A DNA stretch of 64,000 nucleotides, taken from Bordetella genomosp. 7 (lineage in GTDB: Bacteria > Pseudomonadota > Gammaproteobacteria > Burkholderiales > Burkholderiaceae_B). Position 1 is the first letter of the stretch, and every line of letters starts with the position of its first letter. The notes beneath the pieces were generated by a model, which saw only the letters and a program-made list of their open reading frames with translations, was not told the origin of the DNA and did no database searches. Below are positions 1 to 64,000 of this stretch, one piece after another. Location of the stretch: contig NZ_NEVK01000004.1 of assembly GCF_002261265.1 (NCBI RefSeq), positions 434,001-498,000 of the forward strand, in the 5' to 3' direction. Position numbers and translations under genes: made by a program.

Positions 1-347
1 ATCGCGCCTTGTGAAAACCCCGCCAGTGCGGTGTCGGATTGCAGCAGGCCGAACCGCGCCTGCGCCCCGCGAACGTAATCGACCAGGGCCGGCATGGCAC
101 GGGCCACGCGTTCGGGGCGGTTGTCGTCGGTGACGCCGCTGACCGAGAACCACTGCCGGCCGGCAGCGGCGCCGTCATAGGGTTCGAAGCCGGCCGGGAC
201 CAGGATCGCGGCCTGCGGGAACGCCCCGCGCAGGGCCTGCGCCAGCGGCTGCATGTCCTGGGGCGTGCCCCCCACGCCGTGCAGCAGGATGAACAACTGC
301 CTGATATCGGCGGCAGGCAGGGATTCGTAGGCGTCGGCGTGGGACAT
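1..347 (-). CDS. alpha/beta-hydrolase esterase (YpfH/carboxylesterase-phospholipase type), partial
   Basis: This is the N-terminal part of a minus-strand gene that runs off the left edge of the window. I translated it from the ATG at 345-347. The protein begins MSHADAYESLPAADIRQ and continues with LFILLHGVGGTPQDM, the oxyanion-hole strand of small carboxylesterases. Just before the window edge it reads AGFSQGA, which is the GxSxG nucleophile elbow. Members of this family are cytoplasmic serine esterases of about 210-230 residues that act on short acyl esters, so roughly half the gene is visible. It diverges from imuA, and the shared 347-484 gap carries a LexA box. The family call is firm; the substrate is unknown. 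Confidence 0.8.
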   Translation of the reverse strand, partial: MSHADAYESLPAADIRQLFILLHGVGGTPQDMQPLAQALRGAFPQAAILVPAGFEPYDGAAAGRQWFSVSGVTDDNRPERVARAMPALVDYVRGAQARFGLLQSDTALAGFSQGA

Positions 348-450
348 GAGAGGAACGGGGCGCGGCTGTGGATGTGGCGTTGGATCATTGTAGACCTGGG
401 GGCACGACGGTGATGCGGCGCGAATAGGCCAGCCCACTTCCTCGGACAAA

Positions 451-470
451 TACTGTATATTTGTACAGTA
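451..470. promoter_or_regulatory. LexA (SOS) box upstream of imuA-imuB-dnaE2
   Basis: The site reads TACTGTATATTTGTACAGTA. It has the exact CTGT-N8-ACAG core of a proteobacterial SOS box, with matching TA flanks on both sides. It lies about 15 bases before the imuA start, where LexA binding would block the promoter. It also lies between imuA and the divergent esterase, so the esterase could be affected too. This is the arrangement known for the DNA-damage-inducible imuAB-dnaE2 cassette. Confidence 0.9.
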
Positions 471-484
471 AATACGTTTTTGCC

Positions 485-1189
485 ATGCAGCCCGAACACA
501 TCCACCCCGCCCTGTGGCGCGCCACGCAATTGGCGCGCAGCGCCGCCCGCGGCGTGCCCACCGGCCATGCCGCACTGTCTGCGCAGTTGCCCGCGGGCGG
601 GTGGCCGCAGGGCGCGCTGGTCGAACTGCTGGCCCCCCATCCCGGCATTGGCGAAATCCGCCTGTTGCAGCCGGCGCTGGCCCAACTCGACCGCCGCCAT
701 GTCATCGCGCTGGTGCAGCCTCCTCATGTCCCGCATCTGGCCTGCTGGCAAGGCTGGCGGCTGGATCCCCGGCAACTGCTCTGGGTGGCGCCCGAACGTC
801 CTGCCGACGCCCTGTGGGCTGCCGAGCAAATCCTGAAACACGGCACTTGCGGGGCCTTGATGTGCTGGCTGCCCCGGGCGCGGCCCGAGGCATTGCGCCG
901 GCTGCACCTGGCGGCCCAGGGCCACGACACGCTGTGCTTCATCCTGCGTCCGGCTACGGCGGCCCAGCAGGCTTCGCCTGCGCCGCTGCGCCTGGCCCTG
1001 GCCCCCGCCCCCGGCGGGCTGTCGGTTCATATCCTGAAGCGGCGCGGGCCGGCCTGCGCCGAACCCCTGCATATCGTTTTCGAGCCCGCTTCGGCGCCGG
1101 CTTACGCCCCCACTCGCCATGCCCCTCTGGATCGCCGTCTTCCTGCGCTGCCTGCCGCTGGACGCCGCACGCCCTCAGTGGTCTCCTGA
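485..1189 (+). CDS. imuA: ImuA, translesion-synthesis accessory protein (SulA/RecA-like)
   Basis: This is the first gene of a DNA-damage-inducible mutagenesis cassette. ImuA works with ImuB and DnaE2 in error-prone bypass synthesis. The 234-aa product begins MQPEHIHPALWRATQLARS, a typical ImuA start, and contains LPAGGWPQGALVELL, which corresponds to the RecA-like strand region. I see no intact Walker A lysine motif. I chose the ATG at 485 over one 24 bases upstream because the upstream ATG overlaps the LexA box and family members start here. The gene overlaps imuB by 71 bases in another frame. Expression is expected to be LexA-controlled. Confidence 0.88.
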   Translation: MQPEHIHPALWRATQLARSAARGVPTGHAALSAQLPAGGWPQGALVELLAPHPGIGEIRLLQPALAQLDRRHVIALVQPPHVPHLACWQGWRLDPRQLLWVAPERPADALWAAEQILKHGTCGALMCWLPRARPEALRRLHLAAQGHDTLCFILRPATAAQQASPAPLRLALAPAPGGLSVHILKRRGPACAEPLHIVFEPASAPAYAPTRHAPLDRRLPALPAAGRRTPSVVS

Positions 1190-2585
1190 TGCGGCGTTTG
1201 CGGTGCTGGACCACGAACGCATCGCCGCCCTGACGCCGGCAGCGGCCGCCGCCGGGTTGCGGGCCGGCATGCGCCGCGCGGGCGCGGCCGCCATGGCGCC
1301 CGATATTCCGCTGCTGGATCGCGATGCGCCTGCCGAAAACACGCTGCTGCACGAAGCCTCGCTGGCCCTGCTGCAGTACACGCCCGACATCGCCCTGGCC
1401 GGCCCGGATACCGTGTTGCTGCAAGTGGGCGCCAGCCTGACGTATTTCGGCGGGCCGCGCGCCCTGCACCGGCGCGTGGCCGCCACCTTGCGCGCCATGA
1501 GCCTGCATGCCCGGCTGGGCATGGCCCCTACCGCCCAGGGCGCCTGGCTGCTGGCACACCACGCGGCGGCCCGCACACCGCGCCGGGCATTGCAGGCGGC
1601 AACCCTGGCGCGGCGCCTCGATGCCCTGCCCTGCGCCCTGCTGCCGGGCGCCAGGCCCCGCCTGGAATGGCTGGGCGACCTGGGCTGCCATACGCTGGGC
1701 GCCTTGCGCCGCCTGCCCCGCGCCGGTCTGCAGCGGCGCTGCGGTACCACGCTCACCCAAGAGCTCGATGCCGCCTACGGCACGCAACCCGAATGCCACG
1801 CCTGGATCCAGCCGCCCGCGCGCTTCCGGCAACGGCTGGAACTGCCCGATTATCTCCAGCACGCCGACGCCCTGCTGGCCTGGACGCGCCGCCTGCTCGA
1901 ACCCCTGTGCGGCTGGCTGGCTGCACGGCGGCGCGCCGTGCAGCACCTGAACCTGATCCTCGAACACGAACGCGGCCGGCACGCCCGGGCCCCTACCGAA
2001 TTGCCCCTGAGCCTGGCCCAGCCGGCATGGCAACAGTCGCACCTGCTGGATCTGCTGCGCGAAAAACTCGACCGCCTGCAACTCCAGGCCCCGGTCATCG
2101 CCCTGGTGCTCAGCGTGACCGACACCGTGGAACAGCCCGCCGCCAGCGCCTGCCTGTTTCCCGAACCCGGCGGCACTCCCGCCGAACATGCCCGGCTGAT
2201 CGACCTGCTCAGCGCCCGGCTGGGCCGCCATCGGGTATTGCATGCCCAGCCCGTGGCCGATCATCGCCCTGAAGTCGCCAACGGCTGGCAAGCCGCGCAA
2301 GACGGCCCGGCCGGCATGGCCGCCCATCCCGGGCCGCTGGACCGGCCCTTCTGGCTGCTTGATCCGCCCCTGCAACTGACAGAAGCGGGACATCGTCCCG
2401 TTTATGCCGGACAGGCCTTGCGACTGGTGCGCGGCCCCGAGCGCATCGAAAGCGGCTGGTGGGACGCGCCCCTGACGGTGCGCGACTACTTCGTGGCCGA
2501 AGATGCCGCCACAGTGCGCTACTGGATCTACCGCGAGCGCGATACCGAGCACGCGCGCTGGTTTCTGCACGGACGCTACGCATGA
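1119..2585 (+). CDS. imuB: ImuB, inactive Y-family polymerase homologue
   Basis: ImuB is a DinB-like protein without polymerase activity that links the sliding clamp to DnaE2. The 488-aa product starts MPLWIAVFLRCLPLDAARP. An active Y-family enzyme would have the catalytic DxDxFYASVE motif at this point; here the acidic residues are missing, as is known for ImuB. A palm/finger-like region (VLDHERIAAL through GVASLTYFGG-type segments) precedes an HhH-like stretch around residues 185-215. The start lies 71 bases inside imuA, and no better start exists downstream. The stop overlaps the dnaE2 ATG (ATGA at 2582-2585), so the two genes are translationally coupled. Confidence 0.88.
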   Translation: MPLWIAVFLRCLPLDAARPQWSPDAAFAVLDHERIAALTPAAAAAGLRAGMRRAGAAAMAPDIPLLDRDAPAENTLLHEASLALLQYTPDIALAGPDTVLLQVGASLTYFGGPRALHRRVAATLRAMSLHARLGMAPTAQGAWLLAHHAAARTPRRALQAATLARRLDALPCALLPGARPRLEWLGDLGCHTLGALRRLPRAGLQRRCGTTLTQELDAAYGTQPECHAWIQPPARFRQRLELPDYLQHADALLAWTRRLLEPLCGWLAARRRAVQHLNLILEHERGRHARAPTELPLSLAQPAWQQSHLLDLLREKLDRLQLQAPVIALVLSVTDTVEQPAASACLFPEPGGTPAEHARLIDLLSARLGRHRVLHAQPVADHRPEVANGWQAAQDGPAGMAAHPGPLDRPFWLLDPPLQLTEAGHRPVYAGQALRLVRGPERIESGWWDAPLTVRDYFVAEDAATVRYWIYRERDTEHARWFLHGRYA

Positions 2586-5500
2586 TGCAGTCTGCCTTGC
2601 CCGGCCTGCTGCCGGCCTATGCCGAATTGCAGTGCCTGTCGAATTTTTCTTTCCTGCAAGGCGCCTCGCATCCCGGCGAGCTGGTGGAACAGGCCGCGCA
2701 GCTGGGCTACGCCGCGCTGGCCATCACCGACGAGTGCTCGCTGGCGGGCGTGGTGCGGGCGCACGTGGCGGCCAAGGCATGCAACCTGTCGCTCATCATC
2801 GGCAGCACCCTGGTCTTGCAGCAAGGCCCCGATACGCCGCCATTGACGCTGGTACTGCTGGCGCAGAACCGTGAAGGCTACGGCAACCTGTCCGAACTGA
2901 TCACCTGGGCGCGCTCGCGCGCGCCCAAGGGCGAATACCGCCTGTATGCCGATGACATCGCCGCACCCGCGCCCGCCCACGCACACCTGCGCGGCATGCC
3001 CGATTGCCTGGCCATCCTGGCGCCGCCGGCCGGCATCGATGCCGACACCCTGGCCGCGCAGGCCTGCTGGGTGGCGCGGCATTTCGCCGGCCGCGCGTGG
3101 GTGGGCCTGACCCTGCTGCACCACGCCCGCGACGACCTGCATCGCGCGGCCGTGCAGCACGCCGCACAGGCCAGCGGGCTGCCGGTGGTGGCCGTGGGTT
3201 GCGTGCAGATGCACCTGCGCTCACGCAAGCCGCTGCACGATACCCTGGCAGCCATACGCACCCGGCGCAGCGTGGCGCAATGCGGCTACAGCCTGCAGGC
3301 CAACGCCGAACAGCACTTGCGCACCCGCCTGCGGCTCGCGTCGCTGTACCCGCCCGAAACCCTGGCCCAGACCCTGGCCATCGCGCAACGCTGCGCCTTT
3401 TCGCTTGATCAGCTGCGTTACGAATATCCCGATGAAATCGTGCCCCCCGGCGCCACGCCCGCAAGCTATCTGCGCCAGGAAGTCTATGCGGGCATGCGCC
3501 GCCGCTACCCGGGCGAGGTTCCCGCCACCGTGGTGGCGCTGGTCGAAAAAGAACTGGCCTTGATTTCCGAACTGAAGTACGAACCCTACTTCCTCACGGT
3601 GTACGACATCGTGCAATATGCGCGTCGCAACAACATCCTGTGCCAGGGGCGCGGCTCGGCCGCCAATTCGGCGGTGTGCTATTGCCTGGACATTACCGCG
3701 GTGCCGCCAGACAAAAGCCAGGCGCTGTTCGAACGCTTCATCAGCAAAGAACGCAACGAGCCGCCTGATATCGATGTGGACTTCGAACACCAGCGGCGCG
3801 AAGAAGTCATTCAATACATCTACACAAAATACGGGCGGCACCGCGCCGCGCTGACGGGCGTGGTGATTTCATACCGCCCGCGCAGCGTGCTGCGCGATAC
3901 CGGCCGCGCGCTGGGCATCGACCCAGGCATCATCGACGCGGTGGCGCGCGCGCACCAATGGTGGGACGGCAAGCATGCCATGCTGAACACGCTGGGCAAT
4001 TGCGGGCTGGATCCGGCATCGCGCGAGGCGCGGCATTGGGCCGCGCTGGCCGAGACGCTGATGGGCTTTCCCCGCCACCTGTCGCAGCACCCCGGTGGCT
4101 TTGTCATCGCGCGCGACAACCTGGCCCGCCTGGTGCCCATCGAAAACGCCGCCATGCCCGACCGCAGCGTCGTGCAATGGGACAAGGACGACCTCGACGC
4201 CCTGGGCCTGCTCAAGGTCGACATCCTGGCGCTGGGCATGCTGTCTGTCCTGCATCGCGCCCTGGACCTGGCCGCCCGGCGGCGCGGCCAGCCCCTGGCG
4301 CTGCAGGATATTCCGCAAGACGACCCGGCCACCTACGACATGATCTGCGCCGCCGACACCGTGGGCGTTTTCCAGATCGAATCGCGTGCGCAAATGAGCA
4401 TGCTGCCGCGCCTGCAGCCGCGCGAATACTACGACCTGGTGGTGCAGGTGGCCATCGTGCGGCCGGGGCCGATACAGGGCGGCATGGTGCATCCGTACTT
4501 GCGCCGGCGCCAGAAGCAGGAACGCGTGACCTATCCCAGCAAGGCCGTGGAAACCGTGCTGTCGCGCACGCTGGGCGTACCGATCTTCCAGGAACAGGTC
4601 ATGCAGATCGCCATGGTGGCGGCCGATTTCACTCCAGGCGAAGCCGACGAACTGCGGCGTTCGATGGCAGCCTGGAAACGCAAGGGCGGCATCGACCGCT
4701 TCAACAAGAAGCTGGTGCAGGGTTTGCTCAAGAACGGCTACAGCATGGCATTCGCCGAGGCCATCATCCGCCAGATCGAAGGGTTCGGCGAATATGGTTT
4801 CCCCGAAAGCCACGCGGCCAGTTTCGCCCTGCTGGCCTACGCGAGCTCCTGGCTCAAGTGTCACGAGCCGGAGGCGTTCCTGGCCGCCTTGCTCAATTCG
4901 CAGCCCATGGGGTTTTATGCGCCCGCGCAACTGGTGCAGGATGCCCGCCGGCACGGCGTCACCGTGCTGCCCGCAGACGTCTCATCCAGCGGCTGGGAAG
5001 CCGGCCTGGAAGGCCTGCCCGACGCGCCAGGCCGTCCGGCTGTGCGCCTGGGCCTGAACCAGGTGCAGGGGCTTGCGGAAGCCGCCGCACGGCGTATTGA
5101 GCAGGCGCGCGCGCAAGCGCCGTTTTCGGACACGCGCGACCTGGGCCGCCGCGCGGCGCTGACGCGGCGTGATCTGGATGCGCTGGCCGCGGCCGATGCG
5201 TTGAACAGCCTGGCCGGCCACCGCCGCCTGGCCAGTTGGGAAGCCAGCGCCAGCGTGGCCCATCGCGATTTGCTGCGCGATGCGGATAGCGCCGATACCG
5301 ATGCGCCCGTGTTGCCCGACCCTACCGAGGGGCAATCGGTTTCGGCTGACTATCGCAGCCTGCGCCTGACGCTGCGCAGCCATCCGCTGGCGTTGCTGCG
5401 GTCTCGTCTGGGAGCGTTGCGATTCGAGCCCGCCGAGGTGCTCAATACCTATCCCGACCGGCGCCTGGCGCGGGCCTGCGGGCTGGTTACGGTGCGCCAG

Positions 5501-5743
5501 CGGCCTCAGACGGCCAAGGGAACGATTTTCGTGACGCTGGAAGACGAAACCGGGCCCGTCAATGTGGTGGTGCGCACGGAGCTTATCGAGCGCCAGCGCC
5601 GCGAATTGCTGGGGGCGACGCTGCTTGGGGTGTACGGAGTGTGGCAGAACGTCGGCGGCGTGCGGCACCTGATCGCACGGCGGCTGGTGGATTTATCGGG
5701 GTTGCTGGGAAATCTGCAGGCGCGGAGCCGGAATTTTCATTGA
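2582..5743 (+). CDS. dnaE2: DnaE2, error-prone DNA polymerase III alpha-like subunit
   Basis: DnaE2 is the polymerase of the ImuA-ImuB-DnaE2 mutasome, a C-family enzyme induced by DNA damage. The 1053-aa length matches DnaE2 (about 1030-1090) rather than replicative DnaE (about 1160). An N-terminal PHP domain starts at AELQCLSNFSFLQGASHP, and the catalytic acidic motif PPDIDVDFEHQRREE lies near residue 398. A C-terminal OB-fold segment includes VTVRQRPQTAKGTIFVTLEDE. The ATG at 2582 overlaps the imuB stop; the second ATG at 2585 is an equal alternative. The gene is the last in its operon and is followed by a large inverted repeat. Confidence 0.93.
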   Translation: MMQSALPGLLPAYAELQCLSNFSFLQGASHPGELVEQAAQLGYAALAITDECSLAGVVRAHVAAKACNLSLIIGSTLVLQQGPDTPPLTLVLLAQNREGYGNLSELITWARSRAPKGEYRLYADDIAAPAPAHAHLRGMPDCLAILAPPAGIDADTLAAQACWVARHFAGRAWVGLTLLHHARDDLHRAAVQHAAQASGLPVVAVGCVQMHLRSRKPLHDTLAAIRTRRSVAQCGYSLQANAEQHLRTRLRLASLYPPETLAQTLAIAQRCAFSLDQLRYEYPDEIVPPGATPASYLRQEVYAGMRRRYPGEVPATVVALVEKELALISELKYEPYFLTVYDIVQYARRNNILCQGRGSAANSAVCYCLDITAVPPDKSQALFERFISKERNEPPDIDVDFEHQRREEVIQYIYTKYGRHRAALTGVVISYRPRSVLRDTGRALGIDPGIIDAVARAHQWWDGKHAMLNTLGNCGLDPASREARHWAALAETLMGFPRHLSQHPGGFVIARDNLARLVPIENAAMPDRSVVQWDKDDLDALGLLKVDILALGMLSVLHRALDLAARRRGQPLALQDIPQDDPATYDMICAADTVGVFQIESRAQMSMLPRLQPREYYDLVVQVAIVRPGPIQGGMVHPYLRRRQKQERVTYPSKAVETVLSRTLGVPIFQEQVMQIAMVAADFTPGEADELRRSMAAWKRKGGIDRFNKKLVQGLLKNGYSMAFAEAIIRQIEGFGEYGFPESHAASFALLAYASSWLKCHEPEAFLAALLNSQPMGFYAPAQLVQDARRHGVTVLPADVSSSGWEAGLEGLPDAPGRPAVRLGLNQVQGLAEAAARRIEQARAQAPFSDTRDLGRRAALTRRDLDALAAADALNSLAGHRRLASWEASASVAHRDLLRDADSADTDAPVLPDPTEGQSVSADYRSLRLTLRSHPLALLRSRLGALRFEPAEVLNTYPDRRLARACGLVTVRQRPQTAKGTIFVTLEDETGPVNVVVRTELIERQRRELLGATLLGVYGVWQNVGGVRHLIARRLVDLSGLLGNLQARSRNFH

Positions 5744-5828
5744 TCCGGTCTTTGGGATTCTTTCCGGGCGCGGGAAATTTTCAGGGCGATGAAGTGGATG
5801 GTTGCCGGGGGGTGCGTTTTCTTGGGCC

Positions 5829-5957
5829 GTCCTGCCCGGTTTGCGCGGGCGGGCGGTGCACGTGCGTCGGGCTCGGGTGCATACAGGCACCCTCGGCCGG
5901 CTGCGCCGGCTGCCCCGCCGCCCAACGCACCGCCCGCCCGCGCAAACCGGACAGGAC
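5829..5957. repeat. 31-bp inverted repeat between convergent dnaE2 and dadA
   Basis: The left arm 5829-5859 and right arm 5927-5957 are reverse complements over 31 bases with one mismatch (5835/5951). A further near-match, GTGCGTCGGG with CCCAACGCAC, continues the pairing inward. The 67-base loop contains two smaller hairpins. The gap 5744-6074 holds no gene that I can support. The structure may be a bidirectional terminator or a REP-like element. It has no T-run, so Rho-independent termination is not shown. Confidence 0.75.
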
Positions 5958-6074
5958 TATGCCTGGATTCAACGAAGCGTCAGCGTTCCCGTTGTATCGC
6001 CCCTTCGTGGCAACCCGTGGACGCGCACGGCAAGGCGACTCAAGAACTCAAAGCATCTACAGCAAGCCGCCCGC

Positions 6075-7322
6075 CTACGGCCGAAACGGCAGCGCATCGA
6101 TAGGCAGTTCCAGCCCCGACATCTGCGCGGTCAGCAGCGCCGCGCTGCCGCACGCCAGCGTAAAGCCCAGTGCGCCATGGCCGATGTTCAGCCACAGATT
6201 GTCGGCCACCCGCGCGGCGCCGATTTGCGGCTTGCCGGTGGGCGTGGCCGGACGCAAGCCGGCCCACGCTTCGGCCTTGCTCAAGTCCAGGTTCGGGAAA
6301 ATCTCGTGCACCTGCCGCTTGAGCAGGGCAATGCGCGCGGGATCGATATCGGCGTCGGCACTGCCTATGTCTACCATCGCGGCGATGCGCAGCACGCCAC
6401 CGACGCGCGCATAGACGATGCGCCGCTCGTAATCGGTGACGCTGATGGCCAGCGCGGTGGTGTCGCCCGGTTCCAGCGGCACGGTCAGGCTATAGCCCTT
6501 CAGCGGATACAGCGGCAAGTCCTGGCCCAGCGGCTTGATGAGCGCGCGCGCGCCCATGCCGGCCGCCAGCACCACGGCGTCGGCGGCTATGTCGCCCGTT
6601 GCGGTTTCCACCGCCACGATCTTGCGGCCTTCGCGCCGCAACCGGTGCACGGGGCTGGCCATGCGGCATTCGGCATTGCCCAACGCCTGCAGGCGCTTGA
6701 ACAGGCCTTCGGTGAACTGGCGGCAATCGCCTGCTTCTTCGCTCGGCGTATATACCGCCCCCGCCAGGCTTGCTCCCAGCCCGGCCAGGGCGGGTTCGAG
6801 TTCCAGTGTTTCTACCGCATCCAGGACGCGCTGCTCGGCGCCCAGCGAAGCCTGGTAGGCCACGAGCTTGCGGGCCTTTTCGAGCAGTTCAGGGCTGCGG
6901 TAGGCAATCAGCTTGCCGTTGCGCACGTGGCCGAAATCCAGATTTTCTTCGGCCAGCAACCGGTGCAGCACGTCACGGCTCAGGTACGACAGCGATTGCA
7001 GTTGCGCCGTGGAAACCTGCGCCACCGACGCGCGGCACGCCAGCGCGAAGCGCAGGCTCCACAGCCATTGGTGAGGGTCCAGGCGCGGCCGGAAGCGCAA
7101 CGGCGAATCGGCCCGCAGCAGCCACGCCGGCACATTGGGCAACACGCCGGGGCCCGCCAGTGGCGCCACATAGCTGTAGCTGAGCTGCCCGCCGTTGGCA
7201 TAGCTGGACACCGTCGCCGGATTGGCGCGGCTGTCGACCAGGACAACCTCGTGACCCTGCCGGGCAAGAAAATAGGCCGAGGTGACTCCCACCACCCCGG
7301 CGCCGATTACGCAGATTTTCAT
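6075..7322 (-). CDS. dadA: D-amino-acid dehydrogenase small subunit
   Basis: DadA is a membrane-associated FAD enzyme that oxidises D-amino acids, chiefly D-alanine, to 2-oxo acids and passes electrons to the respiratory chain. The 415-aa product begins MKICVIGAGVVGVTSAYFLA, an FAD-binding GxGxxG fold, followed by VVLVDSRANPATVSSYANGG, which is characteristic of DadA. The C-terminal segment GLRPATPTGKPQIGAARV and LNIGHGALGFTLACGSA match the second FAD-contact region. Length is normal (about 415-435). No alanine racemase gene (dadX) adjoins it. It lies downstream of nsrR on the same strand with a 134-base gap. Confidence 0.93.
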   Translation of the reverse strand: MKICVIGAGVVGVTSAYFLARQGHEVVLVDSRANPATVSSYANGGQLSYSYVAPLAGPGVLPNVPAWLLRADSPLRFRPRLDPHQWLWSLRFALACRASVAQVSTAQLQSLSYLSRDVLHRLLAEENLDFGHVRNGKLIAYRSPELLEKARKLVAYQASLGAEQRVLDAVETLELEPALAGLGASLAGAVYTPSEEAGDCRQFTEGLFKRLQALGNAECRMASPVHRLRREGRKIVAVETATGDIAADAVVLAAGMGARALIKPLGQDLPLYPLKGYSLTVPLEPGDTTALAISVTDYERRIVYARVGGVLRIAAMVDIGSADADIDPARIALLKRQVHEIFPNLDLSKAEAWAGLRPATPTGKPQIGAARVADNLWLNIGHGALGFTLACGSAALLTAQMSGLELPIDALPFRP

Positions 7323-7456
7323 GGCAAACCTTGAACAATCATTCCAAGGTCATTGTGGGACGCGGGGGCGCGTGGCACAAATGCCAATGCGGCGGGCACC
7401 CATAACCTAAGGTTTGCTCCGCGAAAAACGCGGGAAATTCCGCCATGGCAGGCCGT

Positions 7457-7894
7457 TCAGGCCGCCCGGTACAACTGCACAATGGCCTCGCCGGTGGGCG
7501 CGCGCACCAGATCTGCCAGGGTGTGCCGGTTCAGCGTGTCGAAAAAGACCTGCAGGCCGTCGGCCAACAGGCCCGACAAGCGGCACATGCCATTGAGCGC
7601 GCAAGGGGGCTGCGCGCAGTTGATGAGCTGGCCCTGGCGCTCGAGTGTGTGCACCAGGTCGCCCAGGCGGTACGCCGTGGGCGGGTGGGCCAGCCGCAAG
7701 CCGCCGCCCTTGCCCCGCGTGGTGGCCACCCAGCCCTGCTGGCCCAGGAAGTGCACCACCTTGACCATATGATTGCGCGATACCGCGAAACGCTCGGCGA
7801 TCTCGGGAATCGTCACGGGCGTCTCGCGCGCCCCCGCCTGCGTCAGGTACATCAGTACGCGCAGGCCGAAGTCGGTGTATCGGGTCAGTTGCAT
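7457..7894 (-). CDS. nsrR: NsrR, Rrf2-family nitric-oxide-sensing repressor
   Basis: NsrR is a dimeric repressor whose iron-sulfur cluster is destroyed by NO, which releases NO-detoxification genes. The 145-aa protein has an N-terminal winged helix (MQLTRYTDFGLRVLMYL, then VSRNHMVKVVHFL) typical of Rrf2 proteins. Three cysteines at 93, 98 and 104 have the 5- and 6-residue spacing of the NsrR cluster ligands, which separates it from IscR. It starts 17 bases after the hmp stop, so hmp-nsrR form an operon. The dyad upstream of hmp would then make nsrR autoregulated. Confidence 0.92.
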   Translation of the reverse strand: MQLTRYTDFGLRVLMYLTQAGARETPVTIPEIAERFAVSRNHMVKVVHFLGQQGWVATTRGKGGGLRLAHPPTAYRLGDLVHTLERQGQLINCAQPPCALNGMCRLSGLLADGLQVFFDTLNRHTLADLVRAPTGEAIVQLYRAA

Positions 7895-7911
7895 GGGGCC
7901 AGACTATACCG

Positions 7912-9129
7912 CTATGCGCCCGGCCCGCCCGTGCCGAATACTTCGGCATGGATGCGCTGGGGCGGCACGCCCAGTTCAGACAGCGCGCGGCGCTGTTCGT
8001 CCATGAACGGCAGCGGCCCGCACAAGTAGTAATCGGCGTCCGGCAGCACCGCCACATCGCGTATGGCGTGCAGATCGACCCGGCCGGAATAGTCGTAATC
8101 GATGCCGGGCTGGTCTTCGGCGCCCACCGTTTCGTAGTAAACGATCTTGCGCACGTTGGGCCGCTCTTGCGCCACGGCGTTGACGTGCTGTTTCATGGCA
8201 TGCACCGAGCGGTCGCGGCAAGCATGCACGAAACGGATCTGGCGGCCGTCGTCGCGCGCCACCAGGTGGTTCAGCATCGACACCATGGGAGTCAGCCCCA
8301 CGCCGCCGCTGAGCAGCACCACGGGCGCGGCGCGCTGGTCGTCGAGCGTGAAATCGCCCTGCGGCGGCGCCAGGTCGAGCACATCGCCTTCGTTGATGTG
8401 GTTATGCAAAACGTTCGATACGCTGCCGGCGGGCGCCCCGCCCCGGCCGCCTTCGCGCTTGACGGAGATGCGCAGGCGGCCCTGGCCCGGCGCGTCGGAC
8501 AGGCTGTATTGGCGCGGCTGCATCAACCCCAGTTCGGGCACATAGACCCGTAGCGAGATGTACTGGCCCGGCAGGTATCCGGGCACCGGGCCGCCGTCGG
8601 CGGGCGCCAGGTAAAACGAGGTGATCTCGGCACTTTCGGGCACCTTGCGTTCCACCCGGAAGGCGCGCCAGCCCGTCCAGCCGCCCTCTTTGCTGGCCGA
8701 CTGCGCATACAGGCGCGCTTCTTCGGCGATCAGCAGGTCGGCCAATTGGCCGTAGGCGGCCGCCCAGGCGGCGACGAGTTCGTCCGTGGCGGCCTCGCCC
8801 AGCACTTCGCGGATGGACGCCAGCAAGTGCTTGCCCACAATGGCGTAGTGCTCGGGGCGTATGCCCAGGCTGACATGCTTGTGCACGATGCGCGTGATGA
8901 CCGGCGCCAGCACCGACGGATCGTCAATGTGTTCCGCGTAGGCAGCCACGGCCGCCGCCAACGCCTGCTGCTGCTGCCCGCCTTCCTGGTGGCCCTGGTT
9001 GAAAACCTGCTTCAGTTCCGGGTTGTGCTGGAACATGCGCGCATAGAAATGGCAGGTAAGCGCCTCGCCATGGGTTTTCAGAACAGGCGCCGTGGACTTC
9101 ACCAGCGTGCGGACTTCCTGGCTCAACAT
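7912..9129 (-). CDS. hmp: flavohaemoglobin, nitric oxide dioxygenase
   Basis: Hmp converts NO, O2 and NAD(P)H to nitrate in the cytoplasm. The 405-aa protein has an N-terminal globin domain with distal Tyr29 and proximal His85 (HKHVSLGIRPEHY). It is followed by an FAD-binding barrel (GYLPGQYISLRVYVPE, QPRQYSLSDAP) and an NAD-binding domain (VVLLSGGVGLTPMVSML, YYLCGPLPFM). I chose the ATG at 9127-9129 because an AAAGGAG ribosome-binding site lies just upstream and the protein then starts MLSQEVRTLV, as expected for Hmp. An NsrR-like palindrome lies about 30 bases upstream, and nsrR follows in the same operon. Confidence 0.95.
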   Translation of the reverse strand: MLSQEVRTLVKSTAPVLKTHGEALTCHFYARMFQHNPELKQVFNQGHQEGGQQQQALAAAVAAYAEHIDDPSVLAPVITRIVHKHVSLGIRPEHYAIVGKHLLASIREVLGEAATDELVAAWAAAYGQLADLLIAEEARLYAQSASKEGGWTGWRAFRVERKVPESAEITSFYLAPADGGPVPGYLPGQYISLRVYVPELGLMQPRQYSLSDAPGQGRLRISVKREGGRGGAPAGSVSNVLHNHINEGDVLDLAPPQGDFTLDDQRAAPVVLLSGGVGLTPMVSMLNHLVARDDGRQIRFVHACRDRSVHAMKQHVNAVAQERPNVRKIVYYETVGAEDQPGIDYDYSGRVDLHAIRDVAVLPDADYYLCGPLPFMDEQRRALSELGVPPQRIHAEVFGTGGPGA

Positions 9130-9158
9130 GTGTACTGCTCCTTTCACGATAAAACTTG

Positions 9159-9181
9159 AACATGTATTTATTCTACATGTT
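9159..9181. promoter_or_regulatory. NsrR-like operator upstream of hmp
   Basis: The site has 8-bp arms AACATGTA (9159-9166) and TACATGTT (9174-9181) that are exact reverse complements around a 7-base AT-rich spacer. Total length is 23 bp, the length of the known 11-1-11 NsrR consensus, and the ATGTATTT half resembles it. It lies 30-52 bases before the hmp start. The gene product of nsrR sits in the controlled operon, which supports the assignment. Confidence 0.8.
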
Positions 9182-9269
9182 TAAGCGACCGCTCGCCGTG
9201 CCCGTTTGCGCAGCGCCCGCGCGCCCGGTTAAAACATGGGTTCAGCCGTATCCCATTAAAGGTATTTTC

Positions 9270-9731
9270 ATGAGCAGCAACTCGCTCAAGACCCGCTTGT
9301 CCGATGCCATCAAAGACGCCATGCGCGCGCGCGACTCGCAGCGCCTTGCTACCCTGAGGTTCCTGTCCGCCGCCATCAAGCAGAAAGAAGTCGACGACCG
9401 CCACGAACTGAGCGATGCCGACATCACGGCCGTCATCGAAAAACAGGTCAAGCAGCGACGCGAATCCATCACGGCATACGAAAAAGCCGGCCGCCTGGAA
9501 ACCGCCGCCCAGGAAACCGCCGAACTCGATGTGCTGCGCGAATTCCTGCCGCAGGCCGCCACCCCGGAAGAAATCGACGCGGCCATCAGCGCCGCGCTGG
9601 CAGCGGTGGCCGCGCAAGGCGTCAGCGGCGGCCCGGCCATGGGCAAGGTCATGGCCATCCTGAAACCCGCCCTTGCCGGCCGCGCCGACATGACGCTGGT
9701 ATCTCAGCAGGTCAAGCAGCGCCTGGTGTAG
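9270..9731 (+). CDS. GatB/YqeY-domain protein
   Basis: The 153-aa product belongs to the YqeY family, which resembles the tRNA-binding tail of the amidotransferase subunit GatB; its cellular role is not settled. The start MSSNSLKTRLSDAIKDAMRARDSQRLATLRFL and the segment VIEKQVKQRRESITAYEKAGR are diagnostic. An ATG at 9156 is open but would run through the NsrR-like dyad, so I use the ATG at 9270. YqeY genes usually lie near rpsU/dnaG; here the gene lies between hmp and dinB. Its last 20 bases overlap the dinB end in convergent orientation. Confidence 0.88.
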   Translation: MSSNSLKTRLSDAIKDAMRARDSQRLATLRFLSAAIKQKEVDDRHELSDADITAVIEKQVKQRRESITAYEKAGRLETAAQETAELDVLREFLPQAATPEEIDAAISAALAAVAAQGVSGGPAMGKVMAILKPALAGRADMTLVSQQVKQRLV

Positions 9732-10830
9732 TAGCGGGCGCAGGCGCCTCGTGGCCGAACAGGTCCAGCCGGGCCTGGCGGCCCGGCACGGCGCCCTCGT
9801 CGAAATTGCTCATCCCCACGCCGGCCAGCCTGTAGCGCGTGGCGGGCGGCAGATCCACCCGCGTGCACAACTGGCGCGCCGCCTCGGCCAGCATGGCCGC
9901 CGATTCCACGGGCCGCGCCAGCGTCAGCGTGCGCGTCAGGATGCGGAAGCGGTCTGTCTTGAGCTTGAGCACCACGGTGCGTCCGATAGCCCCCTTGCGC
10001 GTGCCCTGCTCCCATACCTTGGCCGCCAGGCGCGCAAGCGTTTCGTCCAGCGCGTCCAGCCGCAAATCGGTGGCAAAGGTGGTTTCCGCCGAAATCTGCT
10101 GCAACGGCGCATCCGGCTGCACCGGGCGCGTGTCCACGCCGCGCGACAGCTCGTGCAGCCGCAACCCATAGCGGCCGAAATGATGCTCCAGCTCTGCCGC
10201 GCTGAAACGCGCCAGGTCGCCCACCGTCTGCACGCCCAGCGCCGCCAGGCGCGACTGCATCACCTTGCCCACCCCGGGCACCTTGCGCACCGGCAAGGGC
10301 TGCAGAAACGCAAGCACCTGCGAGGGCTTGATGACGAACAGGCCATCGGGCTTGTTCCAATCGGACGCGATCTTGGCCAGGAACTTGTTGGGCGCCACCC
10401 CGGCCGAAGCGGTCAACTGCGTGGCCTGCCGGATTTCATGCCGGATCGCGCGCGCGACATCGGTGGCCGACGCCAGGCCCTGCTTGTTGGCGGTGACGTC
10501 CAGATACGCCTCGTCGAGCGACAATGGCTCGACCAGGTCGGTATGGCGCATGAAAATCTGCCGCACCTGGCGCGACACGTCGCGGTATCGGTTGAAATCG
10601 GGCGGCACATAAAGCGCCTGCGGGCACAGGCGCTGCGCGCGGGCCACCGACATCGCCGAATGCACGCCGTAGCGGCGCGCCTCGTAAGAAGCCGCACAGA
10701 CCACCGAGCGCGGCCCTTCCCAGGCCACCACTACCGGCAGCCCGCGCAGCGACGGGTTATCGCGCTGTTCGACAGACGCGTAGAACGCGTCCATGTCGAT
10801 GTGTACGATCTTGCGCATGGGCGAAGGCAT
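9712..10830 (-). CDS. dinB: DNA polymerase IV (Y-family)
   Basis: DinB is an error-prone lesion-bypass polymerase without proofreading. The 372-aa product has the catalytic motif IVHIDMDAFYASVEQ near the start and the second acidic motif LSLDEAYLDVT near residue 105. It also has the HhH region KVPGVGKVMQSRLAALGV and a C-terminal little-finger domain. The ATG at 10830 (MPSPMRK) and at 10818 (MRKIVHID) are both possible; no clear ribosome-binding site decides. I see no convincing LexA box upstream, unlike imuA. The C-terminus lacks an obvious QL.LF-type clamp motif apart from LDLFGH. It overlaps yqeY by 20 bases, tail to tail. Confidence 0.93.
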   Translation of the reverse strand: MPSPMRKIVHIDMDAFYASVEQRDNPSLRGLPVVVAWEGPRSVVCAASYEARRYGVHSAMSVARAQRLCPQALYVPPDFNRYRDVSRQVRQIFMRHTDLVEPLSLDEAYLDVTANKQGLASATDVARAIRHEIRQATQLTASAGVAPNKFLAKIASDWNKPDGLFVIKPSQVLAFLQPLPVRKVPGVGKVMQSRLAALGVQTVGDLARFSAAELEHHFGRYGLRLHELSRGVDTRPVQPDAPLQQISAETTFATDLRLDALDETLARLAAKVWEQGTRKGAIGRTVVLKLKTDRFRILTRTLTLARPVESAAMLAEAARQLCTRVDLPPATRYRLAGVGMSNFDEGAVPGRQARLDLFGHEAPAPATTPGAA

Positions 10831-10933
10831 GACAGGCAACTTGCAGTACGAAGGCCGCGGGCGCACCGGCGCAACGGCGAAAATCGGCATATTATGACGC
10901 GCTGTCAAGCACTACCTGGAAGCTGCCGTACCC

Positions 10934-11347
10934 ATGACCACGCCCGCGACGACCGACTATTTTGGCCTGACCATCCCGCTGATGAGCCTGCTGGGCCTGG
11001 TGCCCGAGCGCGTGGGGCCCGACCAGGCCCGCACCGTCCTGCCCTGGCGCGCCGACCTGACCAACAGCCGGGGCGACATCCATGGCGGCACCATGATGGC
11101 GGTGCTGGACTTCACGCTGAGCGCTGCGGCGCGGGGCGGCGAGCCCGGCCTGGGCATGGCCACGATAGACATGACCACCAGTTTCATGGCGCCCGGCACC
11201 ACCGATCTTGTCATTGAAGCGCGTTGCCTGCGGCGCGGCGCGTCGATCGCCTTTTGCGAGGGCGAAGTGCGCGGCGCCGACGGCGAACTGGTGGCCAAGG
11301 CCTCGGCCACTTTCAAGATCATCAGGCGCCGTCCGGGCGGCGATTGA
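10934..11347 (+). CDS. PaaI-type hotdog-fold thioesterase
   Basis: The 137-aa product belongs to the hotdog thioesterase family that hydrolyses acyl- or aryl-CoA thioesters in the cytoplasm. The signature [23 protein letters not shown] contains the HGG(x)xxxxxD element of PaaI/YbgC relatives. [22 protein letters not shown] forms the central strand pair. Length is normal. It diverges from dinB with a 103-base gap. The substrate cannot be told from sequence, and no CoA-pathway genes adjoin it. Confidence 0.82.
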
Positions 11348-11365
11348 ACGGCGCGCCGCAGGCGC

Positions 11366-11815
11366 CTAGCGCGGCTGCGGCAGGGGCGCGTTGTCCTGGG
11401 GACGCGGATCGCCCGGCATGTACGCCACACAAGACGGCAATCCGTAGATGATGGCTTCGCGCATGGCGCGCACGGCGTCCTCGTTCCAGATGCCGCGGCC
11501 CCACATGGCAATGTCCACCTTCGACTGGCGCTCGCCGGTGGCGGCGATCTGCACGCGGGTCACGTCATCGCCGGTGAAAGGCGCCTCGACGCGCACCAGT
11601 GCGGTTCGCGCGGTGTCATCGATCTGGCCGTGCACGGTGTACGCCCCGGTGCCCTGCAGGCAGCGCCGGGCCTGCGCCGTCGCGGCCTGGTACGCATCGC
11701 GATAACTGGATTGCACGGAAAGGCTGTCATGCAGCCCGCCGCCGCTGGAAAGACCGGTGGAGCAGCCCGCCAGCCCCAGCGCGGCCACGGCCGCCGCCAT
11801 TGCAACTCTGATCAT
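11366..11815 (-). CDS. small outer-membrane-type lipoprotein, function unknown
   Basis: The 149-aa product begins MIRVAMAAAVAALGLAGCSTG, a signal peptide with lipobox LAGC, so the mature protein is a lipoprotein with acylated Cys18. The residue after Cys is Ser, consistent with export to the outer membrane. The mature part has no domain that I recognise. It has two later cysteines (ARRCLQG and LPSCVAYMP) that could form a disulfide in the periplasm. The C-terminus is Pro/Gln-rich. The gene faces the thioesterase end to end and diverges from the S9 peptidase. Confidence 0.75.
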   Translation of the reverse strand: MIRVAMAAAVAALGLAGCSTGLSSGGGLHDSLSVQSSYRDAYQAATAQARRCLQGTGAYTVHGQIDDTARTALVRVEAPFTGDDVTRVQIAATGERQSKVDIAMWGRGIWNEDAVRAMREAIIYGLPSCVAYMPGDPRPQDNAPLPQPR

Positions 11816-11956
11816 GTCGACTCCCTGAAGTGGCTGCGATTATCCCGCAATCCGCGCGCCGCCGGCCAGCGGGCCGCCCGCGGCGGGTTCGACCACGCCG
11901 CGGCGCCTGTGGCATGATCGACAGATCGCGCCGGCCATCCGGCCCAGGAGACCGCC

Positions 11957-13828
11957 TTGCCCCATGCCTTGCCCCCGGCTGCCCAGCCGCCCCGCCAGTA
12001 CCCCCTGAAAGACTTCTTTCGCAACCCGGACCGCGGCTACTTCCGCCTGGCCGACGACGGCCGGATGCTGGGGTTCATGCAACCCGTCGCGGTGGACGGG
12101 CACCCTGCCCGCATGAACATCTTCGTCCAGCCGCTGCAGGACGGCCGCCCCACCGGCGAGCCGCGTCGCCTGACTGGCGAAACGGCGCGCGACGTCAGCG
12201 ACTTCTTCTGGAAGGGCAACGACACGGTGCTGTACCAGAAAGATTTCGGCGGCGACGAGAACTTCCACGTGCTGGCCGTCGATGCGCAAACCGGCTCGGT
12301 ACGCGACCTGACGCCGTATGAGGGCGTGCGGGCGGGCATCGAAGACGACCTGCCCGACGACCCTCGCCACGTGCTCATCAGTCACAACCAGCGCGATCCG
12401 CAGGTGTTTGACGTCTACCGGGTCGACGTGCAGACGGGGGCTGCGGTGCTGGTGGCGCAGAACCCGGGCAACGTGGTGGGCTGGCAAACCGACCACGCCG
12501 GCAGGGTGCGCGCCGCGCTTGCCAGCGATGGCCTGGACACGACGCTACTGTATCGCGACGATGAAGCCGAGCCGCTGCGCCCGCTGATCACGACCGATTA
12601 CCGCACCAGCGTCACGCCGCTGTTTTTCACCTTCGACGACCGGGGCTTTTATGCCTTGAGCAACCGCGGGCGGGACAAGCTTGCCCTGGTCATCATAGAC
12701 CCTGCGCGTCCCGACCAGGAAGAACTGGTATACGCCACGGACGAAGTCGACCTGGACGCGGCCATGTACTCGCGCAAGCGCCGCGTGCTGACCCTGGCCG
12801 CCTACCAGACCGACAAACCGCGCCGCCACTACTTCGACGACCAGACCCAGTCGCTGTACCGACAGCTCGAAAGCCTGCTGCCCGGCTACGACGTCGCCCT
12901 GCAAGGCTGGAACCGCGACGAAGACACCTATATCGTCGCGGCCTATAACGACCGCACACCGGGTTCACGCTACCTGTTCCGCGCAGGCACGGACGCGCTG
13001 CACAGGCTCGCCGAGATCAACCCCGCCATACCCGAGGCCGACATGTCGCCGGTGCGGCCCGTGCGTTACACCAGCCGCGACGGCCTGGAAATACACGGCT
13101 ACCTGACCCTGCCCGCCGGCCGCCCGGCGCGCGGCCTGCCCTGCATTGTCAACCCGCACGGCGGCCCCTGGGCGCGCGACGGATGGGGCTACAACCCCGA
13201 AGTACAATTCCTTGCCAATCGCGGCTTCTGCGTGCTGCAGATCAACTTCCGCGGCTCTACCGGCTATGGCCGCCGCTTCTGGGAAGCCGGCTTCGGGCAA
13301 TGGGGCCTGGCCATGCAGGACGACATCACCGACGGCGTGCACTGGCTCATCGGGCAAGGCATTGCCGATCCGGCGCGCATCGGCATCTATGGCGGCAGCT
13401 ACGGCGGGTATGCGGCGCTGGCCGGCGTGGCGTTCACGCCCGAGGTGTACGCCGCGGCGGTCGACTATGTCGGCGTGTCCAATCTGTTCACCTTCATGAA
13501 CACCATTCCGCCGTACTGGAAACCGCTGCTGGCCAAGATGTACGACATGGTGGGCCATCCCGAGCGCGATCGCGAACGCCTGGCGGCCACGTCTCCCGCG
13601 TTGCACGTCGAGCGCATCCGCGCGCCGCTGCTGATCGCCCAGGGGGCCCAGGACCCGCGCGTCAACAAGGCCGAAAGCGACCAGGTGGTCCAGGCATTGC
13701 GGTCGCGCGGCGTCGAGGTCCAGTATCTGGTCAAAGACAACGAAGGGCACGGATTTCACAATGACGAAAACAAGTTCGAGTTCTACGCCGCCATGGAGGC
13801 GTTTTTTGTAGAACACCTGCAACCATAA
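11957..13828 (+). CDS. S9-family prolyl-oligopeptidase-type serine peptidase
   Basis: The 623-aa product has an N-terminal seven-bladed propeller (about residues 20-370) and a C-terminal alpha/beta-hydrolase peptidase domain. The nucleophile lies in YGGSYGGYAALAG near residue 480, the acid in QGAQDPRVNKAESD near 565 and the histidine in NEGHGFHNDENKFEFY near 597. Such enzymes cleave short peptides, often acyl-peptides or after proline. No signal peptide is seen, so a cytoplasmic location is likely. The start is TTG at 11957, six bases after GGAG; no ATG fits better. It follows the divergent lipoprotein gene. Confidence 0.88.
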   Translation: MPHALPPAAQPPRQYPLKDFFRNPDRGYFRLADDGRMLGFMQPVAVDGHPARMNIFVQPLQDGRPTGEPRRLTGETARDVSDFFWKGNDTVLYQKDFGGDENFHVLAVDAQTGSVRDLTPYEGVRAGIEDDLPDDPRHVLISHNQRDPQVFDVYRVDVQTGAAVLVAQNPGNVVGWQTDHAGRVRAALASDGLDTTLLYRDDEAEPLRPLITTDYRTSVTPLFFTFDDRGFYALSNRGRDKLALVIIDPARPDQEELVYATDEVDLDAAMYSRKRRVLTLAAYQTDKPRRHYFDDQTQSLYRQLESLLPGYDVALQGWNRDEDTYIVAAYNDRTPGSRYLFRAGTDALHRLAEINPAIPEADMSPVRPVRYTSRDGLEIHGYLTLPAGRPARGLPCIVNPHGGPWARDGWGYNPEVQFLANRGFCVLQINFRGSTGYGRRFWEAGFGQWGLAMQDDITDGVHWLIGQGIADPARIGIYGGSYGGYAALAGVAFTPEVYAAAVDYVGVSNLFTFMNTIPPYWKPLLAKMYDMVGHPERDRERLAATSPALHVERIRAPLLIAQGAQDPRVNKAESDQVVQALRSRGVEVQYLVKDNEGHGFHNDENKFEFYAAMEAFFVEHLQP

Positions 13829-13940
13829 TGCACAACCTGGGCGGCGCGGCCGGCATGGCCACGCCGCTCTGCCATCTTTAGTTACGAAACCTAATGGGCC
13901 CTTGATGGGTCTATCCGGTTCTGGCCTAGAATCGGCAGCA

Positions 13941-16568
13941 ATGAATACCCCTGAAAATCGTCCTTCCTCCCCCCGCCGGGGCTTGAAAAAGTTCACGCAT
14001 CGACGCTTCCTGGCCAAGGCCGCCGTGGCTGTCGCCGGGCTGGGGCTATGCGGCGCGCTGCTGCTGGGCCTGGCTATCGGGCTTACCTGGCCCAACCTGC
14101 CCGCGCTGCATGCCATGACCGACTACCGGCCCAGCGTGCCGCTGCGCATCTACACGGCCGACGGCGTGCTCATCGGCGAATTCGGCGAAGAACACCGCAA
14201 CGTGGTGCGCTTCGAAGAAATCCCGCTCGTCATGAAGCAGGCCATCCTGGCCGCCGAAGACGACGACTTCTACGAGCACCGCGGCATCGACTGGATGGGC
14301 ATGCTGCGCGCGGGCCTGGCCAACGTGGTCAGCATGTCCAAGTCGCAGGGCGCCAGCACCATCACCATGCAGGTGGCGCGCAACTTCTACCTGTCGTCCG
14401 AAAAAACCTACCTGCGCAAGTTCTACGAACTGCTGCTGACCTTCAAGATCGAATCCGAGCTCACCAAGGACCAGATCCTTGAGCTCTATATGAACCAGAT
14501 CTACCTGGGCCACCGGGCGTATGGGTTTGCCGCGGCCTCGCGCACCTATTTCGGCAAGCCGCTGTCCGAGGTCACCGCCGCCGAGGCCGCGCTGCTGGCG
14601 GGCGTTCCCAAGGCGCCGTCGCGCTCGAACCCCATCACCAACCTCGAACGCGCCAAGATCCGCCAGCACTACGTGCTGGGCCGCATGCAGGCGCTGGGAT
14701 ACCTGACGCCCGAACAGACGCAGGCCGCGCTTGCGCAACCGCTGCTGATACGCGGCAGCGAGGGCGCGCAGGCCAACGGCTTCACGGTGCATGGCGAGTA
14801 CCCGGCCGAACTGGTGCGCCAGATCATGTATGGCATGTTCCAGGATGAAACCTACACGCTGGGCCTGGATGTCTACACCACCATCGACTCGAAAGCCCAG
14901 CAGGCTGCCTACGAAGCGGTGCGTGCCGGCGTGCTGGACTACACCCGGCGCGCGCCCTACCCGGGCCCCGAAGACCAGATCGACCTGCCCGACGGCATCG
15001 AACAAGACCGCCAGGCATTCGAAGAAATCCTCGACAGCGTACAGGAAGACACCCCCGACAGCGGCGACCTGCTGGCCGGCGTGGTGCTGTCGGCCAGCCC
15101 CACTGAAGTCACCGTCGCGCGCAGCGCCACCGAGATCGTCACGATTTCCGACAAGAAAGCCCTGGCGGTCGTTGCCCGGGCGCTCAACCCCAAGGCCGAC
15201 GCCGACCGGCAGATCCGCCGCGGCTCCGTCGTCTATGTCCGCCGTCAGGGCGACACTTGGGAAATCATCAACATGCCGGCCCTGCAGGCCGCGCTGGTGT
15301 CGATGTCGCCGCAAGACGGCGCCATACGCGCCATGGTCGGCGGCTTCGACTTCTACCGCGGCTCGTTCAACCGCGCCACCCAGGCGTTCCGGCAGCCCGG
15401 CTCCACCATCAAGCCCTTTGTCTACGCGGCGGCGCTCGAGCGCGGCATGACCCCGGCCACCCAGGTATCCGACATGCCATTCGAGCTCACTGTCGAACAG
15501 ACCGGCTCGCGGCCCTGGACGCCCAAGAACGACGGCAACCGCTACGAACCCATGCAGACCCTGCGCGAAGGGCTGTACCGGTCGAAGAACATGGTGTCGA
15601 TACGCATTCTGCAGGCCATCACGCCGGAATACGCGCAGGACTACCTGACCCGCTTCGGCTTCCAGAAAGAGCGCTGGCCGGCCGTGCTGCCGCTGGCCCT
15701 GGGCGCCGGCGGCGCCACGCCGCTGCAGATGGCAAGCGCCTACAGCATATTCGCCAACGGCGGGTACCGCGTGCCCCCCTACCTGATCGACCGCGTCACC
15801 GACCGAGCCGGCAAGGTGCTGATGCAGGCGCAGCCGGTGGCCGCCGGCGACGAGGCAGCCCGGGCCATCGATCCCCGCACCGCATGGATCATGGACGACA
15901 TGCTGCGCGATGTCGCATCCATCGGCACGGGCGCCCGGGCCAAGCGCACGCTCAAGCGTTCCGACCTGGGCGGCAAGACCGGCACCACCAATGACGCGGT
16001 GGATGTCTGGTTCAGCGGCTATACGCCCACGCTCAGCACCACCGTGTGGATGGGTTTCGACCAGCCGCGGTCGCTGGGCAGCAACGCATTCGGCAGCGGC
16101 CTGGCCCTGTCCACCTGGCTCGACTACACGAAACCGGTACTGCAAGATGTGCCCGAGCAGCCGCAGCGCCCCCTGCCGGGCGGCCTTATCGTGCACAACG
16201 GCGAATACTACTTTTCCGAGTTCCCGCCCGGGCAGGCAGTGGCGGCGCTGGACCTGTCCACGGGCGATGAGCTCACGGATTTCCTGAACAACATGCGCCC
16301 GGCCGACAATGCGCCCACACAGGTGCGGCCACTCAACCCGGCGCCGCCCGCCGGCCCGTCGCCTGGTCCGGCTTCCATTCCGGTGCCGGCGCCGCCGCCC
16401 GCCTACACCCCCCAGGTGGGCCAGGCGGACGCTCCGGCCATGCCCGCCGCGGCACCGCCGCGCAGCGGCCCCGCGCCCATCGTGACCATCCCCGTTCCTT
16501 CCGCCACGGGCCCGGCCAGCGCGCGGCCCATCCAGTCGCCAGGGTCGGTCGAATTGCGTCCGCTTTGA
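13941..16568 (+). CDS. mrcA: penicillin-binding protein 1A, bifunctional transglycosylase/transpeptidase
   Basis: This inner-membrane enzyme polymerises and cross-links peptidoglycan. The 875-aa protein has a basic N-terminus, one membrane segment (AAVAVAGLGLCGALLLGLAIGLTW is its core) and a GT51 domain with EDDDFYEHRGIDW, GASTITMQVARNFYL and TKDQILELYMNQIYLGHRA. A transpeptidase domain follows with GSTIKPF (active Ser), SKNMVS and KTGTT. An OB-like insert lies between them, as in PBP1A. The last 90 residues are rich in proline and alanine. I chose the ATG at 13941, since upstream in-frame codons give an atypical start. Confidence 0.93.
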   Translation: MNTPENRPSSPRRGLKKFTHRRFLAKAAVAVAGLGLCGALLLGLAIGLTWPNLPALHAMTDYRPSVPLRIYTADGVLIGEFGEEHRNVVRFEEIPLVMKQAILAAEDDDFYEHRGIDWMGMLRAGLANVVSMSKSQGASTITMQVARNFYLSSEKTYLRKFYELLLTFKIESELTKDQILELYMNQIYLGHRAYGFAAASRTYFGKPLSEVTAAEAALLAGVPKAPSRSNPITNLERAKIRQHYVLGRMQALGYLTPEQTQAALAQPLLIRGSEGAQANGFTVHGEYPAELVRQIMYGMFQDETYTLGLDVYTTIDSKAQQAAYEAVRAGVLDYTRRAPYPGPEDQIDLPDGIEQDRQAFEEILDSVQEDTPDSGDLLAGVVLSASPTEVTVARSATEIVTISDKKALAVVARALNPKADADRQIRRGSVVYVRRQGDTWEIINMPALQAALVSMSPQDGAIRAMVGGFDFYRGSFNRATQAFRQPGSTIKPFVYAAALERGMTPATQVSDMPFELTVEQTGSRPWTPKNDGNRYEPMQTLREGLYRSKNMVSIRILQAITPEYAQDYLTRFGFQKERWPAVLPLALGAGGATPLQMASAYSIFANGGYRVPPYLIDRVTDRAGKVLMQAQPVAAGDEAARAIDPRTAWIMDDMLRDVASIGTGARAKRTLKRSDLGGKTGTTNDAVDVWFSGYTPTLSTTVWMGFDQPRSLGSNAFGSGLALSTWLDYTKPVLQDVPEQPQRPLPGGLIVHNGEYYFSEFPPGQAVAALDLSTGDELTDFLNNMRPADNAPTQVRPLNPAPPAGPSPGPASIPVPAPPPAYTPQVGQADAPAMPAAAPPRSGPAPIVTIPVPSATGPASARPIQSPGSVELRPL

Positions 16569-16643
16569 GTTCGGCGGCCGGGCGCCCGCGGCCCGGCCTG
16601 GCGCGGCCCGGCCCAGAGCGGCCCGGCCCAGCGCCCTTGCCCG

Positions 16644-16668
16644 GCACGTGCACGCACGTGCTTTTTTT
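16644..16668 (+). terminator. Rho-independent terminator after mrcA
   Basis: A 7-bp stem GCACGTG/CACGTGC with a 4-base loop is followed directly by seven T residues. It lies 76 bases after the mrcA stop. The preceding 16570-16640 stretch holds repeated GGCCCGGCC-like units that can also fold. Confidence 0.85.
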
Positions 16669-16701
16669 GTCTGCAGCGGCGTTTTAATGACGCACTAATG
16701 A

Positions 16702-16720
16702 TGAGAATAGATATTGTTCA
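16702..16720. promoter_or_regulatory. possible Fur-type box upstream of the PepSY gene
   Basis: The AT-rich site reads TGAGAATAGATATTGTTCA, an imperfect dyad that resembles part of the Fur consensus. It lies about 45 bases before the PepSY membrane-protein gene, whose family often takes part in iron or siderophore reduction. The match is partial, so this is a weak candidate. Confidence 0.35.
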
Positions 16721-16762
16721 TGATATCGTTCAGGTTTCTTCACGCTCACGGACGCGCGCTCC

Positions 16763-17935
16763 ATGACCACCGCGACCACCGTCAAGGCCTGGTACCTGAT
16801 ACACAAATGGACCAGCCTGGTCTGTACCCTATTTCTGCTGGTCATCTGCCTGACCGGCCTGCCGCTGATCTTCCACCACGAAATCGAGCACCTGTTCGAT
16901 GAGGGCAAGCCGGTGGCCGAGCTGCCGGCAGACGCGCCACGCGCCAGCCTGGACCGCATCGTGGCGCAGGCCAGGGCGCTCTACCCGGACGAATACGTGG
17001 ACTACGTCTATATCGACGACCACGAACCCCAGGCGTATGTGGGCATGGTGCCCGAACTGGGCAAGGCCGTCGAAAAAGGCCACGCCGTGCGCGTGGACCT
17101 GCGCACCACCGACGTGCTGCACGATGGCCCGCCTTATGCCGAAGACCGCTTTTCATTCATGGGCATCATGCTGGCGCTGCACGTCGACCTGTTCGCGGGG
17201 CTGGCCGGGGAACTGTTCCTGGGGTTCATGGGGTTGCTGTTCGTCGTGGCCATCGTATCGGGCGTGGTGCTGTATGGCCCGTTCATGAAAAAGCTGGAAT
17301 TCGGCACCGTGCGCGCCGCACGTTCCACCCGCCTGAAATGGCTGGACCTGCATAACCTGCTGGGCATCGTCACCCTGGTCTGGGCATTCGTGGTCGGCCT
17401 CACTGGCGTCATCAACGAGCTTTCCACGCCGCTGTTCCGCCTGTGGCAATCCACCGAACTGCCCCGCATCCTGGCGCCGTACCAGGGCCGCCCCGTGCCC
17501 ACGGCGCTGGCATCGGTGCAACAGGCCGCCGACACCGCCATGAAGGCCCTGCCCGACCGCGAAGTCTCGTTCATTGCGTATCCCGGCAACGCCTTCGGCA
17601 GCCCTCACCATTACATCGTCTGGCTGCGCGGCAATACGCCGCTGACTTCCAAGCTGAACAGTCCGGTGCTGGTTGACGGCGTCACCGGCGAACTCAGCGC
17701 GGTGGCCCGCATGCCCTGGTACCTGACTGCCCTGGAAATCTCGCGCCCGCTGCACTTCGGCGACTACGGCGGCATGCCCCTGAAGATTCTGTGGACGCTG
17801 CTCGACCTGGTCACCATCGTGGTGCTGGGCAGCGGCCTGTACCTGTGGGTTGCACGCCGCAGGGCCACCGACGCCCGCGTCGCCGAGCTCGTGCGGCGCC
17901 ACCGGCAGGCGACGCCGCAACGGAGCCCCGCATGA
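16763..17935 (+). CDS. PepSY-associated transmembrane protein (PiuB/siderophore-reductase type)
   Basis: The 390-aa inner-membrane protein has four clear membrane segments. They lie near residues 12-35 (HKWTSLVCTLFLLVICLTG), 130-165 (LFLGFMGLLFVVAIVSGVVLYG), 190-210 (LLGIVTLVWAFVVGLTGVI) and 345-370. A soluble periplasmic part lies between the first two. Paired histidines in or near the helices (IHKW, FHHE, LHVD, DLHN) fit the PepSY_TM family, in which they may bind haem. Several members reduce ferric siderophores. Its stop overlaps the start of the next small membrane gene (ATGA), so the two are coupled. The possible Fur box upstream fits an iron role, but the substrate is inferred. Confidence 0.8.
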   Translation: MTTATTVKAWYLIHKWTSLVCTLFLLVICLTGLPLIFHHEIEHLFDEGKPVAELPADAPRASLDRIVAQARALYPDEYVDYVYIDDHEPQAYVGMVPELGKAVEKGHAVRVDLRTTDVLHDGPPYAEDRFSFMGIMLALHVDLFAGLAGELFLGFMGLLFVVAIVSGVVLYGPFMKKLEFGTVRAARSTRLKWLDLHNLLGIVTLVWAFVVGLTGVINELSTPLFRLWQSTELPRILAPYQGRPVPTALASVQQAADTAMKALPDREVSFIAYPGNAFGSPHHYIVWLRGNTPLTSKLNSPVLVDGVTGELSAVARMPWYLTALEISRPLHFGDYGGMPLKILWTLLDLVTIVVLGSGLYLWVARRRATDARVAELVRRHRQATPQRSPA

Positions 17936-18114
17936 CCCCGCGCCGGCGTTTCTGGTTCATCTGGGGCGTGCCCATCGCATTGGGCGTGCTCAGCGTATTC
18001 GGCCTGCTGGCGGCGCTGCTGGGCACCGGCGCATGGCATTGGGCTTCTTGGGTGTCGCTGAGCATTCTGCTGCTCGTCATTGCCCGCTACTGGTGGTTTC
18101 CGTCGCCGCGCTGA
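17932..18114 (+). CDS. 60-aa two-helix membrane protein coupled to the PepSY protein
   Basis: This short gene overlaps the PepSY gene by four bases (ATGA). The product starts MTPRRRFWFIWGVPIALGVL and has two hydrophobic helices, about residues 8-30 and 38-53, with an arginine-rich N-terminus and a final RYWWFPSPR. Similar small membrane proteins often follow PepSY_TM genes, so a helper or assembly role is plausible but unproven. It ends two bases before the convergent aldo/keto reductase stop. I do not recognise a named family. Confidence 0.75.
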   Translation: MTPRRRFWFIWGVPIALGVLSVFGLLAALLGTGAWHWASWVSLSILLLVIARYWWFPSPR

Positions 18115-18116
18115 GC

Positions 18117-18944
18117 TCAGCCCTTGAAGCGCTCGGGGTCGGGCCCCACCCGCGGCCCCTCGGGCAGGTTGTCGATGGCAGCCATGTCGTCGGCCGACAG
18201 CTCGAAATCGAAAACATCGATATTGGCGCGAATGCGCTCGGGCGTCACCGACTTGGGAATCGGCAGCAGGCCATTCTGCACATGCCATCGCAGCGTGACC
18301 TGCGCGGGCGACTTTCCATATTTCGCGGCCAGCGCCACGAGCGTGTCGTGGCGCATGACGGCGCCCTGCCCCAGGGGGCTCCAGCATTGCGTGGCGATAC
18401 CCAGCTCGGCATGGAAAGCCCGCAATTCCTTCTGCGCAAATTCCGGGTGCAGTTCGATCTGGTTCACCGCCGGCACCACGCCGGTTTCGTCGACCAGCCG
18501 CTGCAACTGCGCCCGCGGAAAGTTCGATACGCCGATCGATCGCGCGCGTCCGTCTTCTTTCATGGCAACCAGCGCGCGCCAGGCATCCAGGTAGGCGTCG
18601 CTGCCCGCCACGGGCCAGTGGATCAGGTAAAGGTCTACGTAAGCCAGGCCCAGCTTGTTCAGGCTTTCGTCCATGGCTTTCTGGGCGTCGTCGTAGCTAT
18701 GCCTGTCATTCCATAGTTTGGTAGTGATGAACAGGTCTTTGCGGGCCACGCCCGACGCGCGCAATCCTTCGCCCACCCCTGCCTCGTTGCCGTAGATGGC
18801 CGCCGTGTCGATCAGCCGGTAGCCGGCAGCCAGCGCCTCTTTGATGCACTGCGCCGCCTCGCCGTTGGGCACTTGCCAGACGCCCAGGCCAAGTTGCGGG
18901 ATGGTGTTGCCGTCATTCAGTTTCAGTATGGGTGCCTGCACCAT
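18117..18944 (-). CDS. aldo/keto reductase (2,5-diketo-gluconate reductase type)
   Basis: The 275-aa cytoplasmic NADPH-dependent oxidoreductase has the full catalytic tetrad: Asp and Tyr in RLIDTAAIYGNEAGVG, Lys in FITTKLWND and His in YLIHWPVAG. The signature GVSNFPRAQLQRLV and the NADPH-binding IPKSVTPERIRAN are also present. Length is typical of the AKR3/AKR5 groups, which reduce diketogluconate, methylglyoxal and other small aldehydes or ketones. It stands alone and converges on the PepSY pair. The substrate is unknown. Confidence 0.9.
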   Translation of the reverse strand: MVQAPILKLNDGNTIPQLGLGVWQVPNGEAAQCIKEALAAGYRLIDTAAIYGNEAGVGEGLRASGVARKDLFITTKLWNDRHSYDDAQKAMDESLNKLGLAYVDLYLIHWPVAGSDAYLDAWRALVAMKEDGRARSIGVSNFPRAQLQRLVDETGVVPAVNQIELHPEFAQKELRAFHAELGIATQCWSPLGQGAVMRHDTLVALAAKYGKSPAQVTLRWHVQNGLLPIPKSVTPERIRANIDVFDFELSADDMAAIDNLPEGPRVGPDPERFKG

Positions 18945-19061
18945 GGGACCTCCGAATGGCAGATGAAGTCATTAACCGGCAAGCTGCATGCCAGCCGGCT
19001 TGCCGGACCATGATAGCGCCCCTGCCGTGCCGCGCCTGAAACAAGGCATTGCGTGGCGCAG

Positions 19062-19817
19062 TCACGGCCTGGATTGCGATTGCCTCAGGATGAAGCTGCA
19101 GGCGGCGACCAGCAGTCGCGCGCATTCGGCCATTGTGCCTTCCATGCGGTGCTTCGGGCCGGCCACCGCCACCGCGAAGGTCTCTTTGTTGAGCACCAGC
19201 GATGACGCCACGGCCCACACGTCGTCCACGTTCTCGCCCAGCGTGCGGTAGTACCCGAGCTTGCGGCCCTGTTGCACATCCGCCAGCAGCGCTTCGGGAT
19301 CGGTGAGCGTGGCGAGCGTGATTCCGGGCAGCGCATGGCCCTGCAGCCAGTCCTTCAGTTCGGCGTCTTTCACGCATCCGAGCATCGCCTTGCCTATCGA
19401 ACTGGAATGCAGCGGCTTCAACTCCCCGGGCTTGGCCGAATAACGGATCGAATGGGTGCCTTCCACTACCTGCAGGTACACCACGGCGTCGCCCTGGCGC
19501 TTGCCCAGGATGACCGTCTCGCGCGAAGCGTCGCGCAGCCGTTCGAGCACGGGCGTCATGCGCTCGACGAACGGGTCTTTGGCGACGATGTCGCGCGCCA
19601 CATCGAACATGCGCTTGGTGGGATACAGCGAGCGCGGGCGCGTCAGGGAATACAGATAACCCCGGGCCGTCAAGGTGCCCACGATGGCGTGGCAGGTGCT
19701 CTTGGGCAGGCCCGCCACATCCGCCAGTTCGGTCAGGGACAGGGGACGCTGGCTGGCCTGGAAGGCTTCGAAGATGTCGAGCAGGCGATCGACGGCGGTG
19801 ACATTGCTGGAGGACAT
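19062..19817 (-). CDS. IclR-family transcriptional regulator, divergent from the B12 mutase operon
   Basis: The 251-aa product has an N-terminal winged helix (TAVDRLLDIFEAFQASQRPLSLTELADVAGLPKSTCHAIVGTL is its extent) and a C-terminal GAF-like effector domain (KPGELKPLHSSSIGKAMLG). IclR proteins bind a small acid or a related effector and commonly control the divergent operon. I use the ATG at 19817; an upstream in-frame ATG gives an atypical, arginine-rich start. The 205-base gap to the mutase operon holds a GTTC-N8-GAAC dyad. Control of that operon is inferred from position. Confidence 0.88.
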   Translation of the reverse strand: MSSSNVTAVDRLLDIFEAFQASQRPLSLTELADVAGLPKSTCHAIVGTLTARGYLYSLTRPRSLYPTKRMFDVARDIVAKDPFVERMTPVLERLRDASRETVILGKRQGDAVVYLQVVEGTHSIRYSAKPGELKPLHSSSIGKAMLGCVKDAELKDWLQGHALPGITLATLTDPEALLADVQQGRKLGYYRTLGENVDDVWAVASSLVLNKETFAVAVAGPKHRMEGTMAECARLLVAACSFILRQSQSRP

Positions 19818-19914
19818 GGCGGGGGCTCCGGATGCATGAGGGGCTCGCGCGAAATTCGGCGGGCTGAACAAAAAGCGGCGAATCGGGCCTGCGGCGGCCA
19901 CACGGACGCTATTT

Positions 19915-19930
19915 GTTCAGAATACCGAAC
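19915..19930. promoter_or_regulatory. GTTC-N8-GAAC dyad, candidate IclR operator
   Basis: The site reads GTTCAGAATACCGAAC and lies between the IclR gene and the divergent mutase operon. GTTC...GAAC half-sites are common in IclR-family operators, although many have a shorter spacer. The rest of the gap 19818-20022 contains no cobalamin-riboswitch element that I can recognise. Confidence 0.45.
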
Positions 19931-20022
19931 TTTTGTCCTTGATGCAGAAAAATTGCGCGCCTAGCATGCGAGTACGGTCTGCTCACGCATGACGCGGCCG
20001 ACCTAAAAGACGGAGACACGAC

Positions 20023-20802
20023 TTGCCAGGCACCGAAGACGTACTCATAGACCGCCAGCCATCCGGGGCATGCCGGATCACCATCAACCGCCCTGCCAAG
20101 CACAACGCGCTGGCGCGCCCCCTGCTCGACGCCGTGGGGCAGGCCGTGACGGACGCCGGCGCCCACCCCGATACCCGCCTTATCGTATTGAGCGGCGCGG
20201 GTGACCGTTATTTCGCCGCCGGCGGCGACCTGCGCGACCTGGCCACCGTGCGCGACGAAGCGGCCACGCTGGCCATGGCGGGCCAGGCCCGCGCGGCGCT
20301 GGACGCCGTGCGCGAGTGCCCGGTGCCGGTCGTGGCCTATCTGAACGGTGACGCCATCGGCGGCGGCGCCGAACTGGCCCTGGCCTGCGACCTGCGTCTG
20401 CAGGCCAGCCACGCGCGCATCGGCTTTGTGCAGGCGCGCCTGGCGATCACGTCGGCCTGGGGCGGCGGAACGGACTTGTGCCGGCTGGTCGGCGGAGCGC
20501 GCGCCATGCGCATGATGGCGCGCAGCGAGCTTGTGGATGCGCAGCAGGCCCTGGCCTGGGGGCTGGCCGATGCCGTCATCGCCGACGGGCCCGATGGCGC
20601 CGACATACAGGCCTTTCTGCGCCCCATGCTTGCCTGCCCGCCGCAGGTGCTGCGCGGTATCAAGGCCCAGGTCCGGGCGTGGCGCCAGGGCGCCGCCTAC
20701 GACGCCGCGCGCGCCACCGAGCAACAGCATTTGTTAAGCACCTGGCTGCATGGCGACCATTGGCGCGCCAGCGAGCAGATCCTATCGAAAGGAAAACAAT
20801 GA
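20023..20802 (+). CDS. crotonase-superfamily protein, decarboxylase-like, lacking hydratase glutamates
   Basis: This is the first gene of the mutase operon (259 aa, TTG start at 20023; no ATG precedes it in frame). It has the crotonase oxyanion-hole segments AAGGDLRDL and IGGGAELALACDLR. The two catalytic glutamates of enoyl-CoA hydratase appear to be replaced: Gln137 stands where Glu144 of rat hydratase lies and Arg163 where Glu164 lies. The SAWGGG segment resembles the SWGG of ethylmalonyl-CoA decarboxylase. A role as malonyl-type acyl-CoA decarboxylase, like YgfG/ScpB of E. coli, is therefore more likely than hydration. That role is inference from residues and neighbours; the alignment is from memory. 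The stop overlaps the mutase start (ATGA). Confidence 0.75.
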   Translation: MPGTEDVLIDRQPSGACRITINRPAKHNALARPLLDAVGQAVTDAGAHPDTRLIVLSGAGDRYFAAGGDLRDLATVRDEAATLAMAGQARAALDAVRECPVPVVAYLNGDAIGGGAELALACDLRLQASHARIGFVQARLAITSAWGGGTDLCRLVGGARAMRMMARSELVDAQQALAWGLADAVIADGPDGADIQAFLRPMLACPPQVLRGIKAQVRAWRQGAAYDAARATEQQHLLSTWLHGDHWRASEQILSKGKQ

Positions 20803-22412
20803 GTAGCCACCCCCAGCCCGAACGGCCGCCACGCCTGCATTCGGTCAATCGAAGCGGCATCGAGATTCCCGTCAGCGTCGGCCCCGATTCGGTCGATCCG
20901 TCCCGCATCGGGATGCCCGGCCAGTACCCGTACACACGGGGCATATTTCCGGACGGCTACCAGGGCCGCCTGTGGACCTTCCGCCAGTATTCCGGCTTCG
21001 GCACCGCCGAAGAATCGAACGCGCGCTACAAGTTCCTGCTGGAACAGGGCCAGACGGGCCTTTCGGTGGCGCTGGACCTGCCCACTCAGTGCGGGCTCGA
21101 TCCCAGCGACCCGATGGCGCGGCCCGAGATCGGCAAGGTCGGCGTTTCGCTGTCCAATCTCAGCGAGGCCGAAATCCTGTTCGACGGCCTGGACCTGTCG
21201 CGCATCTCGACCTCGTTCACCATCAACGGCACGGCGGCCATCATCTATGCGATGTACCTTGCGGTGGCCGACAAGCAGAACGTGCCGCGCAGCAAGCTCA
21301 CGGGCACGATCCAGAACGACATCCTGAAGGAATACGTGGCGCGCGGCACCTGGATTTTTCCGGTGCGGCCATCCATGCGCCTGATCGCCGACACCATCCT
21401 GTATTCGAACGATGTATCGCCGCGCTTCAACCCCATCAGCATTGCGGGGGCGCACGTGCGCGACGCGGGCGCGACGGCCGCCGAGGAAATGGCCTATACC
21501 ATCGCCAACGGGCTGGCCTATGTGGACGAACTGCGCGAACGCGGCGGCGATATCGAAAAGTTCGCCAAGCGCCTGTCGTTCTTCTTCTATGTCCATATGG
21601 ACTTCTTTGAAGAGATCGCCAAGTTCCGCGCGGGACGCAGGCTGTGGGCGCGCCTGATGAAAGAACGCTATGGCGTGCAGGATCCCAAGGCCCAGCATTT
21701 CCGCTTCGGCGTGGTGTGCGGCGGCTCTTCGCTGGTGGCGCCGCAACCCTACAACAACGTGGTGCGCGTCACCGTGGAAACCATGGCGGCCGTGCTGGGC
21801 GGCGCGCAGTCGATCTTCACGTGCGCGCTGGACGAGGCCTACCAGATACCCACCGAGTTTTCAGCCGAGCTGGCGCTGCGCACCCAGCAGATCATTGCCT
21901 ACGAAAGCGGCATCGCCAACTCCGTGGACCCGCTGGGTGGCAGCTACTTTCTTGAGCAGCACACCGAACGCATGGAAGAAAAGATCGAACAGGTGATGGC
22001 CGAGATCGACGAGTATGGCGGCGTCATCCGCGCCATCGAAGACGGCTGGATACAGCTGCGCCTGGCCGAGCGGGGGCTGGAACGCAAGCTGGCTATCGAC
22101 GCCGGCGAGCAGGTCATCGTGGGGCAGAACCATTTCGCCAGGCCGGGCGACGAAACCAAGATCGGCGACGTGTTCACGCTGGACCCCACTGTGGCGCAGC
22201 GCGCGCTCGAGAAATTCCAGCGCGTGCTGGATACGCGCAGCCAGGCCGCGGTGGATGCGTCGCTGGCCAAGCTCGCCGGCGCCGCGGCCAAAGACCGCGA
22301 AAACCTGATGCCTTACCTGGTCGATTGCTGCCATGCCTACGCCACCGTCGGAGAGATGGTGGCATGCCTGAAAAAAGAATGGGGTGAATTCAAGGAGCCC
22401 GTCAATCTATGA
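20799..22412 (+). CDS. B12-dependent acyl-CoA mutase, large (substrate) subunit, divergent
   Basis: The 537-aa protein is the catalytic barrel of a methylmalonyl-CoA-mutase-type enzyme with a separate B12 subunit. GRLWTFRQYSGFGTAEESN and LTGTIQNDILKEYVARGT are family signatures. In P. shermanii numbering, Tyr89 (here 64), Arg207 (182), His244 (219), Arg283 (258) and Ser285 (260) are kept, which favours a carboxylated acyl-CoA substrate. Unusually, positions of His328, Gln330 and Asn366 are Gly304, Val306 and Cys342. The usual GYDSDHP loop reads GLDPSDP, and VAIDSI reads VSLSNL. It is thus not a standard methylmalonyl-CoA mutase by sequence. The alignment is from memory. The gene is coupled by ATGA at both ends. 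Confidence 0.85.
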   Translation: MSSHPQPERPPRLHSVNRSGIEIPVSVGPDSVDPSRIGMPGQYPYTRGIFPDGYQGRLWTFRQYSGFGTAEESNARYKFLLEQGQTGLSVALDLPTQCGLDPSDPMARPEIGKVGVSLSNLSEAEILFDGLDLSRISTSFTINGTAAIIYAMYLAVADKQNVPRSKLTGTIQNDILKEYVARGTWIFPVRPSMRLIADTILYSNDVSPRFNPISIAGAHVRDAGATAAEEMAYTIANGLAYVDELRERGGDIEKFAKRLSFFFYVHMDFFEEIAKFRAGRRLWARLMKERYGVQDPKAQHFRFGVVCGGSSLVAPQPYNNVVRVTVETMAAVLGGAQSIFTCALDEAYQIPTEFSAELALRTQQIIAYESGIANSVDPLGGSYFLEQHTERMEEKIEQVMAEIDEYGGVIRAIEDGWIQLRLAERGLERKLAIDAGEQVIVGQNHFARPGDETKIGDVFTLDPTVAQRALEKFQRVLDTRSQAAVDASLAKLAGAAAKDRENLMPYLVDCCHAYATVGEMVACLKKEWGEFKEPVNL

Positions 22413-22855
22413 ACACGCCTACCCAAGACAAGCCCGCGCTGGCCGGCAAGCGCATCCTGGTCGGCAAGCCCGGGCTGGACGGCCACGACATCGGCGCCAA
22501 GATCGTCGCGCTCAGCCTGCGCAATGCGGGGGCCGAAGTCATCTACACCGGCCTGCGCCGCACGCCGCGGCAAATTGCCCAGGTGGCGGTCGATGAAGGC
22601 GTGGACGCAGTGGGCCTGAGCATTCTGTCGGGCAGTCACCATGAACTCACGCGCGAAGTCATCGCGCAATTGCGCGAGCTCGGCGCCACAGATGTCCGGG
22701 TCTTTCTGGGCGGAACGATTCCGGCCAGCGACCATCCCGCGCTGCTGGAACTGGGCGTGGCCGCCATCTTCACTGCCGACATGCCCCTGGAGCAGATGAT
22801 CGGCATACTCGCGCAGCGCCTGCATGAGGCCGGCGCGGCAAGGAACCCCGCATGA
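22409..22855 (+). CDS. B12-binding small subunit of the acyl-CoA mutase
   Basis: The 148-aa protein is the cobalamin-binding domain that partners the preceding barrel subunit. It contains RILVGKPGLDGHDIGAKIVA with the D-x-H-x-x-G motif (His26 is the lower cobalt ligand), LSILSGSHHELT and VFLGGTIP, which together form the Rossmann-like pocket for the nucleotide tail. Split large and small subunits also occur in isobutyryl-CoA and 2-hydroxyisobutyryl-CoA mutases and in archaeal methylmalonyl-CoA mutases. The start overlaps the large-subunit stop and the stop overlaps the CoA-transferase start, each by ATGA. Confidence 0.92.
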   Translation: MNTPTQDKPALAGKRILVGKPGLDGHDIGAKIVALSLRNAGAEVIYTGLRRTPRQIAQVAVDEGVDAVGLSILSGSHHELTREVIAQLRELGATDVRVFLGGTIPASDHPALLELGVAAIFTADMPLEQMIGILAQRLHEAGAARNPA

Positions 22856-23979
22856 ACGCGCCGCTGGCGGGCATCCGCATCATTGAAGTCGGCCATATGC
22901 TGGCCGGCCCCTATTGCGGCCTGATGCTGGCCGACATGGGGGCGGAAGTCATCAAGATCGAGCCGCGCGAAGGCGATATCGGCCGCACCATCAGCCCGCA
23001 CAGTATCGGCCCGCACAACGCATACTTCGCCAGCCTGAACCGCAACAAGAAAAGCATCGTGCTGGACCTGGCCAGCGCAGCAGGCCAGGCCGCGCTGGGC
23101 CGCATCGCCGCCCGTTCGCATGCGCTCGTCACCAATTTGCGGCCATCGGCGATACGCAAGCTGGGATTGACCTACGACGCGCTGCGGATCCACAACGACA
23201 AACTGGTGTGCGTGGCGCTCACCGGCTACGGACTCGAGGGCCCGTATTCCGAAAACCCGGCGTACGACTACGTGATCCAGGCGATGACGGGCGTCATGGC
23301 CATCACGGGCGAACCCGACGCGCCGCCGGCCAAGGCCGGCTATTCGGCGGTGGACAACTCGGCGGGGCTGGTGGCCGCGCTGGGCCTGCTTGCCAAGGTC
23401 GTGCAAGGCCGGGGCGGCCAGGTGGACGTATCGATGTATGACGTGATGCTGTCCCAGCTCAACTACCTGGCGGGCGCGGCTTTGAATGCGGGCGAGACCA
23501 TCGAGCGCCTGCCGGCGTCTTCGCACCCCTATGTTGTGCCGGCGCAGTTGTTCCCCACTGCCGACGGATGGCTGGTGCTGTTTATCACGCACGACAAATT
23601 CTGGCGCATTTTCTGCCACGAGATCGGACGCACGGACTGGGTCGAACATCCGCATTTCGCCACAATGGCGGCCCGCCGCGCGCACCGCGCCGAAGTCGTG
23701 ACGGCGATCACCCATGAACTGGCCGGCGCGACGGCGGCGCAATGGGCGGACCGCCTGGCGCCGCTGGGCATCGTCGCGGCCCGGGTGGGCACGCTGAACG
23801 AAGCGCTGGACAGCGACATCGCGGCCGCTCGCAAGCTGGTGGTGCAATTGGGCGACGGCAGCCTGCCGTTGCGGGCGGTCGCCAGCCCCGTGCGTTTCGA
23901 AGACCAGGAGGCCCCACGCGCGCTGCCGCCGTTGCTGGACGAACACCGCGACGAAATCATGAGCTGGGCCGGCCCATGA
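22852..23979 (+). CDS. CaiB/BaiF class III CoA-transferase
   Basis: Class III transferases move CoA between acyl-CoA and a free carboxylic acid. The 375-aa product has the family start LAGIRIIEVGHMLAGPYCGLMLADMGAEVIKIEP. The catalytic aspartate is probably Asp139 in NPAYDYVIQAMTG, and GRGGQVDVSMYDVML is also typical. In E. coli the Sbm operon uses an unrelated class I transferase (YgfH/ScpC) for the matching step. Here the enzyme probably loads CoA onto the imported acid, with succinyl-CoA or the product acyl-CoA as donor; this is inference. It is coupled by ATGA to the mutase small subunit and to the GTPase gene. Confidence 0.88.
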   Translation: MNAPLAGIRIIEVGHMLAGPYCGLMLADMGAEVIKIEPREGDIGRTISPHSIGPHNAYFASLNRNKKSIVLDLASAAGQAALGRIAARSHALVTNLRPSAIRKLGLTYDALRIHNDKLVCVALTGYGLEGPYSENPAYDYVIQAMTGVMAITGEPDAPPAKAGYSAVDNSAGLVAALGLLAKVVQGRGGQVDVSMYDVMLSQLNYLAGAALNAGETIERLPASSHPYVVPAQLFPTADGWLVLFITHDKFWRIFCHEIGRTDWVEHPHFATMAARRAHRAEVVTAITHELAGATAAQWADRLAPLGIVAARVGTLNEALDSDIAAARKLVVQLGDGSLPLRAVASPVRFEDQEAPRALPPLLDEHRDEIMSWAGP

Positions 23980-24881
23980 CAGCCACCCCGCCCCTGGATC
24001 GTCTTGCCCTGGGCCGCACGCTGACGCGGCTGGCCAACGCCAGCCCGCTCGAACTGGCGGCGCAGCCGCCCCGGCAACCCGCCCACGCGGCGCGCCGTAT
24101 CGGCATTACGGGCGCGCCCGGCGCGGGCAAGAGCACCCTGCTGGGACGGCTGGCCCTGGCCCGCCTGGGCGGCGGGCGCCTGGGCGCGCTTGCTGTCGAC
24201 CCCAGCAGCCCCAAGAGCGGCGGCGCCATCCTGGGCGACCGGGTACGCATGGACGAACTGGCGGGCATCGACGAGCTGTACATCCGTTCCCTGGGGTCGC
24301 GCCGCACGTCCGACGGGCTGGCCGACAACCTGCCCGAAATGCTGGACGCCATGGATGACTTCGGATTCGTCGAAGTGCTGCTGGAAACCGTGGGCGTGGG
24401 CCAGGCCGAATATGCCGCGCGCATGCACGTGGACACCCTGGTGCTGGTGCTGCTGCCCGACAGCGGGGACACGGTGCAAGCCATGAAGGCGGGCATCATG
24501 GAAATGGCCGACATCTTTGTCGTCAGCAAAGCCGACCTGCCCGGCGCGCGCAAGATGGCCGCCGACATCAAGCGCATTGCCTCGGCCATGCGCCATGCGG
24601 CCGACGCCTGGGTGCCGCCGGTGCTGCTGGTGGCGCAAGACCAGCCGGATTCGATCCAGGCCCTGTCCGACGCGATCGACCGCCACCAGGCATGGCTGGC
24701 GTCCACGCGCCGGCACGAAGCCATCCGCCAGCAGCGCGCCCGCTACCGCCTGCGCCGCCTGCTGGAGATCCGGGCAGCCGAATTCATCGCCACACAGGAC
24801 AATGCATTTTTTGCCCTGCCCCTGCCCGACCAGCTGGCGCGCCTGCTGAGCGGCCTGGCACAACCGCACGGCCAGTCATAA
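23976..24881 (+). CDS. meaB: MeaB/ArgK-type G-protein chaperone of the B12 mutase
   Basis: MeaB-type GTPases load and protect adenosylcobalamin in acyl-CoA mutases. The 301-aa product has Walker A GAPGAGKST (46-54), LAVDPSSPKSGGAILGDRVRM (switch region) and LLETVGVGQAEYAAR. The guanine-recognition motif reads SKAD rather than NKAD. Length is slightly short for the family (about 310-330). It overlaps the CoA-transferase stop (ATGA). A dedicated chaperone inside the operon supports the view that the divergent mutase still uses adenosylcobalamin. Confidence 0.92.
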   Translation: MTATPPLDRLALGRTLTRLANASPLELAAQPPRQPAHAARRIGITGAPGAGKSTLLGRLALARLGGGRLGALAVDPSSPKSGGAILGDRVRMDELAGIDELYIRSLGSRRTSDGLADNLPEMLDAMDDFGFVEVLLETVGVGQAEYAARMHVDTLVLVLLPDSGDTVQAMKAGIMEMADIFVVSKADLPGARKMAADIKRIASAMRHAADAWVPPVLLVAQDQPDSIQALSDAIDRHQAWLASTRRHEAIRQQRARYRLRRLLEIRAAEFIATQDNAFFALPLPDQLARLLSGLAQPHGQS

Positions 24882-24907
24882 GGCCGGCAACACCAAAGGA
24901 GAGACAC

Positions 24908-25873
24908 ATGCGTTACATACCCTGGGCCCTGGGCCTGCTGCTGTCGGCCGCGCTGGGCGCACCCGCGGCCGCCGTGCAAGAATATCCCGACAAACCCGTG
25001 CGCATCATTGTGCCGCAGACCCCGGGCGGCGCATCGGATACGCTGGCGCGCATCATCGGCCAGCAGCTGGGCGACAAATGGAAGCAGACCGTGGTCATCG
25101 AAAACCGCGCGGGCGCCGGCGGCAACGTGGGCATGGAAGCGGTGCTCGCGGCCCCGCCCGACGGCTATACCCTGCTGATGAGCTATGTCGGCACGCAGGC
25201 CATCAACGGCGCGCTCTACCAGCAGCTGAATTTCGACCCCGGCGCCGATTTCGCGCCGGTGGCCACGCTGGCCACGCTGCCTTTCGTGCTGGTCACGCGG
25301 CCCGATTCACCCTACAAAAGCGTGGACGACGTGGTGCAGGCGGCCAAGAAAGGCAACCTGACCTACGGTTCGGCAGGCAACGGCTCGGTCAACCACCTGC
25401 TGGGCGAAATGTTCAGCAGCGCCGCGCAGGTGCCGCTGCAGCACGTGCCTTACCGAGGCGCCGCGCCCGCCCTGCAGGACCTGCTGGGCGGACGCATCGA
25501 CATGGTGTTCACCAGCCTGCCGTCGGTAGCCGGCTCAATCAAGGGCGGCGCGCTGCGCGCCCTGGCGGTCACCAGCGCCCAGCGGGCCAAGTCGTTCCCG
25601 GATATCCCCACCATCGCCGAGGCAGGCTTCAAGAGCTTCGACGTCAACCCCTGGTTCGGCCTGATGGCGCCCAAGGGCACGCCGCCGGCGCGCATCACGC
25701 GCATCAACGAGACCGTCAATGCGGCGTTGGCGGATCCGAAGGTCGTGGAAAGCTTCAACGCGCAAGGGGCCGAGCCGTTTGCCACCAGCCCCGCCGAATT
25801 CGAGAAAATCCTTGCGGCGGACGTAAAGCGTTGGGGAGAAGTGGTGCGCGCCTCGGGCGCCCGGGTCGACTGA
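24908..25873 (+). CDS. Bug/TctC-family periplasmic solute-binding protein
   Basis: The 321-aa protein has a signal peptide (MRYIPWALGLLLSAALGAPAA, cut near residue 22) and a mature Bug fold beginning EYPDKPVRIIVPQTPGGASDTLAR. VVIENRAGAGGNVGMEAV, VPYRGAAPALQDLLGGRIDMVF and PWFGLMAPKGTP are typical. Bug proteins bind small, often carboxylated compounds and are greatly expanded in Bordetella and relatives. It starts 26 bases after meaB with a GGAG site, so it ends the operon. It probably captures the acid that the CoA-transferase activates. No TctA/TctB membrane genes adjoin it. Confidence 0.9.
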   Translation: MRYIPWALGLLLSAALGAPAAAVQEYPDKPVRIIVPQTPGGASDTLARIIGQQLGDKWKQTVVIENRAGAGGNVGMEAVLAAPPDGYTLLMSYVGTQAINGALYQQLNFDPGADFAPVATLATLPFVLVTRPDSPYKSVDDVVQAAKKGNLTYGSAGNGSVNHLLGEMFSSAAQVPLQHVPYRGAAPALQDLLGGRIDMVFTSLPSVAGSIKGGALRALAVTSAQRAKSFPDIPTIAEAGFKSFDVNPWFGLMAPKGTPPARITRINETVNAALADPKVVESFNAQGAEPFATSPAEFEKILAADVKRWGEVVRASGARVD

Positions 25874-25905
25874 AGCCGCAGGCGCAGCGGCCCAAGGAGG
25901 CGGCA

Positions 25906-25927
25906 GACCGCGCGAAGGGGCGCGGTC
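25906..25927. terminator. GC hairpin between convergent Bug and small-gene ends
   Basis: An 8-bp perfect stem GACCGCGC/GCGCGGTC with a 6-base loop lies in the 63-base gap between the converging genes. No T-run follows on either strand, so it may be a weak or Rho-assisted terminator. Confidence 0.5.
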
Positions 25928-25936
25928 GTGCCCAGC

Positions 25937-26152
25937 CTAGGGGGCCAGCTTGAACCCCTGGTCAGTGCCCCATTTGTCGGTTTCGCGCAGCCATTTGGCG
26001 CCACATTCCAGGCAGCGGAAGTGGTCTTCACGGCAGCCCTCGCGCCCCTTGGCCTGAGGGTGCACAAAGCCCTGGTGCCCCAGCCCGGCATGCGGCTCAA
26101 TACCGGGTATGCCGGGCGTGATCCCCTGGCAACCTGCACACATAACGCTCAT
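25937..26152 (-). CDS. 71-aa four-cysteine protein, function unknown
   Basis: This small protein begins MSVMCAGCQG and ends HFRCLECGAKWLRETDKWGT with a short tail. Two CxxC pairs (5/8 and 47/50) could bind one zinc in a ribbon. It is rich in glycine and histidine. The ATG at 26152 has an AGAGG site six bases upstream, which supports real translation. It lies downstream of the epimerase gene on the same strand with a 79-base gap that holds an AATTCG-N11-CGAATT inverted repeat (26171-26193). I do not recognise the family. Confidence 0.65.
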   Translation of the reverse strand: MSVMCAGCQGITPGIPGIEPHAGLGHQGFVHPQAKGREGCREDHFRCLECGAKWLRETDKWGTDQGFKLAP

Positions 26153-26231
26153 GCCATACCTCTAGACAATAATTCGCAAATTGTAAACGAATTGGTCTAC
26201 GGCGGTGGCGCGCGAGTGTTGCGCAAGCGCA

Positions 26232-27335
26232 TCAGGCTGCGGGCAGCCCTTCATAGCAAGTCGCCAGGTGATACGGAGTCGTGGACGGCATATCGGCGCG
26301 CGCCACGGTGTCGTCCGGATGCAGGCACTCGTGCCAGCCCCACGGCGTGAGGAAGCGTCGCCGCAAGGCGGCCAACTGGCTGGCCAGCGCGCCGCTGTCG
26401 CCAATGGCCGCCAGGTAGCGGCCATACTCGGTTTGCGCCCAGAGCCGCTGCACCGGGTCGCGGACCTGCCCGTCTTCATGTAGCGAGGCCAGCACGCCGC
26501 ACGTGCCGCGGTCTACCCCGTGCCGCCGCGCCCAGTCGCAGCCGCGCGGCACGGCCAGGGGCAGTTCCAGCCCGGCGAACACGGCCGGCGCGCTGTGCAG
26601 CAGCACAAACCATTCGAACTGATGGCCGGGCTCGATGCGGTTGCCCGGCGTGCCCAGGGGGGCCTCGGCAATGCAGAGACTGGGCGCGTGCAGGAAGGCA
26701 TCGGCCACCGCCTGCGCGATGCCGCGCAGATTCTGCGCGAACCAGGCGGGCTCGGCCACGCGGGCCGCGGCCAGGTACGCTTCGGTCAGGTGCATCATGG
26801 GATTCTGGGCCGGCGGCTGGCGCGCCTGTCGCCAATCGGCCGACATGGCCGCGTGGTACAGGCCATCCGGGCGGCGAAAGCGCGCCTCGATGGTCTCGGC
26901 CGTGTGCAGCATGGCCTGGCGCGCGTCGGCGTTGCGCGACCGTTCGAAGTATGCCGCGCAGGCAAAGACGACGAACGCATGCGTGTAGAGATCCTGGGTG
27001 TCGTCGAGCGGATGACCGTCTGCGTCGATGCTATAGCGCCAGCCCCCATGCCTGTCGTCGCGGAAATGGCGGGCCAGCGCTTCGAACAGGCGGTCGGCAT
27101 GGCGCGCATGCGCAGGGTCGGGCGCGCGCGAATACACATACAGTTGCCGCGCGCACGCCATGGCGCGATAGCGCTGCGCCGGCAGCGGCTGCGCAGCGCC
27201 GCCCGACAGCGACTCGCAGGGCAGGCCCATTTGCGTGTTGAAACCCGCGCCGCACCACAACGGCAGGATGACTTCGTTGAAGTGCCAGCGCAATGCCTGG
27301 ATCGTGAGGGAAAGATCGGAAAGCGGAGCGGCCAT
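26232..27335 (-). CDS. N-acylglucosamine 2-epimerase/mannose isomerase family protein
   Basis: The 367-aa product belongs to the AGE superfamily of (alpha/alpha)6 barrels that isomerise or epimerise free sugars. Segments include LYTHAFVVFACAAYFE, NPMMHLTEAYLAAARV, RIEPGHQFEWFVLL and TEYGRYLAA. The histidines in HAF, MHLTEA and EPGHQFEW correspond to the catalytic positions of D-mannose isomerase and YihS. I chose the ATG at 27335 (MAAPLSDLSLTIQALRWHF); a longer in-frame start is open but adds an arginine-rich tail that homologues lack. The gene stands alone. The sugar substrate is unknown. Confidence 0.83.
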   Translation of the reverse strand: MAAPLSDLSLTIQALRWHFNEVILPLWCGAGFNTQMGLPCESLSGGAAQPLPAQRYRAMACARQLYVYSRAPDPAHARHADRLFEALARHFRDDRHGGWRYSIDADGHPLDDTQDLYTHAFVVFACAAYFERSRNADARQAMLHTAETIEARFRRPDGLYHAAMSADWRQARQPPAQNPMMHLTEAYLAAARVAEPAWFAQNLRGIAQAVADAFLHAPSLCIAEAPLGTPGNRIEPGHQFEWFVLLHSAPAVFAGLELPLAVPRGCDWARRHGVDRGTCGVLASLHEDGQVRDPVQRLWAQTEYGRYLAAIGDSGALASQLAALRRRFLTPWGWHECLHPDDTVARADMPSTTPYHLATCYEGLPAA

Positions 27336-27471
27336 CGATGCCTGGCGCGCCGGTGGCGCGCGCCGAAAATGACGAAGCAGCGACGATAACCCGGATTCAG
27401 GCCGAAGCCGGGCCAGCCATCGATTCCACGTCATGGGCGCGCGCGGCCTGCAAGTTTCCGCCTGTGTGTGG

Positions 27472-27684
27472 TCAGCGGAAGATGTTTTCTTCTACCCAGT
27501 TCTGGGCGAAGACTTCTGCACGGTCGCGCGCCTCGTGCAACGATGCGCAATCGCCCAGATACGAAAAGGCGGCATCGACTTCAGTGCCCCCTTCGGCCGT
27601 TACCGTCAGCAGTACACCGTATCCGCCGGTATCCATGGCCGCTGTGGATACGTCGATCAGTACTTCCTGGTCATGATGCTGCAT
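27472..27684 (-). CDS. 70-aa acidic hypothetical protein
   Basis: The product starts MQHHDQEVLIDVSTAAMDTGGYGVLL and ends DRAEVFAQNWVEENIFR. It is acidic, without cysteines, signal peptide or membrane segment. It reads like a small alpha/beta protein: two strands, then a helix. A GGAGGC-type site lies just before the ATG on the minus strand, which supports translation. The neighbours are unrelated. I do not recognise a family, and expression is not shown. Confidence 0.55.
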   Translation of the reverse strand: MQHHDQEVLIDVSTAAMDTGGYGVLLTVTAEGGTEVDAAFSYLGDCASLHEARDRAEVFAQNWVEENIFR

Positions 27685-27710
27685 GGCTGCCTCCCAGTCG
27701 GTTACCTAAA

Positions 27711-27726
27711 CGCGTGGATCCACGCG
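27711..27726. repeat. perfect 16-bp palindrome CGCGTGGATCCACGCG
   Basis: This self-complementary sequence lies in the 167-base gap 27685-27851 between two small hypothetical genes, about 27 bases upstream of the 70-aa gene start. It could be an operator or a weak hairpin. Nothing else is evident in the gap. Confidence 0.5.
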
Positions 27727-27851
27727 TGGCGCTGGCGGGGTCCGTTGGTGAAGGTCCGCTAGGTGGTTGGACCCGCAAGCGGCACGCAAGTTCATATTAC
27801 CGACGTGCCCCCGGGCGCGATAGTGGGACGCCCGCCCCGTGGACGCGAGGC

Positions 27852-28076
27852 CTACTGCAGGTGGATGGCGCCCGGCGCCTGCATGCGCAGCGCCAGGCGG
27901 CCCTTGTCGGTCAGTACGAGCCGGCCGGCGTCGGCCTCGCGCACACAGCGCAGGATGATGAGGCTTTCGGCAACATGGGGCGGGACCTGCGCGGCCGGCA
28001 CCCCTTCGGATTCACCGTCGGCGACAACCTGCAGCCAGCGGGCCAGTTCGCCCTGTTGGATCTTCATGCGCGGCAT
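27852..28076 (-). CDS. 74-aa hypothetical protein with winged-helix-like tail
   Basis: I take the start MPRMKIQQGELARWLQVVADGE; an ATG 48 bases upstream and another nine bases downstream are alternatives. The C-terminal VREADAGRLVLTDKGRLALRM looks like the recognition wing of MarR/PadR-type proteins. The protein is too short for a full regulator and has no membrane segment. It lies 55 bases downstream of the TauE/SafE gene on the same strand and may be co-transcribed with it. I do not recognise a named family. Confidence 0.55.
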   Translation of the reverse strand: MPRMKIQQGELARWLQVVADGESEGVPAAQVPPHVAESLIILRCVREADAGRLVLTDKGRLALRMQAPGAIHLQ

Positions 28077-28131
28077 GTGTGTACAAAATAATGAAAGTGC
28101 TGCATCTACGATAGCATGCGGCATGCCGGGC

Positions 28132-28878
28132 TCAGCGCCACAACGCCGGCAGCGACGATGCCAGCATCGCCCAGCCCGCCGCCGTCAGCAACCCCAGCAC
28201 GAGCTTGCGAAACATTGCATCGCTGATGCCCAGATACGCGCGCGCGCCCAGCCAGCCCGGCAACAACATGGCGGCAATGGCAATGGCCACATACGGCGCC
28301 GTCTGGGTAGTGACAACGCCCCGGTACAGATACGTGGCCAGCGTGGCCGCCAGCATGGCCAGGTTGAAGTTCTGGATAATGGCCCGTTGCGCGTCCTTGT
28401 CGAACCCGCGCAACGTACACCATAGCGTAGGCACCACTCCGGTGAATCCGCCCAGGCCGCCCATGACCCCGCCCAGCGCGCCCACCGTGGCATCGGCCAC
28501 GCGCCCGCCTCGGGTGATGCGTGGCAGGCGCCGGGCTGCCAGCATGAATGGGCACCAGATCGCCAGAATGGCGCCGACAAGGGCCTTGAACAGCGCCGGA
28601 TCCAGCAGCGGCAATGCCGCTGCCCCCACGGGAATCCCAAGCAGGCCGCCGGCCAGGAAGGGCAACAGGCGCCGCGCGTCGAATCCCCGCCGCACGGTCA
28701 GGGCGGCCAGCACTTGGCCGGCCAGCCCGCACGATACCGCCAGGGCCGCCGCCAGGCGGGCGTCCAGCGCCCAGGCCCAGAACGCCATGGCCACCAGGCC
28801 GAACCCGAAACCGGCCAGGCCCTGGACGAAGCCGGCCACGGCTGCGCCTACGACGATCAGTAACAGTGCGCCATCCAT
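28132..28878 (-). CDS. TauE/SafE-family membrane permease
   Basis: The 248-aa inner-membrane protein has about eight hydrophobic segments and the two related halves typical of TauE/SafE sulfite or organic-acid exporters. FVQGLAGFGFGLVAMAFWAW lies in the first half and GVMGGLGGFTGVVPTLWCTLRG in the second, each with the family's G-rich re-entrant motif. I chose the ATG at 28878 because the open frame upstream gives a polar leader. The substrate is unknown; its place upstream of the hpa genes, in divergent orientation, could hint at an aromatic acid, but that is weak. Confidence 0.85.
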   Translation of the reverse strand: MDGALLLIVVGAAVAGFVQGLAGFGFGLVAMAFWAWALDARLAAALAVSCGLAGQVLAALTVRRGFDARRLLPFLAGGLLGIPVGAAALPLLDPALFKALVGAILAIWCPFMLAARRLPRITRGGRVADATVGALGGVMGGLGGFTGVVPTLWCTLRGFDKDAQRAIIQNFNLAMLAATLATYLYRGVVTTQTAPYVAIAIAAMLLPGWLGARAYLGISDAMFRKLVLGLLTAAGWAMLASSLPALWR

Positions 28879-28950
28879 CGGCAATTGCGTCCCCCTTGCG
28901 TCGCGTGCGGCGGCGCCTGGCGGATGGTAAACGCTGATACGATTTTGTGC

Positions 28951-29064
28951 TTGCATTGGCAGCGCGGCGGCACTAAATTAAAGTTGCCAGGCGTTCTGAC
29001 ACCCATGCGTGCGAAGCCAGGCAAGAGCGCCCCACACTCATCGCGAGTTGGGGCGCTCTTTATT
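28951..29064 (+). ncRNA. candidate small RNA with own promoter and terminator
   Basis: A promoter-like pair, TTGCAT (28951-28956) and TAAATT (28974-28979), has the ideal 17-base spacer. About 45 bases after the -10 element begins a strong hairpin: 12-bp stem AAGAGCGCCCCA (29023-29034) with TGGGGCGCTCTT (29049-29060), extended inward by ACTC/GAGT, then TATT. No open reading frame that looks real lies between. The predicted transcript is about 75-80 nt. Alternatively this is an attenuated leader of hpaR, which starts 74 bases later. Only sequence signals support it. Confidence 0.4.
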
Positions 29065-29137
29065 GTGCGCGCCCCCGGGGGCGCGCCGCCTGCGCATTTC
29101 ACCGGTGCATGCCGCTTATCTTGCTAACATGCCGCGC

Positions 29138-29578
29138 ATGAGCCAGTTCCACCATCGCAACCTGCCCCATCTGCTGCTGCATGCGCGCGAAACCCTGATG
29201 GCGCATTTCCGGCCCATCCTGCATGCCGCGGGCATCACCGAACAGCAATGGCGCGTATTGCGCACCCTCAGCGAACTGGAACCCATGGAGCCCAACCAGA
29301 TCGCGGCGCAATGCCAGATCCTGCGCCCCAGCCTGACGCGCATGCTGATCGGCATGGAGCAATCCGGCCTGATCGAACGCACGCGCTCCAGCGCCGACCA
29401 ACGCCGGCAGGACATCACCCTGACCCCCAAGGCCCGGCGGCTCATCGACACCCTGCGGCCGCAAGTGGACGCCTGCTACGAACGCCTGGAAGCCTCATTG
29501 GGCAAAGCGCGCCTGGAGCGGCTCTACCACGACATCGACGCCGCCATCGAACATATCAAGCGCCACCCGCCTGCATAG
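29138..29578 (+). CDS. hpaR: HpaR/HpcR, MarR-family repressor of homoprotocatechuate genes
   Basis: HpaR represses the 4-hydroxyphenylacetate/homoprotocatechuate meta-cleavage genes until the aromatic acid binds. The 146-aa product has the subfamily signature RETLMAHFRPILHAAGITEQQWRVLRTL, then CQILRPSLTRMLIGMEQSGLI (recognition helix) and SSADQRRQDITLTPKA (wing), closely like E. coli HpaR. The ATG at 29138 gives the usual start (MSQFHHRNLPHLLL); one at 29129 is possible. It is followed 40 bases later by a 24-bp palindrome and then by hpaH and hpaI in the same direction. Confidence 0.88.
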   Translation: MSQFHHRNLPHLLLHARETLMAHFRPILHAAGITEQQWRVLRTLSELEPMEPNQIAAQCQILRPSLTRMLIGMEQSGLIERTRSSADQRRQDITLTPKARRLIDTLRPQVDACYERLEASLGKARLERLYHDIDAAIEHIKRHPPA

Positions 29579-29618
29579 CCCGCCATGGCGGGCTTGCCAG
29601 GGGTGGCGGCATTCCCCA

Positions 29619-29642
29619 TAATAGATAACGTGTTAACTATTA
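29619..29642. promoter_or_regulatory. 24-bp palindrome, candidate HpaR operator
   Basis: The halves TAATAGATAACG and TGTTAACTATTA are reverse complements at 20 of 24 positions (TAATAG/CTATTA and TAAC/GTTA pair). The site ends 13 bases before the hpaH ATG. It directly follows hpaR, and MarR-family operators are AT-rich palindromes of this size, so control of hpaHI by HpaR is likely. Confidence 0.75.
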
Positions 29643-29655
29643 CACGGATATCCCG

Positions 29656-30456
29656 ATGCTCGACCTCGCCACCACCAAGGCCCTGGCCGCCCGCCTGCAC
29701 GAGGCGGAACGCAGCCGCACGCAGATCCGCCAGATTTCGCTGGACCACCCCGACATCACGATCGACGATGCCTACGCCATACAGCAGCAGTGGCTCGAGA
29801 TCAAACTCGCCGAAGGCCGGGTGGTCAAGGGCCATAAAATCGGCCTGACCTCGCGCGCCATGCAGCAGGCGTCGCAGATCGACGAACCCGATTCGGGCAC
29901 CCTGCTCGACGACATGTTCTTTAACGAGGGCGAGATCCCATCCAGCCGCTTCATCGCGCCGCGCCTGGAAGTCGAGCTGGCGTTCATCCTGGCCAAGCCG
30001 CTGCGCGGCCCCGGCGTGACCCTGGCCGACGTGTACAACGCCGTGGACTACGTCGTGCCTGCGCTGGAAATCATCGATGCCCGCTCGCACATGATCGACC
30101 CCGACACCAAGCGGCCGCGCAAAGTCTTCGATACCATCGCCGATAACGCCGCCAACGCGGGCGTCGTGCAAGGCGGCCGTCCGGTGCGCATGCACGACCT
30201 GGACCTGCGCTGGGCGGGGGCCATCATGACGCGCAACGCCATCATCGAAGAAACCGGGCTGGCCGCCGGAGTGCTGAACCATCCCGCCAATGGCGTCGTA
30301 TGGCTGGCCAACCGGCTGGGCCCGCGCGGCGTCACGCTCGAGCCCGGCCAGATCATCCTGTCCGGCTCTTTCACCCGGCCGGTGTTCGCCAAGCCGGGCG
30401 ATACTTTTGCCGTCGACTACGGACCGCTGGGCACGGTCAACTGCCGCTTCGTATAA
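29656..30456 (+). CDS. hpaH: 2-oxo-hept-3-ene-1,7-dioate hydratase
   Basis: HpaH adds water to 2-oxohept-3-enedioate to form 4-hydroxy-2-oxoheptanedioate, the penultimate step of homoprotocatechuate meta-cleavage. The 266-aa protein belongs to the fumarylacetoacetase-type hydratases. The metal ligands are the two Glu in [11 protein letters not shown] and the Asp in [25 protein letters not shown] is also typical. It is coupled to hpaI with a 10-base gap. The candidate HpaR operator lies directly upstream. The earlier-step genes (hpaD, hpaE, hpaF, hpaG) are not in this window. Confidence 0.93.
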
Positions 30457-30466
30457 GCTCACGCAC

Positions 30467-31270
30467 ATGGATATCCTGACCAACAATTTCAAGCGCGCGC
30501 TGCGCGCCGGGCAACCGCAGATCGGCCTGTGGGCCGGCATGGCCCACCCCTACCCCGCCGAAATCTGCGCGGGCGCCGGATTCGACTGGCTGCTCATCGA
30601 CGGCGAACACGCACCGAACACCGTGCAGACCGTGCTGGCGCAATTGCAGGCGGTCGCCGCGTATCCGGTGGCGCCCGTCGTGCGCCCGTCCTGGAACGAC
30701 TTTGTGCAGATCAAGCAGTTGCTCGACGCCGGCGCGCAAACGCTGCTGGTGCCCATGATCCAGTCGGCCGAAGAAGCGGCCGCCGCGGTATCGGCCATGC
30801 GCTATCCGCCCGAAGGCATCCGCGGCCTGGGCGCAGCGCTGGCCCGTGCGTCGCGCTGGAATCGCATTCCCGACTACATCCGGCGCGCCAATGACGAAAT
30901 GTGCCTGCTGGTGCAGATCGAAACGCCGGAAGGCCTGCAAGCGCTTGACGAAATCCTGGCCGTCGATGGTGTCGACGGCGTGTTCATCGGCCCGGCCGAC
31001 CTGTCGGCCACCATGGGGCATATGGGTAACCCGGGCCACCCGGAAGTGCGCGCGGCCATCGATGACGCCATCGTTCGCATTGTGCGCGCAGGCAAGGCTG
31101 CCGGCATTCTGCACGCGGACGCCGCACAGGCCCGCCACTGCCTGGAGCTGGGCGCGACTTTCGTCGCGGTAGGCGTCGATGCTACGCTGCTGGCCCGCGC
31201 CGCCGAAAAGCTCGCGCAGGACTTCAAGGGCGCGCCGGCCGCGCCCGGCAAGGACGGCGGCCCTTACTGA
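30467..31270 (+). CDS. hpaI: 4-hydroxy-2-oxoheptanedioate aldolase
   Basis: HpaI splits 4-hydroxy-2-oxoheptanedioate into pyruvate and succinic semialdehyde with a divalent metal. The 267-aa class II aldolase has the expected residues: His in [11 protein letters not shown], Arg in VVRPSWND, Glu metal ligand in [10 protein letters not shown] and Asp ligand in [12 protein letters not shown]. Length is standard (about 262-267). The start ATG at 30467 follows the hpaH stop by 10 bases, so the pair act in sequence from one transcript. The last 20 residues are rich in Ala, Pro and Gly. Confidence 0.94.
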
Positions 31271-31309
31271 CGGCTGCGCCGGTCCGGCGCCCGCCGCGGG
31301 CCGGACCGA

Positions 31310-31729
31310 TCAAGAAGCGCCTGTGGTGCGCGGCACCGTGGGCGTGCCGGCCGCCGATGATTCCATCAACTTGCTGGCGCACAAGTCCGCGGCGCCGTCC
31401 ACCGGCGCCTGCGCGTCGGCGAAGGTGACCCAGCCGCCCTTCTCGATCATCGTGTCGCGCTTCCACGAGTCGGCGCTCTTGAGCGCGGCCAAGGCCGCCT
31501 GAGCATCCGGCGCCGCCATGAACCGGTGGACGCAGATGCCCGCCGCCAATTGCGCGACGGCGGCGTGAGTCGATGCCTCGGCCTGCTCTTGCGCGGTAGT
31601 GGCAGTCACCCAGCCGCCGGCTGTAAAGCCGACCACCATCGTCGCGACCGCTGCACCCACGCACGACCATAGCCAGACAGTTTTGCTGGGTTTGTAATCG
31701 CTCCATGCCTTCATAGGGCTGTTGGACAT
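31310..31729 (-). CDS. 139-aa single-pass membrane protein, function unknown
   Basis: The product begins MSNSPMKAWSDYKPSKTVWLW and has one membrane segment at about residues 18-42 (LWSCVGAAVATMVVGFTAGGW). It continues with a periplasmic part that has two cysteines (AAGICVHRF and DLCASKL) and ends in a Thr/Pro/Ala tail. The ATG at 31729 has AGGAG upstream, which decides the start against a longer open frame. The gene converges on hpaI. Similar small proteins with the KSADSWKR and GGWVTF segments may be common in Rhizobiales and Burkholderiales; I cannot name the family. Confidence 0.7.
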   Translation of the reverse strand: MSNSPMKAWSDYKPSKTVWLWSCVGAAVATMVVGFTAGGWVTATTAQEQAEASTHAAVAQLAAGICVHRFMAAPDAQAALAALKSADSWKRDTMIEKGGWVTFADAQAPVDGAADLCASKLMESSAAGTPTVPRTTGAS

Positions 31730-31896
31730 ATCGTTTTCTCCTTGGGGGTTCGCGCCGCGGAGAATCTTGGCGACGCAATTCACTGTAGTACGGTTATCTC
31801 GCCGCGTTAGGACGGAATTACCCTTACGTGATGTAACTGACCAAGGCACGGCGCTTGCTGAAGGCGAGGGTTCGATCCACCATGGAGCACCATGCC

Positions 31897-32094
31897 ATGA
31901 GCGACCCCACGCAGAACTTCGTCCCGCAAGACACGTCCACCATCAATATCGACGACGAGCGCGAATGCCGCTACTGGAGCGAGCGATGCGGCGTCACCCC
32001 CGAACAATTGCAGGAAGCCGTGCACCAGGTCGGCCCCTCGGCGGACGCGGTGCTGTCGTACCTGGCCACTCCTGCCACCGGCCGCACCAGTTGA
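31897..32094 (+). CDS. 65-aa DUF3606-type protein
   Basis: The product MSDPTQNFVPQDTSTINIDDERECRYWSERCGVTPEQLQEAVHQVG is the visible core. It fits the short DUF3606 family, whose members share I-N--D---YW---GVT-EQL--AV--VG. It is cytoplasmic and of unknown role. An ATG at 31882 in the same frame is an alternative start. It faces the autotransporter gene tail to tail with a 21-base gap. It diverges from the single-pass membrane gene. Confidence 0.72.
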   Translation: MSDPTQNFVPQDTSTINIDDERECRYWSERCGVTPEQLQEAVHQVGPSADAVLSYLATPATGRTS

Positions 32095-32115
32095 ACAGCA
32101 CCGCCGCGCGGCCTA

Positions 32116-35100
32116 TCAGAACGGCACCATAACCTTCAGCGAGCCGCGGTGGCTCTGGGTATGCGATGAAAACTCGCCGTCGTACTGCAGGCGGAAATCG
32201 ATGCCACCGGCGTGCGACACTTGCAGGCCCGCGCCGATCCGTCCGATGACATCATCCATGGGCACCGCGGTCTCGAACGACCCCGACCCGGCCGGCGCGC
32301 CCTGCAGATGCGCGTTGACCGTGTATTCGTCCTCGGACAGGAACGAAACGCCCCCATACATGTACGGCCGCATGATCGCGCCGTTGCCCAGCGGCACGCG
32401 GCCCCCGACTTCAAGCGTCGGCGACAGGCCCATGACAAACTGGTTGCTGCTGTCCACGTCCAGGTGCAGGTCGTTGCGCGATTCGCTGTAGCCCGGCATG
32501 TGGGTATAGAACATATCCACGTCGACATACGGCTTCAGGTAGAACCGTTCCGAGGCGAATGTGCGTGCGGCGCGCAGGCGCAGGGCAGCGCCATACACGT
32601 CCAGGTCTGCGCTGGCCTGGCTCTGCAGCCCCGGGATACGGATGCGGCGGTCGATGTCGTACTGGCCATAACTGCCGCTCAATGCCGCCGAGAACGTCCA
32701 CGGCCCGGCTTCGCGCTTGAGCACCAGCCCGGCATAGCCGCTGTCGCCTTTGCCGCTGACGCGGCCGTCGTCGCCGCGCATGTGCGTATTCTGGTAGGCC
32801 ACCGAGCCCCCCAGGAACCAGCCCGGGCTCACCTGCTGCTGCCCGCCGAACTGGTACGTGACGCCATCGAACGAAAAGCCCGATACGCCGCCATCGCCGT
32901 CCTGGTTAGTGTTTACGCCAGACACCTGGCCCCACACGCAGTTCTGCTCGCCCGTGAACGCATCGGCGCCCTGGAATACCGGGCACGACATCATGGCGCC
33001 CGTGAAGCTCGCCATGCCGGCCTGCATCTGCGCGGCCGGCGCTACCGCCACGCCGGGCGACAAGTCGGCCAGCCGGCTGGAATAGGTATCGCTGCCCTGG
33101 CGCGAGGCCTTGTCCAGCACCGCATACAGCGGCGCCATGGCGGAATTGCCGCCCTTGCTCCAGGTGTCCTGCACATGGCGCGCCACCGCCCGGGGATTGT
33201 CGGCCAACCCCATCGACGGCGATGCGAAATCGGCGTTGGCGGCTTTTACACGCACGTTCTTGCCATCCAGCCTGGCGGCGTAATCGATCACGGGGCTGTC
33301 CAATGCGTCGGGCACACCGTGTACGTTGCCCTCGAGCGTCGCGACGACGAGTTCCCGATCGGGAAGCAGCGCAGTCGGCCGCACATCGATCTGGCCATCC
33401 AGGCGCGTATCGCCCTGCACGACCATGCGAGGCGACTTGAGCTGCTCAAAGTCCACCACGGCCCGCAGGTACCCTCCCGATTGCAAGTTGAAGTCTCCGG
33501 CAACGGCCAGTTCGTCGAACGATCCCGGCCTGCCTATGCCCACCACGCCCGCGTTATTGATGTGGGCTTGGTACAGCGTGGCGTCGCTCAGCGTGCCGGT
33601 GGCGGCGTTGTACGCCGTGCATGCAATGCCGCCGGTACCGTCGGCGCATTCGATATTGCCCAGTATCGTGCCGGCGTTGTTGATAGTCAGCGAGGCCGTG
33701 TCGGCGGCGGCGCTGGCCAACCCGGCGCCGTTGCCCCCCAGCGCGGCGCCGTCATGATTCACGGCCGCACCTCCGGCCCCAGCAACGATTTTGCCGGTTC
33801 CGTTCACGTTCAGTGTGTTTTGCCGGCTGCCGACCAACCACACCGCATAACCATCAGGCCCCGCACCGCCGGTGACTGTGCCGCTGACGTTCACGGTGAC
33901 AGCGCCCGATCCTTGCGGGCCGGCGCTTTGAGCAAAAATGCCGGTCGAGCCTTCGCCTTGCGCACTGACACTACCGGATTGATTGACCGTGACATCGTTG
34001 CCGTAGCCCGTACCGCCGATGGGCGCCGTACTGCCCGCAAAGCCGCTTTCGGCACTGCCGCCCAGGCCTCCGCCGCCGCCGATGGACTGCGCGATGATGC
34101 CGAAGGCATTGATGCCGGATGTCCAGATGTCGCCGTCCGCGTTCACGGTAACGACACCACCGTCGCCGTCGCCGCCAATTTCACTGCCATCGTGCGCAGC
34201 GGCGGTCCAGTCGTCCGCGCCCAGCTGTATGCCCACGGATGTATCGCCCGCGATTCCGCCGCCTCCGCCGATGGATTGCGCAACGAGGGCGTGAGATCCG
34301 GCGCCATGCGTCGCCAATACACTGCCCGCGTTCAAGCCCAAAGTTAGCGTGCCGCCATTTCCTGCTGCGCCGCCGCGCCCGCCCAGGGCGACACTGCTCA
34401 GGTTGCCGGCCGCGCCAGCGCCACCCACACCCCCGCCGCCGCCTATGGTTTGCGCCAGCAGGCCATGGGCGCGATCGCCGTTAGTCTCGATGTTGACACC
34501 CAGGGTCACATCGATCGTGCCGCCGTTGCCCGCCGCGCCGCCTTTGCCGCCTACCGATACCGAGATGGCATGGCTGTTTTCTTCAAGCAGCTTCGACGCG
34601 CTGTTGCCCGCGCCACCGATGCCGCCGCCGCCACCGATGGATTGCATGGCCAGCCCCACAGACTCGTCGCCCCGGGTCGATGCCGCCAACCATCCGGCCG
34701 TGCTGCCATTGATAGTCCGGATGGCGCCACCGTCGCCGCCCGCGCCTGCGTCGCCGCCATGTGATCCGCCTACCGTCAGGGTGCCTGTGGCCTGGTCAGA
34801 GCCATCGCCTCCCAGGCCTCCGCCCCCGCCGACGCTTTGCAGCAAGGCAGCGTAGGCGTGATACCCCTGTGTAGAGATGCTGTCGTCATGCGAGCCGTCG
34901 AAGCTGAAAACGACATCGCCGCCGTTGCCCGCCGCCCCGCCATGGCCCCCCAGCCCGATCAGCACATTTGCCTTGACCTTGCTGCCAGAGGCCGTGGAAG
35001 ATCCGCCCGCGCCGCCCCCGCCTCCAATGGACTGCGCGACCAGGCCATCGGCCCAGTCGCCAACCGTGGCGATCTGCCCGTCGAAGGCCACCTGCACTTC

Positions 35101-38100
35101 GCCGCCGTTGCCACCGGTTCCACCGTGGCCGCCCAGGTCTACACCAAATTGGTACGTCGACCCCGAATCATCGAGCCGTTGCTGGTTGTCGTTATAGATG
35201 CCGATGCGATCCAGGATGGAGTGTGACGACGCATCGGCGCCGAGCGACCCGCCCAGCCCGCCGCCCCCGCCAATTGATTGCAGCAGCACGCCATCTGCAT
35301 CGCCCCCTTCAGTGCGGATGGCGCCGCTCAGAACGGCGTTGACAGCGCCCCCCTGGCTGCCCGAGCCCCCGTGCGCGCCCAGACCCAATTGCAGGCGGCC
35401 CGAAGGTGCGTTGTCCATTCCCGCCGACAGGCTCAAGGTGCCGCCCTGCGATGCGCCGCCGCCTCCGCCGATCGACTGCGCGACAATACCGCGCGACCCG
35501 GAACCCAGGGTCCGGATAACGAAATTGGGATTCAGCGTAATGTCGACTTCGCCGCCAGTGCCTCCCGAACCGCCCGTGCCCCCCAGCGCGATGCTCAGCT
35601 TGACGTTGGCAGGGCCGCCATGGGTGTAGGCATCGCTGCTGCCTACGCCGCCGTTGCCGCCCCCGCCGCCGATCGACTGCGCCAGCACGCCATTGGCGAA
35701 GTTGCCGTACGTGGTAATGCTGGACCAAGGAAGCACGCTGGACGCAGGAGGCAACGGCATCGCGCCGGGCGCAGGCGCATACGCACTGCCGCTGTCGCCC
35801 AGCGCGATGGTCACGGCGCCGCCATTGCCGGCCGCGCCCCCGGCGCCGCCCAGCGACATGCCCATCTCGGCCGAGATGGTGGTTTCATCGCCGAGTATGG
35901 TCGACAGCGCCGAAGAATCGCCGCCGTTGCCGCCGCCTCCTCCGATGGATTGCGCCACGATGGCGTGCGAGCCATCGCCCAGAGTGCCGATGGACGAGCC
36001 ATTCTGCAATACGACTTCGGTGACGCACGAACTTTCGCCCGCCGGGCAGGCGTGGCCGCCGGCGCCGCCGTTGCCGCCCATGGTCGCCTGGAAATTGAAC
36101 GCCAGCGACTCGCCTTCGCCTGTGGGGACAGCAATGACCATATCGCTGGCGCTCGAACTGCCGCCGTTGCCCCCGCCTCCGCCGATGCTTTGCGCCAGAA
36201 TACCGAAAGAGTCATTCGGCGCGTAGGTTTCGGGGTCGGCCGACGCATAGTCCATGCCGGTAGCAATAAAAGAATTGCTGAGATTGACGATAGCCGAGTC
36301 GCCCGTGTTGCCTTCCCCGCCGCTGCCGCCCAACACCACAGCGGCATTGAACCCGATTGACGCGTCGTAATAGCTGGCCGAGCCGCCATTGCCGCCACCG
36401 CCCCCGATCGATTGGGCCAGGATGCCGGTGGAATGAGCCCCGCCTGTGTTGATATTCAGGTTGGTGTAGCCCACCTTGACCTCGTCGGATACGCCGCCGC
36501 CGCCGCCCGTGCCGCCCATCTGCAGGGCCACGAACGACAGGGCGCTGACATTCGTGACGCTGCCGCCGTTGCCTCCGCCGCCGCCGATACTCTGGGCAAT
36601 GATGCCCGGGGCATAATCGCCATGGGTGTCGATCGCGGACGCCGAGTAAGAGGCCCAGCCATTCGCGCAGCCGCCATGATTGCTCAGGCAGACCGAGCCG
36701 CCATCGCCGCCCCCGCTGGCGCTGCCGCCTATGGCCACCGATACGACCGCCGATGCCGTGAACGTGTCGCCGCCGTTGCCGCCACCCCCGCCTATAGACT
36801 GTGCCAGCACTGCGGGGCTGTACTGGCCTGCAGTGGAGACAGAGCCCAGGTCATTGAGGATCACGCTCGCGCCGTCGCCGCCAGCGGCCCCGGCGCCGCC
36901 CACGCCGACCACGCCTTTGCTGTCGCCGCCGCTGCCGCCGCCGCCGCCGATCGATTGCATGACGATGCCGATGGATGCGTTGCCGGCGGTAGTGATGGTT
37001 CCCGTATTGCCCATGACCACTTCGCCGCCGGAAGACCCGGTAGAGCCGGCCGCATTGCCTCCCACGCTGAGCAGGCCCGTAGCGCTGCCCGAGGCGCCGC
37101 CTCCGCCGCCGATGGATTGACCCACCATGCCGTGTGCGTTGTAGCCCAGGGTGCCGATGGTGCCCGAGTTGTTCATGGTTACCAGGTTGGCCGTGCCGCC
37201 GCCGGCGCCGTCGCCGCCCAGCGCGACCGCGGCCGAGGTGTCCGCGCCACCGGTTCCGCCGCTGCCGGCGATGGATTGCGCCACCACGCCGAACGCGTGG
37301 TCGCCCGTGGTCTGGACCGAGCCGGCGGTCGTAATGGTGACCGCGCCCGCGTCGCCGCCATTGCCGCCATTGCCCCCCTGGCCGCCCAATACCGCGACAA
37401 AGTCGCTGCCGGTGCCACCGCCGCCACCGATAGACTGCGCGATGATGCCCGAAGAATACATGCCTGATGTGGACACAATGCTGTTGCTCTGCGTGGTCAC
37501 GTTGACGGTGCCGGCCGCGCCGCCAAAGCCGCCCCCGCCTCCCTGCCCGGCCAGGGCCGTGCCGTCGTCGGCGTCGCCCCCCTGCCCGCCCAGGCTCTGC
37601 GCGGCAATAGCGGGAAGATTATCGCCGCGGGTCGTCACGCTGGCGCCGGAATACAGGTTCACCGTGACGGCGCCGCCCATGCCGCCATCGCCGCCCCAAT
37701 GATCTTTGGCGGGGCCCTTGCCGCCCTTGCCGCCGACGGCGCGCGCCGCGATGCCCGCCCCTTCGACCGCGACATCGGGATCGGACCCCGCCAGGTCCAG
37801 CAGCACAGTGCCGTAGGCATCCACCGTGACCTTCTGGGTCCAGCCGTCGCCGTCGCCGCCGCCGTCACCCCCGTTGTCGCTGTTGTCGGGGTTGTTCGGA
37901 TTGGCGCCATTACCGTCTGCGCCCAGGCTTTCCGCTTTGATACCGAAGATTTTGCTATTTTCGTATAGCTGCCAGTAGCTGCTGGTTGAGCCCCGATGCG
38001 TGACCTGCACCGTGCCGCCGGTGCCGGCATTGCTGTTGTAGTCGCCTCCCGCGCCGCCCAGCGAACGCGCGGCCAGCGCCATCCCCGTGCCCGACGTTTT

Positions 38101-38886
38101 CAGGCGCGTATCGCTGCTGCCCATATTGACGATGCCGCTGTCGATTATGGTGACCGTGCTGGCGTTGGCGCCGTCGCCACCCACCTGGTCGCCATAGTCC
38201 AGGGCGGGGTCATTCTGGTCTCCGCCGCCGCCGCCCTGGGCCAGGGCATTGATGCCGAACAGGCCACCATTCGAGGGCACCGTGCCGTCTATGGTCAGTT
38301 CGCCGGTGTTGGTGATGGAGACCGCCTGCGCCAGGCCTCCCGGCCCGCCGTTGGAGTTGTTGTTGTCGTTGGTCAGGTCGCCCTGGCCGCCCAGTGATAT
38401 CCCGCTAAGCAGGCCGTTGATGGATCCCTGTTCTTGCGTCGTCGCCGTGAGCGAAATATTGGCGGTATTGTTGATCGTTACATAACCGCTGGCGCCGGCC
38501 GAGCCTTCGTCCACGCCGGCGCCTCCGATCGATGCCGCCGTCACTACCCCCAGCTGGTAATCGTAGTCGTCCAGGGGCAGCCACGTGCTGGCATCCTCGC
38601 TGAACGAGCCGCCGTTGGTGGTGATGGAAACTGGCGGCCCGCTGTCGCCATCTTTCTCGCCACTTTTGTCCTCGCCCGCATCGCCCTGGCACACGGAATA
38701 GGCGTAGCCATAATTTCCCGCGGGAATGTTTTGCGTGGAGCCGCCCTCGCACCAGTAGTCGGCCTGCGCGCCGCCGGGCAGGCCCACTGCGCAGGTTCCC
38801 AGCGCGGACATGATCGCCAGCCGCAGTGCGCCTTGGCAAGAGAGCCTGGCCGCTACACTGCCTCGATGCACGGAATTCTTGTTCAT
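32116..38886 (-). CDS. giant glycine-rich autotransporter adhesin, type Va
   Basis: The 2256-aa protein has a long signal peptide (MNKNSVHRGSVAARLSCQGA onward, predicted cut after GGAQA near residue 43) and a passenger of about 1,900 residues. The C-terminal beta-barrel of about 280 residues begins near NCVWGQVSGVNTNQ and ends KVMVPF with the terminal Phe needed for insertion. The passenger is made of repeats of about 65-90 residues, each with a beta-strand pair, a Gly-rich turn GGxGGxGG and the segment AQSIGGGGGxGG. Seventeen copies keep Q-(S/T)-(I/V)-G5; earlier copies are degenerate. Two cysteine clusters occur (YWCEGG..SVCQG and CLSNHGGC, CPAGESSC). A role in adhesion or biofilm is inferred from the family. 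The start has GAGAAC upstream. Confidence 0.9.
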   Translation of the reverse strand: MNKNSVHRGSVAARLSCQGALRLAIMSALGTCAVGLPGGAQADYWCEGGSTQNIPAGNYGYAYSVCQGDAGEDKSGEKDGDSGPPVSITTNGGSFSEDASTWLPLDDYDYQLGVVTAASIGGAGVDEGSAGASGYVTINNTANISLTATTQEQGSINGLLSGISLGGQGDLTNDNNNSNGGPGGLAQAVSITNTGELTIDGTVPSNGGLFGINALAQGGGGGDQNDPALDYGDQVGGDGANASTVTIIDSGIVNMGSSDTRLKTSGTGMALAARSLGGAGGDYNSNAGTGGTVQVTHRGSTSSYWQLYENSKIFGIKAESLGADGNGANPNNPDNSDNGGDGGGDGDGWTQKVTVDAYGTVLLDLAGSDPDVAVEGAGIAARAVGGKGGKGPAKDHWGGDGGMGGAVTVNLYSGASVTTRGDNLPAIAAQSLGGQGGDADDGTALAGQGGGGGFGGAAGTVNVTTQSNSIVSTSGMYSSGIIAQSIGGGGGTGSDFVAVLGGQGGNGGNGGDAGAVTITTAGSVQTTGDHAFGVVAQSIAGSGGTGGADTSAAVALGGDGAGGGTANLVTMNNSGTIGTLGYNAHGMVGQSIGGGGGASGSATGLLSVGGNAAGSTGSSGGEVVMGNTGTITTAGNASIGIVMQSIGGGGGSGGDSKGVVGVGGAGAAGGDGASVILNDLGSVSTAGQYSPAVLAQSIGGGGGNGGDTFTASAVVSVAIGGSASGGGDGGSVCLSNHGGCANGWASYSASAIDTHGDYAPGIIAQSIGGGGGNGGSVTNVSALSFVALQMGGTGGGGGVSDEVKVGYTNLNINTGGAHSTGILAQSIGGGGGNGGSASYYDASIGFNAAVVLGGSGGEGNTGDSAIVNLSNSFIATGMDYASADPETYAPNDSFGILAQSIGGGGGNGGSSSASDMVIAVPTGEGESLAFNFQATMGGNGGAGGHACPAGESSCVTEVVLQNGSSIGTLGDGSHAIVAQSIGGGGGNGGDSSALSTILGDETTISAEMGMSLGGAGGAAGNGGAVTIALGDSGSAYAPAPGAMPLPPASSVLPWSSITTYGNFANGVLAQSIGGGGGNGGVGSSDAYTHGGPANVKLSIALGGTGGSGGTGGEVDITLNPNFVIRTLGSGSRGIVAQSIGGGGGASQGGTLSLSAGMDNAPSGRLQLGLGAHGGSGSQGGAVNAVLSGAIRTEGGDADGVLLQSIGGGGGLGGSLGADASSHSILDRIGIYNDNQQRLDDSGSTYQFGVDLGGHGGTGGNGGEVQVAFDGQIATVGDWADGLVAQSIGGGGGAGGSSTASGSKVKANVLIGLGGHGGAAGNGGDVVFSFDGSHDDSISTQGYHAYAALLQSVGGGGGLGGDGSDQATGTLTVGGSHGGDAGAGGDGGAIRTINGSTAGWLAASTRGDESVGLAMQSIGGGGGIGGAGNSASKLLEENSHAISVSVGGKGGAAGNGGTIDVTLGVNIETNGDRAHGLLAQTIGGGGGVGGAGAAGNLSSVALGGRGGAAGNGGTLTLGLNAGSVLATHGAGSHALVAQSIGGGGGIAGDTSVGIQLGADDWTAAAHDGSEIGGDGDGGVVTVNADGDIWTSGINAFGIIAQSIGGGGGLGGSAESGFAGSTAPIGGTGYGNDVTVNQSGSVSAQGEGSTGIFAQSAGPQGSGAVTVNVSGTVTGGAGPDGYAVWLVGSRQNTLNVNGTGKIVAGAGGAAVNHDGAALGGNGAGLASAAADTASLTINNAGTILGNIECADGTGGIACTAYNAATGTLSDATLYQAHINNAGVVGIGRPGSFDELAVAGDFNLQSGGYLRAVVDFEQLKSPRMVVQGDTRLDGQIDVRPTALLPDRELVVATLEGNVHGVPDALDSPVIDYAARLDGKNVRVKAANADFASPSMGLADNPRAVARHVQDTWSKGGNSAMAPLYAVLDKASRQGSDTYSSRLADLSPGVAVAPAAQMQAGMASFTGAMMSCPVFQGADAFTGEQNCVWGQVSGVNTNQDGDGGVSGFSFDGVTYQFGGQQQVSPGWFLGGSVAYQNTHMRGDDGRVSGKGDSGYAGLVLKREAGPWTFSAALSGSYGQYDIDRRIRIPGLQSQASADLDVYGAALRLRAARTFASERFYLKPYVDVDMFYTHMPGYSESRNDLHLDVDSSNQFVMGLSPTLEVGGRVPLGNGAIMRPYMYGGVSFLSEDEYTVNAHLQGAPAGSGSFETAVPMDDVIGRIGAGLQVSHAGGIDFRLQYDGEFSSHTQSHRGSLKVMVPF
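34048..37441 (-). repeat. tandem coding repeats with Gly5 core in the autotransporter passenger
   Basis: On the plus strand the same motif recurs, a (CCGCCN)n run followed by GATNGANTGCGC, which encodes AQSIGGGGG in reverse. Seventeen full copies lie in this interval, 120-300 bases apart, with spacer coding that varies strongly. Degenerate copies (SLGGAGG, SLGADGN, AVGGKGG, SIAGSGG) continue toward 38440. Such arrays favour recombination and length change, and assemblers may collapse them. Confidence 0.85.
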
Positions 38887-38997
38887 GTTGTTCTCGCTTC
38901 GTGGGCACGGCGGATTCTCGCAACGCAACGCGCCGCCGGCGTGGAACTTCTACGAACGCGATTTTGTTGTTCGAGTTTGTGGCGAACAAGAATTTTT

Positions 38998-39028
38998 CGA
39001 CGAAATTAGCTATTTAGCCGACGAAATT
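38998..39028. promoter_or_regulatory. 10-bp direct repeats 21 bases apart upstream of the autotransporter
   Basis: CGACGAAATT occurs at 38998-39007 and 39019-39028, so the two copies sit exactly two helical turns apart. They lie 110-140 bases before the autotransporter start in an AT-rich stretch (38887-39115) that otherwise holds no gene. Direct repeats at this spacing suit a dimeric activator such as a response regulator. The regulator is not identified. Confidence 0.45.
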
Positions 39029-39115
39029 GCGCCTGGCGGCGCACATGGGCGGCGACTGGGCCCACGGTCATGGCACTGAACCATCGCGGCAGCGCTCGCA
39101 AGCGCGTAAAAAGAC

Positions 39116-39150
39116 AAAGGGCTTACATGCCAAAAGCATGTAAGCCCTTT
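39116..39150 (-). terminator. 15-bp perfect hairpin after tRNA-Pro
   Basis: AAAGGGCTTACATGC pairs perfectly with GCATGTAAGCCCTTT around a 5-base loop. On the minus strand it follows the tRNA by 16 bases and is succeeded by GTCTTTTT; on the plus strand it is succeeded by TTT. It thus ends tRNA transcription and insulates the autotransporter. It may work in both directions. Confidence 0.9.
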
Positions 39151-39166
39151 TTTACCGCTGTATTTC

Positions 39167-39245
<79 letters not shown>

Positions 39246-39266
39246 AGAACGAGAGTATATCAGAAC

Positions 39267-39302
39267 AAAAAAAAACCTGCATCGCATGAGGCAGGTTTTT
39301 TT
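39267..39302 (-). terminator. Rho-independent terminator of the pheST-ihfA-merR operon
   Basis: On the minus strand ACCTGC and GCAGGT form a stem flanked by A- and T-runs; nine T residues follow. It lies 20 bases after the merR-family gene stop. It also sits just upstream of the tRNA-Pro promoter. Confidence 0.9.
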
Positions 39303-39321
39303 ATCGATTGCGTCCCGTGCG

Positions 39322-39729
39322 TCAGGCGGGTTTGTCTGCCGTGTGCGCGGCACCCAAGGCTTCGCCCAACATGGCCGACACATTGCCCAGTTCGGCCCGC
39401 AATGCCTGCAGTTCGGCGGCGCTCAGGCGCACCGCGGCGTCTTGGTCGTGCGCAATATCGCGCGCATCACCCAGGCGATTGCGCGCACCGCTGATCGTGA
39501 AGCCTTGCTCGTACAGCAGCGAGCGGATGCGACGGATGAGCAGCACTTCGTGGTGCTGGTAATAGCGGCGGTTGCCGCGCCGCTTCACTGGCTTGAGCTG
39601 CGTGAATTCCTGTTCCCAATAGCGCAGCACGTGCGGCTTGACCTGGCACAGGTCGCTGACTTCGCCAATGGTGAAGTAGCGCTTGGCGGGAATCGGGGGA
39701 AGTGCGGCAGTGGTTTCGGGACGAGTCAT
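39322..39729 (-). CDS. MerR-family transcriptional regulator behind ihfA
   Basis: The 135-aa product has an N-terminal MerR winged helix (KRYFTIGEVSDLCQVKPHVLRYWEQEF, then KRRGNRRYYQHHEVLLIRRIRSLLYEQGFTI). A coiled-coil-like C-terminus rich in Ala and Leu follows. No cysteine-based metal site is present, so it is not a metal sensor of the MerR/CueR type. The gene is the conserved last member of the pheST-ihfA cluster in beta- and gammaproteobacteria. Its targets are unknown. It lies 58 bases after ihfA. Confidence 0.9.
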   Translation of the reverse strand: MTRPETTAALPPIPAKRYFTIGEVSDLCQVKPHVLRYWEQEFTQLKPVKRRGNRRYYQHHEVLLIRRIRSLLYEQGFTISGARNRLGDARDIAHDQDAAVRLSAAELQALRAELGNVSAMLGEALGAAHTADKPA

Positions 39730-39787
39730 GTCAGGATTTTATGCCGGGCAAGGGCGGCATTCCGATAACAATTACCGACAAAGGGTA

Positions 39788-40120
39788 TCACTCCCTGGTG
39801 CTGTCGGCACCTTGGACCGGATCGGCCTGCTCGACAGCGCTTTTCAGTTTCTGGCTGGCGTGGAAAGTCACCACGCGCCGGGCCGCGATGGGAATGGTTT
39901 CACCGGTCTTGGGATTGCGGCCGGGACGCGGTGGCTTGTTGCGAACCTGGAAATTGCCGAAGCCCGACAGCTTCACGGGCTCGCCGCGCGCGAGCGCATC
40001 GCGTATCTCTTCGAAGAACGTGTCGACAATGTCCTTGGCTTCACGCTTGTTCAGGCCCACCCGCTCGAACAGCAGTTCGGCGAGTTCGGCCTTGGTAAGG
40101 GTGCGCGGCTCGGGAAGCAT
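39788..40120 (-). CDS. ihfA: integration host factor alpha subunit
   Basis: IHF-alpha pairs with IHF-beta to bend DNA sharply at specific sites. The 110-aa protein has the DNABII core: [62 protein letters not shown] with the intercalating Pro in the arm, and [18 protein letters not shown]. It is slightly longer than the E. coli protein at the C-terminus. It follows pheT by 18 bases, the usual arrangement. A nearby sigma-54 promoter (glnK) is the sort of site where IHF may act. Confidence 0.96.
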
Positions 40121-40138
40121 GGAAGTCCCCTATTCGAG

Positions 40139-42556
40139 TCAGGCGCGCTGCCGCGCGCCATGGGCGCTGGCCAGCGCCTGGTTGATACGTGCCAGGCAAT
40201 CGGCCACGCGAGCTTCGTCCAGCGTGATCTCAGTGTCCTGTAGCCAGAAGCGAAAGGCAAGGCTTTTCTCGGTAGCGCGGCGGCCGTCTGCCGGCCGGTC
40301 GCGCCACACGTCGAACAGCCTGGCTTCCTGCACCACCGCCAGCTGCGGGTCGGCCGCCACCGCGGCGGCCACCGTGTCGAGCATGGCTTGCGCACTGACC
40401 GACAGATCAACCCACAGGGCCAGGTCGCGCACCACCACGGGCTGGCGCGACAGTTCGCGCACCTGCGGCAGGCTACCCTGTGTCAGCGCCTGGACTTCGA
40501 GTTCGAACACCACCGGCGCGTGCTGCAGGTCGGATTGCTGCGCCCAGCGCGGATGCAGCTCGCCGATCCAGCCCACGGGCTGGCGATCGAGCAGCACGCG
40601 GGCGCTGCGCCCCGGATGCATGGCGGGATGGACGGCGGGCTCGAATCGCAAGCGTGCCGCGCGCACCCCGAACAGCGCCTGCACATCCATCTTGACGTCA
40701 TAGAAATCGACGTGGCGGGTAGGCACGCCCCACTGCTCTTCAACAGCCGGCCCCCAGGCCGCGCCGGCCAGGTACAGCGGCTGGCGCACGCCGGCCACTT
40801 CGAGCGGGCCATCGGGTTGCGCAGCGTCGCGCAAGAACACCCGGCCCAGTTCAAACACGCGCACGCGCGTCTGCTTGCGATTGGCGTTGTAGCGAATATT
40901 GGCGACCAGCCCGGCGATCAGGCTGGAGCGCATCACCGACAGATGGCTGGCGATGGGATTGAGCAGGCGCACCGGGTTTTCGTTGCCCGCGTAGTCGCGT
41001 TCCCAGGCTTCTTCTACGAAGCTGTAGTTGACGACTTCTTGATAGTCCTGCGCTGCGGCCAGGCGGCGCAACGTGTGCGGGCCGCGACGCGCTTCCGGAT
41101 GCGAGAACATCTGCGCCCGCGCCACCGGCGGCACATCGGGCAGGCGCTCGAAACCGTAGATGCGCGCAACCTCTTCGATCAGGTCTTCTTCGAGCAACAG
41201 GTCAAAGCGGTAAGACGGCGGCTCGACGATGAAGTCGTCGCCGTCTGTCCGGTGCGGCAGGCCCAGGCGAGTGAAGATCTGCGTCACTTCATCGTGCGGC
41301 ACTTCAACGCCCAGCACGCGGTGGCAACGCGACAGGCGCATGCGAACCGGTTCGCGGCTGGGCAGGCGCGCCACCTGGTCGTCCACGGGGCCAACCTGGC
41401 CACCGCAGATGTCGACGATCAGCCGCGTGATGAATTCCAGGTGCTCGGGAATGCTGGCGTAATCGACGCCGCGCTCGAACCGATGGCTGGCCTCGGAGCT
41501 GAACTTATAACGGCGCGCACGACCGGCGATGGCCTCGGGCCACCAGAAGGCCGCCTCGACATAGATGTTGGCGGTATCCAGCGTGACCGCCGTGGCTTCG
41601 CCCCCCATGATGCCGGCCAGGCTTTCGACTTGCTCGCCCGCAGCCACCACGCCGACCTTGCTGTTGAGCTCGACCGTCTGCCCGTTGAGCAGTTCAAGGG
41701 TTTCACCGTCGCGCGCCCAGCGCACCTGGATGTCGCCGTGGATCTTGTCCAGGTCGAACACGTGCGAGGGGCGGCCGAGTTCCAGCATGACGTAGTTGGA
41801 GATATCGACCAGTGCGGACACCGATCGTTGGCCGGCGCGCTCGAGCCGCGATTTCATCCAGGCCGGCGTTTGCGCGCGCGCGTTCACGCCCCGGATCACC
41901 CGGCCGGCAAACCGGCCGCACAGATCGGGCGCCTGGATGGTGACCGGCACGCGATCCTGCAAGGTGACCGGCACGGGCTGCGCGGCGGGCACCGACAGCG
42001 GCGCGCCCGTCAGGGCGGACACTTCGCGCGCCACGCCCAGGATGGACAGGCAATCGGCGCGGTTGGGGGTGAGCTTTAGCGTAAACAGGGTGTCGTCGAG
42101 GTCGAGCGCCTCGCGCAGCGGCTGGCCGGGCTTGAATGCATCAGGCAGTTCGAGCAGGCCCCCATGGTCTTGCGACAGGCCCAGCTCGCGCGCCGAGCAC
42201 AGCATGCCCGAAGACGGCACGCCGCGCATCTTGGCCACGCCGATTTTGATTCCGCCCGGCAGCTCTGCGCCCACGCGCGCCAGCGGCACCGTCAGCCCCT
42301 GCGCGGCATTGGGCGCGCCGCACACGATCTGCAGTAGTTCACCAGAGCCGTCATCGACCTGGCACACGCGCAGCTTGTCGGCATCGGGATGCGGGGCAAT
42401 CGAAACGATGCGCGCCACCACCACGCCCGCGAACGGCGGCGCCACGGGCGCGGTTTCTTCGACTTCCAGGCCGGCCATGGTGAGCCGGTGGGCGAGCTCG
42501 TCGGTTGCGATATCGGGATTGACCAGGGCGCGCAGCCAGGATTCGGGAAATTGCAT
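40139..42556 (-). CDS. pheT: phenylalanyl-tRNA synthetase beta subunit
   Basis: PheT forms the alpha2-beta2 synthetase with PheS. The 805-aa length is typical. The N-terminal part contains an EMAP/OB tRNA-binding domain ([26 protein letters not shown]). B3/B4 editing segments ([40 protein letters not shown]) and the synthetase-like core ([16 protein letters not shown]) follow. A C-terminal FDX-ACB anticodon-binding domain ([19 protein letters not shown]) ends the protein. It follows pheS by 13 bases and precedes ihfA. Confidence 0.97.
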
Positions 42557-42569
42557 GATCAGCCGTCGG

Positions 42570-43592
42570 TTATTCGTTGAACTGGCGCAGGAAGCGCAGG
42601 TCGCCTTCGTAGAATTGGCGCAGGTCGTTGACGCCGTAGCGCAGCATGGTCAGGCGCTCGAGGCCGGAGCCGAACGCGAAACCGATGTAGCGCTCGGGAT
42701 CGAGGCCGAAGTTGCGCACCACTTGCGGATGCACCTGGCCCGAGCCGGAGATCTCCAGCCAGCGCCCGCGGTTGGGGCCGGACGTGAACATCATGTCGAT
42801 CTCGGCCGAAGGCTCGGTAAACGGAAAGAACGACGGGCGAAAGCGCACGACCAGGTCGTCGCTTTCAAAAAAGCGGCGCAGGAAATCGGTGTAGACACCC
42901 TTCAGGTCGGCAAAGGAAATGTCTTCGGCGATCCAGAGCCCTTCTACCTGGTGGAACATCGGCGAATGCGTCGCATCGCTGTCGACACGGTAGGTGCGCC
43001 CCGGCGCGATGACCTTGATGGGCGGCTTGTGCATGCGCGCATAGCGCACCTGCATGGGGCTGGTATGCGTGCGCAGCAACAGCGGCAGGCCGTCGCCGTC
43101 CTGCAGGTCGACGTAGAACGTATCCTGCATGGACCGCGCCGGATGGTCCAGCGGGTTGTTCAGGGCCGTGAAGTTGGTCCAGTCGTTCTCGATCTCGGGG
43201 CCGTCCGCCACGTCGAAACCGATAGAGCGGAAGATGTCTTCGACGCGTTCCCAGCTGCGCGCCACCGGGTGTATGCCGCCGGGCGCGCGACCGCGGCCGG
43301 GCAGCGTGACATCGATGGTTTCAGAAGCCAGGCGGGCGTCCAGCTCGGCCTGCGCCAGCTCGGCGCGGCGCTGGTTCAGCAGTGCTTCGATCTGCTGCTT
43401 GGCCTGGTTGATGCGCGCCCCCATCTGGCGCTTCTGTTCGGGGTCGAGCTTGGCCAGCCCCTTGAGCAGCATGGTCAGTGCGCCTTCCTTGCCCAGAAAG
43501 CGCGCCTTGGCGTTTTCCAGGGCGACGGCGTCCTGAGCCGCGGCAAAGCGTTCTTTGGCCTGGGAAACCAGGTCGTCAGCCAATAGAGTCAT
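42570..43592 (-). CDS. pheS: phenylalanyl-tRNA synthetase alpha subunit
   Basis: PheS is the catalytic subunit that charges tRNA-Phe. The 340-aa protein has an N-terminal coiled coil (residues 1-90) and the class II core. Motif 2 lies in [20 protein letters not shown] and [12 protein letters not shown], and motif 3 in [20 protein letters not shown] chose the ATG at 43592 ([13 protein letters not shown]) over an upstream ATG that falls in the leader. Two hairpins in the rplT-pheS gap suggest attenuation of pheST. Confidence 0.97.
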
Positions 43593-43605
43593 GGATTCAC
43601 AGCCT

Positions 43606-43653
43606 AAAAACAACGCCCCCACGCTGCGCCTTGCTTGCTACCCGTGGGGGCGT
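43606..43653 (-). terminator. terminator-like hairpin immediately before pheS (candidate attenuator)
   Basis: On the minus strand ACGCCCCCACG and CGTGGGGGCGT form an 11-bp perfect stem around a 19-base loop. The stem is followed by TGTTTTT. It ends 14 bases before the pheS ATG, so read-through is required for pheST expression from rplT. This is the place where E. coli uses Phe-dependent attenuation. Confidence 0.75.
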
Positions 43654-43682
43654 CCTGCCTGGGGGCGGCCCGGCGGCAAAAC

Positions 43683-43709
43683 GCAAACGGGGCCTACAGC
43701 CCCGTTTGC
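43683..43709 (-). terminator. hairpin after rplT
   Basis: GCAAACGGGGC pairs perfectly over 11 bases with GCCCCGTTTGC, with a 5-base loop; GTTTTG follows on the minus strand. It lies 26 bases after the rplT stop and 30 bases before the second hairpin. It probably reduces transcription from the ribosomal genes into pheST. Confidence 0.75.
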
Positions 43710-43734
43710 AGCAATTGCGCGATGCGATGCGCGA

Positions 43735-44094
43735 TCAGGCAGACAAGGCTGCCTTGGCCTGCTGCACGATGGCGGCAAAGCCGGCCTTGTCGCGTACGGC
43801 CAGGTCGGCCAGCACCTTGCGGTCGAGTTCGATCGACGCCTTTTTCAGGCCGGCGATGAACACGCTGTAGCTCATGCCCTGCTCACGCACGGCGGCGTTG
43901 ATGCGGGTGATCCACAGGGCGCGGAAGGTGCGCTTCTTGTTGCGGCGGTCGCGGTAGGCATATTGCCCGGCGCGCATGACTGCCTGCTTGGCAATGCGGA
44001 ACACATTGCCGCGGCGGCCGCGGTAACCCTTGGCAGCGGCAATGACTTTCTTGTGACGGGCACGGGCGGTAACGCCACGTTTAACGCGAGGCAT
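43735..44094 (-). CDS. rplT: 50S ribosomal protein L20
   Basis: L20 is needed for early 50S assembly and binds 23S rRNA. The 119-aa protein starts [35 protein letters not shown] and ends with [23 protein letters not shown]; both are highly conserved. In other bacteria L20 represses its own operon by binding the leader; a leader of about 175 bases is present before rpmI here. It follows rpmI by 15 bases. Confidence 0.98.
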
Positions 44095-44109
44095 AGTGGA
44101 TCTCCTTTA

Positions 44110-44307
44110 TCAAGCGAAAGGCATCATGGCCTTGACGGAGGCCACGTTGGTTTCATGAACCGCCGCCGAACCGCGCAGCTGGCGCTTGTTCTTGGTGGTT
44201 TTCTTGGTCAGGATGTGGCGCTTGAAAGCCTGGCCACGCTTGATGGATCCGCTGCCGCGAACCTGAAAGCGCTTGGACGCGCTTTTCTTGGTTTTCATCT
44301 TGGGCAT
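44110..44307 (-). CDS. rpmI: 50S ribosomal protein L35
   Basis: L35 is a small 50S protein. The 65-aa product [20 protein letters not shown] onward, with [17 protein letters not shown], is a full-length match. In most bacteria infC lies directly upstream, often behind thrS. Here the upstream neighbour is comM, and a good promoter plus a leader of about 175 bases take the place of infC. Confidence 0.98.
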
Positions 44308-44489
44308 GATGATTCCTACTTGTTGATGATTACATGAACCTCAGGTGCTTGTGCATAGACAAGGCTTGCCATACCCGGGCCCACTTCTGGTGCTTCAACT
44401 GCTGGGGTACTACAAAACTACTTCGCTTCTACTTCGCTTCTTTTGCCTGGCAACCCGAAACCACTGGGGCCATCCAAGAAAAGCCCTTG

Positions 44490-44519
44490 ATTATAAGGCG
44501 ATTTTGGCGCCGTTGTCGA
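44490..44519 (-). promoter_or_regulatory. sigma-70 promoter for rpmI-rplT
   Basis: On the minus strand TCGACA (44514-44519) and a perfect TATAAT (44490-44495) are separated by 18 bases. It sits in the 223-base gap between the comM stop and rpmI, giving an RNA leader of roughly 175 bases. The leader contains GAAGCGAAGTA twice in tandem (12 bases apart), which may belong to an L20-binding fold. Confidence 0.75.
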
Positions 44520-44530
44520 ACGGCGCGCGC

Positions 44531-46057
44531 CTACCGCAAAGTGCACCGGTACTGAAGCGCCTCGGCAACGTGCCGGACCAGGATGAGCGGCTCGCCGTCC
44601 AGGTCGGCCACGGTACGCGCCACCCTCAACGCGCGATGCGTGGCCCTGGCCGAACCGTGCAGGCGACGCATGGCCTGCTGCAGCAAGGCCCGGCCGTCGG
44701 CGTCCAGCGCGCAGCTGGCTTCCAGGGCGGCGCCTTGCAGGCCGGCATTGGGGCCGCCCTGGCGCCGTTCCTGCTGTTCACGGCAGCGGGCCACTCGCGC
44801 GCGCACCGCCTCGGACGGCTCGCCCGGCGGGCCATCCAGCCACTCGGGCGCCGCGGCCGGCAATTCTATGGACAGGTCCAGGCGGTCGAACAGCGGGCCG
44901 GATATCCGGCCCAGGTAACGTGCCACCTGGTCGGGCGTGCAATGACAGGGACGCGCGGGGTGGCCCCGCCAGCCGCATGGGCACGGATTCATGGCGGCCA
45001 CCAGCTGGAACCGCGCCGGGTACTGTACCGCGTGACGGGCGCGCGCAATGGCCACGCGGCCGGTTTCCAGGGGTTCGCGCAGCGATTCGAGCGCGCGGCG
45101 CTCGAATTCGGGCAGTTCGTCCAGGAACAGCACACCGTGATGAGCCAGGCTCACTTCGCCCGGGCGAGGCCGCGAGCCGCCGCCGATCAGCGCGGCGGCC
45201 GTGGCGCCGTGATGCGGCGCACGGAACGGCGGTTGGCCCGACAGCGCCGCGGCCACCCCTTGCTGCCCCACCAGGCCCGCCACGGCGGCGGCTTCCAGCG
45301 CCTGGGTGCGCGACAGCGGCGGCAAAAGGCCCGGCAGGCGCTGCGCCAACATGCTTTTGCCGGCTCCCGGGGGCCCCACCATGAGCAGGCTGTGCGCCCC
45401 GGCAGCGGCCACCTCGAGCGCGCGGCGCGCCATGGGCTGCCCCCGCACGTCTGCCAGGCAGGGCAACGGGCCGGCGGGCGGCCACGCGCCAGGTTGCGCC
45501 TGGGGCAGCGGCACGGTGCCGGCCAGGTGGGCCGCCACGTCGGCCAGCGTCGCCGCCCGCAGCACACGCAGCCCGGGCACCCAGGCCGCCACTTCGGCGC
45601 TGCCTGCCGGAAGCACCAGCGCCGCCGCGGGCTGTTCGCGCGCCACGGCCAAGGCCAGGGGAAGCGGCGCGCCCACCGGCACAAGCGCCCCCGTCAGGGA
45701 AAGCTCGCCGGCCAGCACCAGGTGTTGCAGGCCCGCGGGCGCCGCGGCCCCGTCCGGCCCCGGCACGGCCACCTGGCCCGACGCGAGCAGCACGCCCAGT
45801 GCGATCGGCAAGTCGAAACGGGCCGACGCCTTGGGCAGATCGGCGGGCGACAGGTTGACCGTGAGGCGGCCATTGGGAAATTCGAAACCGCTGTTAAGAA
45901 TGGCCGCCCTCACCCGCTCGCGGCTTTCGCGCACTTCAGTGTCGGGCAGGCCCACGACGGTAAAGGCCGGCAGGCCCGGCCCCAGGTGCGTTTCGACTCG
46001 CACAGCCGGCGCCTCTGCGCCACAGAGGGCCCGGCTGGCAAGGATGGCAAGAGTCAT
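44531..46057 (-). CDS. comM: YifB/ComM-family AAA+ ATPase (Mg-chelatase-like)
   Basis: ComM is a hexameric branch-migration helicase that helps integrate DNA in natural transformation; many non-competent bacteria also keep it. The 508-aa protein has an N-terminal LonC-like domain (VETHLGPGLPAFTVVGLPDTEVRESRERVRAA). A AAA+ domain follows with Walker A MVGPPGAGKSML, Walker B GVLFLDELPEF and sensor region AAMNPCPCGWRG with its cysteines. I chose the ATG at 46057 (MTLAILASRALCG). It lies upstream of rpmI on the same strand. Confidence 0.92.
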   Translation of the reverse strand: MTLAILASRALCGAEAPAVRVETHLGPGLPAFTVVGLPDTEVRESRERVRAAILNSGFEFPNGRLTVNLSPADLPKASARFDLPIALGVLLASGQVAVPGPDGAAAPAGLQHLVLAGELSLTGALVPVGAPLPLALAVAREQPAAALVLPAGSAEVAAWVPGLRVLRAATLADVAAHLAGTVPLPQAQPGAWPPAGPLPCLADVRGQPMARRALEVAAAGAHSLLMVGPPGAGKSMLAQRLPGLLPPLSRTQALEAAAVAGLVGQQGVAAALSGQPPFRAPHHGATAAALIGGGSRPRPGEVSLAHHGVLFLDELPEFERRALESLREPLETGRVAIARARHAVQYPARFQLVAAMNPCPCGWRGHPARPCHCTPDQVARYLGRISGPLFDRLDLSIELPAAAPEWLDGPPGEPSEAVRARVARCREQQERRQGGPNAGLQGAALEASCALDADGRALLQQAMRRLHGSARATHRALRVARTVADLDGEPLILVRHVAEALQYRCTLR

Positions 46058-46151
46058 GGCGGTTGCGTATGGAAAACCGCCAGTATGCAAGCACGGCCGC
46101 GGCCCGGAAGGCCCGCCGTGCCGGGATTGTCACGCCAAGCGCGGCTGGCCC

Positions 46152-46424
46152 TCAGGCATCGGCCTGGGACGAGGGGCCGCCCTCCAGCGCGGCCACGCGC
46201 GCTTCCAGTTGACGCACCTGCGCATCGAGCTGATCAACCCGCTCGCGCGCACGCGCCAGCAACTCGGTCTGCACATCGAATTCTTCGCGCGTGATCAGGT
46301 CCATCCGGGTGAACGCCTGGCCCATCATGGCCTTGACGTTGCGTTCGAGATCGGCCGCCGGGCTGCGGGCGATCAGGTCGGACAGGTTCTTCTGAAAATC
46401 TTCAAGCCACTGCGTGCGGTTCAT
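46152..46424 (-). CDS. ubiK: UbiK-type accessory factor (BMFP family)
   Basis: UbiK aids the soluble ubiquinone-synthesis complex with UbiJ. The 90-aa protein starts MNRTQWLEDFQKNLSDLIARSPAADLERNVKAMMGQAF and ends in a coiled coil (LDAQVRQLEARVAALEGG) that drives trimer formation. I chose the ATG at 46424; a longer open frame upstream runs through non-conserved sequence. It lies upstream of comM on the same strand. The gap 46425-47055 before glnK on the other strand holds regulatory sites but no gene that I can support. Confidence 0.87.
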   Translation of the reverse strand: MNRTQWLEDFQKNLSDLIARSPAADLERNVKAMMGQAFTRMDLITREEFDVQTELLARARERVDQLDAQVRQLEARVAALEGGPSSQADA

Positions 46425-46461
46425 GACATCCTCGCATTCATGTTCGGTGCCTACAGTGTAG

Positions 46462-47394
<933 letters not shown>

Positions 47395-47429
47395 ACAACG
47401 ATAAAGAAAGATGCATTGGAGCCTGAAAA

Positions 47430-48668
47430 ATGGATAAAGCGGATATCTCCTGGTTGCTTGTTTCCACCCTGCTGGTATTGATGATGGCCGTGCCGGGTCT
47501 CGCGCTGTTCTATGGCGGGATGGTGCGCAGCAAGAACGTACTGTCCGTGCTGCTGCAGGTGCTCTGCACCTTCGCCCTGGGCATCGTGCTGTGGTTCGTC
47601 TATGGTTACTCACTGGCTTTCACCGAAGGCAACGCGTTCTTCGGGGGCCTTTCGCGGGCATTCTTCTCGGGCATGTTCACGCCGGCCGACGGGTCGTACG
47701 CCATGTCCGGCACCCTGACCGAACTGTTGTTCGCATCGTTCCAGGCCACCTTCGCGGGCATCACGTGCGCGCTGATCGTGGGCAGCTTCGCCGAGCGCGC
47801 ACGGTTCTCGGCCGTGCTGGTCTTCACGGTGATCTGGTTCACCTTCGCCTACGTTCCCATCGCGCATATGGTGTGGTTCGCCTCGGACACGGCGCCCGGC
47901 CTGCTGAATGCGCGCGGCGCGCTGGATTTCGCCGGCGGCACGGTTGTGCATATCAATGCAGGCATCGCGGGCCTGGTGGGCGCGTATGTGGTGGGCAAGC
48001 GGCTGGGTTATGGCCGTGAAGCCATGCAGCCGCACAACCTGTCGATGACCTTCATCGGCGCGGCCCTGCTGTGGGTGGGCTGGTTCGGCTTCAATGCGGG
48101 TTCGGCGCTGGCCGCCAACGGCGGCGCCACGCTGGCGTTCTTCAACACCATGATCGCCACGGCGGGCGCGGTGCTGGCCTGGCTGTTTACCGAATGGGCC
48201 GTCAAGGGCAAGCCTTCGATGCTGGGCGCGGCCTCGGGCGCCATCGCCGGCCTGGTAGGCATCACGCCCGCCGCCGGCCTGGTGGGCCCCGGCGGAGCGT
48301 TGGTCATCGGCGTGTCCGCCGGCATCATTTGCGTGTGGGGGGTCAATGGCCTGAAGCGCATGCTGCGCGCCGACGACGCCCTGGATGTATTCGGCGTGCA
48401 TGGCGTGGGCGGTATCGTGGGCGCCTTGCTGACCGGCGTGTTCAACGCGCAAGCGCTGGGCGGCCCGGGCCTGGAAAGCGCCGGCCAGATCCTCGGCCAA
48501 GTGTGGGTGCAGCTCGAGGGCGTGCTGCTGACCATTGTGTGGTCGGGCGTGGTGGCCTGGATCGCGTACAAGATCGCCAATGCGCTGTGCGGCCTGCGGG
48601 TTCCCGAAGACCAGGAGCGTGAGGGCCTCGACGTCACCAGCCACGGCGAATCGGCCTATCACAGCTGA
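47430..48668 (+). CDS. amtB: ammonium transporter AmtB
   Basis: AmtB is a trimeric inner-membrane ammonium channel. The 412-aa protein has eleven membrane segments. The two pore histidines lie in GTVVHINAGIAGLVG and DVFGVHGVGGIVGALL, and AFYGGMVRSKN-like LALFYGGMVRSKNVLSVLL is the family signature. The N-terminus has no separate cleavable signal of the E. coli type, as in many beta-proteobacteria. The cytoplasmic tail after residue 385 is short and polar. It forms an operon with glnK and ends in two hairpins. Confidence 0.96.
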   Translation: MDKADISWLLVSTLLVLMMAVPGLALFYGGMVRSKNVLSVLLQVLCTFALGIVLWFVYGYSLAFTEGNAFFGGLSRAFFSGMFTPADGSYAMSGTLTELLFASFQATFAGITCALIVGSFAERARFSAVLVFTVIWFTFAYVPIAHMVWFASDTAPGLLNARGALDFAGGTVVHINAGIAGLVGAYVVGKRLGYGREAMQPHNLSMTFIGAALLWVGWFGFNAGSALAANGGATLAFFNTMIATAGAVLAWLFTEWAVKGKPSMLGAASGAIAGLVGITPAAGLVGPGGALVIGVSAGIICVWGVNGLKRMLRADDALDVFGVHGVGGIVGALLTGVFNAQALGGPGLESAGQILGQVWVQLEGVLLTIVWSGVVAWIAYKIANALCGLRVPEDQEREGLDVTSHGESAYHS

Positions 48669-48680
48669 TCCGCATCATCT

Positions 48681-48743
48681 GCCAGGGCCTTGGGGCCCTG
48701 GCACTGCCGTTTGCAACGCCGCGCCTGCGGCGTTGCTGTTTTT
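48681..48743 (+). terminator. double hairpin terminator after amtB
   Basis: GCCAGGGCC/GGCCCTGGC (48681-48702) and CAACGCCGC/GCGGCGTTG (48714-48735) are two perfect 9-bp stems with 4-base loops. CTGTTTTT follows the second. The second is the Rho-independent terminator of glnK-amtB. Confidence 0.88.
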
Positions 48744-48799
48744 CGCGGCCGAGGCCGCCGCGAAGCGACCAGCCAAGCCACCCGCGCGGGCGCTGCGGG

Positions 48800-49537
48800 T
48801 CAGGCGGTTTCCTCGGTTTCGCCCAGGTAGGCCGCGCGCACTTTGGGGTCGGTAAGCAGTTCGCGCGCCGGCCCCGACAGGGTCAGCGACCCGGACTCCA
48901 TCACGTAGCCGCGATGGCTGTGTTCAAGCGCCAGCCTGGCATTCTGCTCGATTAGCAGGATCGTCACGCCTTCGTCCGCAATGGCCCGCACCACTTCGAA
49001 GACTTTCTCCACCATCAGGGGCGCGAGCCCCATCGAGGGTTCGTCCAGCAGCAGCAGCCGTGGCCGCGCGATCATTGCGCGGCCCATGGCCACCATCTGC
49101 TGCTCGCCGCCCGACAAGGTGCCCGCGGGCTGCCTGCGCCTTTCGGCCAGGCGCGGAAACAGCGTGAATACGTGCTCGGTATCGCGGCGCACCTGGGCCG
49201 CGTCGCGACGCACGTAGGCGCCCATGGCCAGGTTTTCTTCAATGGTGAGCTGGCCGAATATACCCCGCCCTTCGGGCACCATGACCAGGCCCTGCCGCAC
49301 CAGTTCGAACGATTTTCGACCCTTGATGGACTGGCCGTCATAGACAATATCGCCGTCCGATGGCGGCACCAGTCCGCAGATGGCCCGCAGGGTCGTGCTC
49401 TTGCCGGCGCCATTGGCGCCGATCAGGCACACCAGCTCCCCGGCATTGACATGCAGGTCGATGCCGCGCACCGCGCGTATTCCTCCATACGCGACCGCCA
49501 GGCCGCGCAACTCAAGTAAAGGCTGGGTCGCGCTCAT
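48800..49537 (-). CDS. livF: branched-chain amino-acid-type ABC transporter ATPase LivF
   Basis: LivF is one of the two ATPases of a type I importer of the HAAT family. The 245-aa product has Walker A LIGANGAGKSTT, the signature LSGGEQQMVAMGRA and Walker B LLLLDEPSMGLAP, then LLIEQNARLAL with the switch His/Gln region. MVPEGRGIFGQLTIEENL is typical of LivF. I chose the ATG at 49537 (MSATQPLLELRGL); it overlaps the livG stop by four bases. It is the last gene of livHMGF. Confidence 0.94.
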   Translation of the reverse strand: MSATQPLLELRGLAVAYGGIRAVRGIDLHVNAGELVCLIGANGAGKSTTLRAICGLVPPSDGDIVYDGQSIKGRKSFELVRQGLVMVPEGRGIFGQLTIEENLAMGAYVRRDAAQVRRDTEHVFTLFPRLAERRRQPAGTLSGGEQQMVAMGRAMIARPRLLLLDEPSMGLAPLMVEKVFEVVRAIADEGVTILLIEQNARLALEHSHRGYVMESGSLTLSGPARELLTDPKVRAAYLGETEETA

Positions 49538-50337
49538 GATGCTTGCTCCGATGATTGCGCGGGCGCGTCGTGGGCCGCGCCCGCGCCCAGGTAGGCCTCT
49601 ATCACCTTGGGGTCGCGCTGCACCTGGGCGGGCCTGCCTTGCGCGAGCACCTTGCCGTATTCCAGCACCAGCACCCGGTCGCACAGCCCCATGACCAGTT
49701 TCATGTCGTGTTCGATCAGCAGCACGGTGATGCCGTCGGCGCGGATCTTCTCGATCAACTGCCGCAGCACCAGCGTTTCGGACGCGTTCATGCCGGCAGC
49801 GGGCTCGTCCAGCGCCAGCAGCTTGGGCTCGGTTGCCAGCGCCCGGGCGATCTCCAGGCGCCGCTGGTCGCCATACGACAGCGAGCGCGCCACGTCGTTG
49901 GCGCGCGCCGCGATACCGACGTATTCCAGCAGTTCGTGCGCGCGACGCTCGATGGCCGCCTCTTCGGCGCGCTCGGCGCGCGTGCGGAAAATGGCGCCCA
50001 GCACCCCGGCGCCGGTGCGCACGTGCCGTCCGATCATCACGTTCTCGATCGCGCTCAGGTTGGCAAACAGACGGATGTTCTGGAAGGTGCGCGCCAGCCC
50101 GGCCTGCGCCACTTCGTGAGGCTTCAGGCCGGTAAGCGCGGAACCGTCGAACATGCAGCGGCCTTCCTCGGGGATATACAGGCCGGTCAGCACGTTGAAC
50201 AGCGTGGTCTTGCCGGCGCCGTTCGGGCCGATCAGGCCATAGATTTCGCCTGCCTGTATGTCGAAGCTGACATCGCTCAGGGCGCGCAGGCCCCCGAACC
50301 GCTTGCCCAGGCCTTCGGCTTTCAGGATAGTGCTCAT
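49534..50337 (-). CDS. livG: branched-chain amino-acid-type ABC transporter ATPase LivG
   Basis: LivG is the partner ATPase of LivF. The 267-aa product has Walker A LIGPNGAGKTTLFN, signature LSYGDQRRLEIARAL and Walker B LLALDEPAAGMN. LARTFQNIRLFANLSAIENVMIGRH is typical of LivG. The ATG at 50337 overlaps the livM stop by four bases, and livF starts inside its last codons. Strict coupling of all four genes suggests equal synthesis. Confidence 0.94.
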   Translation of the reverse strand: MSTILKAEGLGKRFGGLRALSDVSFDIQAGEIYGLIGPNGAGKTTLFNVLTGLYIPEEGRCMFDGSALTGLKPHEVAQAGLARTFQNIRLFANLSAIENVMIGRHVRTGAGVLGAIFRTRAERAEEAAIERRAHELLEYVGIAARANDVARSLSYGDQRRLEIARALATEPKLLALDEPAAGMNASETLVLRQLIEKIRADGITVLLIEHDMKLVMGLCDRVLVLEYGKVLAQGRPAQVQRDPKVIEAYLGAGAAHDAPAQSSEQAS

Positions 50338-51419
50338 GCCTGGCCTCCGGTCTGGGTGGTGAGTTCGCGCTTGCGCACCGCCGAAGGCCACAGTCCGGCT
50401 GGACGGAACAGCATGACGCACACCATGGCCAGGCCGAACAGCAGCATGCGGATGCCTTCCGGATCGAGCACCACTTCGCCGAACACCAGCCGTTGCAGGG
50501 GCTCGACCACCGCGCGCAGAAACTCCGGCAGCGCGGCCAGCAGAATGGCGCCGAGGATCACGCCCGGAATATTGCCCATGCCCCCCAGCACGACCATGCA
50601 CAGCACGGAAATGGATTCGGTCAGGCTGAAGCTTTCCGGGCTGACGAAACCCTGCATCGAGGCAAAAAGCGAACCCGCGATGCCGCCGAACGAGGCGCCC
50701 ATGGCAAACGCGAGCAGCTTGATGTTGCGGGTATTGATACCCATGGCCTTGGCCGCGATCTCGTCTTCGCGCACGGCCTCCCATGCACGGCCGATGCGCG
50801 AGTTCTGCAGGCGCACGCACACCAGAACAATCAGCAGCGTCAGGCCCAACAGCAGGTAGTAGTACTTTTCCGGGCCGGTGATGCGCATGCCCAGTATCGA
50901 CTCGCTGCGGCCGAACATGAATTCACCAACCTTGAAGCCGTCGATGCGGTTGATGCCCTGCGGGCCGTTGGTGATGTTTACCGGGGCGTTGAGGTTATTG
51001 AGGAAGATGCGGATGATCTCGCCAAAACCCAGCGTGACAATGGCCAGGTAATCGCCGCGCAGCTTCAGGGTGGGCGCGCCGAGCAGCACGCCGAACAGGC
51101 ATGCCAGCCCCAGGCTGATGGGCAGGATGACCCAGAACGGCAAGTGCAGGCCGAAATGCGGCGAAGCGAGCAGCGCCCACGTATAGGCGCCGACGGCATA
51201 AAAGGCGATGTAGCCCAGGTCGAGCAGCCCCGCGAAGCCCACCACGATATTCAGGCCCAGCGCCAGCATCACGTACAGCAGAGCGAAGTTGAGTATGCGC
51301 ACCCAGCTCTGCCCTGCCGCGCCAAGCACGAAGGGCAGCACCGCCAGCGCCACGCCGATAAGCACGACGCCCACCAGCATGCGGGGCGACAGGCCGTGTT
51401 TGTTCAGTGCCGCCTTCAT
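50334..51419 (-). CDS. livM: branched-chain amino-acid-type ABC permease LivM
   Basis: LivM is one half of the membrane channel. The 361-aa protein has about ten hydrophobic segments and the family motifs NIVVGFAGLLDLGYIAFYAVGAYT and TLKLRGDYLAIVTLGFGEI. WEAVREDEIAAKAMGIN is the EAA-like coupling loop that contacts the ATPase. It starts four bases inside the end of livH and its stop overlaps livG. Confidence 0.94.
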   Translation of the reverse strand: MKAALNKHGLSPRMLVGVVLIGVALAVLPFVLGAAGQSWVRILNFALLYVMLALGLNIVVGFAGLLDLGYIAFYAVGAYTWALLASPHFGLHLPFWVILPISLGLACLFGVLLGAPTLKLRGDYLAIVTLGFGEIIRIFLNNLNAPVNITNGPQGINRIDGFKVGEFMFGRSESILGMRITGPEKYYYLLLGLTLLIVLVCVRLQNSRIGRAWEAVREDEIAAKAMGINTRNIKLLAFAMGASFGGIAGSLFASMQGFVSPESFSLTESISVLCMVVLGGMGNIPGVILGAILLAALPEFLRAVVEPLQRLVFGEVVLDPEGIRMLLFGLAMVCVMLFRPAGLWPSAVRKRELTTQTGGQA

Positions 51420-52345
51420 GCGCGGTCTCCCACGCGCTCGCCCAGCAGGCCGGACGGGCGGAAGATCAGCACCATGACCAGTACCACGAACGCGAACACG
51501 TCCTGATAGTGGCTGCCCAGGAATCCCCCGGTCAGGTCGCCAATGTAGCCGGCTCCAAGCGCTTCGATGATGCCCAGCAGCAGGCCGCCGGCCATGGCGC
51601 CCGCCAGGTTGCCGATGCCGCCCAGCACCGCGGCGGTAAAGGCCTTCAGGCCCAGCATGAAACCCATGGTGTACTGCGCCACGCCGTAATAGGTGGTGAC
51701 CATCATGCCGGCCACCGCGGCCAGCGCCGAGCCGATCAGGAACGCAGCCGAAATCACGGTATTGATGTCCACGCCCATCAGGCCGGCCACCTCGCGGTTC
51801 TGTGCGGTGGCGCGCATGGCCGTGCCCAGGCGGGTCTTGTGCACGACCAGCAGCAGCGCGCCCATGATCAGCGCAGCGATCACCACGATGGCGATCTGCA
51901 GCGAGCTCATGCGCGCCCCGGCCAGTTCATACACCTGGGGGTGCAGCACCTGCGGAAAATTCAGGTAGTTGCGGCCCCACACCATCATGGCCACGTTCTG
52001 CAGGATGATGGACACGCCTATGGCGGTAATGAGCGCCGCCAGGCGTGGCGCGCGGCGCAACGGCCGGTACGCCAGGCGCTCGGCCGTCCAGCCCACTCCC
52101 ATGCACAGCGGCACCGACACCAGCAGGCCCGCGCCCAGGACCGCGAACGCGGACACCGTGGGGTCGCCGCCGACCAGCGCCGCCGCGATCATGGTGGCCG
52201 CCATGGCGCCGATCATCACGACGTCGCCATGGGCGAAGTTGATCAATCCGATGATGCCGTACACCATCGTGTAGCCCAGCGCCACAAGCGCATAGACGCT
52301 ACCCAGCGTCAGGCCGTTAATGAGTTGTTGAATGAAGATGTCCAT
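51416..52345 (-). CDS. livH: branched-chain amino-acid-type ABC permease LivH
   Basis: LivH is the other channel half. The 309-aa protein begins MDIFIQQLINGLTLGSVYALVALGYTMVYGIIGLINFAHGDV, which is characteristic of the family, and has about eight membrane segments. The coupling loop is GTAMRATAQNREVAGLMGVD. It is the first of the coupled livHMGF set and lies 113 bases after livK, with a strong hairpin between them. Confidence 0.95.
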   Translation of the reverse strand: MDIFIQQLINGLTLGSVYALVALGYTMVYGIIGLINFAHGDVVMIGAMAATMIAAALVGGDPTVSAFAVLGAGLLVSVPLCMGVGWTAERLAYRPLRRAPRLAALITAIGVSIILQNVAMMVWGRNYLNFPQVLHPQVYELAGARMSSLQIAIVVIAALIMGALLLVVHKTRLGTAMRATAQNREVAGLMGVDINTVISAAFLIGSALAAVAGMMVTTYYGVAQYTMGFMLGLKAFTAAVLGGIGNLAGAMAGGLLLGIIEALGAGYIGDLTGGFLGSHYQDVFAFVVLVMVLIFRPSGLLGERVGDRA

Positions 52346-52384
52346 AAGGCCCGGGCTCGACAGGTGCTCATTGAGAGAAACGCC

Positions 52385-52414
52385 GCACGGCGCGGACGCG
52401 GTGCCGCGCCGTGC
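52385..52414 (-). terminator. 11-bp GC hairpin between livK and livH
   Basis: GCACGGCGCGG and CCGCGCCGTGC pair perfectly around an 8-base loop. It lies 45 bases after the livK stop and has no T-run. It likely protects livK mRNA or lowers read-through, giving more binding protein than membrane components, which is common in such operons. Confidence 0.7.
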
Positions 52415-52458
52415 TCACGCGCGCACGGCCGTCCCGCGCGCGCATCCCGCCGGCTCGC

Positions 52459-53604
52459 TCAGTCGGCCTGGCTTACCATGGTCTGGACCATTTCCCACTT
52501 GCCGTTCTTGACCTGGTAGATGGTGACCGAGACCTCTTTCAGGTCGCCCTTGGAGTCATAGGCGATGTGTTCGCTCGTGGCGCCTTTGCGCTGCAGCTGC
52601 GCAAGCTTGGGCAGGTAGTCTTCCGGATTGGCCGAATCGGCTTGCTCGATGGCGGTGATCATGTTCCAGGCGCCGTCGTAGGCATAGGGCGCGTAGACGC
52701 CGGGCGCCTTCTTGAAGCGGGCTTCGTAGCGCTGCGCGAAGTCTTTGCCGGCCGCCATCTGCTCCAGCGGCACGCCCGCCAGCGACGCGTACGTGCCGTC
52801 GGCCGCGTCGCCCGCCAGCTTGATGAAGGTATCGCTGCGCGTCATCTCGCCGGACACCAGCGGCGCCTGGATGCCCAGGCGCACGAGCTGCCGCTTCATG
52901 GGGCCCGATTGCGCGTCCAGGCCGCCATAGAAAATGGCATCCGGGCCCGCGGCCTTGATGTTGGTAAGAATGGACGTGAAGTCGTTGGCCTTGTCGGTGG
53001 TGTACTCGCGGCGCACGATCTCGCCGCCGGCCTTCTTGACGGCCTTCTCGACTTCGTCGGCCAGGCCCTGGCCGTAGGCCGTGCGGTCGTCGATGATCGC
53101 GACCTTCTTGGCATTGAGCTTCTCGACAATGAACTGCCCCACCGCAGCGCCCTGCTGGGTGTCGCTGGTCATCATGCGGAAGGTCGTGTCGTAGCCCTGG
53201 CTGGTATATTCGGGCGAGGTCGCCATGGCGATCTGCGGCAGCCCGGCCTCGTTGTAGACGCGCGACGCCGGAATGGTGGTGCCCGAGTTGAAGTGGCCGA
53301 GAATGCCGTCGACGTCTTCATCGACCAATTGCTGGGCCACTTGCACGGCGGTGCGCGGGTCGGCCTGGTCGTCGCGCGACACCAGCACGAATTTCGCGGT
53401 TTCGCCATCGACCTTGATACCCTTCTTATTGGCCTCTTCGAGCGCGAGCGTCAGGCCATTTTGCATGTCTTCGCCGTAGTGTGACTGCGGGCCTGTCAGG
53501 GGCGCCGCAAAACCGAACTTGATTTCTTCGGCGTGCGCGGCACCGGCCACGCAGGCCGCGGCGAAAGCGGCCAGCAAGGCCGGGCGGGAAAATGCGGATT
53601 TCAT
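52459..53604 (-). CDS. livK: periplasmic branched-chain amino-acid-type binding protein
   Basis: The 381-aa protein has a signal peptide cut after AGAAHA near residue 25. The mature type I periplasmic fold starts EEIKFGFAAPLTGPQSHYGEDMQNG. VLVSRDDQADPRTAVQVAQQLV, GHFNSGTTIPASRVY and IAMATSPEYTSQGYDTTFR are typical of LivJ/LivK. It supplies LivHMGF. Leu/Ile/Val is the default ligand, but HAAT receptors also bind proline-like amino acids, amides and aromatic acids. The putA neighbour and shared GGGTT boxes make an amino-acid ligand such as proline worth testing. Confidence 0.9.
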   Translation of the reverse strand: MKSAFSRPALLAAFAAACVAGAAHAEEIKFGFAAPLTGPQSHYGEDMQNGLTLALEEANKKGIKVDGETAKFVLVSRDDQADPRTAVQVAQQLVDEDVDGILGHFNSGTTIPASRVYNEAGLPQIAMATSPEYTSQGYDTTFRMMTSDTQQGAAVGQFIVEKLNAKKVAIIDDRTAYGQGLADEVEKAVKKAGGEIVRREYTTDKANDFTSILTNIKAAGPDAIFYGGLDAQSGPMKRQLVRLGIQAPLVSGEMTRSDTFIKLAGDAADGTYASLAGVPLEQMAAGKDFAQRYEARFKKAPGVYAPYAYDGAWNMITAIEQADSANPEDYLPKLAQLQRKGATSEHIAYDSKGDLKEVSVTIYQVKNGKWEMVQTMVSQAD

Positions 53605-53779
53605 GTGAACCCTCCTGTGTGAATGGGGCGATACATTTGCCTGACGCGCTTGTGGCGCGGCAAGCTAATCATTGTCGACCTGAAATGCGCGGGCGGTCAG
53701 CCCGGGCAAGTCCGCAGTGGCGGGCTGCCTGGAAGTAGCACCGAATTTTCAATCAGGTGCAACCCCCGGCGCTATTGGC

Positions 53780-53804
53780 GATAACCCGTGTACAACCCGT
53801 TATC
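53780..53804. promoter_or_regulatory. AACCCG boxes at the putA end, upstream of livK
   Basis: The stretch has an outer dyad GATAAC/GTTATC and two direct ACCCG copies; on the minus strand it reads GGGTTGTA and GGGTTATC, and GGGTTGCA follows at 53758-53765. The same GGGTTGTA half-site forms the palindrome upstream of putA. The rest of the 53605-53779 gap holds no gene. Confidence 0.5.
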
Positions 53805-56800
53805 CGATGGACATCAGACTGGCATTGCCGCCTGCTGCAGCCGTGTTGACGCTGATCGAGCGCTCGGCCAGCAGCAGTTCCTGGGCATAGGCCGCGCCGC
53901 CCGCCACGGCGTCGGACGTCAAGCCCTGCACGGTCAGTATCGGGCCGCTGCGTGCGGCGATACGCTGGTTCCAGCCACGCAGAGCATCGCCATCGCCTTC
54001 AAACAGTACTGCCTGGAAATCGGCGGTGTCGATCTCGGCATCGCCCACCAGGGTGACTGACGCCCCCGCCCCCTGCGCCTCGCGCCACGCCCGCACAACC
54101 GGCGTGTCCAGGAACAGCGCGAGATTGCCGGTGGCCTGCACGGCGGCGTACTGCGCACGCACGCCGGCTTCGGTGGCGGGCACGCACAGCACCGTGCCGC
54201 GCGGCCGCAGCACATAGGTGTTCTGTTCCCCCGTGGGCCCCGGCAGCGCAAGCGTTCTGGGCAACGGGTCCGACGTCGCCACGCACGGCGGCAGGCCCGG
54301 CGGGCGAGTGGCCAGCAGCCGATACAGGTACAGCGGGCCGCCCGCCTTGGGGCCGGTGCCCGACAGGCCCTCGCCGCCAAAGGGCTGCACGCCCACAACC
54401 GCACCCACGATATTGCGGTTGACGTACACGTTGCCGGCATGCACGCGTTGCGTCACGTCGTTGATGGTTTCGTCGATGCGACTGTGCACGCCGAAGGTCA
54501 GGCCATAGCCGGTGGCATTGATCTGCTCGAGCACCTGGTCGAGCTCTTCGCGCCGATAGCGCAGCACGTGCAGCACCGGCCCGAATACTTCGCGCGTCAG
54601 CTCGGCGATATTGTCGATTTCGATCAATGTCGGCGGCACGAACGTGCCGTACCGGCAGCCGGGGTCCAGCTCCACCTGGTCGACGCGATGCCCCGCCGAC
54701 TGCATGGCCTCGATATGGCGCAGGATGTTGTCGCGGGCGTCGACGTCGATGACCGGCCCGACATCGGTCTTGAGCTGGTCGGGGTTGCCCACGCGCAGCT
54801 CGCGCATCGCGCCGCGCAGCATGTGCAGGACGTGGTCGGCGCTGTCTTCCTGCAGGCACAGCACACGCAGGGCCGAACAGCGCTGGCCCGCCGAATCGAA
54901 GGCCGAGTCCAGCACGTCGAACACCACTTGCTCGGCCAGCGCCGAAGAGTCGACGATCATGGCATTCTGCCCGCCCGTCTCGGCGATCAGCGGTATGGTG
55001 TGCCCGCGGTCATCCAGCCGCTGTGCAAGCGTGTGCGCGATCAGGCGCGCCACGTCGGTCGACCCCGTGAACATCACCCCATCGATGGCCGGGTGCTGAA
55101 CCAGTTGCGCGCCTATGGTCTCGCCACGGCCCGGCAACAATTGCACGGCGCCGGCCGGCACACCCGCTTCGCGCAGCACGCGTACCGCCTGCGCGGCAAT
55201 CAGGCACGTCTGCTCGGCCGGTTTGGCAATGACCGTGTTGCCCGCCACCAGCGCCGCGGCCACCTGGCCGGTGAAAATGGCCAGCGGGAAGTTCCAGGGG
55301 CTGATACACAACACCGTGCCCAGCGGGCGGTGGGTGTCGTTGTTGAATTCGCGCTCGGCCTGGTCGGCGTAATAGCGCAGAAAGTCCACGGCCTCTCGCA
55401 CTTCGGCGATGGCGTTGGGCAATGATTTGCCGGCTTCGCGCACGATCAGGCCCAGCAGCGGCTGCATGCCTTCTTCGAGCAGCTGCGCCGCGCGACGCAG
55501 GCACTGCGCGCGCTCGCCCACCGGCGTGGATTGCCAGATCGGCGCGGCGTTCCCGGCAGCGCTCACCGCCGCATCGACGTCATCGGCGTCGGCTTCGATG
55601 ACCTGGCCCACCACGTCGCGATGGTCCGCAGGATTGCGCACATCCGCCGCGCGCGCGGCGTCCCATGCCACGCTGGACTCGCCCAGCATGGGCGCCGCCT
55701 GCCATGGCGTGGCGGCGCTTCCCAGCAGCGCGGCGGCAAGCGAGCCCAGGCGATGCTCGTTGGTCAGGTCCAGACCGGCCGAGTTGGGTCGCGCGCCACT
55801 GCCCGCCGGGCCGTAGAGCTCGCGCGGCAGCGGAATCTTGTCGTGCGGGGCGCCCAGCGGCGCAATGCGCGAGGCCACGTCTACCGGGTCGGCGACCAGT
55901 TCGTCCACGGAAATGCTCTCGTCGCCGATCAGGTTCACGAACGAGGTGTTGGCGCCATTTTCGAGCAGGCGTCGCACCAGATAGGCCAGCAAGGTTTCGT
56001 GCGTGCCCACCGGCGCGTAGATGCGGCACGGCCGGTTCAGCTTATTCTGCGATACCGGTCCGACGACTTCTTCATACAGGGGCTCGCCCATGCCGTGCAG
56101 GCACTGGAATTCGTACTGCCCGGGGTAATAGTTCTGGCCTGCCAGGTGGTACACCGCCGACAACGTGTACGCATTGTGCGTTGCGAACTGCGGATACACG
56201 GCCTCGGGCGCGCCCAGCAGCTTGCGCGCGCACGCCAGGTACGACATATCGGTATAGACCTTGCGCGTATACACCGGATAGCCTTCCAGGCCATCGACCT
56301 GGGCTCGCTTGATCTCGGTATCCCAGTAGGCGCCCTTGACCAGGCGCACCATGATGCGATGGCGGCTGCGGCGCGCCAGGTCGATGATGTAGTCGATGAC
56401 GAACGGAGCGCGCTTCTGGTAGGCCTGCACCACAAAACCAATGCCGTTCCAGCCCTCGAGCTCGGGCGCCAGGCACAGCGCCTCGAGCAGGTCCAGCGAT
56501 ATTTCGAGACGGTCGGCCTCTTCGGCGTCGATATTCAGGCCGATGTCGTAGCTGCGCGCAAGCACCGTTAGCGCCTTCACGCGGGGCAGCAGCTCTTCCA
56601 TGACGCGATCGCGCTGGGCGCGCGAATAAGTCGGATGCAGGGCTGAAAGCTTGATCGAAATGCCCGGCCCTTCGTAGATGCCGCGGCCCGCGGCGGCCTT
56701 GCCGATGGCGTGGATGGCCTGCTCGTACGAGGCGTAGTAGCGGCTGGCGTCCTCGCTGGTCGTGGCGGCCTCGCCCAGCATGTCGTACGAATAGCGAAAG

Positions 56801-57618
56801 CCCCGGGCCTCGAGTTTGCGATTGTTGGCCAGCGCTTCGGAAATGGTCTGCCCCGACACGAACTGCTCGCCCATCATGCGCATGGCCAGGTTCACGCCCT
56901 TGCGCACCAGGGGCTCGCCCCCTTTGCCAATAAGGCGCGTCAAGGCCTTGGACAACGATTGTTCGCTGTTGACCGCCACCAGCTTGCCGGTCAGCATCAG
57001 CCCCCACGTGGCGGCATTGACAAACAACGATTGCGATCCGCCCATATGGGCGCGCCAGTCGCCGCGCGAAATCTTGTCGCGGATCAGCGCATCGCGTGTG
57101 GCGCGATCGGGAATGCGCAGCAGCGCCTCGGCCAGGCACATCAGCGCGACGCCTTCCTGGCTCGATAATGAAAATTCGTGTATCAGCCCCTCTACCCCGC
57201 CGCCGCGGCCCTTGTCGCGCAGCGCCTGCACCAGGCGCGCGGCCATGGCGTGGATTTTTTCGGCATTGGGCATGCGCGCCTGGCCCAACAGTAACGGCAC
57301 GCATTCGGGCTCCGGGCGGCGATAGGCGGCCGTGATCGCGGCGCGCAACACCGATTGCGGCTGTACGTCCTGGCCGAACTCGAAAAACGGCGGCGTGACC
57401 GGGGCGGTGTCGAGATCGGCGCTGTCGAGATCCGGCTCATCGGAGCGGGAAAGATGGGATATTTCGGCAGGCACCTGCCCGCGCTCGATTCTTTCGAGAT
57501 AAGCCACCAGCGCCTGCTTGTGCAGCCAGTGAGGGGTGCAACCGAGGTTCCGCGCGGCGGCTTTCAAGCGATCACGCAACGAGTCGTCTACTTTGACGCC
57601 CAGTGTGGTGCTGGCCAT
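53800..57618 (-). CDS. putA: trifunctional PutA: proline dehydrogenase, P5C dehydrogenase and repressor
   Basis: PutA oxidises proline to glutamate. The 1272-aa protein has an N-terminal ribbon-helix-helix domain (ASTTLGVKVDDSLRDRLKAAARNLG) that binds DNA. A proline dehydrogenase barrel (about 190-560, with RLVKGAYWDTEIKRAQ and QFATHNAYTLSAV) follows. The aldehyde dehydrogenase domain (about 620-1120) has LIAETGGQNAMIVDSSAL and the nucleophile in DSAGQRCSALRVLCLQ. A C-terminal flap ends it. I chose the ATG at 57618, which starts the DNA-binding domain. Autoregulation through the upstream palindromes is likely. It is about 50 residues shorter than E. coli PutA. Confidence 0.96.
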   Translation of the reverse strand: MASTTLGVKVDDSLRDRLKAAARNLGCTPHWLHKQALVAYLERIERGQVPAEISHLSRSDEPDLDSADLDTAPVTPPFFEFGQDVQPQSVLRAAITAAYRRPEPECVPLLLGQARMPNAEKIHAMAARLVQALRDKGRGGGVEGLIHEFSLSSQEGVALMCLAEALLRIPDRATRDALIRDKISRGDWRAHMGGSQSLFVNAATWGLMLTGKLVAVNSEQSLSKALTRLIGKGGEPLVRKGVNLAMRMMGEQFVSGQTISEALANNRKLEARGFRYSYDMLGEAATTSEDASRYYASYEQAIHAIGKAAAGRGIYEGPGISIKLSALHPTYSRAQRDRVMEELLPRVKALTVLARSYDIGLNIDAEEADRLEISLDLLEALCLAPELEGWNGIGFVVQAYQKRAPFVIDYIIDLARRSRHRIMVRLVKGAYWDTEIKRAQVDGLEGYPVYTRKVYTDMSYLACARKLLGAPEAVYPQFATHNAYTLSAVYHLAGQNYYPGQYEFQCLHGMGEPLYEEVVGPVSQNKLNRPCRIYAPVGTHETLLAYLVRRLLENGANTSFVNLIGDESISVDELVADPVDVASRIAPLGAPHDKIPLPRELYGPAGSGARPNSAGLDLTNEHRLGSLAAALLGSAATPWQAAPMLGESSVAWDAARAADVRNPADHRDVVGQVIEADADDVDAAVSAAGNAAPIWQSTPVGERAQCLRRAAQLLEEGMQPLLGLIVREAGKSLPNAIAEVREAVDFLRYYADQAEREFNNDTHRPLGTVLCISPWNFPLAIFTGQVAAALVAGNTVIAKPAEQTCLIAAQAVRVLREAGVPAGAVQLLPGRGETIGAQLVQHPAIDGVMFTGSTDVARLIAHTLAQRLDDRGHTIPLIAETGGQNAMIVDSSALAEQVVFDVLDSAFDSAGQRCSALRVLCLQEDSADHVLHMLRGAMRELRVGNPDQLKTDVGPVIDVDARDNILRHIEAMQSAGHRVDQVELDPGCRYGTFVPPTLIEIDNIAELTREVFGPVLHVLRYRREELDQVLEQINATGYGLTFGVHSRIDETINDVTQRVHAGNVYVNRNIVGAVVGVQPFGGEGLSGTGPKAGGPLYLYRLLATRPPGLPPCVATSDPLPRTLALPGPTGEQNTYVLRPRGTVLCVPATEAGVRAQYAAVQATGNLALFLDTPVVRAWREAQGAGASVTLVGDAEIDTADFQAVLFEGDGDALRGWNQRIAARSGPILTVQGLTSDAVAGGAAYAQELLLAERSISVNTAAAGGNASLMSIG

Positions 57619-57731
57619 GATTAATGTAATCCTTAGTTCAGTATTCACCCCGCGATACGGGGTCAGCGGCGGCGTCCGGCCATGCACGCGCGCGGCCGCC
57701 GCCAAGAGGGACAACCAAGATACTAAGGAAG

Positions 57732-57774
57732 ATACAACCCGGGTTGTATGATGGTTAACCCGTAAGGGTTTACC
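57732..57774. promoter_or_regulatory. tandem palindromes upstream of putA, candidate PutA operators
   Basis: ATACAACCCGGGTTGTAT (57732-57749) is a perfect 18-bp palindrome. Three bases later GGTTAACCC-GTAA-GGGTTTACC (57753-57774) is a near-perfect dyad that overlaps the pqiC stop. They lie about 115-155 bases before putA. PutA of E. coli binds several GTTGCA sites; GGGTTGTA is close to that. Confidence 0.65.
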
Positions 57775-58417
57775 CTATACTGCAGCCCTCGAGCTGCACA
57801 TTGGCCGCCGCAGGGGTTGCCCGGGCGCCATCCGATCGGATGGCCGAAGCAATGGTGTCGGCCAAGAGGCGCACCGCCTGCTGCTGGGCCTGAACGAGTT
57901 CCGATATGCTCTGGCCCGACGGCTCGACCTGCACCAGGGTACGGCACAGCAAGGATTTGCCGTGTTTGTGGTGCACCGGCCGCACCCGCCAGGTGGCATC
58001 CAGGCGCGCCGCGGCGTCACCCACGATGTCAAAGCGCTGTACGTCCACCTGTACCCGCCACACCGGCGTGCCCGGCGAGGGCTGCAGGGCCTGCACGTTC
58101 AGCGCGCCCAGATCGCGCGTCAGCACATCCGACAGGGCCGACCGGATCTCGTCGGGCAATGGCGCGCTCCAGCGGTGTGAATACAACGGAGTCAGCGAGT
58201 TGTCGGTGGCGCGTTCGCGCAGCATGATCTGCGGCTGGTCGGCCTGCATGGGCACGGAAACCGACGCAATTTCGATCTGGAAACCCGCCGGCGCCGCCGG
58301 CGAGGGCCGGGCATCCCGGGCCGGCTGCAACGTGTAGAACTGCGCGGGCGGCGACGTGCTGCAGGCCGAAATCAACGCCGCGGCGGCAAGAAGGGACGCA
58401 CGGGTATACATACGCAT
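57770..58417 (-). CDS. pqiC: PqiC lipoprotein
   Basis: PqiC is an outer-membrane lipoprotein of the PqiABC lipid-transport system. The 215-aa product has a signal peptide with lipobox ISAC (Cys19) and the PqiC/DUF330 (ABC-type auxiliary) fold: QFYTLQPARDA at the start and IEIASVSVPMQADQPQIMLRERATD. Residues after Cys are Ser-Thr, consistent with outer-membrane sorting. It follows pqiB by three bases. Its last codons overlap the putA operator region. Confidence 0.9.
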   Translation of the reverse strand: MRMYTRASLLAAAALISACSTSPPAQFYTLQPARDARPSPAAPAGFQIEIASVSVPMQADQPQIMLRERATDNSLTPLYSHRWSAPLPDEIRSALSDVLTRDLGALNVQALQPSPGTPVWRVQVDVQRFDIVGDAAARLDATWRVRPVHHKHGKSLLCRTLVQVEPSGQSISELVQAQQQAVRLLADTIASAIRSDGARATPAAANVQLEGCSIG

Positions 58418-58420
58418 AGG

Positions 58421-60073
58421 TCAGTTCCTGGAAGCGCCGGGCAACGAATCGGGCCCGCGGCCGCGGATCAGCGCTTGAGGGTTGGCTTGCAGGTAATCGG
58501 CCAGGGCCCGGAGCGAGCGCGCCGCGCGCCCCAGTTCCTGCATGGCGCGCTCGGCGTTGACGGGCAGCGCGGCATCATTGGCCAGCAATTCGTTGATGTT
58601 GTCCAACGACTGGCGAGCCGCCCGCAGCGTGGCCCGGGCCTCCGGCGCCAGGCTCTTGTCCAGGTTGTTCATCAGCTTCGACGCGCTCGACAGAGTGCTG
58701 CGCAGGTCACGGCCGATTTCCTCGAACGGGATCTTGTCGATCTTGGCAACGATATTGGTAAGTTGCTGCTGCAGTTGTTCGAGGTTGCCCGGCACGGTCG
58801 GGATCATGAGCGGGTGCGTCAAGTGGAACTGGACAGGCTCGGCCTTGGGGAAATGCTCGAGCACGACATACAACTGGCCCGTCAGCAGGTTGGCTGTGCG
58901 CAACTGCGCGCGCAGACCGTGCTGGATCATGGATGCCAAGAGCTTGCCCTCGGCCCCGCCGCCCTCGCGCCTGGCCCGCTCCTGCACCCGGTCGTAGACC
59001 GGACCCAGCCGCTCCGGATACAGCGAAGCGTCCACCACGGCGAAGAAGCGCTTCTTGTCTGAATCGAAATCCACAGTGATCTGCGTGACCTCGCCCAGCG
59101 CGATGCCCTGGAAGTCGATCGTGGCGCCCACGCTCAGGCCCCGCACCGACTGGTCAAAGCGCATGCGGATAGGCACCGGGTCGCCGTCGGGGTTGGCCTT
59201 GGCGTCGCTTTCACTGGTGTAAAGCTGGAATTCCGTGTCCGGCTTGGCCGGTGTTTCGTCGCTGAGGTTGACCGGGGCGAACGCTACGCCGCCCAGCGCC
59301 AGCGATACCAGCGATTGTGTGTGCAGTTTCAGGCCACTGCCGTCAACGGTCAGGTCTACCCCGCTTGCATTCCAGAACCGGGTGCCCGCGGTAACGAACT
59401 TGTCGTTGGGCGCATCGATGAAAACCTCGACATTGACGGCCTTGCCGTCGTCGTCGAGCTTGTAGCCGATGACGCGTCCGACGGTAATGCGCCGGAAATA
59501 CACGGGCGAACCGATATCCAGCGACCCCAGATCGTGGGCCTTGAGCATGAAGCGTTTGCCGGCGCGGTCATGCGTGACCGCCGGCGGCGTTTCCAGGCCG
59601 ACGAACTCGAATTTGGTGGCGGTGGTGGTGGCGCCCGCCCCGTCTGCCGCGTCCACGCCGATATATGCACCCGACAGCAGCGTGCCCAGGCCCGACACCC
59701 CGCTGAGGCCCAGGCGAGGCCGCACCACCCAGAAATTGGTGCCTTCGGTCGCCAACCCGGCGGCCTCTTTGCTCAACTGGGCCTGCACGATGACCTTGGA
59801 GCGGTCGTCGTTGAAACGGATGTTCTCGACAACGCCCACCACCACGTCTTTGTAGCGCACCTGCGTCTTGCCGACTTCCAGCCCTTCGGCGGTATTGAAC
59901 TCGATGGCCACCTCGGGGCCCACGGCCATCCAGGTGCGTATCACCAGCGACAGGCCCGCCAGCAACGCGACGACTGGAACCAGCCATATCCACGAAACGC
60001 GGCGTTGCCTCTTGCGTGCGACTTCAGGCACATCGATGCCGTCTGTGTCGGATGATCGGGTTTGATCGGCCAT
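58421..60073 (-). CDS. pqiB: PqiB, MCE-domain lipid-transport tunnel protein
   Basis: PqiB is anchored in the inner membrane and forms a tube across the periplasm for lipids. The 550-aa protein has one N-terminal membrane helix (SWIWLVPVVALLAGLSLVI) and three MCE repeats: IEFNTAEGLEVGKTQVRYKDVVVG near residue 55, LGSLDIGSPVYFRRITVGRVIG near 180 and VRGLSVGATIDFQGIALGEV near 310. A helical C-terminus follows (LQQQLTNIVAKIDKIPFEEI). Length is normal. It lies 19 bases after pqiA. Confidence 0.94.
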   Translation of the reverse strand: MADQTRSSDTDGIDVPEVARKRQRRVSWIWLVPVVALLAGLSLVIRTWMAVGPEVAIEFNTAEGLEVGKTQVRYKDVVVGVVENIRFNDDRSKVIVQAQLSKEAAGLATEGTNFWVVRPRLGLSGVSGLGTLLSGAYIGVDAADGAGATTTATKFEFVGLETPPAVTHDRAGKRFMLKAHDLGSLDIGSPVYFRRITVGRVIGYKLDDDGKAVNVEVFIDAPNDKFVTAGTRFWNASGVDLTVDGSGLKLHTQSLVSLALGGVAFAPVNLSDETPAKPDTEFQLYTSESDAKANPDGDPVPIRMRFDQSVRGLSVGATIDFQGIALGEVTQITVDFDSDKKRFFAVVDASLYPERLGPVYDRVQERARREGGGAEGKLLASMIQHGLRAQLRTANLLTGQLYVVLEHFPKAEPVQFHLTHPLMIPTVPGNLEQLQQQLTNIVAKIDKIPFEEIGRDLRSTLSSASKLMNNLDKSLAPEARATLRAARQSLDNINELLANDAALPVNAERAMQELGRAARSLRALADYLQANPQALIRGRGPDSLPGASRN

Positions 60074-60092
60074 ATCGTGTTTATTTGTAGGG

Positions 60093-61394
60093 TTATGCCG
60101 TATTGTGCCCGCCCGCGGCGAAACCGCGCTCAGTACCTTGTGGTCCGGCGCCTTGCGCCGCGCGGTCCCATGCCAGGCGGGGATCGAAGCTCATGGCCGC
60201 CAGCATGGTAAGAATGACCACCAGCCCGAACGCGCCGGCTGCCGGGCCCGCCGATATTTCGAGAATGCCCCGGAAATGCGCGAGGGCGGACAACAATATC
60301 ACGACGAACACATCCAGCATCGACCACTGGCCGATGAGCTCGACCATCTCGTACAAGCGCGTGCGCTGCCTGAGGTTGGCCTCGCTGCGCCACTGTACCG
60401 CGCACGCCAGCACGACCAAGGCCAGTATCTTGGTAAGAGGCACCACGACGCTGGCCACGAACACAATGAGCGCGATGTCCCAGGAGCCGGTTTCCCATAG
60501 CTCGACCACACCCCCCAGGATGGTATGACCGCTGTCGCCCAGGATGGAACCGATGTTCATGATGGGCAGCACATTGGCGGGCACGTACAGTACCGAGGCG
60601 GCCAGCAGCAACGCCCATGTCCGGCCCAGGCTGTTGGGCTTGCGGTGATGCATGGCGGCATGGCAGCGCACGCACCGGGCCACGCCCGCGTGTCCGGCGT
60701 CTGGATGGCCCATGGCCTGCACCTGCCCGCACACATGGCAGCCGGCCAGCACCTGCCCCGGCTCGGGGCTGGGCACGCGCACCGGCACCACCCCCTGCTG
60801 CTCGGCATGCCGCCAGATGGCGTGCGGCGACAGCCGGTCGAGCATGGTCAGCAGCACCGTCAGCGCCCCGAACGCGAACAGGCCCGGCGCCGGGCCGACC
60901 CGGGCCATGCCGGCGAGTTTGACCACGGACACCACGACGCCCAGCAGGAACACGGGCACCATGCACCAGGGCCGCAACATGCCCAGCAGCCGCATGGCCG
61001 GCCGCAATCCGCGCGGCTCGCGCCCGGACGCCAGCGGCACCAGCACCCAGGCGAGCAGGCACAGTTGCGCCAAGGGCAGCATGAAGCCGGCCAGGCCGGT
61101 CATCAAGGCCGTGGCCACGTAACCCTGTTGCCAGGTCATGACCACGGCGTCCAGCAGCGACGCCTCGCGCGTCATGCCGCGCACCGACATCTTGATTACG
61201 GGGTAGCCGTTGGCCACCACGAACGTGATGAGAGCGGCCAGCGTGAGCGCCAGCCAGCCAGAGAGGGAGATGCGGCTATAGCGCCAGAGAATGGTGCCGC
61301 AGCGCGAGCAAGACGCGGTCTCGCCCGGCTGCAGTTCGTGGCGCCTGAAGATATTGGCGCAGTGTTCGCACGAGATCAGGGGCTCGCGTGTCAA
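60093..61394 (-). CDS. pqiA: PqiA, paraquat-inducible membrane protein
   Basis: PqiA is the inner-membrane component of PqiABC. The 433-aa protein has two halves, each with a zinc-ribbon pair (SCEHCANIF..CSRCGTIL, and AGCHVCGQV..ARCVRCHAAM) followed by four membrane segments. The second half has PANVLPIMNIGSILGDSGHTILGGV, a family signature. The start is TTG at 61394, one base after the clpA stop codon; no ATG fits. This makes it strongly coupled to clpA, an unusual partner. Confidence 0.92.
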   Translation of the reverse strand: MTREPLISCEHCANIFRRHELQPGETASCSRCGTILWRYSRISLSGWLALTLAALITFVVANGYPVIKMSVRGMTREASLLDAVVMTWQQGYVATALMTGLAGFMLPLAQLCLLAWVLVPLASGREPRGLRPAMRLLGMLRPWCMVPVFLLGVVVSVVKLAGMARVGPAPGLFAFGALTVLLTMLDRLSPHAIWRHAEQQGVVPVRVPSPEPGQVLAGCHVCGQVQAMGHPDAGHAGVARCVRCHAAMHHRKPNSLGRTWALLLAASVLYVPANVLPIMNIGSILGDSGHTILGGVVELWETGSWDIALIVFVASVVVPLTKILALVVLACAVQWRSEANLRQRTRLYEMVELIGQWSMLDVFVVILLSALAHFRGILEISAGPAAGAFGLVVILTMLAAMSFDPRLAWDRAAQGAGPQGTERGFAAGGHNTA

Positions 61395-61395
61395 A

Positions 61396-63705
61396 TCAAT
61401 CGACCAGTTCGACTTCCTGCTTGTCGGGCGCCCCCGAACCCGAGGATTTTCCGGAGCCGTTGAAGCTCAGTTTCACCTTGCCGGCGTCATCGAGGTCGAC
61501 GGTGACCGTGCCGCCATCGGCCAGTTTGCCGAACAGGAGTTCGTCGGCAAGCGCACGGCGGATGGTGTCCTGGATGAGCCGCTGCATCGGACGCGCACCC
61601 ATGAGCGGGTCGAAGCCCTCTTTGGCCAGGTGCTCGCGCAGCACGTCCGTGAACACGGCGTCGACGCGGCGCTCGTGCAGCTGGTCTTCGAGCTGCATGA
61701 GGAACTTGTCGACCACCCGCAGGATGATATCGCGCGACAGCGGCGCGAACGGAATGATGGCGTCGAGCCGGTTGCGGAATTCAGGCGTGAACATGCGCCG
61801 GATTTCGGCCATTTCATCGCCAACCACGCGGCTGTTGGAAAACCCGATGGACGGACGATTCAGCGTCTCGGCGCCCGCGTTGGTGGTCATGATGATGATG
61901 ACGTTGCGGAAATCGGCCTTGCGCCCGTTGTTGTCGGTAAGGGTGCCGTGGTCCATGACCTGCAGCAGGATGTTGAACACATCCGGATGCGCCTTCTCGA
62001 TTTCATCGAGCAGCAGCACGCAGTGCGGCTGCTTGGTGATGGCTTCGGTAAGCAGGCCGCCCTGGTCGAAGCCGACATACCCCGGCGGCGCACCGATCAG
62101 GCGCGACACCGCGTGGCGTTCCATATATTCGGACATGTCGAAGCGCAGCAGCTCGACACCCATGGTGAACGCCAGTTGGCGCGCCACCTCGGTCTTGCCT
62201 ACGCCCGTGGGGCCCGAAAACAGGAACGAACCGATCGGACGGTCGGGTTTGCCCAGGCCCGAGCGCGCCATCTTGATGGCGGCGGCCAAGGCTTCGATGG
62301 CGGTGTCCTGGCCGAACACGACGGTTTTGAGGTCGCGTTCGAGCGTGGCCAGCTTGCTGCGGTCGTCGTTGGAAACCGACTGCGGCGGAATGCGCGCGAT
62401 CTTGGACACGATATTTTCGATGTCGACCTTGCCGATGACTTTTTTCTGGCGCGAGCGCGGCAGCAGTCGCTGCGCGGCGCCGGCTTCGTCGATGACGTCG
62501 ATGGCCTTGTCGGGCAGGTGCCGATCGTTGATGTAGCGGGCCGAGAGCTCGGCCGCGGCGCTGAGCGCGGCTGCCGAATAACGCACGTTGTGGTGCTCTT
62601 CGAAGCGGCTCTTCAGGCCGCGCAGGATCTGCACGGTTTGCTCGACGCTGGGCTCGGACACGTCGATTTTCTGGAAGCGGCGCGACAGGGCGTGGTCTTT
62701 TTCGAATACCCCGCGGAATTCGGTATAGGTGGTGGCGCCGATGCACTTGAGCTGCCCGGACGACAGGGCCGGCTTGAGCAGGTTGGATGCATCGAGCGTG
62801 CCGCCGGAGGCGGAACCGGCCCCGATAAGCGTGTGGATTTCGTCGATGAACAGGATGGCGTCGGGGTTGCCGCGGATTTGCTTCAGGACGCCCTTGAGGC
62901 GCTGTTCGAAATCGCCACGGTATTTGGTGCCGGCCAGCAGCGCGCCCATGTCGAGCGCGTACACATGGGCCCCTTGCAGGATTTCCGGCACTTCGCCGCG
63001 CGTGACGCGCCACGCCAAGCCTTCGGCGATGGCGGTCTTGCCCACGCCGGCTTCGCCCACGAGCAGGGGGTTGTTCTTGCGGCGGCGGCACAACACCTGG
63101 ATGACGCGCTCGACCTCGTGTTCGCGCCCGATAAGGGGATCGATGCGGCCGGCCAGCGCGGCCGCGTTCAGGTCGTTGGCGTACTGATCCAGCGGCGACT
63201 GGCGGGATTCGCCCGCTTCCTCGGCGCCTGGCTGCTCTTTCGGGGCGGCCGGCGCGTCTTCCTGCGGCTGCTTGGTGATTCCGTGCGACAGGAAGTTGAC
63301 GACGTCCAGCCGGGTAACGCCCTGCTGTTGCAGGTAGTACACGGCGTGGGAATCTTTTTCACCGAAGATGGCCACCAGCACGTTGGCGCCGGTAACGGGT
63401 TTCTTGCCGGTGCCGCCCGCCGATACATGCATGATGGCGCGCTGGATGACACGCTGAAAGCCCAGCGTGGGCTGCGTGTCGACTTCGGCGCCCGTGGGAA
63501 TGACGGGCGTGTTCTCGGACACGAACTGGCGCAGGTTGCGACGCAGGTCGTCCAGATTGGCGGCGCAGGCGCGCAGGACTTCAACAGCCGACGCATTGTC
63601 GAGCAGCGACAAAAGCAGATGCTCTACGGTAATGAATTCATGCCGGGCCGAACGGGCCTCGACAAAAGCCATATGCAGGCTGACTTCAAGTTCTTGGGAA
63701 ATCAC
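61396..63705 (-). CDS. clpA: ClpA, ATP-dependent unfoldase of the ClpAP protease
   Basis: ClpA is a hexameric AAA+ unfoldase that feeds ClpP. The 769-aa protein has the N-domain repeats (ISQELEVSLHMAFVEARSARHEFITVEHLLLSLL), first Walker A VGEAGVGKTAIAEG, second Walker A FSGPTGVGKTEVAR and Walker B VLLLDEIEKAHPDV. The ClpP-docking loop SIGFSNSR is present (IGF, against IGL in E. coli). The start is GTG at 63705 with GGAGGAA just upstream. clpS, which is normally adjacent, is absent here; the neighbours are pbpC upstream and pqiA downstream. Confidence 0.95.
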   Translation of the reverse strand: MISQELEVSLHMAFVEARSARHEFITVEHLLLSLLDNASAVEVLRACAANLDDLRRNLRQFVSENTPVIPTGAEVDTQPTLGFQRVIQRAIMHVSAGGTGKKPVTGANVLVAIFGEKDSHAVYYLQQQGVTRLDVVNFLSHGITKQPQEDAPAAPKEQPGAEEAGESRQSPLDQYANDLNAAALAGRIDPLIGREHEVERVIQVLCRRRKNNPLLVGEAGVGKTAIAEGLAWRVTRGEVPEILQGAHVYALDMGALLAGTKYRGDFEQRLKGVLKQIRGNPDAILFIDEIHTLIGAGSASGGTLDASNLLKPALSSGQLKCIGATTYTEFRGVFEKDHALSRRFQKIDVSEPSVEQTVQILRGLKSRFEEHHNVRYSAAALSAAAELSARYINDRHLPDKAIDVIDEAGAAQRLLPRSRQKKVIGKVDIENIVSKIARIPPQSVSNDDRSKLATLERDLKTVVFGQDTAIEALAAAIKMARSGLGKPDRPIGSFLFSGPTGVGKTEVARQLAFTMGVELLRFDMSEYMERHAVSRLIGAPPGYVGFDQGGLLTEAITKQPHCVLLLDEIEKAHPDVFNILLQVMDHGTLTDNNGRKADFRNVIIIMTTNAGAETLNRPSIGFSNSRVVGDEMAEIRRMFTPEFRNRLDAIIPFAPLSRDIILRVVDKFLMQLEDQLHERRVDAVFTDVLREHLAKEGFDPLMGARPMQRLIQDTIRRALADELLFGKLADGGTVTVDLDDAGKVKLSFNGSGKSSGSGAPDKQEVELVD

Positions 63706-63761
63706 GCTTCCTCCGTAACGCATCGAAGCGGTCGAAATACACGATTCATATTCTAAGCTGA

Positions 63762-64000
63762 TCAGGGCGCAACGCCAGCGATTTCAAAAACCACACGATC
63801 GTAACGGCCTTGCTCATCCATCGCGGTTAAGGTATAGCGGCCATTGTGCACCATTGCGAGTTTCAACGGCGCCGATGGCGCGCCCTGCTGGCGCACGCGT
63901 CCGTTCAGCATCCACCATACCTGACCTCGCGCGCCCTGTACGCTTACATCCAGTACTACTTCTTGCCGGCCCGGTACCGGTCTCAACACCGACCCGTTGG
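63762..64000 (-). CDS. C-terminal end of penicillin-binding protein 1C-like protein, partial
   Basis: The gene enters from the right edge; only its last 79 codons are visible, reading NGSVLRPVPGRQEVVLDVSV to the stop, with WWMLNGRVRQQ and VHNGRYTLTAMDEQGRYDRV. This matches the BiPBP-C domain at the end of PbpC, a bifunctional peptidoglycan synthase usually paired with an alpha-2-macroglobulin. The call rests on this domain alone. It lies 56 bases before clpA on the same strand. Confidence 0.65.
   Translation of the reverse strand, partial: NGSVLRPVPGRQEVVLDVSVQGARGQVWWMLNGRVRQQGAPSAPLKLAMVHNGRYTLTAMDEQGRYDRVVFEIAGVAP

Follow-up and report, generated by a model that had tools for sequence, protein, structure and literature searches.

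A conserved five-gene B12 mutase unit in proteobacteria with a predicted role in the catabolism of branched succinates

Gene organization of the locus

The window, i.e., the whole stretch of 64,000 nucleotides from Bordetella genomosp. 7 analysed here, contains five forward-strand enzyme genes built around a B12-dependent acyl-CoA mutase. The first encodes a crotonase-fold enzyme (20023..20802, + strand, TTG start; PF00378, 135 bits), which is probably a substituted-malonyl-CoA decarboxylase. It is followed by the large, substrate-binding mutase subunit (20799..22412, +; PF01642, 629 bits; TIGR00641, 627 bits against a cut-off of 304) and the small, cobalamin-binding subunit (22409..22855, +; PF02310; TIGR00640 above cut-off; DGHD motif). 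Next come a class III (CaiB/BaiF-type) CoA-transferase (22852..23979, +) and a MeaB-type G-protein chaperone of the mutase (23976..24881, +; PF03308, 214 bits; TIGR00750, 215.8 bits, below the cut-off of 240.75). All four junctions among the five enzyme genes carry ATGA. A Bug/TctC-type periplasmic receptor is encoded downstream (24908..25873, +; PF03401, 260 bits), and an IclR-family regulator gene is divergent from the enzyme genes (19062..19817, - strand; PF01614/PF09339). The cassette is flanked by an aldo/keto reductase gene (PF00248) and an N-acylglucosamine-epimerase-type gene (PF07221).

Domain matches and junction sequences thus confirm what the first-pass annotation had read from the sequence, namely a crotonase, a split B12 mutase, a class III CoA-transferase and a MeaB GTPase joined by four ATGA overlaps, and both the downstream receptor and the divergent regulator are present in the window. 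The receptor gene is not coupled by overlap, as it starts 26 bases after meaB. A promoter scan of positions 19780-20100 found nothing. A repeat scan returned many weak pairs.

The transferase has the CoA_transf_3 domain of class III enzymes (PF02515, 360 bits). Its best NCBIfam rows are succinate-glutarate (240 bits), mesaconate (210 bits), and oxalate (204 bits), all far below cut-off, and formyl-CoA transferase and succinate-hydroxymethylglutarate CoA-transferase are among its relatives in the PDB. It resembles dicarboxylate CoA-transferases and is probably the activator of a free dicarboxylic acid. The best NCBIfam row of the IclR protein is BhcR (128 bits, below the cut-off of 350).

Conservation of the enzyme block and exchange of importers

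A neighbourhood search in other genomes, as the first-pass annotation had proposed, recovered 24 unbroken loci from alpha-, beta-, and gamma-proteobacteria, 22 of which have the order crotonase-mutA-mutB-transferase-meaB. In-frame ATGA, GTGA, or TTGA overlaps occur at the four junctions in 19/23, 19/23, 15/22, and 16/21 of the loci scored, a count that excludes the near copy L135. Since overlaps are kept at most junctions across loci, the ATGA coupling is not a chance feature of one genome. The five-gene block is rare: of 398 genomes sampled from the phylum, 4 have it, with its own genome counted. Carriers include Diaphorobacter, Paraburkholderia, and Billgrantia, and some cassettes are plasmid-borne. 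Gene identity, order, coupling, and conservation, like the sequence changes in the mutase and crotonase described below, are direct observations.

Several accessory genes recur in the neighbourhood. Of the 24 unbroken loci, 19 have an iclR gene close to the cassette. Cobalamin adenosyltransferase genes are found near five cassettes (L133, annotated; L139, L146, and L148, in its cluster; L182, PF01923), and the genome of the window has one such gene elsewhere than at the cassette. At locus L180, no transferase was found and an AMP-binding ligase is nearby, as expected if the transferase step is acid activation. A 2OG-type oxygenase lies near six cassettes (L132, L140-L142, L144, L147), five of which also have an SDR and four an aldehyde dehydrogenase, and a class II aldolase lies near four (L131, L134, L135, L146). 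In actinobacterial relatives, no crotonase directly adjoins mutase or transferase and a luciferase-like gene is located between mutB and the transferase gene, which counts against the branched-succinate unit proposed below.

The importer varies, while the enzyme block is constant. A Bug relative with at least 63% identity follows meaB in Diaphorobacter and eight further loci of the same family, and at other cassette loci the importer genes are of the TRAP, TAXI-type, MFS, or TctAB kind. In our survey of the genus, six of nine genomes are without the cassette mutase, and the corresponding slot was read in four of these six. Three congeners (G303, G305, G307) keep IclR (79-80% across the longest piece) and Bug (78-83%), and none of the five enzymes was matched in their slots; in the slot of G300, all seven genes were without a match. 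In trees with midpoint roots and no unlinked outgroup, IclR and Bug of the three congeners fall inside groups otherwise composed of cassette-linked copies (the Bug tree does not include rows L146 and L149). This nesting favours loss of the enzyme block over late insertion. The IclR match of G305 lies in two frames; it entered the tree as a mechanical ORF and sits on a long branch. The receptor had been taken to be dedicated to the operon; given the other importers and the three congeners that keep IclR and Bug without the enzymes, it is not strictly so. Receptor and regulator may serve something other than the cassette, a point that likewise weighs against the branched-succinate unit.

Residue patterns of mutase and crotonase

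The mutase belongs to the B12-dependent acyl-CoA mutase superfamily, with PF01642, TIGR00641, PF02310, and TIGR00640 above cut-off and the DxHxxG motif present as GLDGHDIG. The large subunit is the only PF01642 match in its genome. Against the full-length equivalog PRK09426 the mutase scores 539 bits, below the cut-off of 876, partly because its subunits are split. Together with the actinobacterial sister, the cassette mutases form a clade of their own (100/100) apart from Sbm and the methylmalonyl-CoA mutases.

Among the cassette mutase rows, which are not independent cases because L134 and L135 are near copies, rows share genus or family, and L128 is the same protein as L171, Tyr89, Gln197, Arg207, His244, and Glu370 are kept in 25/25. 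Four reference residues are replaced in the clade (Tyr243 by Ala, His328 by Gly, Gln330 by Val, His364 by Phe): Ala243, Gly328, Val330, and Phe364 occur in 25/25 cassette and 5/5 actinobacterial rows, and among 113 other mutases the first, third, and fourth occur in none and Gly328 in one. The counts leave out the cassette fragments L130 and L131 as well as L091; duplicates L112-L124 (the same genes as L137-L149) were removed from the pool, and L167, L170, L174, L175, and L179 from the other-mutase rows. Hence, all 25 cassette rows share Tyr89, Arg207, and His244 with methylmalonyl-CoA mutase and lack its Tyr243, His328, Gln330, and His364. At the pocket positions, the cassette is unlike every methylmalonyl-CoA mutase reference compared. 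Taken alone, the loss of Tyr243 is also seen in further divergent mutases, which carry Asn, Cys, Phe, Gln, or Gly at this position.

Tyr89 and Arg207 are presumably the pair that binds the substrate carboxylate in methylmalonyl-CoA mutase; a literature search for the residue roles gave nothing relevant. Since the pair is kept, the substrate is likely a dicarboxylyl-CoA. The best match among solved structures (493 bits), 2-hydroxyisobutyryl-CoA mutase (PDB 4r3u), also has a separate large subunit, but carries Ile, Asp, and Gln (which we take to be Ile90, Asp117, and Gln208) where the cassette has Tyr89, Ala116, and Arg207, so that the residue set of that enzyme is absent from the cassette. 2-Hydroxyisobutyryl-CoA mutase acts on a monocarboxylic acyl-CoA. 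The exchanges of Tyr243, His328, and Gln330 for Ala, Gly, and Val suggest space for a substituent absent from succinyl-CoA. The altered Gln330 and Asn366 might, however, touch the adenosyl site and not the substrate pocket.

The crotonase is altered at one of two positions that we take to be the catalytic glutamates of enoyl-CoA hydratase, Glu144 and Glu164. In 22/22 cassette crotonase rows the first is kept and the second is replaced by Gln (19) or His (3), and the glutamate pair of crotonase-type enoyl-CoA hydratases is therefore incomplete. E. coli ScpB has the same pattern, which fits the predicted decarboxylase role but does not prove it. The motif also seems to resemble that of the ethylmalonyl-CoA decarboxylase ECHDC1; a literature search combining ECHDC1 with methylmalonyl-CoA decarboxylase found no paper. 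Alternatively, the crotonase might not decarboxylate but serve before or after the mutase as a hydratase, hydrolase, or lyase, in which case the mutase would act on a hydroxylated or unsaturated dicarboxylyl-CoA. Single-glutamate crotonases also include hydratase/lyases, and the retained glutamate and the oxidising and aldolase genes near some cassettes would suit such a role. We regard it as unlikely, given the second glutamate lost in every row and the one-glutamate pattern of the E. coli decarboxylase itself. Moreover, a reversible mutase would need an irreversible pull, which decarboxylation provides and hydration does not.

The first-pass annotation had inferred that the operon does the job of E. 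coli Sbm on an imported dicarboxylic acid. As a set, the gene kinds match scpA-argK-scpB-scpC, where mutase, MeaB-type GTPase, crotonase-type decarboxylase, and CoA-transferase also lie side by side, and both the glutamate pattern of ScpB and the lack of a second PF01642 mutase in the genome would agree with ordinary methylmalonyl-CoA metabolism (from succinyl-CoA via methylmalonyl-CoA to propionyl-CoA, or the reverse course to assimilate propionate). However, the cassette mutase is 44% identical to ScpA, which belongs to another clade and has other pocket residues, and the crotonase is only 27% identical to ScpB over 170 residues. E. coli has a single mutase gene of 2145 bases and no receptor gene among the scp genes, and the transferase class differs, as had been noted before: ScpC is of the AcetylCoA_hydro family (PF02550/PF13336). 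In the genome of the window, no methylmalonyl-CoA epimerase scores above cut-off (best 33.9 bits against 114.95), which disfavours propionate metabolism, while a methylcitrate-synthase-type gene passes (526.7 against 421.3). Two genomes of the same phylum but another class (G742, G827) carry the cassette mutase in addition to a large mutase that groups with the P. shermanii methylmalonyl-CoA mutase. Propionate production from glucose by the E. coli operon reportedly requires that an epimerase be added (PMC5512728). A canonical propionate role was rejected as unlikely on the epimerase result, the methylcitrate-synthase-type gene, and the mutase placement, and Sbm-type metabolism as a whole appears very improbable. 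What stands of the earlier reading is the scheme of import, CoA transfer, B12-dependent rearrangement, and decarboxylation by the crotonase, supported by the transferase matches, Tyr89 and Arg207 in 25/25 rows, the gene order in 22/24 loci, and the ScpB glutamate pattern.

Predicted pathway and related systems

We propose, with a probability of roughly 0.6, that the products of the five genes act as one catabolic unit, which breaks down a substituted (branched) succinate after its import. Every reaction, its direction, and the substrate class are predicted. The branched acid would enter via whichever importer adjoins the unit, here with the Bug receptor, and the class III transferase would add CoA, probably from succinyl-CoA or acetyl-CoA. 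The two-subunit AdoB12 mutase, maintained by MeaB, would shift the thioester group to convert the substituted succinyl-CoA into a substituted malonyl-CoA. Decarboxylation by the crotonase would then yield an acyl-CoA for beta-oxidation and thus make the sequence irreversible. IclR probably controls the unit.

Could the pathway run the other way? Class III transferases accept diverse dicarboxylates and mutases are reversible, and an imported substituted malonate might be activated and rearranged to the corresponding succinyl-CoA derivative, leaving the crotonase a side or repair function. This seems quite improbable, as a decarboxylase coupled by overlap would compete with the mutase for the same CoA ester.

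Methylsuccinate, the example given by the first-pass annotation, is one substrate within the branched-succinate explanation: methylsuccinyl-CoA would be converted into ethylmalonyl-CoA, the ethylmalonyl-CoA mutase reaction backwards, and decarboxylated to butyryl-CoA. The likeness of the crotonase motif to ECHDC1 would agree, as would Gly328, which the cassette has in common with L177, presumably an ethylmalonyl-CoA mutase by its sequence motif. L177, the single candidate row of this kind, keeps Tyr243 and Gln330, both changed in the cassette, and lies away from it in the tree, though on a long branch. Furthermore, methylsuccinyl-CoA can be oxidised directly to mesaconyl-CoA (PMC5798300), making a B12 detour unneeded, and titles and abstract openings among the literature matches listed did not link methylsuccinyl-CoA or methylsuccinate to such genes. 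We therefore consider this specific route doubtful.

Within the branched-succinate reading, the mutase might, although this is less likely than not, be a substituted-succinyl-CoA mutase of a new specificity class, whose enlarged pocket would allow carbons that block beta-oxidation to be bypassed, in a mobile block that would plug into the available importer and activating enzyme. An example would be conversion of 2,2-dimethylsuccinyl-CoA via isopropylmalonyl-CoA to isovaleryl-CoA. Literature searches for dimethylsuccinate or quaternary carbons with mutases gave nothing relevant, and no paper was found that combined at least four of methylmalonyl-CoA mutase, CaiB, enoyl-CoA hydratase, IclR, and tctC.

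The logic of substituted succinate, CoA ester, substituted malonyl-CoA, and acyl-CoA is already used by indoleacetate and alkylsuccinate routes. In the anaerobic indoleacetate route of Aromatoleum aromaticum (IaaL-IaaGH-IaaF), a CoA-transferase acts on a substituted (phenyl)succinate, IaaGH forms a substituted malonyl-CoA, the malonyl carboxylate is lost, and the binding protein IaaM takes part in uptake (PMC8360864). There, an acyl-CoA dehydrogenase couples decarboxylation to oxidation, whereas the cassette has a crotonase; the comparison with IaaGH is at the level of pathway steps. Inspection of ten extra mutase loci by eye recognised no iaa cluster. Alkylsuccinate degradation after fumarate addition shares the substituted succinate, carbon-skeleton rearrangement, decarboxylation, and beta-oxidation, but belongs to an anaerobic alkane pathway (PMC3653055), a comparison likewise made at the level of pathway steps. 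In matlystatin and actinonin biosynthesis, MatB/MatQ and ActD include a proposed hexylmalonyl-CoA/pentylsuccinyl-CoA mutase, with MatB and MatQ as separate subunits, but these serve biosynthesis, run in the reverse direction, and are accompanied by a carboxylase and an epimerase (PMC5719088).

Being conserved and self-contained, and with a mutase pocket of its own kind, the cassette gives direct access to the search for a new B12 mutase substrate. To our knowledge, only a handful of substrates are known for B12 acyl-CoA mutases. The cassette could explain how branched dicarboxylic acids are broken down and would add a compact enzyme set for branched acyl-CoA building blocks.

Arrangement and distribution of the cassette

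The five enzyme genes (crotonase, mutase large subunit mutA, cobalamin-binding subunit mutB, class III CoA-transferase and meaB) occupy 20023-24881 on the + strand, and neighbouring genes share ATGA. They are followed by a Bug/TctC receptor gene (24908-25873), and an IclR gene (19062-19817) reads away from them; each of the seven genes has a clear family match. No second PF01642 mutase was found in the 4.13-Mb genome. Between iclR and the crotonase gene, upstream of iclR, lies an imperfect inverted repeat (19852-19932; 26-base arms, 77% complementary, 29 bases apart), which may be due to chance or represent an operator. Further downstream (29009-30456), reading by eye shows a MarR-like gene together with one resembling 2-oxo-hepta-3-ene-1,7-dioate hydratase, which may mark the beginning of a homoprotocatechuate cluster.

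The first-pass annotation had described a B12 operon with ATGA overlaps, a Bug gene behind it and a divergent IclR gene. This arrangement is present, and it can be followed across 27 loci with a mutase of ~69% identity or more (window counted), 24 of which have a block uncut by a contig end, L134 and L135 being near copies. All five genes occur in the same order in 22 of the 24 uncut loci, including L146 with two other genes between mutB and the transferase gene; in the two exceptions, meaB (L129) or the transferase (L180) was not found. Translational overlaps occur at the four junctions in turn in 19/23, 19/23, 15/22 and 16/21 of the loci scored, and an iclR gene lies near the block in 19 of the 24. 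The five-gene arrangement exceeds chance.

Cassette-type mutases are present in 3/9 genomes searched in the genus, 14/268 in the family (at least 82% identity), 3/300 in the order (at least 69%, one in two contig pieces) and 4/398 in the phylum, own genome included in each case. In the plasmid collection, seven of 385 matching records exceed 70% identity and the next among the matches listed has 48.5%; this gap sets the cassette mutases apart as a discrete group. Plasmid-record carriers include Diaphorobacter, Marinobacter, Paraburkholderia and Sulfitobacter, and Billgrantia is a further carrier. The Marinobacter plasmid copy (L133, 5001-16919) is flanked by IS5/IS630 genes and an IS21 pair, which may have allowed its transfer.

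Mutase and crotonase

The 16 cassette rows in a tree of 55 mutase rows cluster together (100/100), and five actinobacterial rows are their sister group (100/99). This assemblage is separate from the 2-hydroxyisobutyryl-CoA mutase group, from E. coli ScpA and from the methylmalonyl-CoA mutases of human and Propionibacterium. Its wider placement is unsure, since several of the deep branches are weak or long. We compared 25 cassette, five actinobacterial and 113 other mutase rows (Propionibacterium numbering). Tyr89, Thr195, Gln197, Arg207, His244 and Glu370 are retained in 25/25 cassette and 5/5 actinobacterial rows; we take Tyr89 and Arg207 to bind the free carboxylate, and His244 and Gln197 the thioester. 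Ala241, Ala243, Asp247, Gly328, Val330 and Phe364 are invariant across these 30 rows. Among the 113 others, Gly328 occurs once and the remaining five never, the usual residues being Ser, Tyr, Glu, His, Gln and His, respectively. At position 366, the 30 rows carry Cys or Ala, whereas 102/113 others have Asn. Tyr243, Gln330 and Asn366 adjoin the adenosyl group or the substrate. Most simply, the cassette mutase would act on a dicarboxylyl-CoA and offer additional space next to it. Against this reading, Tyr243 is missing from further divergent mutases as well (Asn, Cys, Phe, Gln or Gly), and part of the changes may concern the cofactor.

The cassette crotonase keeps the first hydratase glutamate (GGGAE) in 22/22 rows, and the second is replaced in all 22 (Gln in 19, His in three). 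In E. coli ScpB, which carries the annotation methylmalonyl-CoA decarboxylase, the first is likewise kept and the second absent (Pro), but the two enzymes share only 27% identity over 170 residues. A WGG stretch after the glutamate site (20/22 rows; absent in L134 and L135) is reminiscent of the eukaryotic ethylmalonyl-CoA decarboxylase ECHDC1. Among NCBIfam models, enoyl-CoA hydratases score highest, each far under cut-off. A decarboxylase is the favoured, though unproven, assignment.

In the actinobacterial sister loci, no crotonase was found directly beside the mutase and transferase genes. Between mutB and the transferase gene lies a luciferase-like gene, confirmed as PF00296 in L006 (11964-12920) and with similar genes in L005 and L008, which is perhaps another way of finishing the pathway. 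Separately, L185 (G011:C33, ~5173-13145) is a parallel cassette lacking the crotonase, with a mutase of another subclade (42%), mutB (50%, in L093), MeaB (44%), class III transferase (39%), IclR (50%) and a receptor gene that is TRAP-like by eye. Orphan B12 mutases near Bug receptors in L186 (with a class III transferase) and L188 (with an AMP-binding ligase and MeaB) suggest that several uncharacterised mutase pathways exist.

Activation, uptake and neighbouring genes

Among curated families, the transferase comes closest to the CoA-transferases for succinate-glutarate, mesaconate and oxalate, under cut-off in every case; in L180, where it was not found, an AMP-binding ligase is close by. Importer genes differ between loci: Bug in Diaphorobacter and window-like loci, TAXI-TRAP as annotated in Sulfitobacter, TRAP in Paraburkholderia and L148, NMT1_3-family receptors (alike by eye) in L003 and L182, an MFS gene (PF07690) in L143 with relatives in L003 and L145, and TctA and TctB in L129. 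In three congeners (G305, G303 and G307; L212-L214), the divergent IclR and Bug genes are retained, the G305 IclR match in two frames, and the five enzyme genes were not found in this slot. Tree topologies favour loss of the enzyme genes, although these trees contain no unlinked outgroup. The varied importers and the IclR-Bug pair without enzymes therefore identify the five enzymes as the unit, and the receptor, previously called dedicated, is probably a frequent partner.

Near six cassettes (L132, L140-L142, L144 and L147) lie genes for a leucine-type ABC receptor and an isopenicillin-N-synthase-like oxygenase; five of the six also have an SDR (as has L143) and four an aldehyde dehydrogenase. 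A class II aldolase gene lies near four cassette loci, in L146 between mutB and the transferase gene, and L180 neighbours aldehyde dehydrogenase, SDR and cytochrome P450 genes. These neighbours would be consistent with a side group being oxidised to a carboxylate ahead of the cassette; the acid itself is not named by them.

Relation to propionate metabolism and known routes

The methylmalonyl-CoA epimerase model scores 33.9 bits in the genome against a cut-off of 114.95, and a methylcitrate-synthase-type gene reaches 526.7 (cut-off 421.3), which argues that the cassette does not serve ordinary propionate metabolism. The E. coli mutase is reported to produce the R form, whereas the S form is reported as the substrate of such decarboxylases, and E. 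coli needed added epimerase to make propionate from glucose (PMC5512728). If the cassette is complete, its decarboxylase must accept the product of its own mutase.

The first-pass annotation had assigned the operon an Sbm/Scp-like job on an imported dicarboxylic acid. This interpretation is partly supported: the substituted-succinate logic is favoured, and the Sbm/Scp job is made less likely by the position outside the ScpA clade and the epimerase score. No paper describing the cassette was recognised in the literature searched, which covered few subscription papers. The proposed chemistry has precedents: indoleacetate degradation, in which phenylsuccinyl-CoA transferase IaaL and mutase IaaGH act together with a dehydrogenase that decarboxylates (PMC8360864), alkylsuccinate breakdown by skeleton rearrangement and decarboxylation (PMC3653055), and a proposed ActD/MatB conversion of hexylmalonyl-CoA to pentylsuccinyl-CoA (PMC5719088). 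Methylsuccinate in particular is an unlikely substrate, but a substituted-succinate route in general would be the probable function of the cassette, at roughly 0.6.
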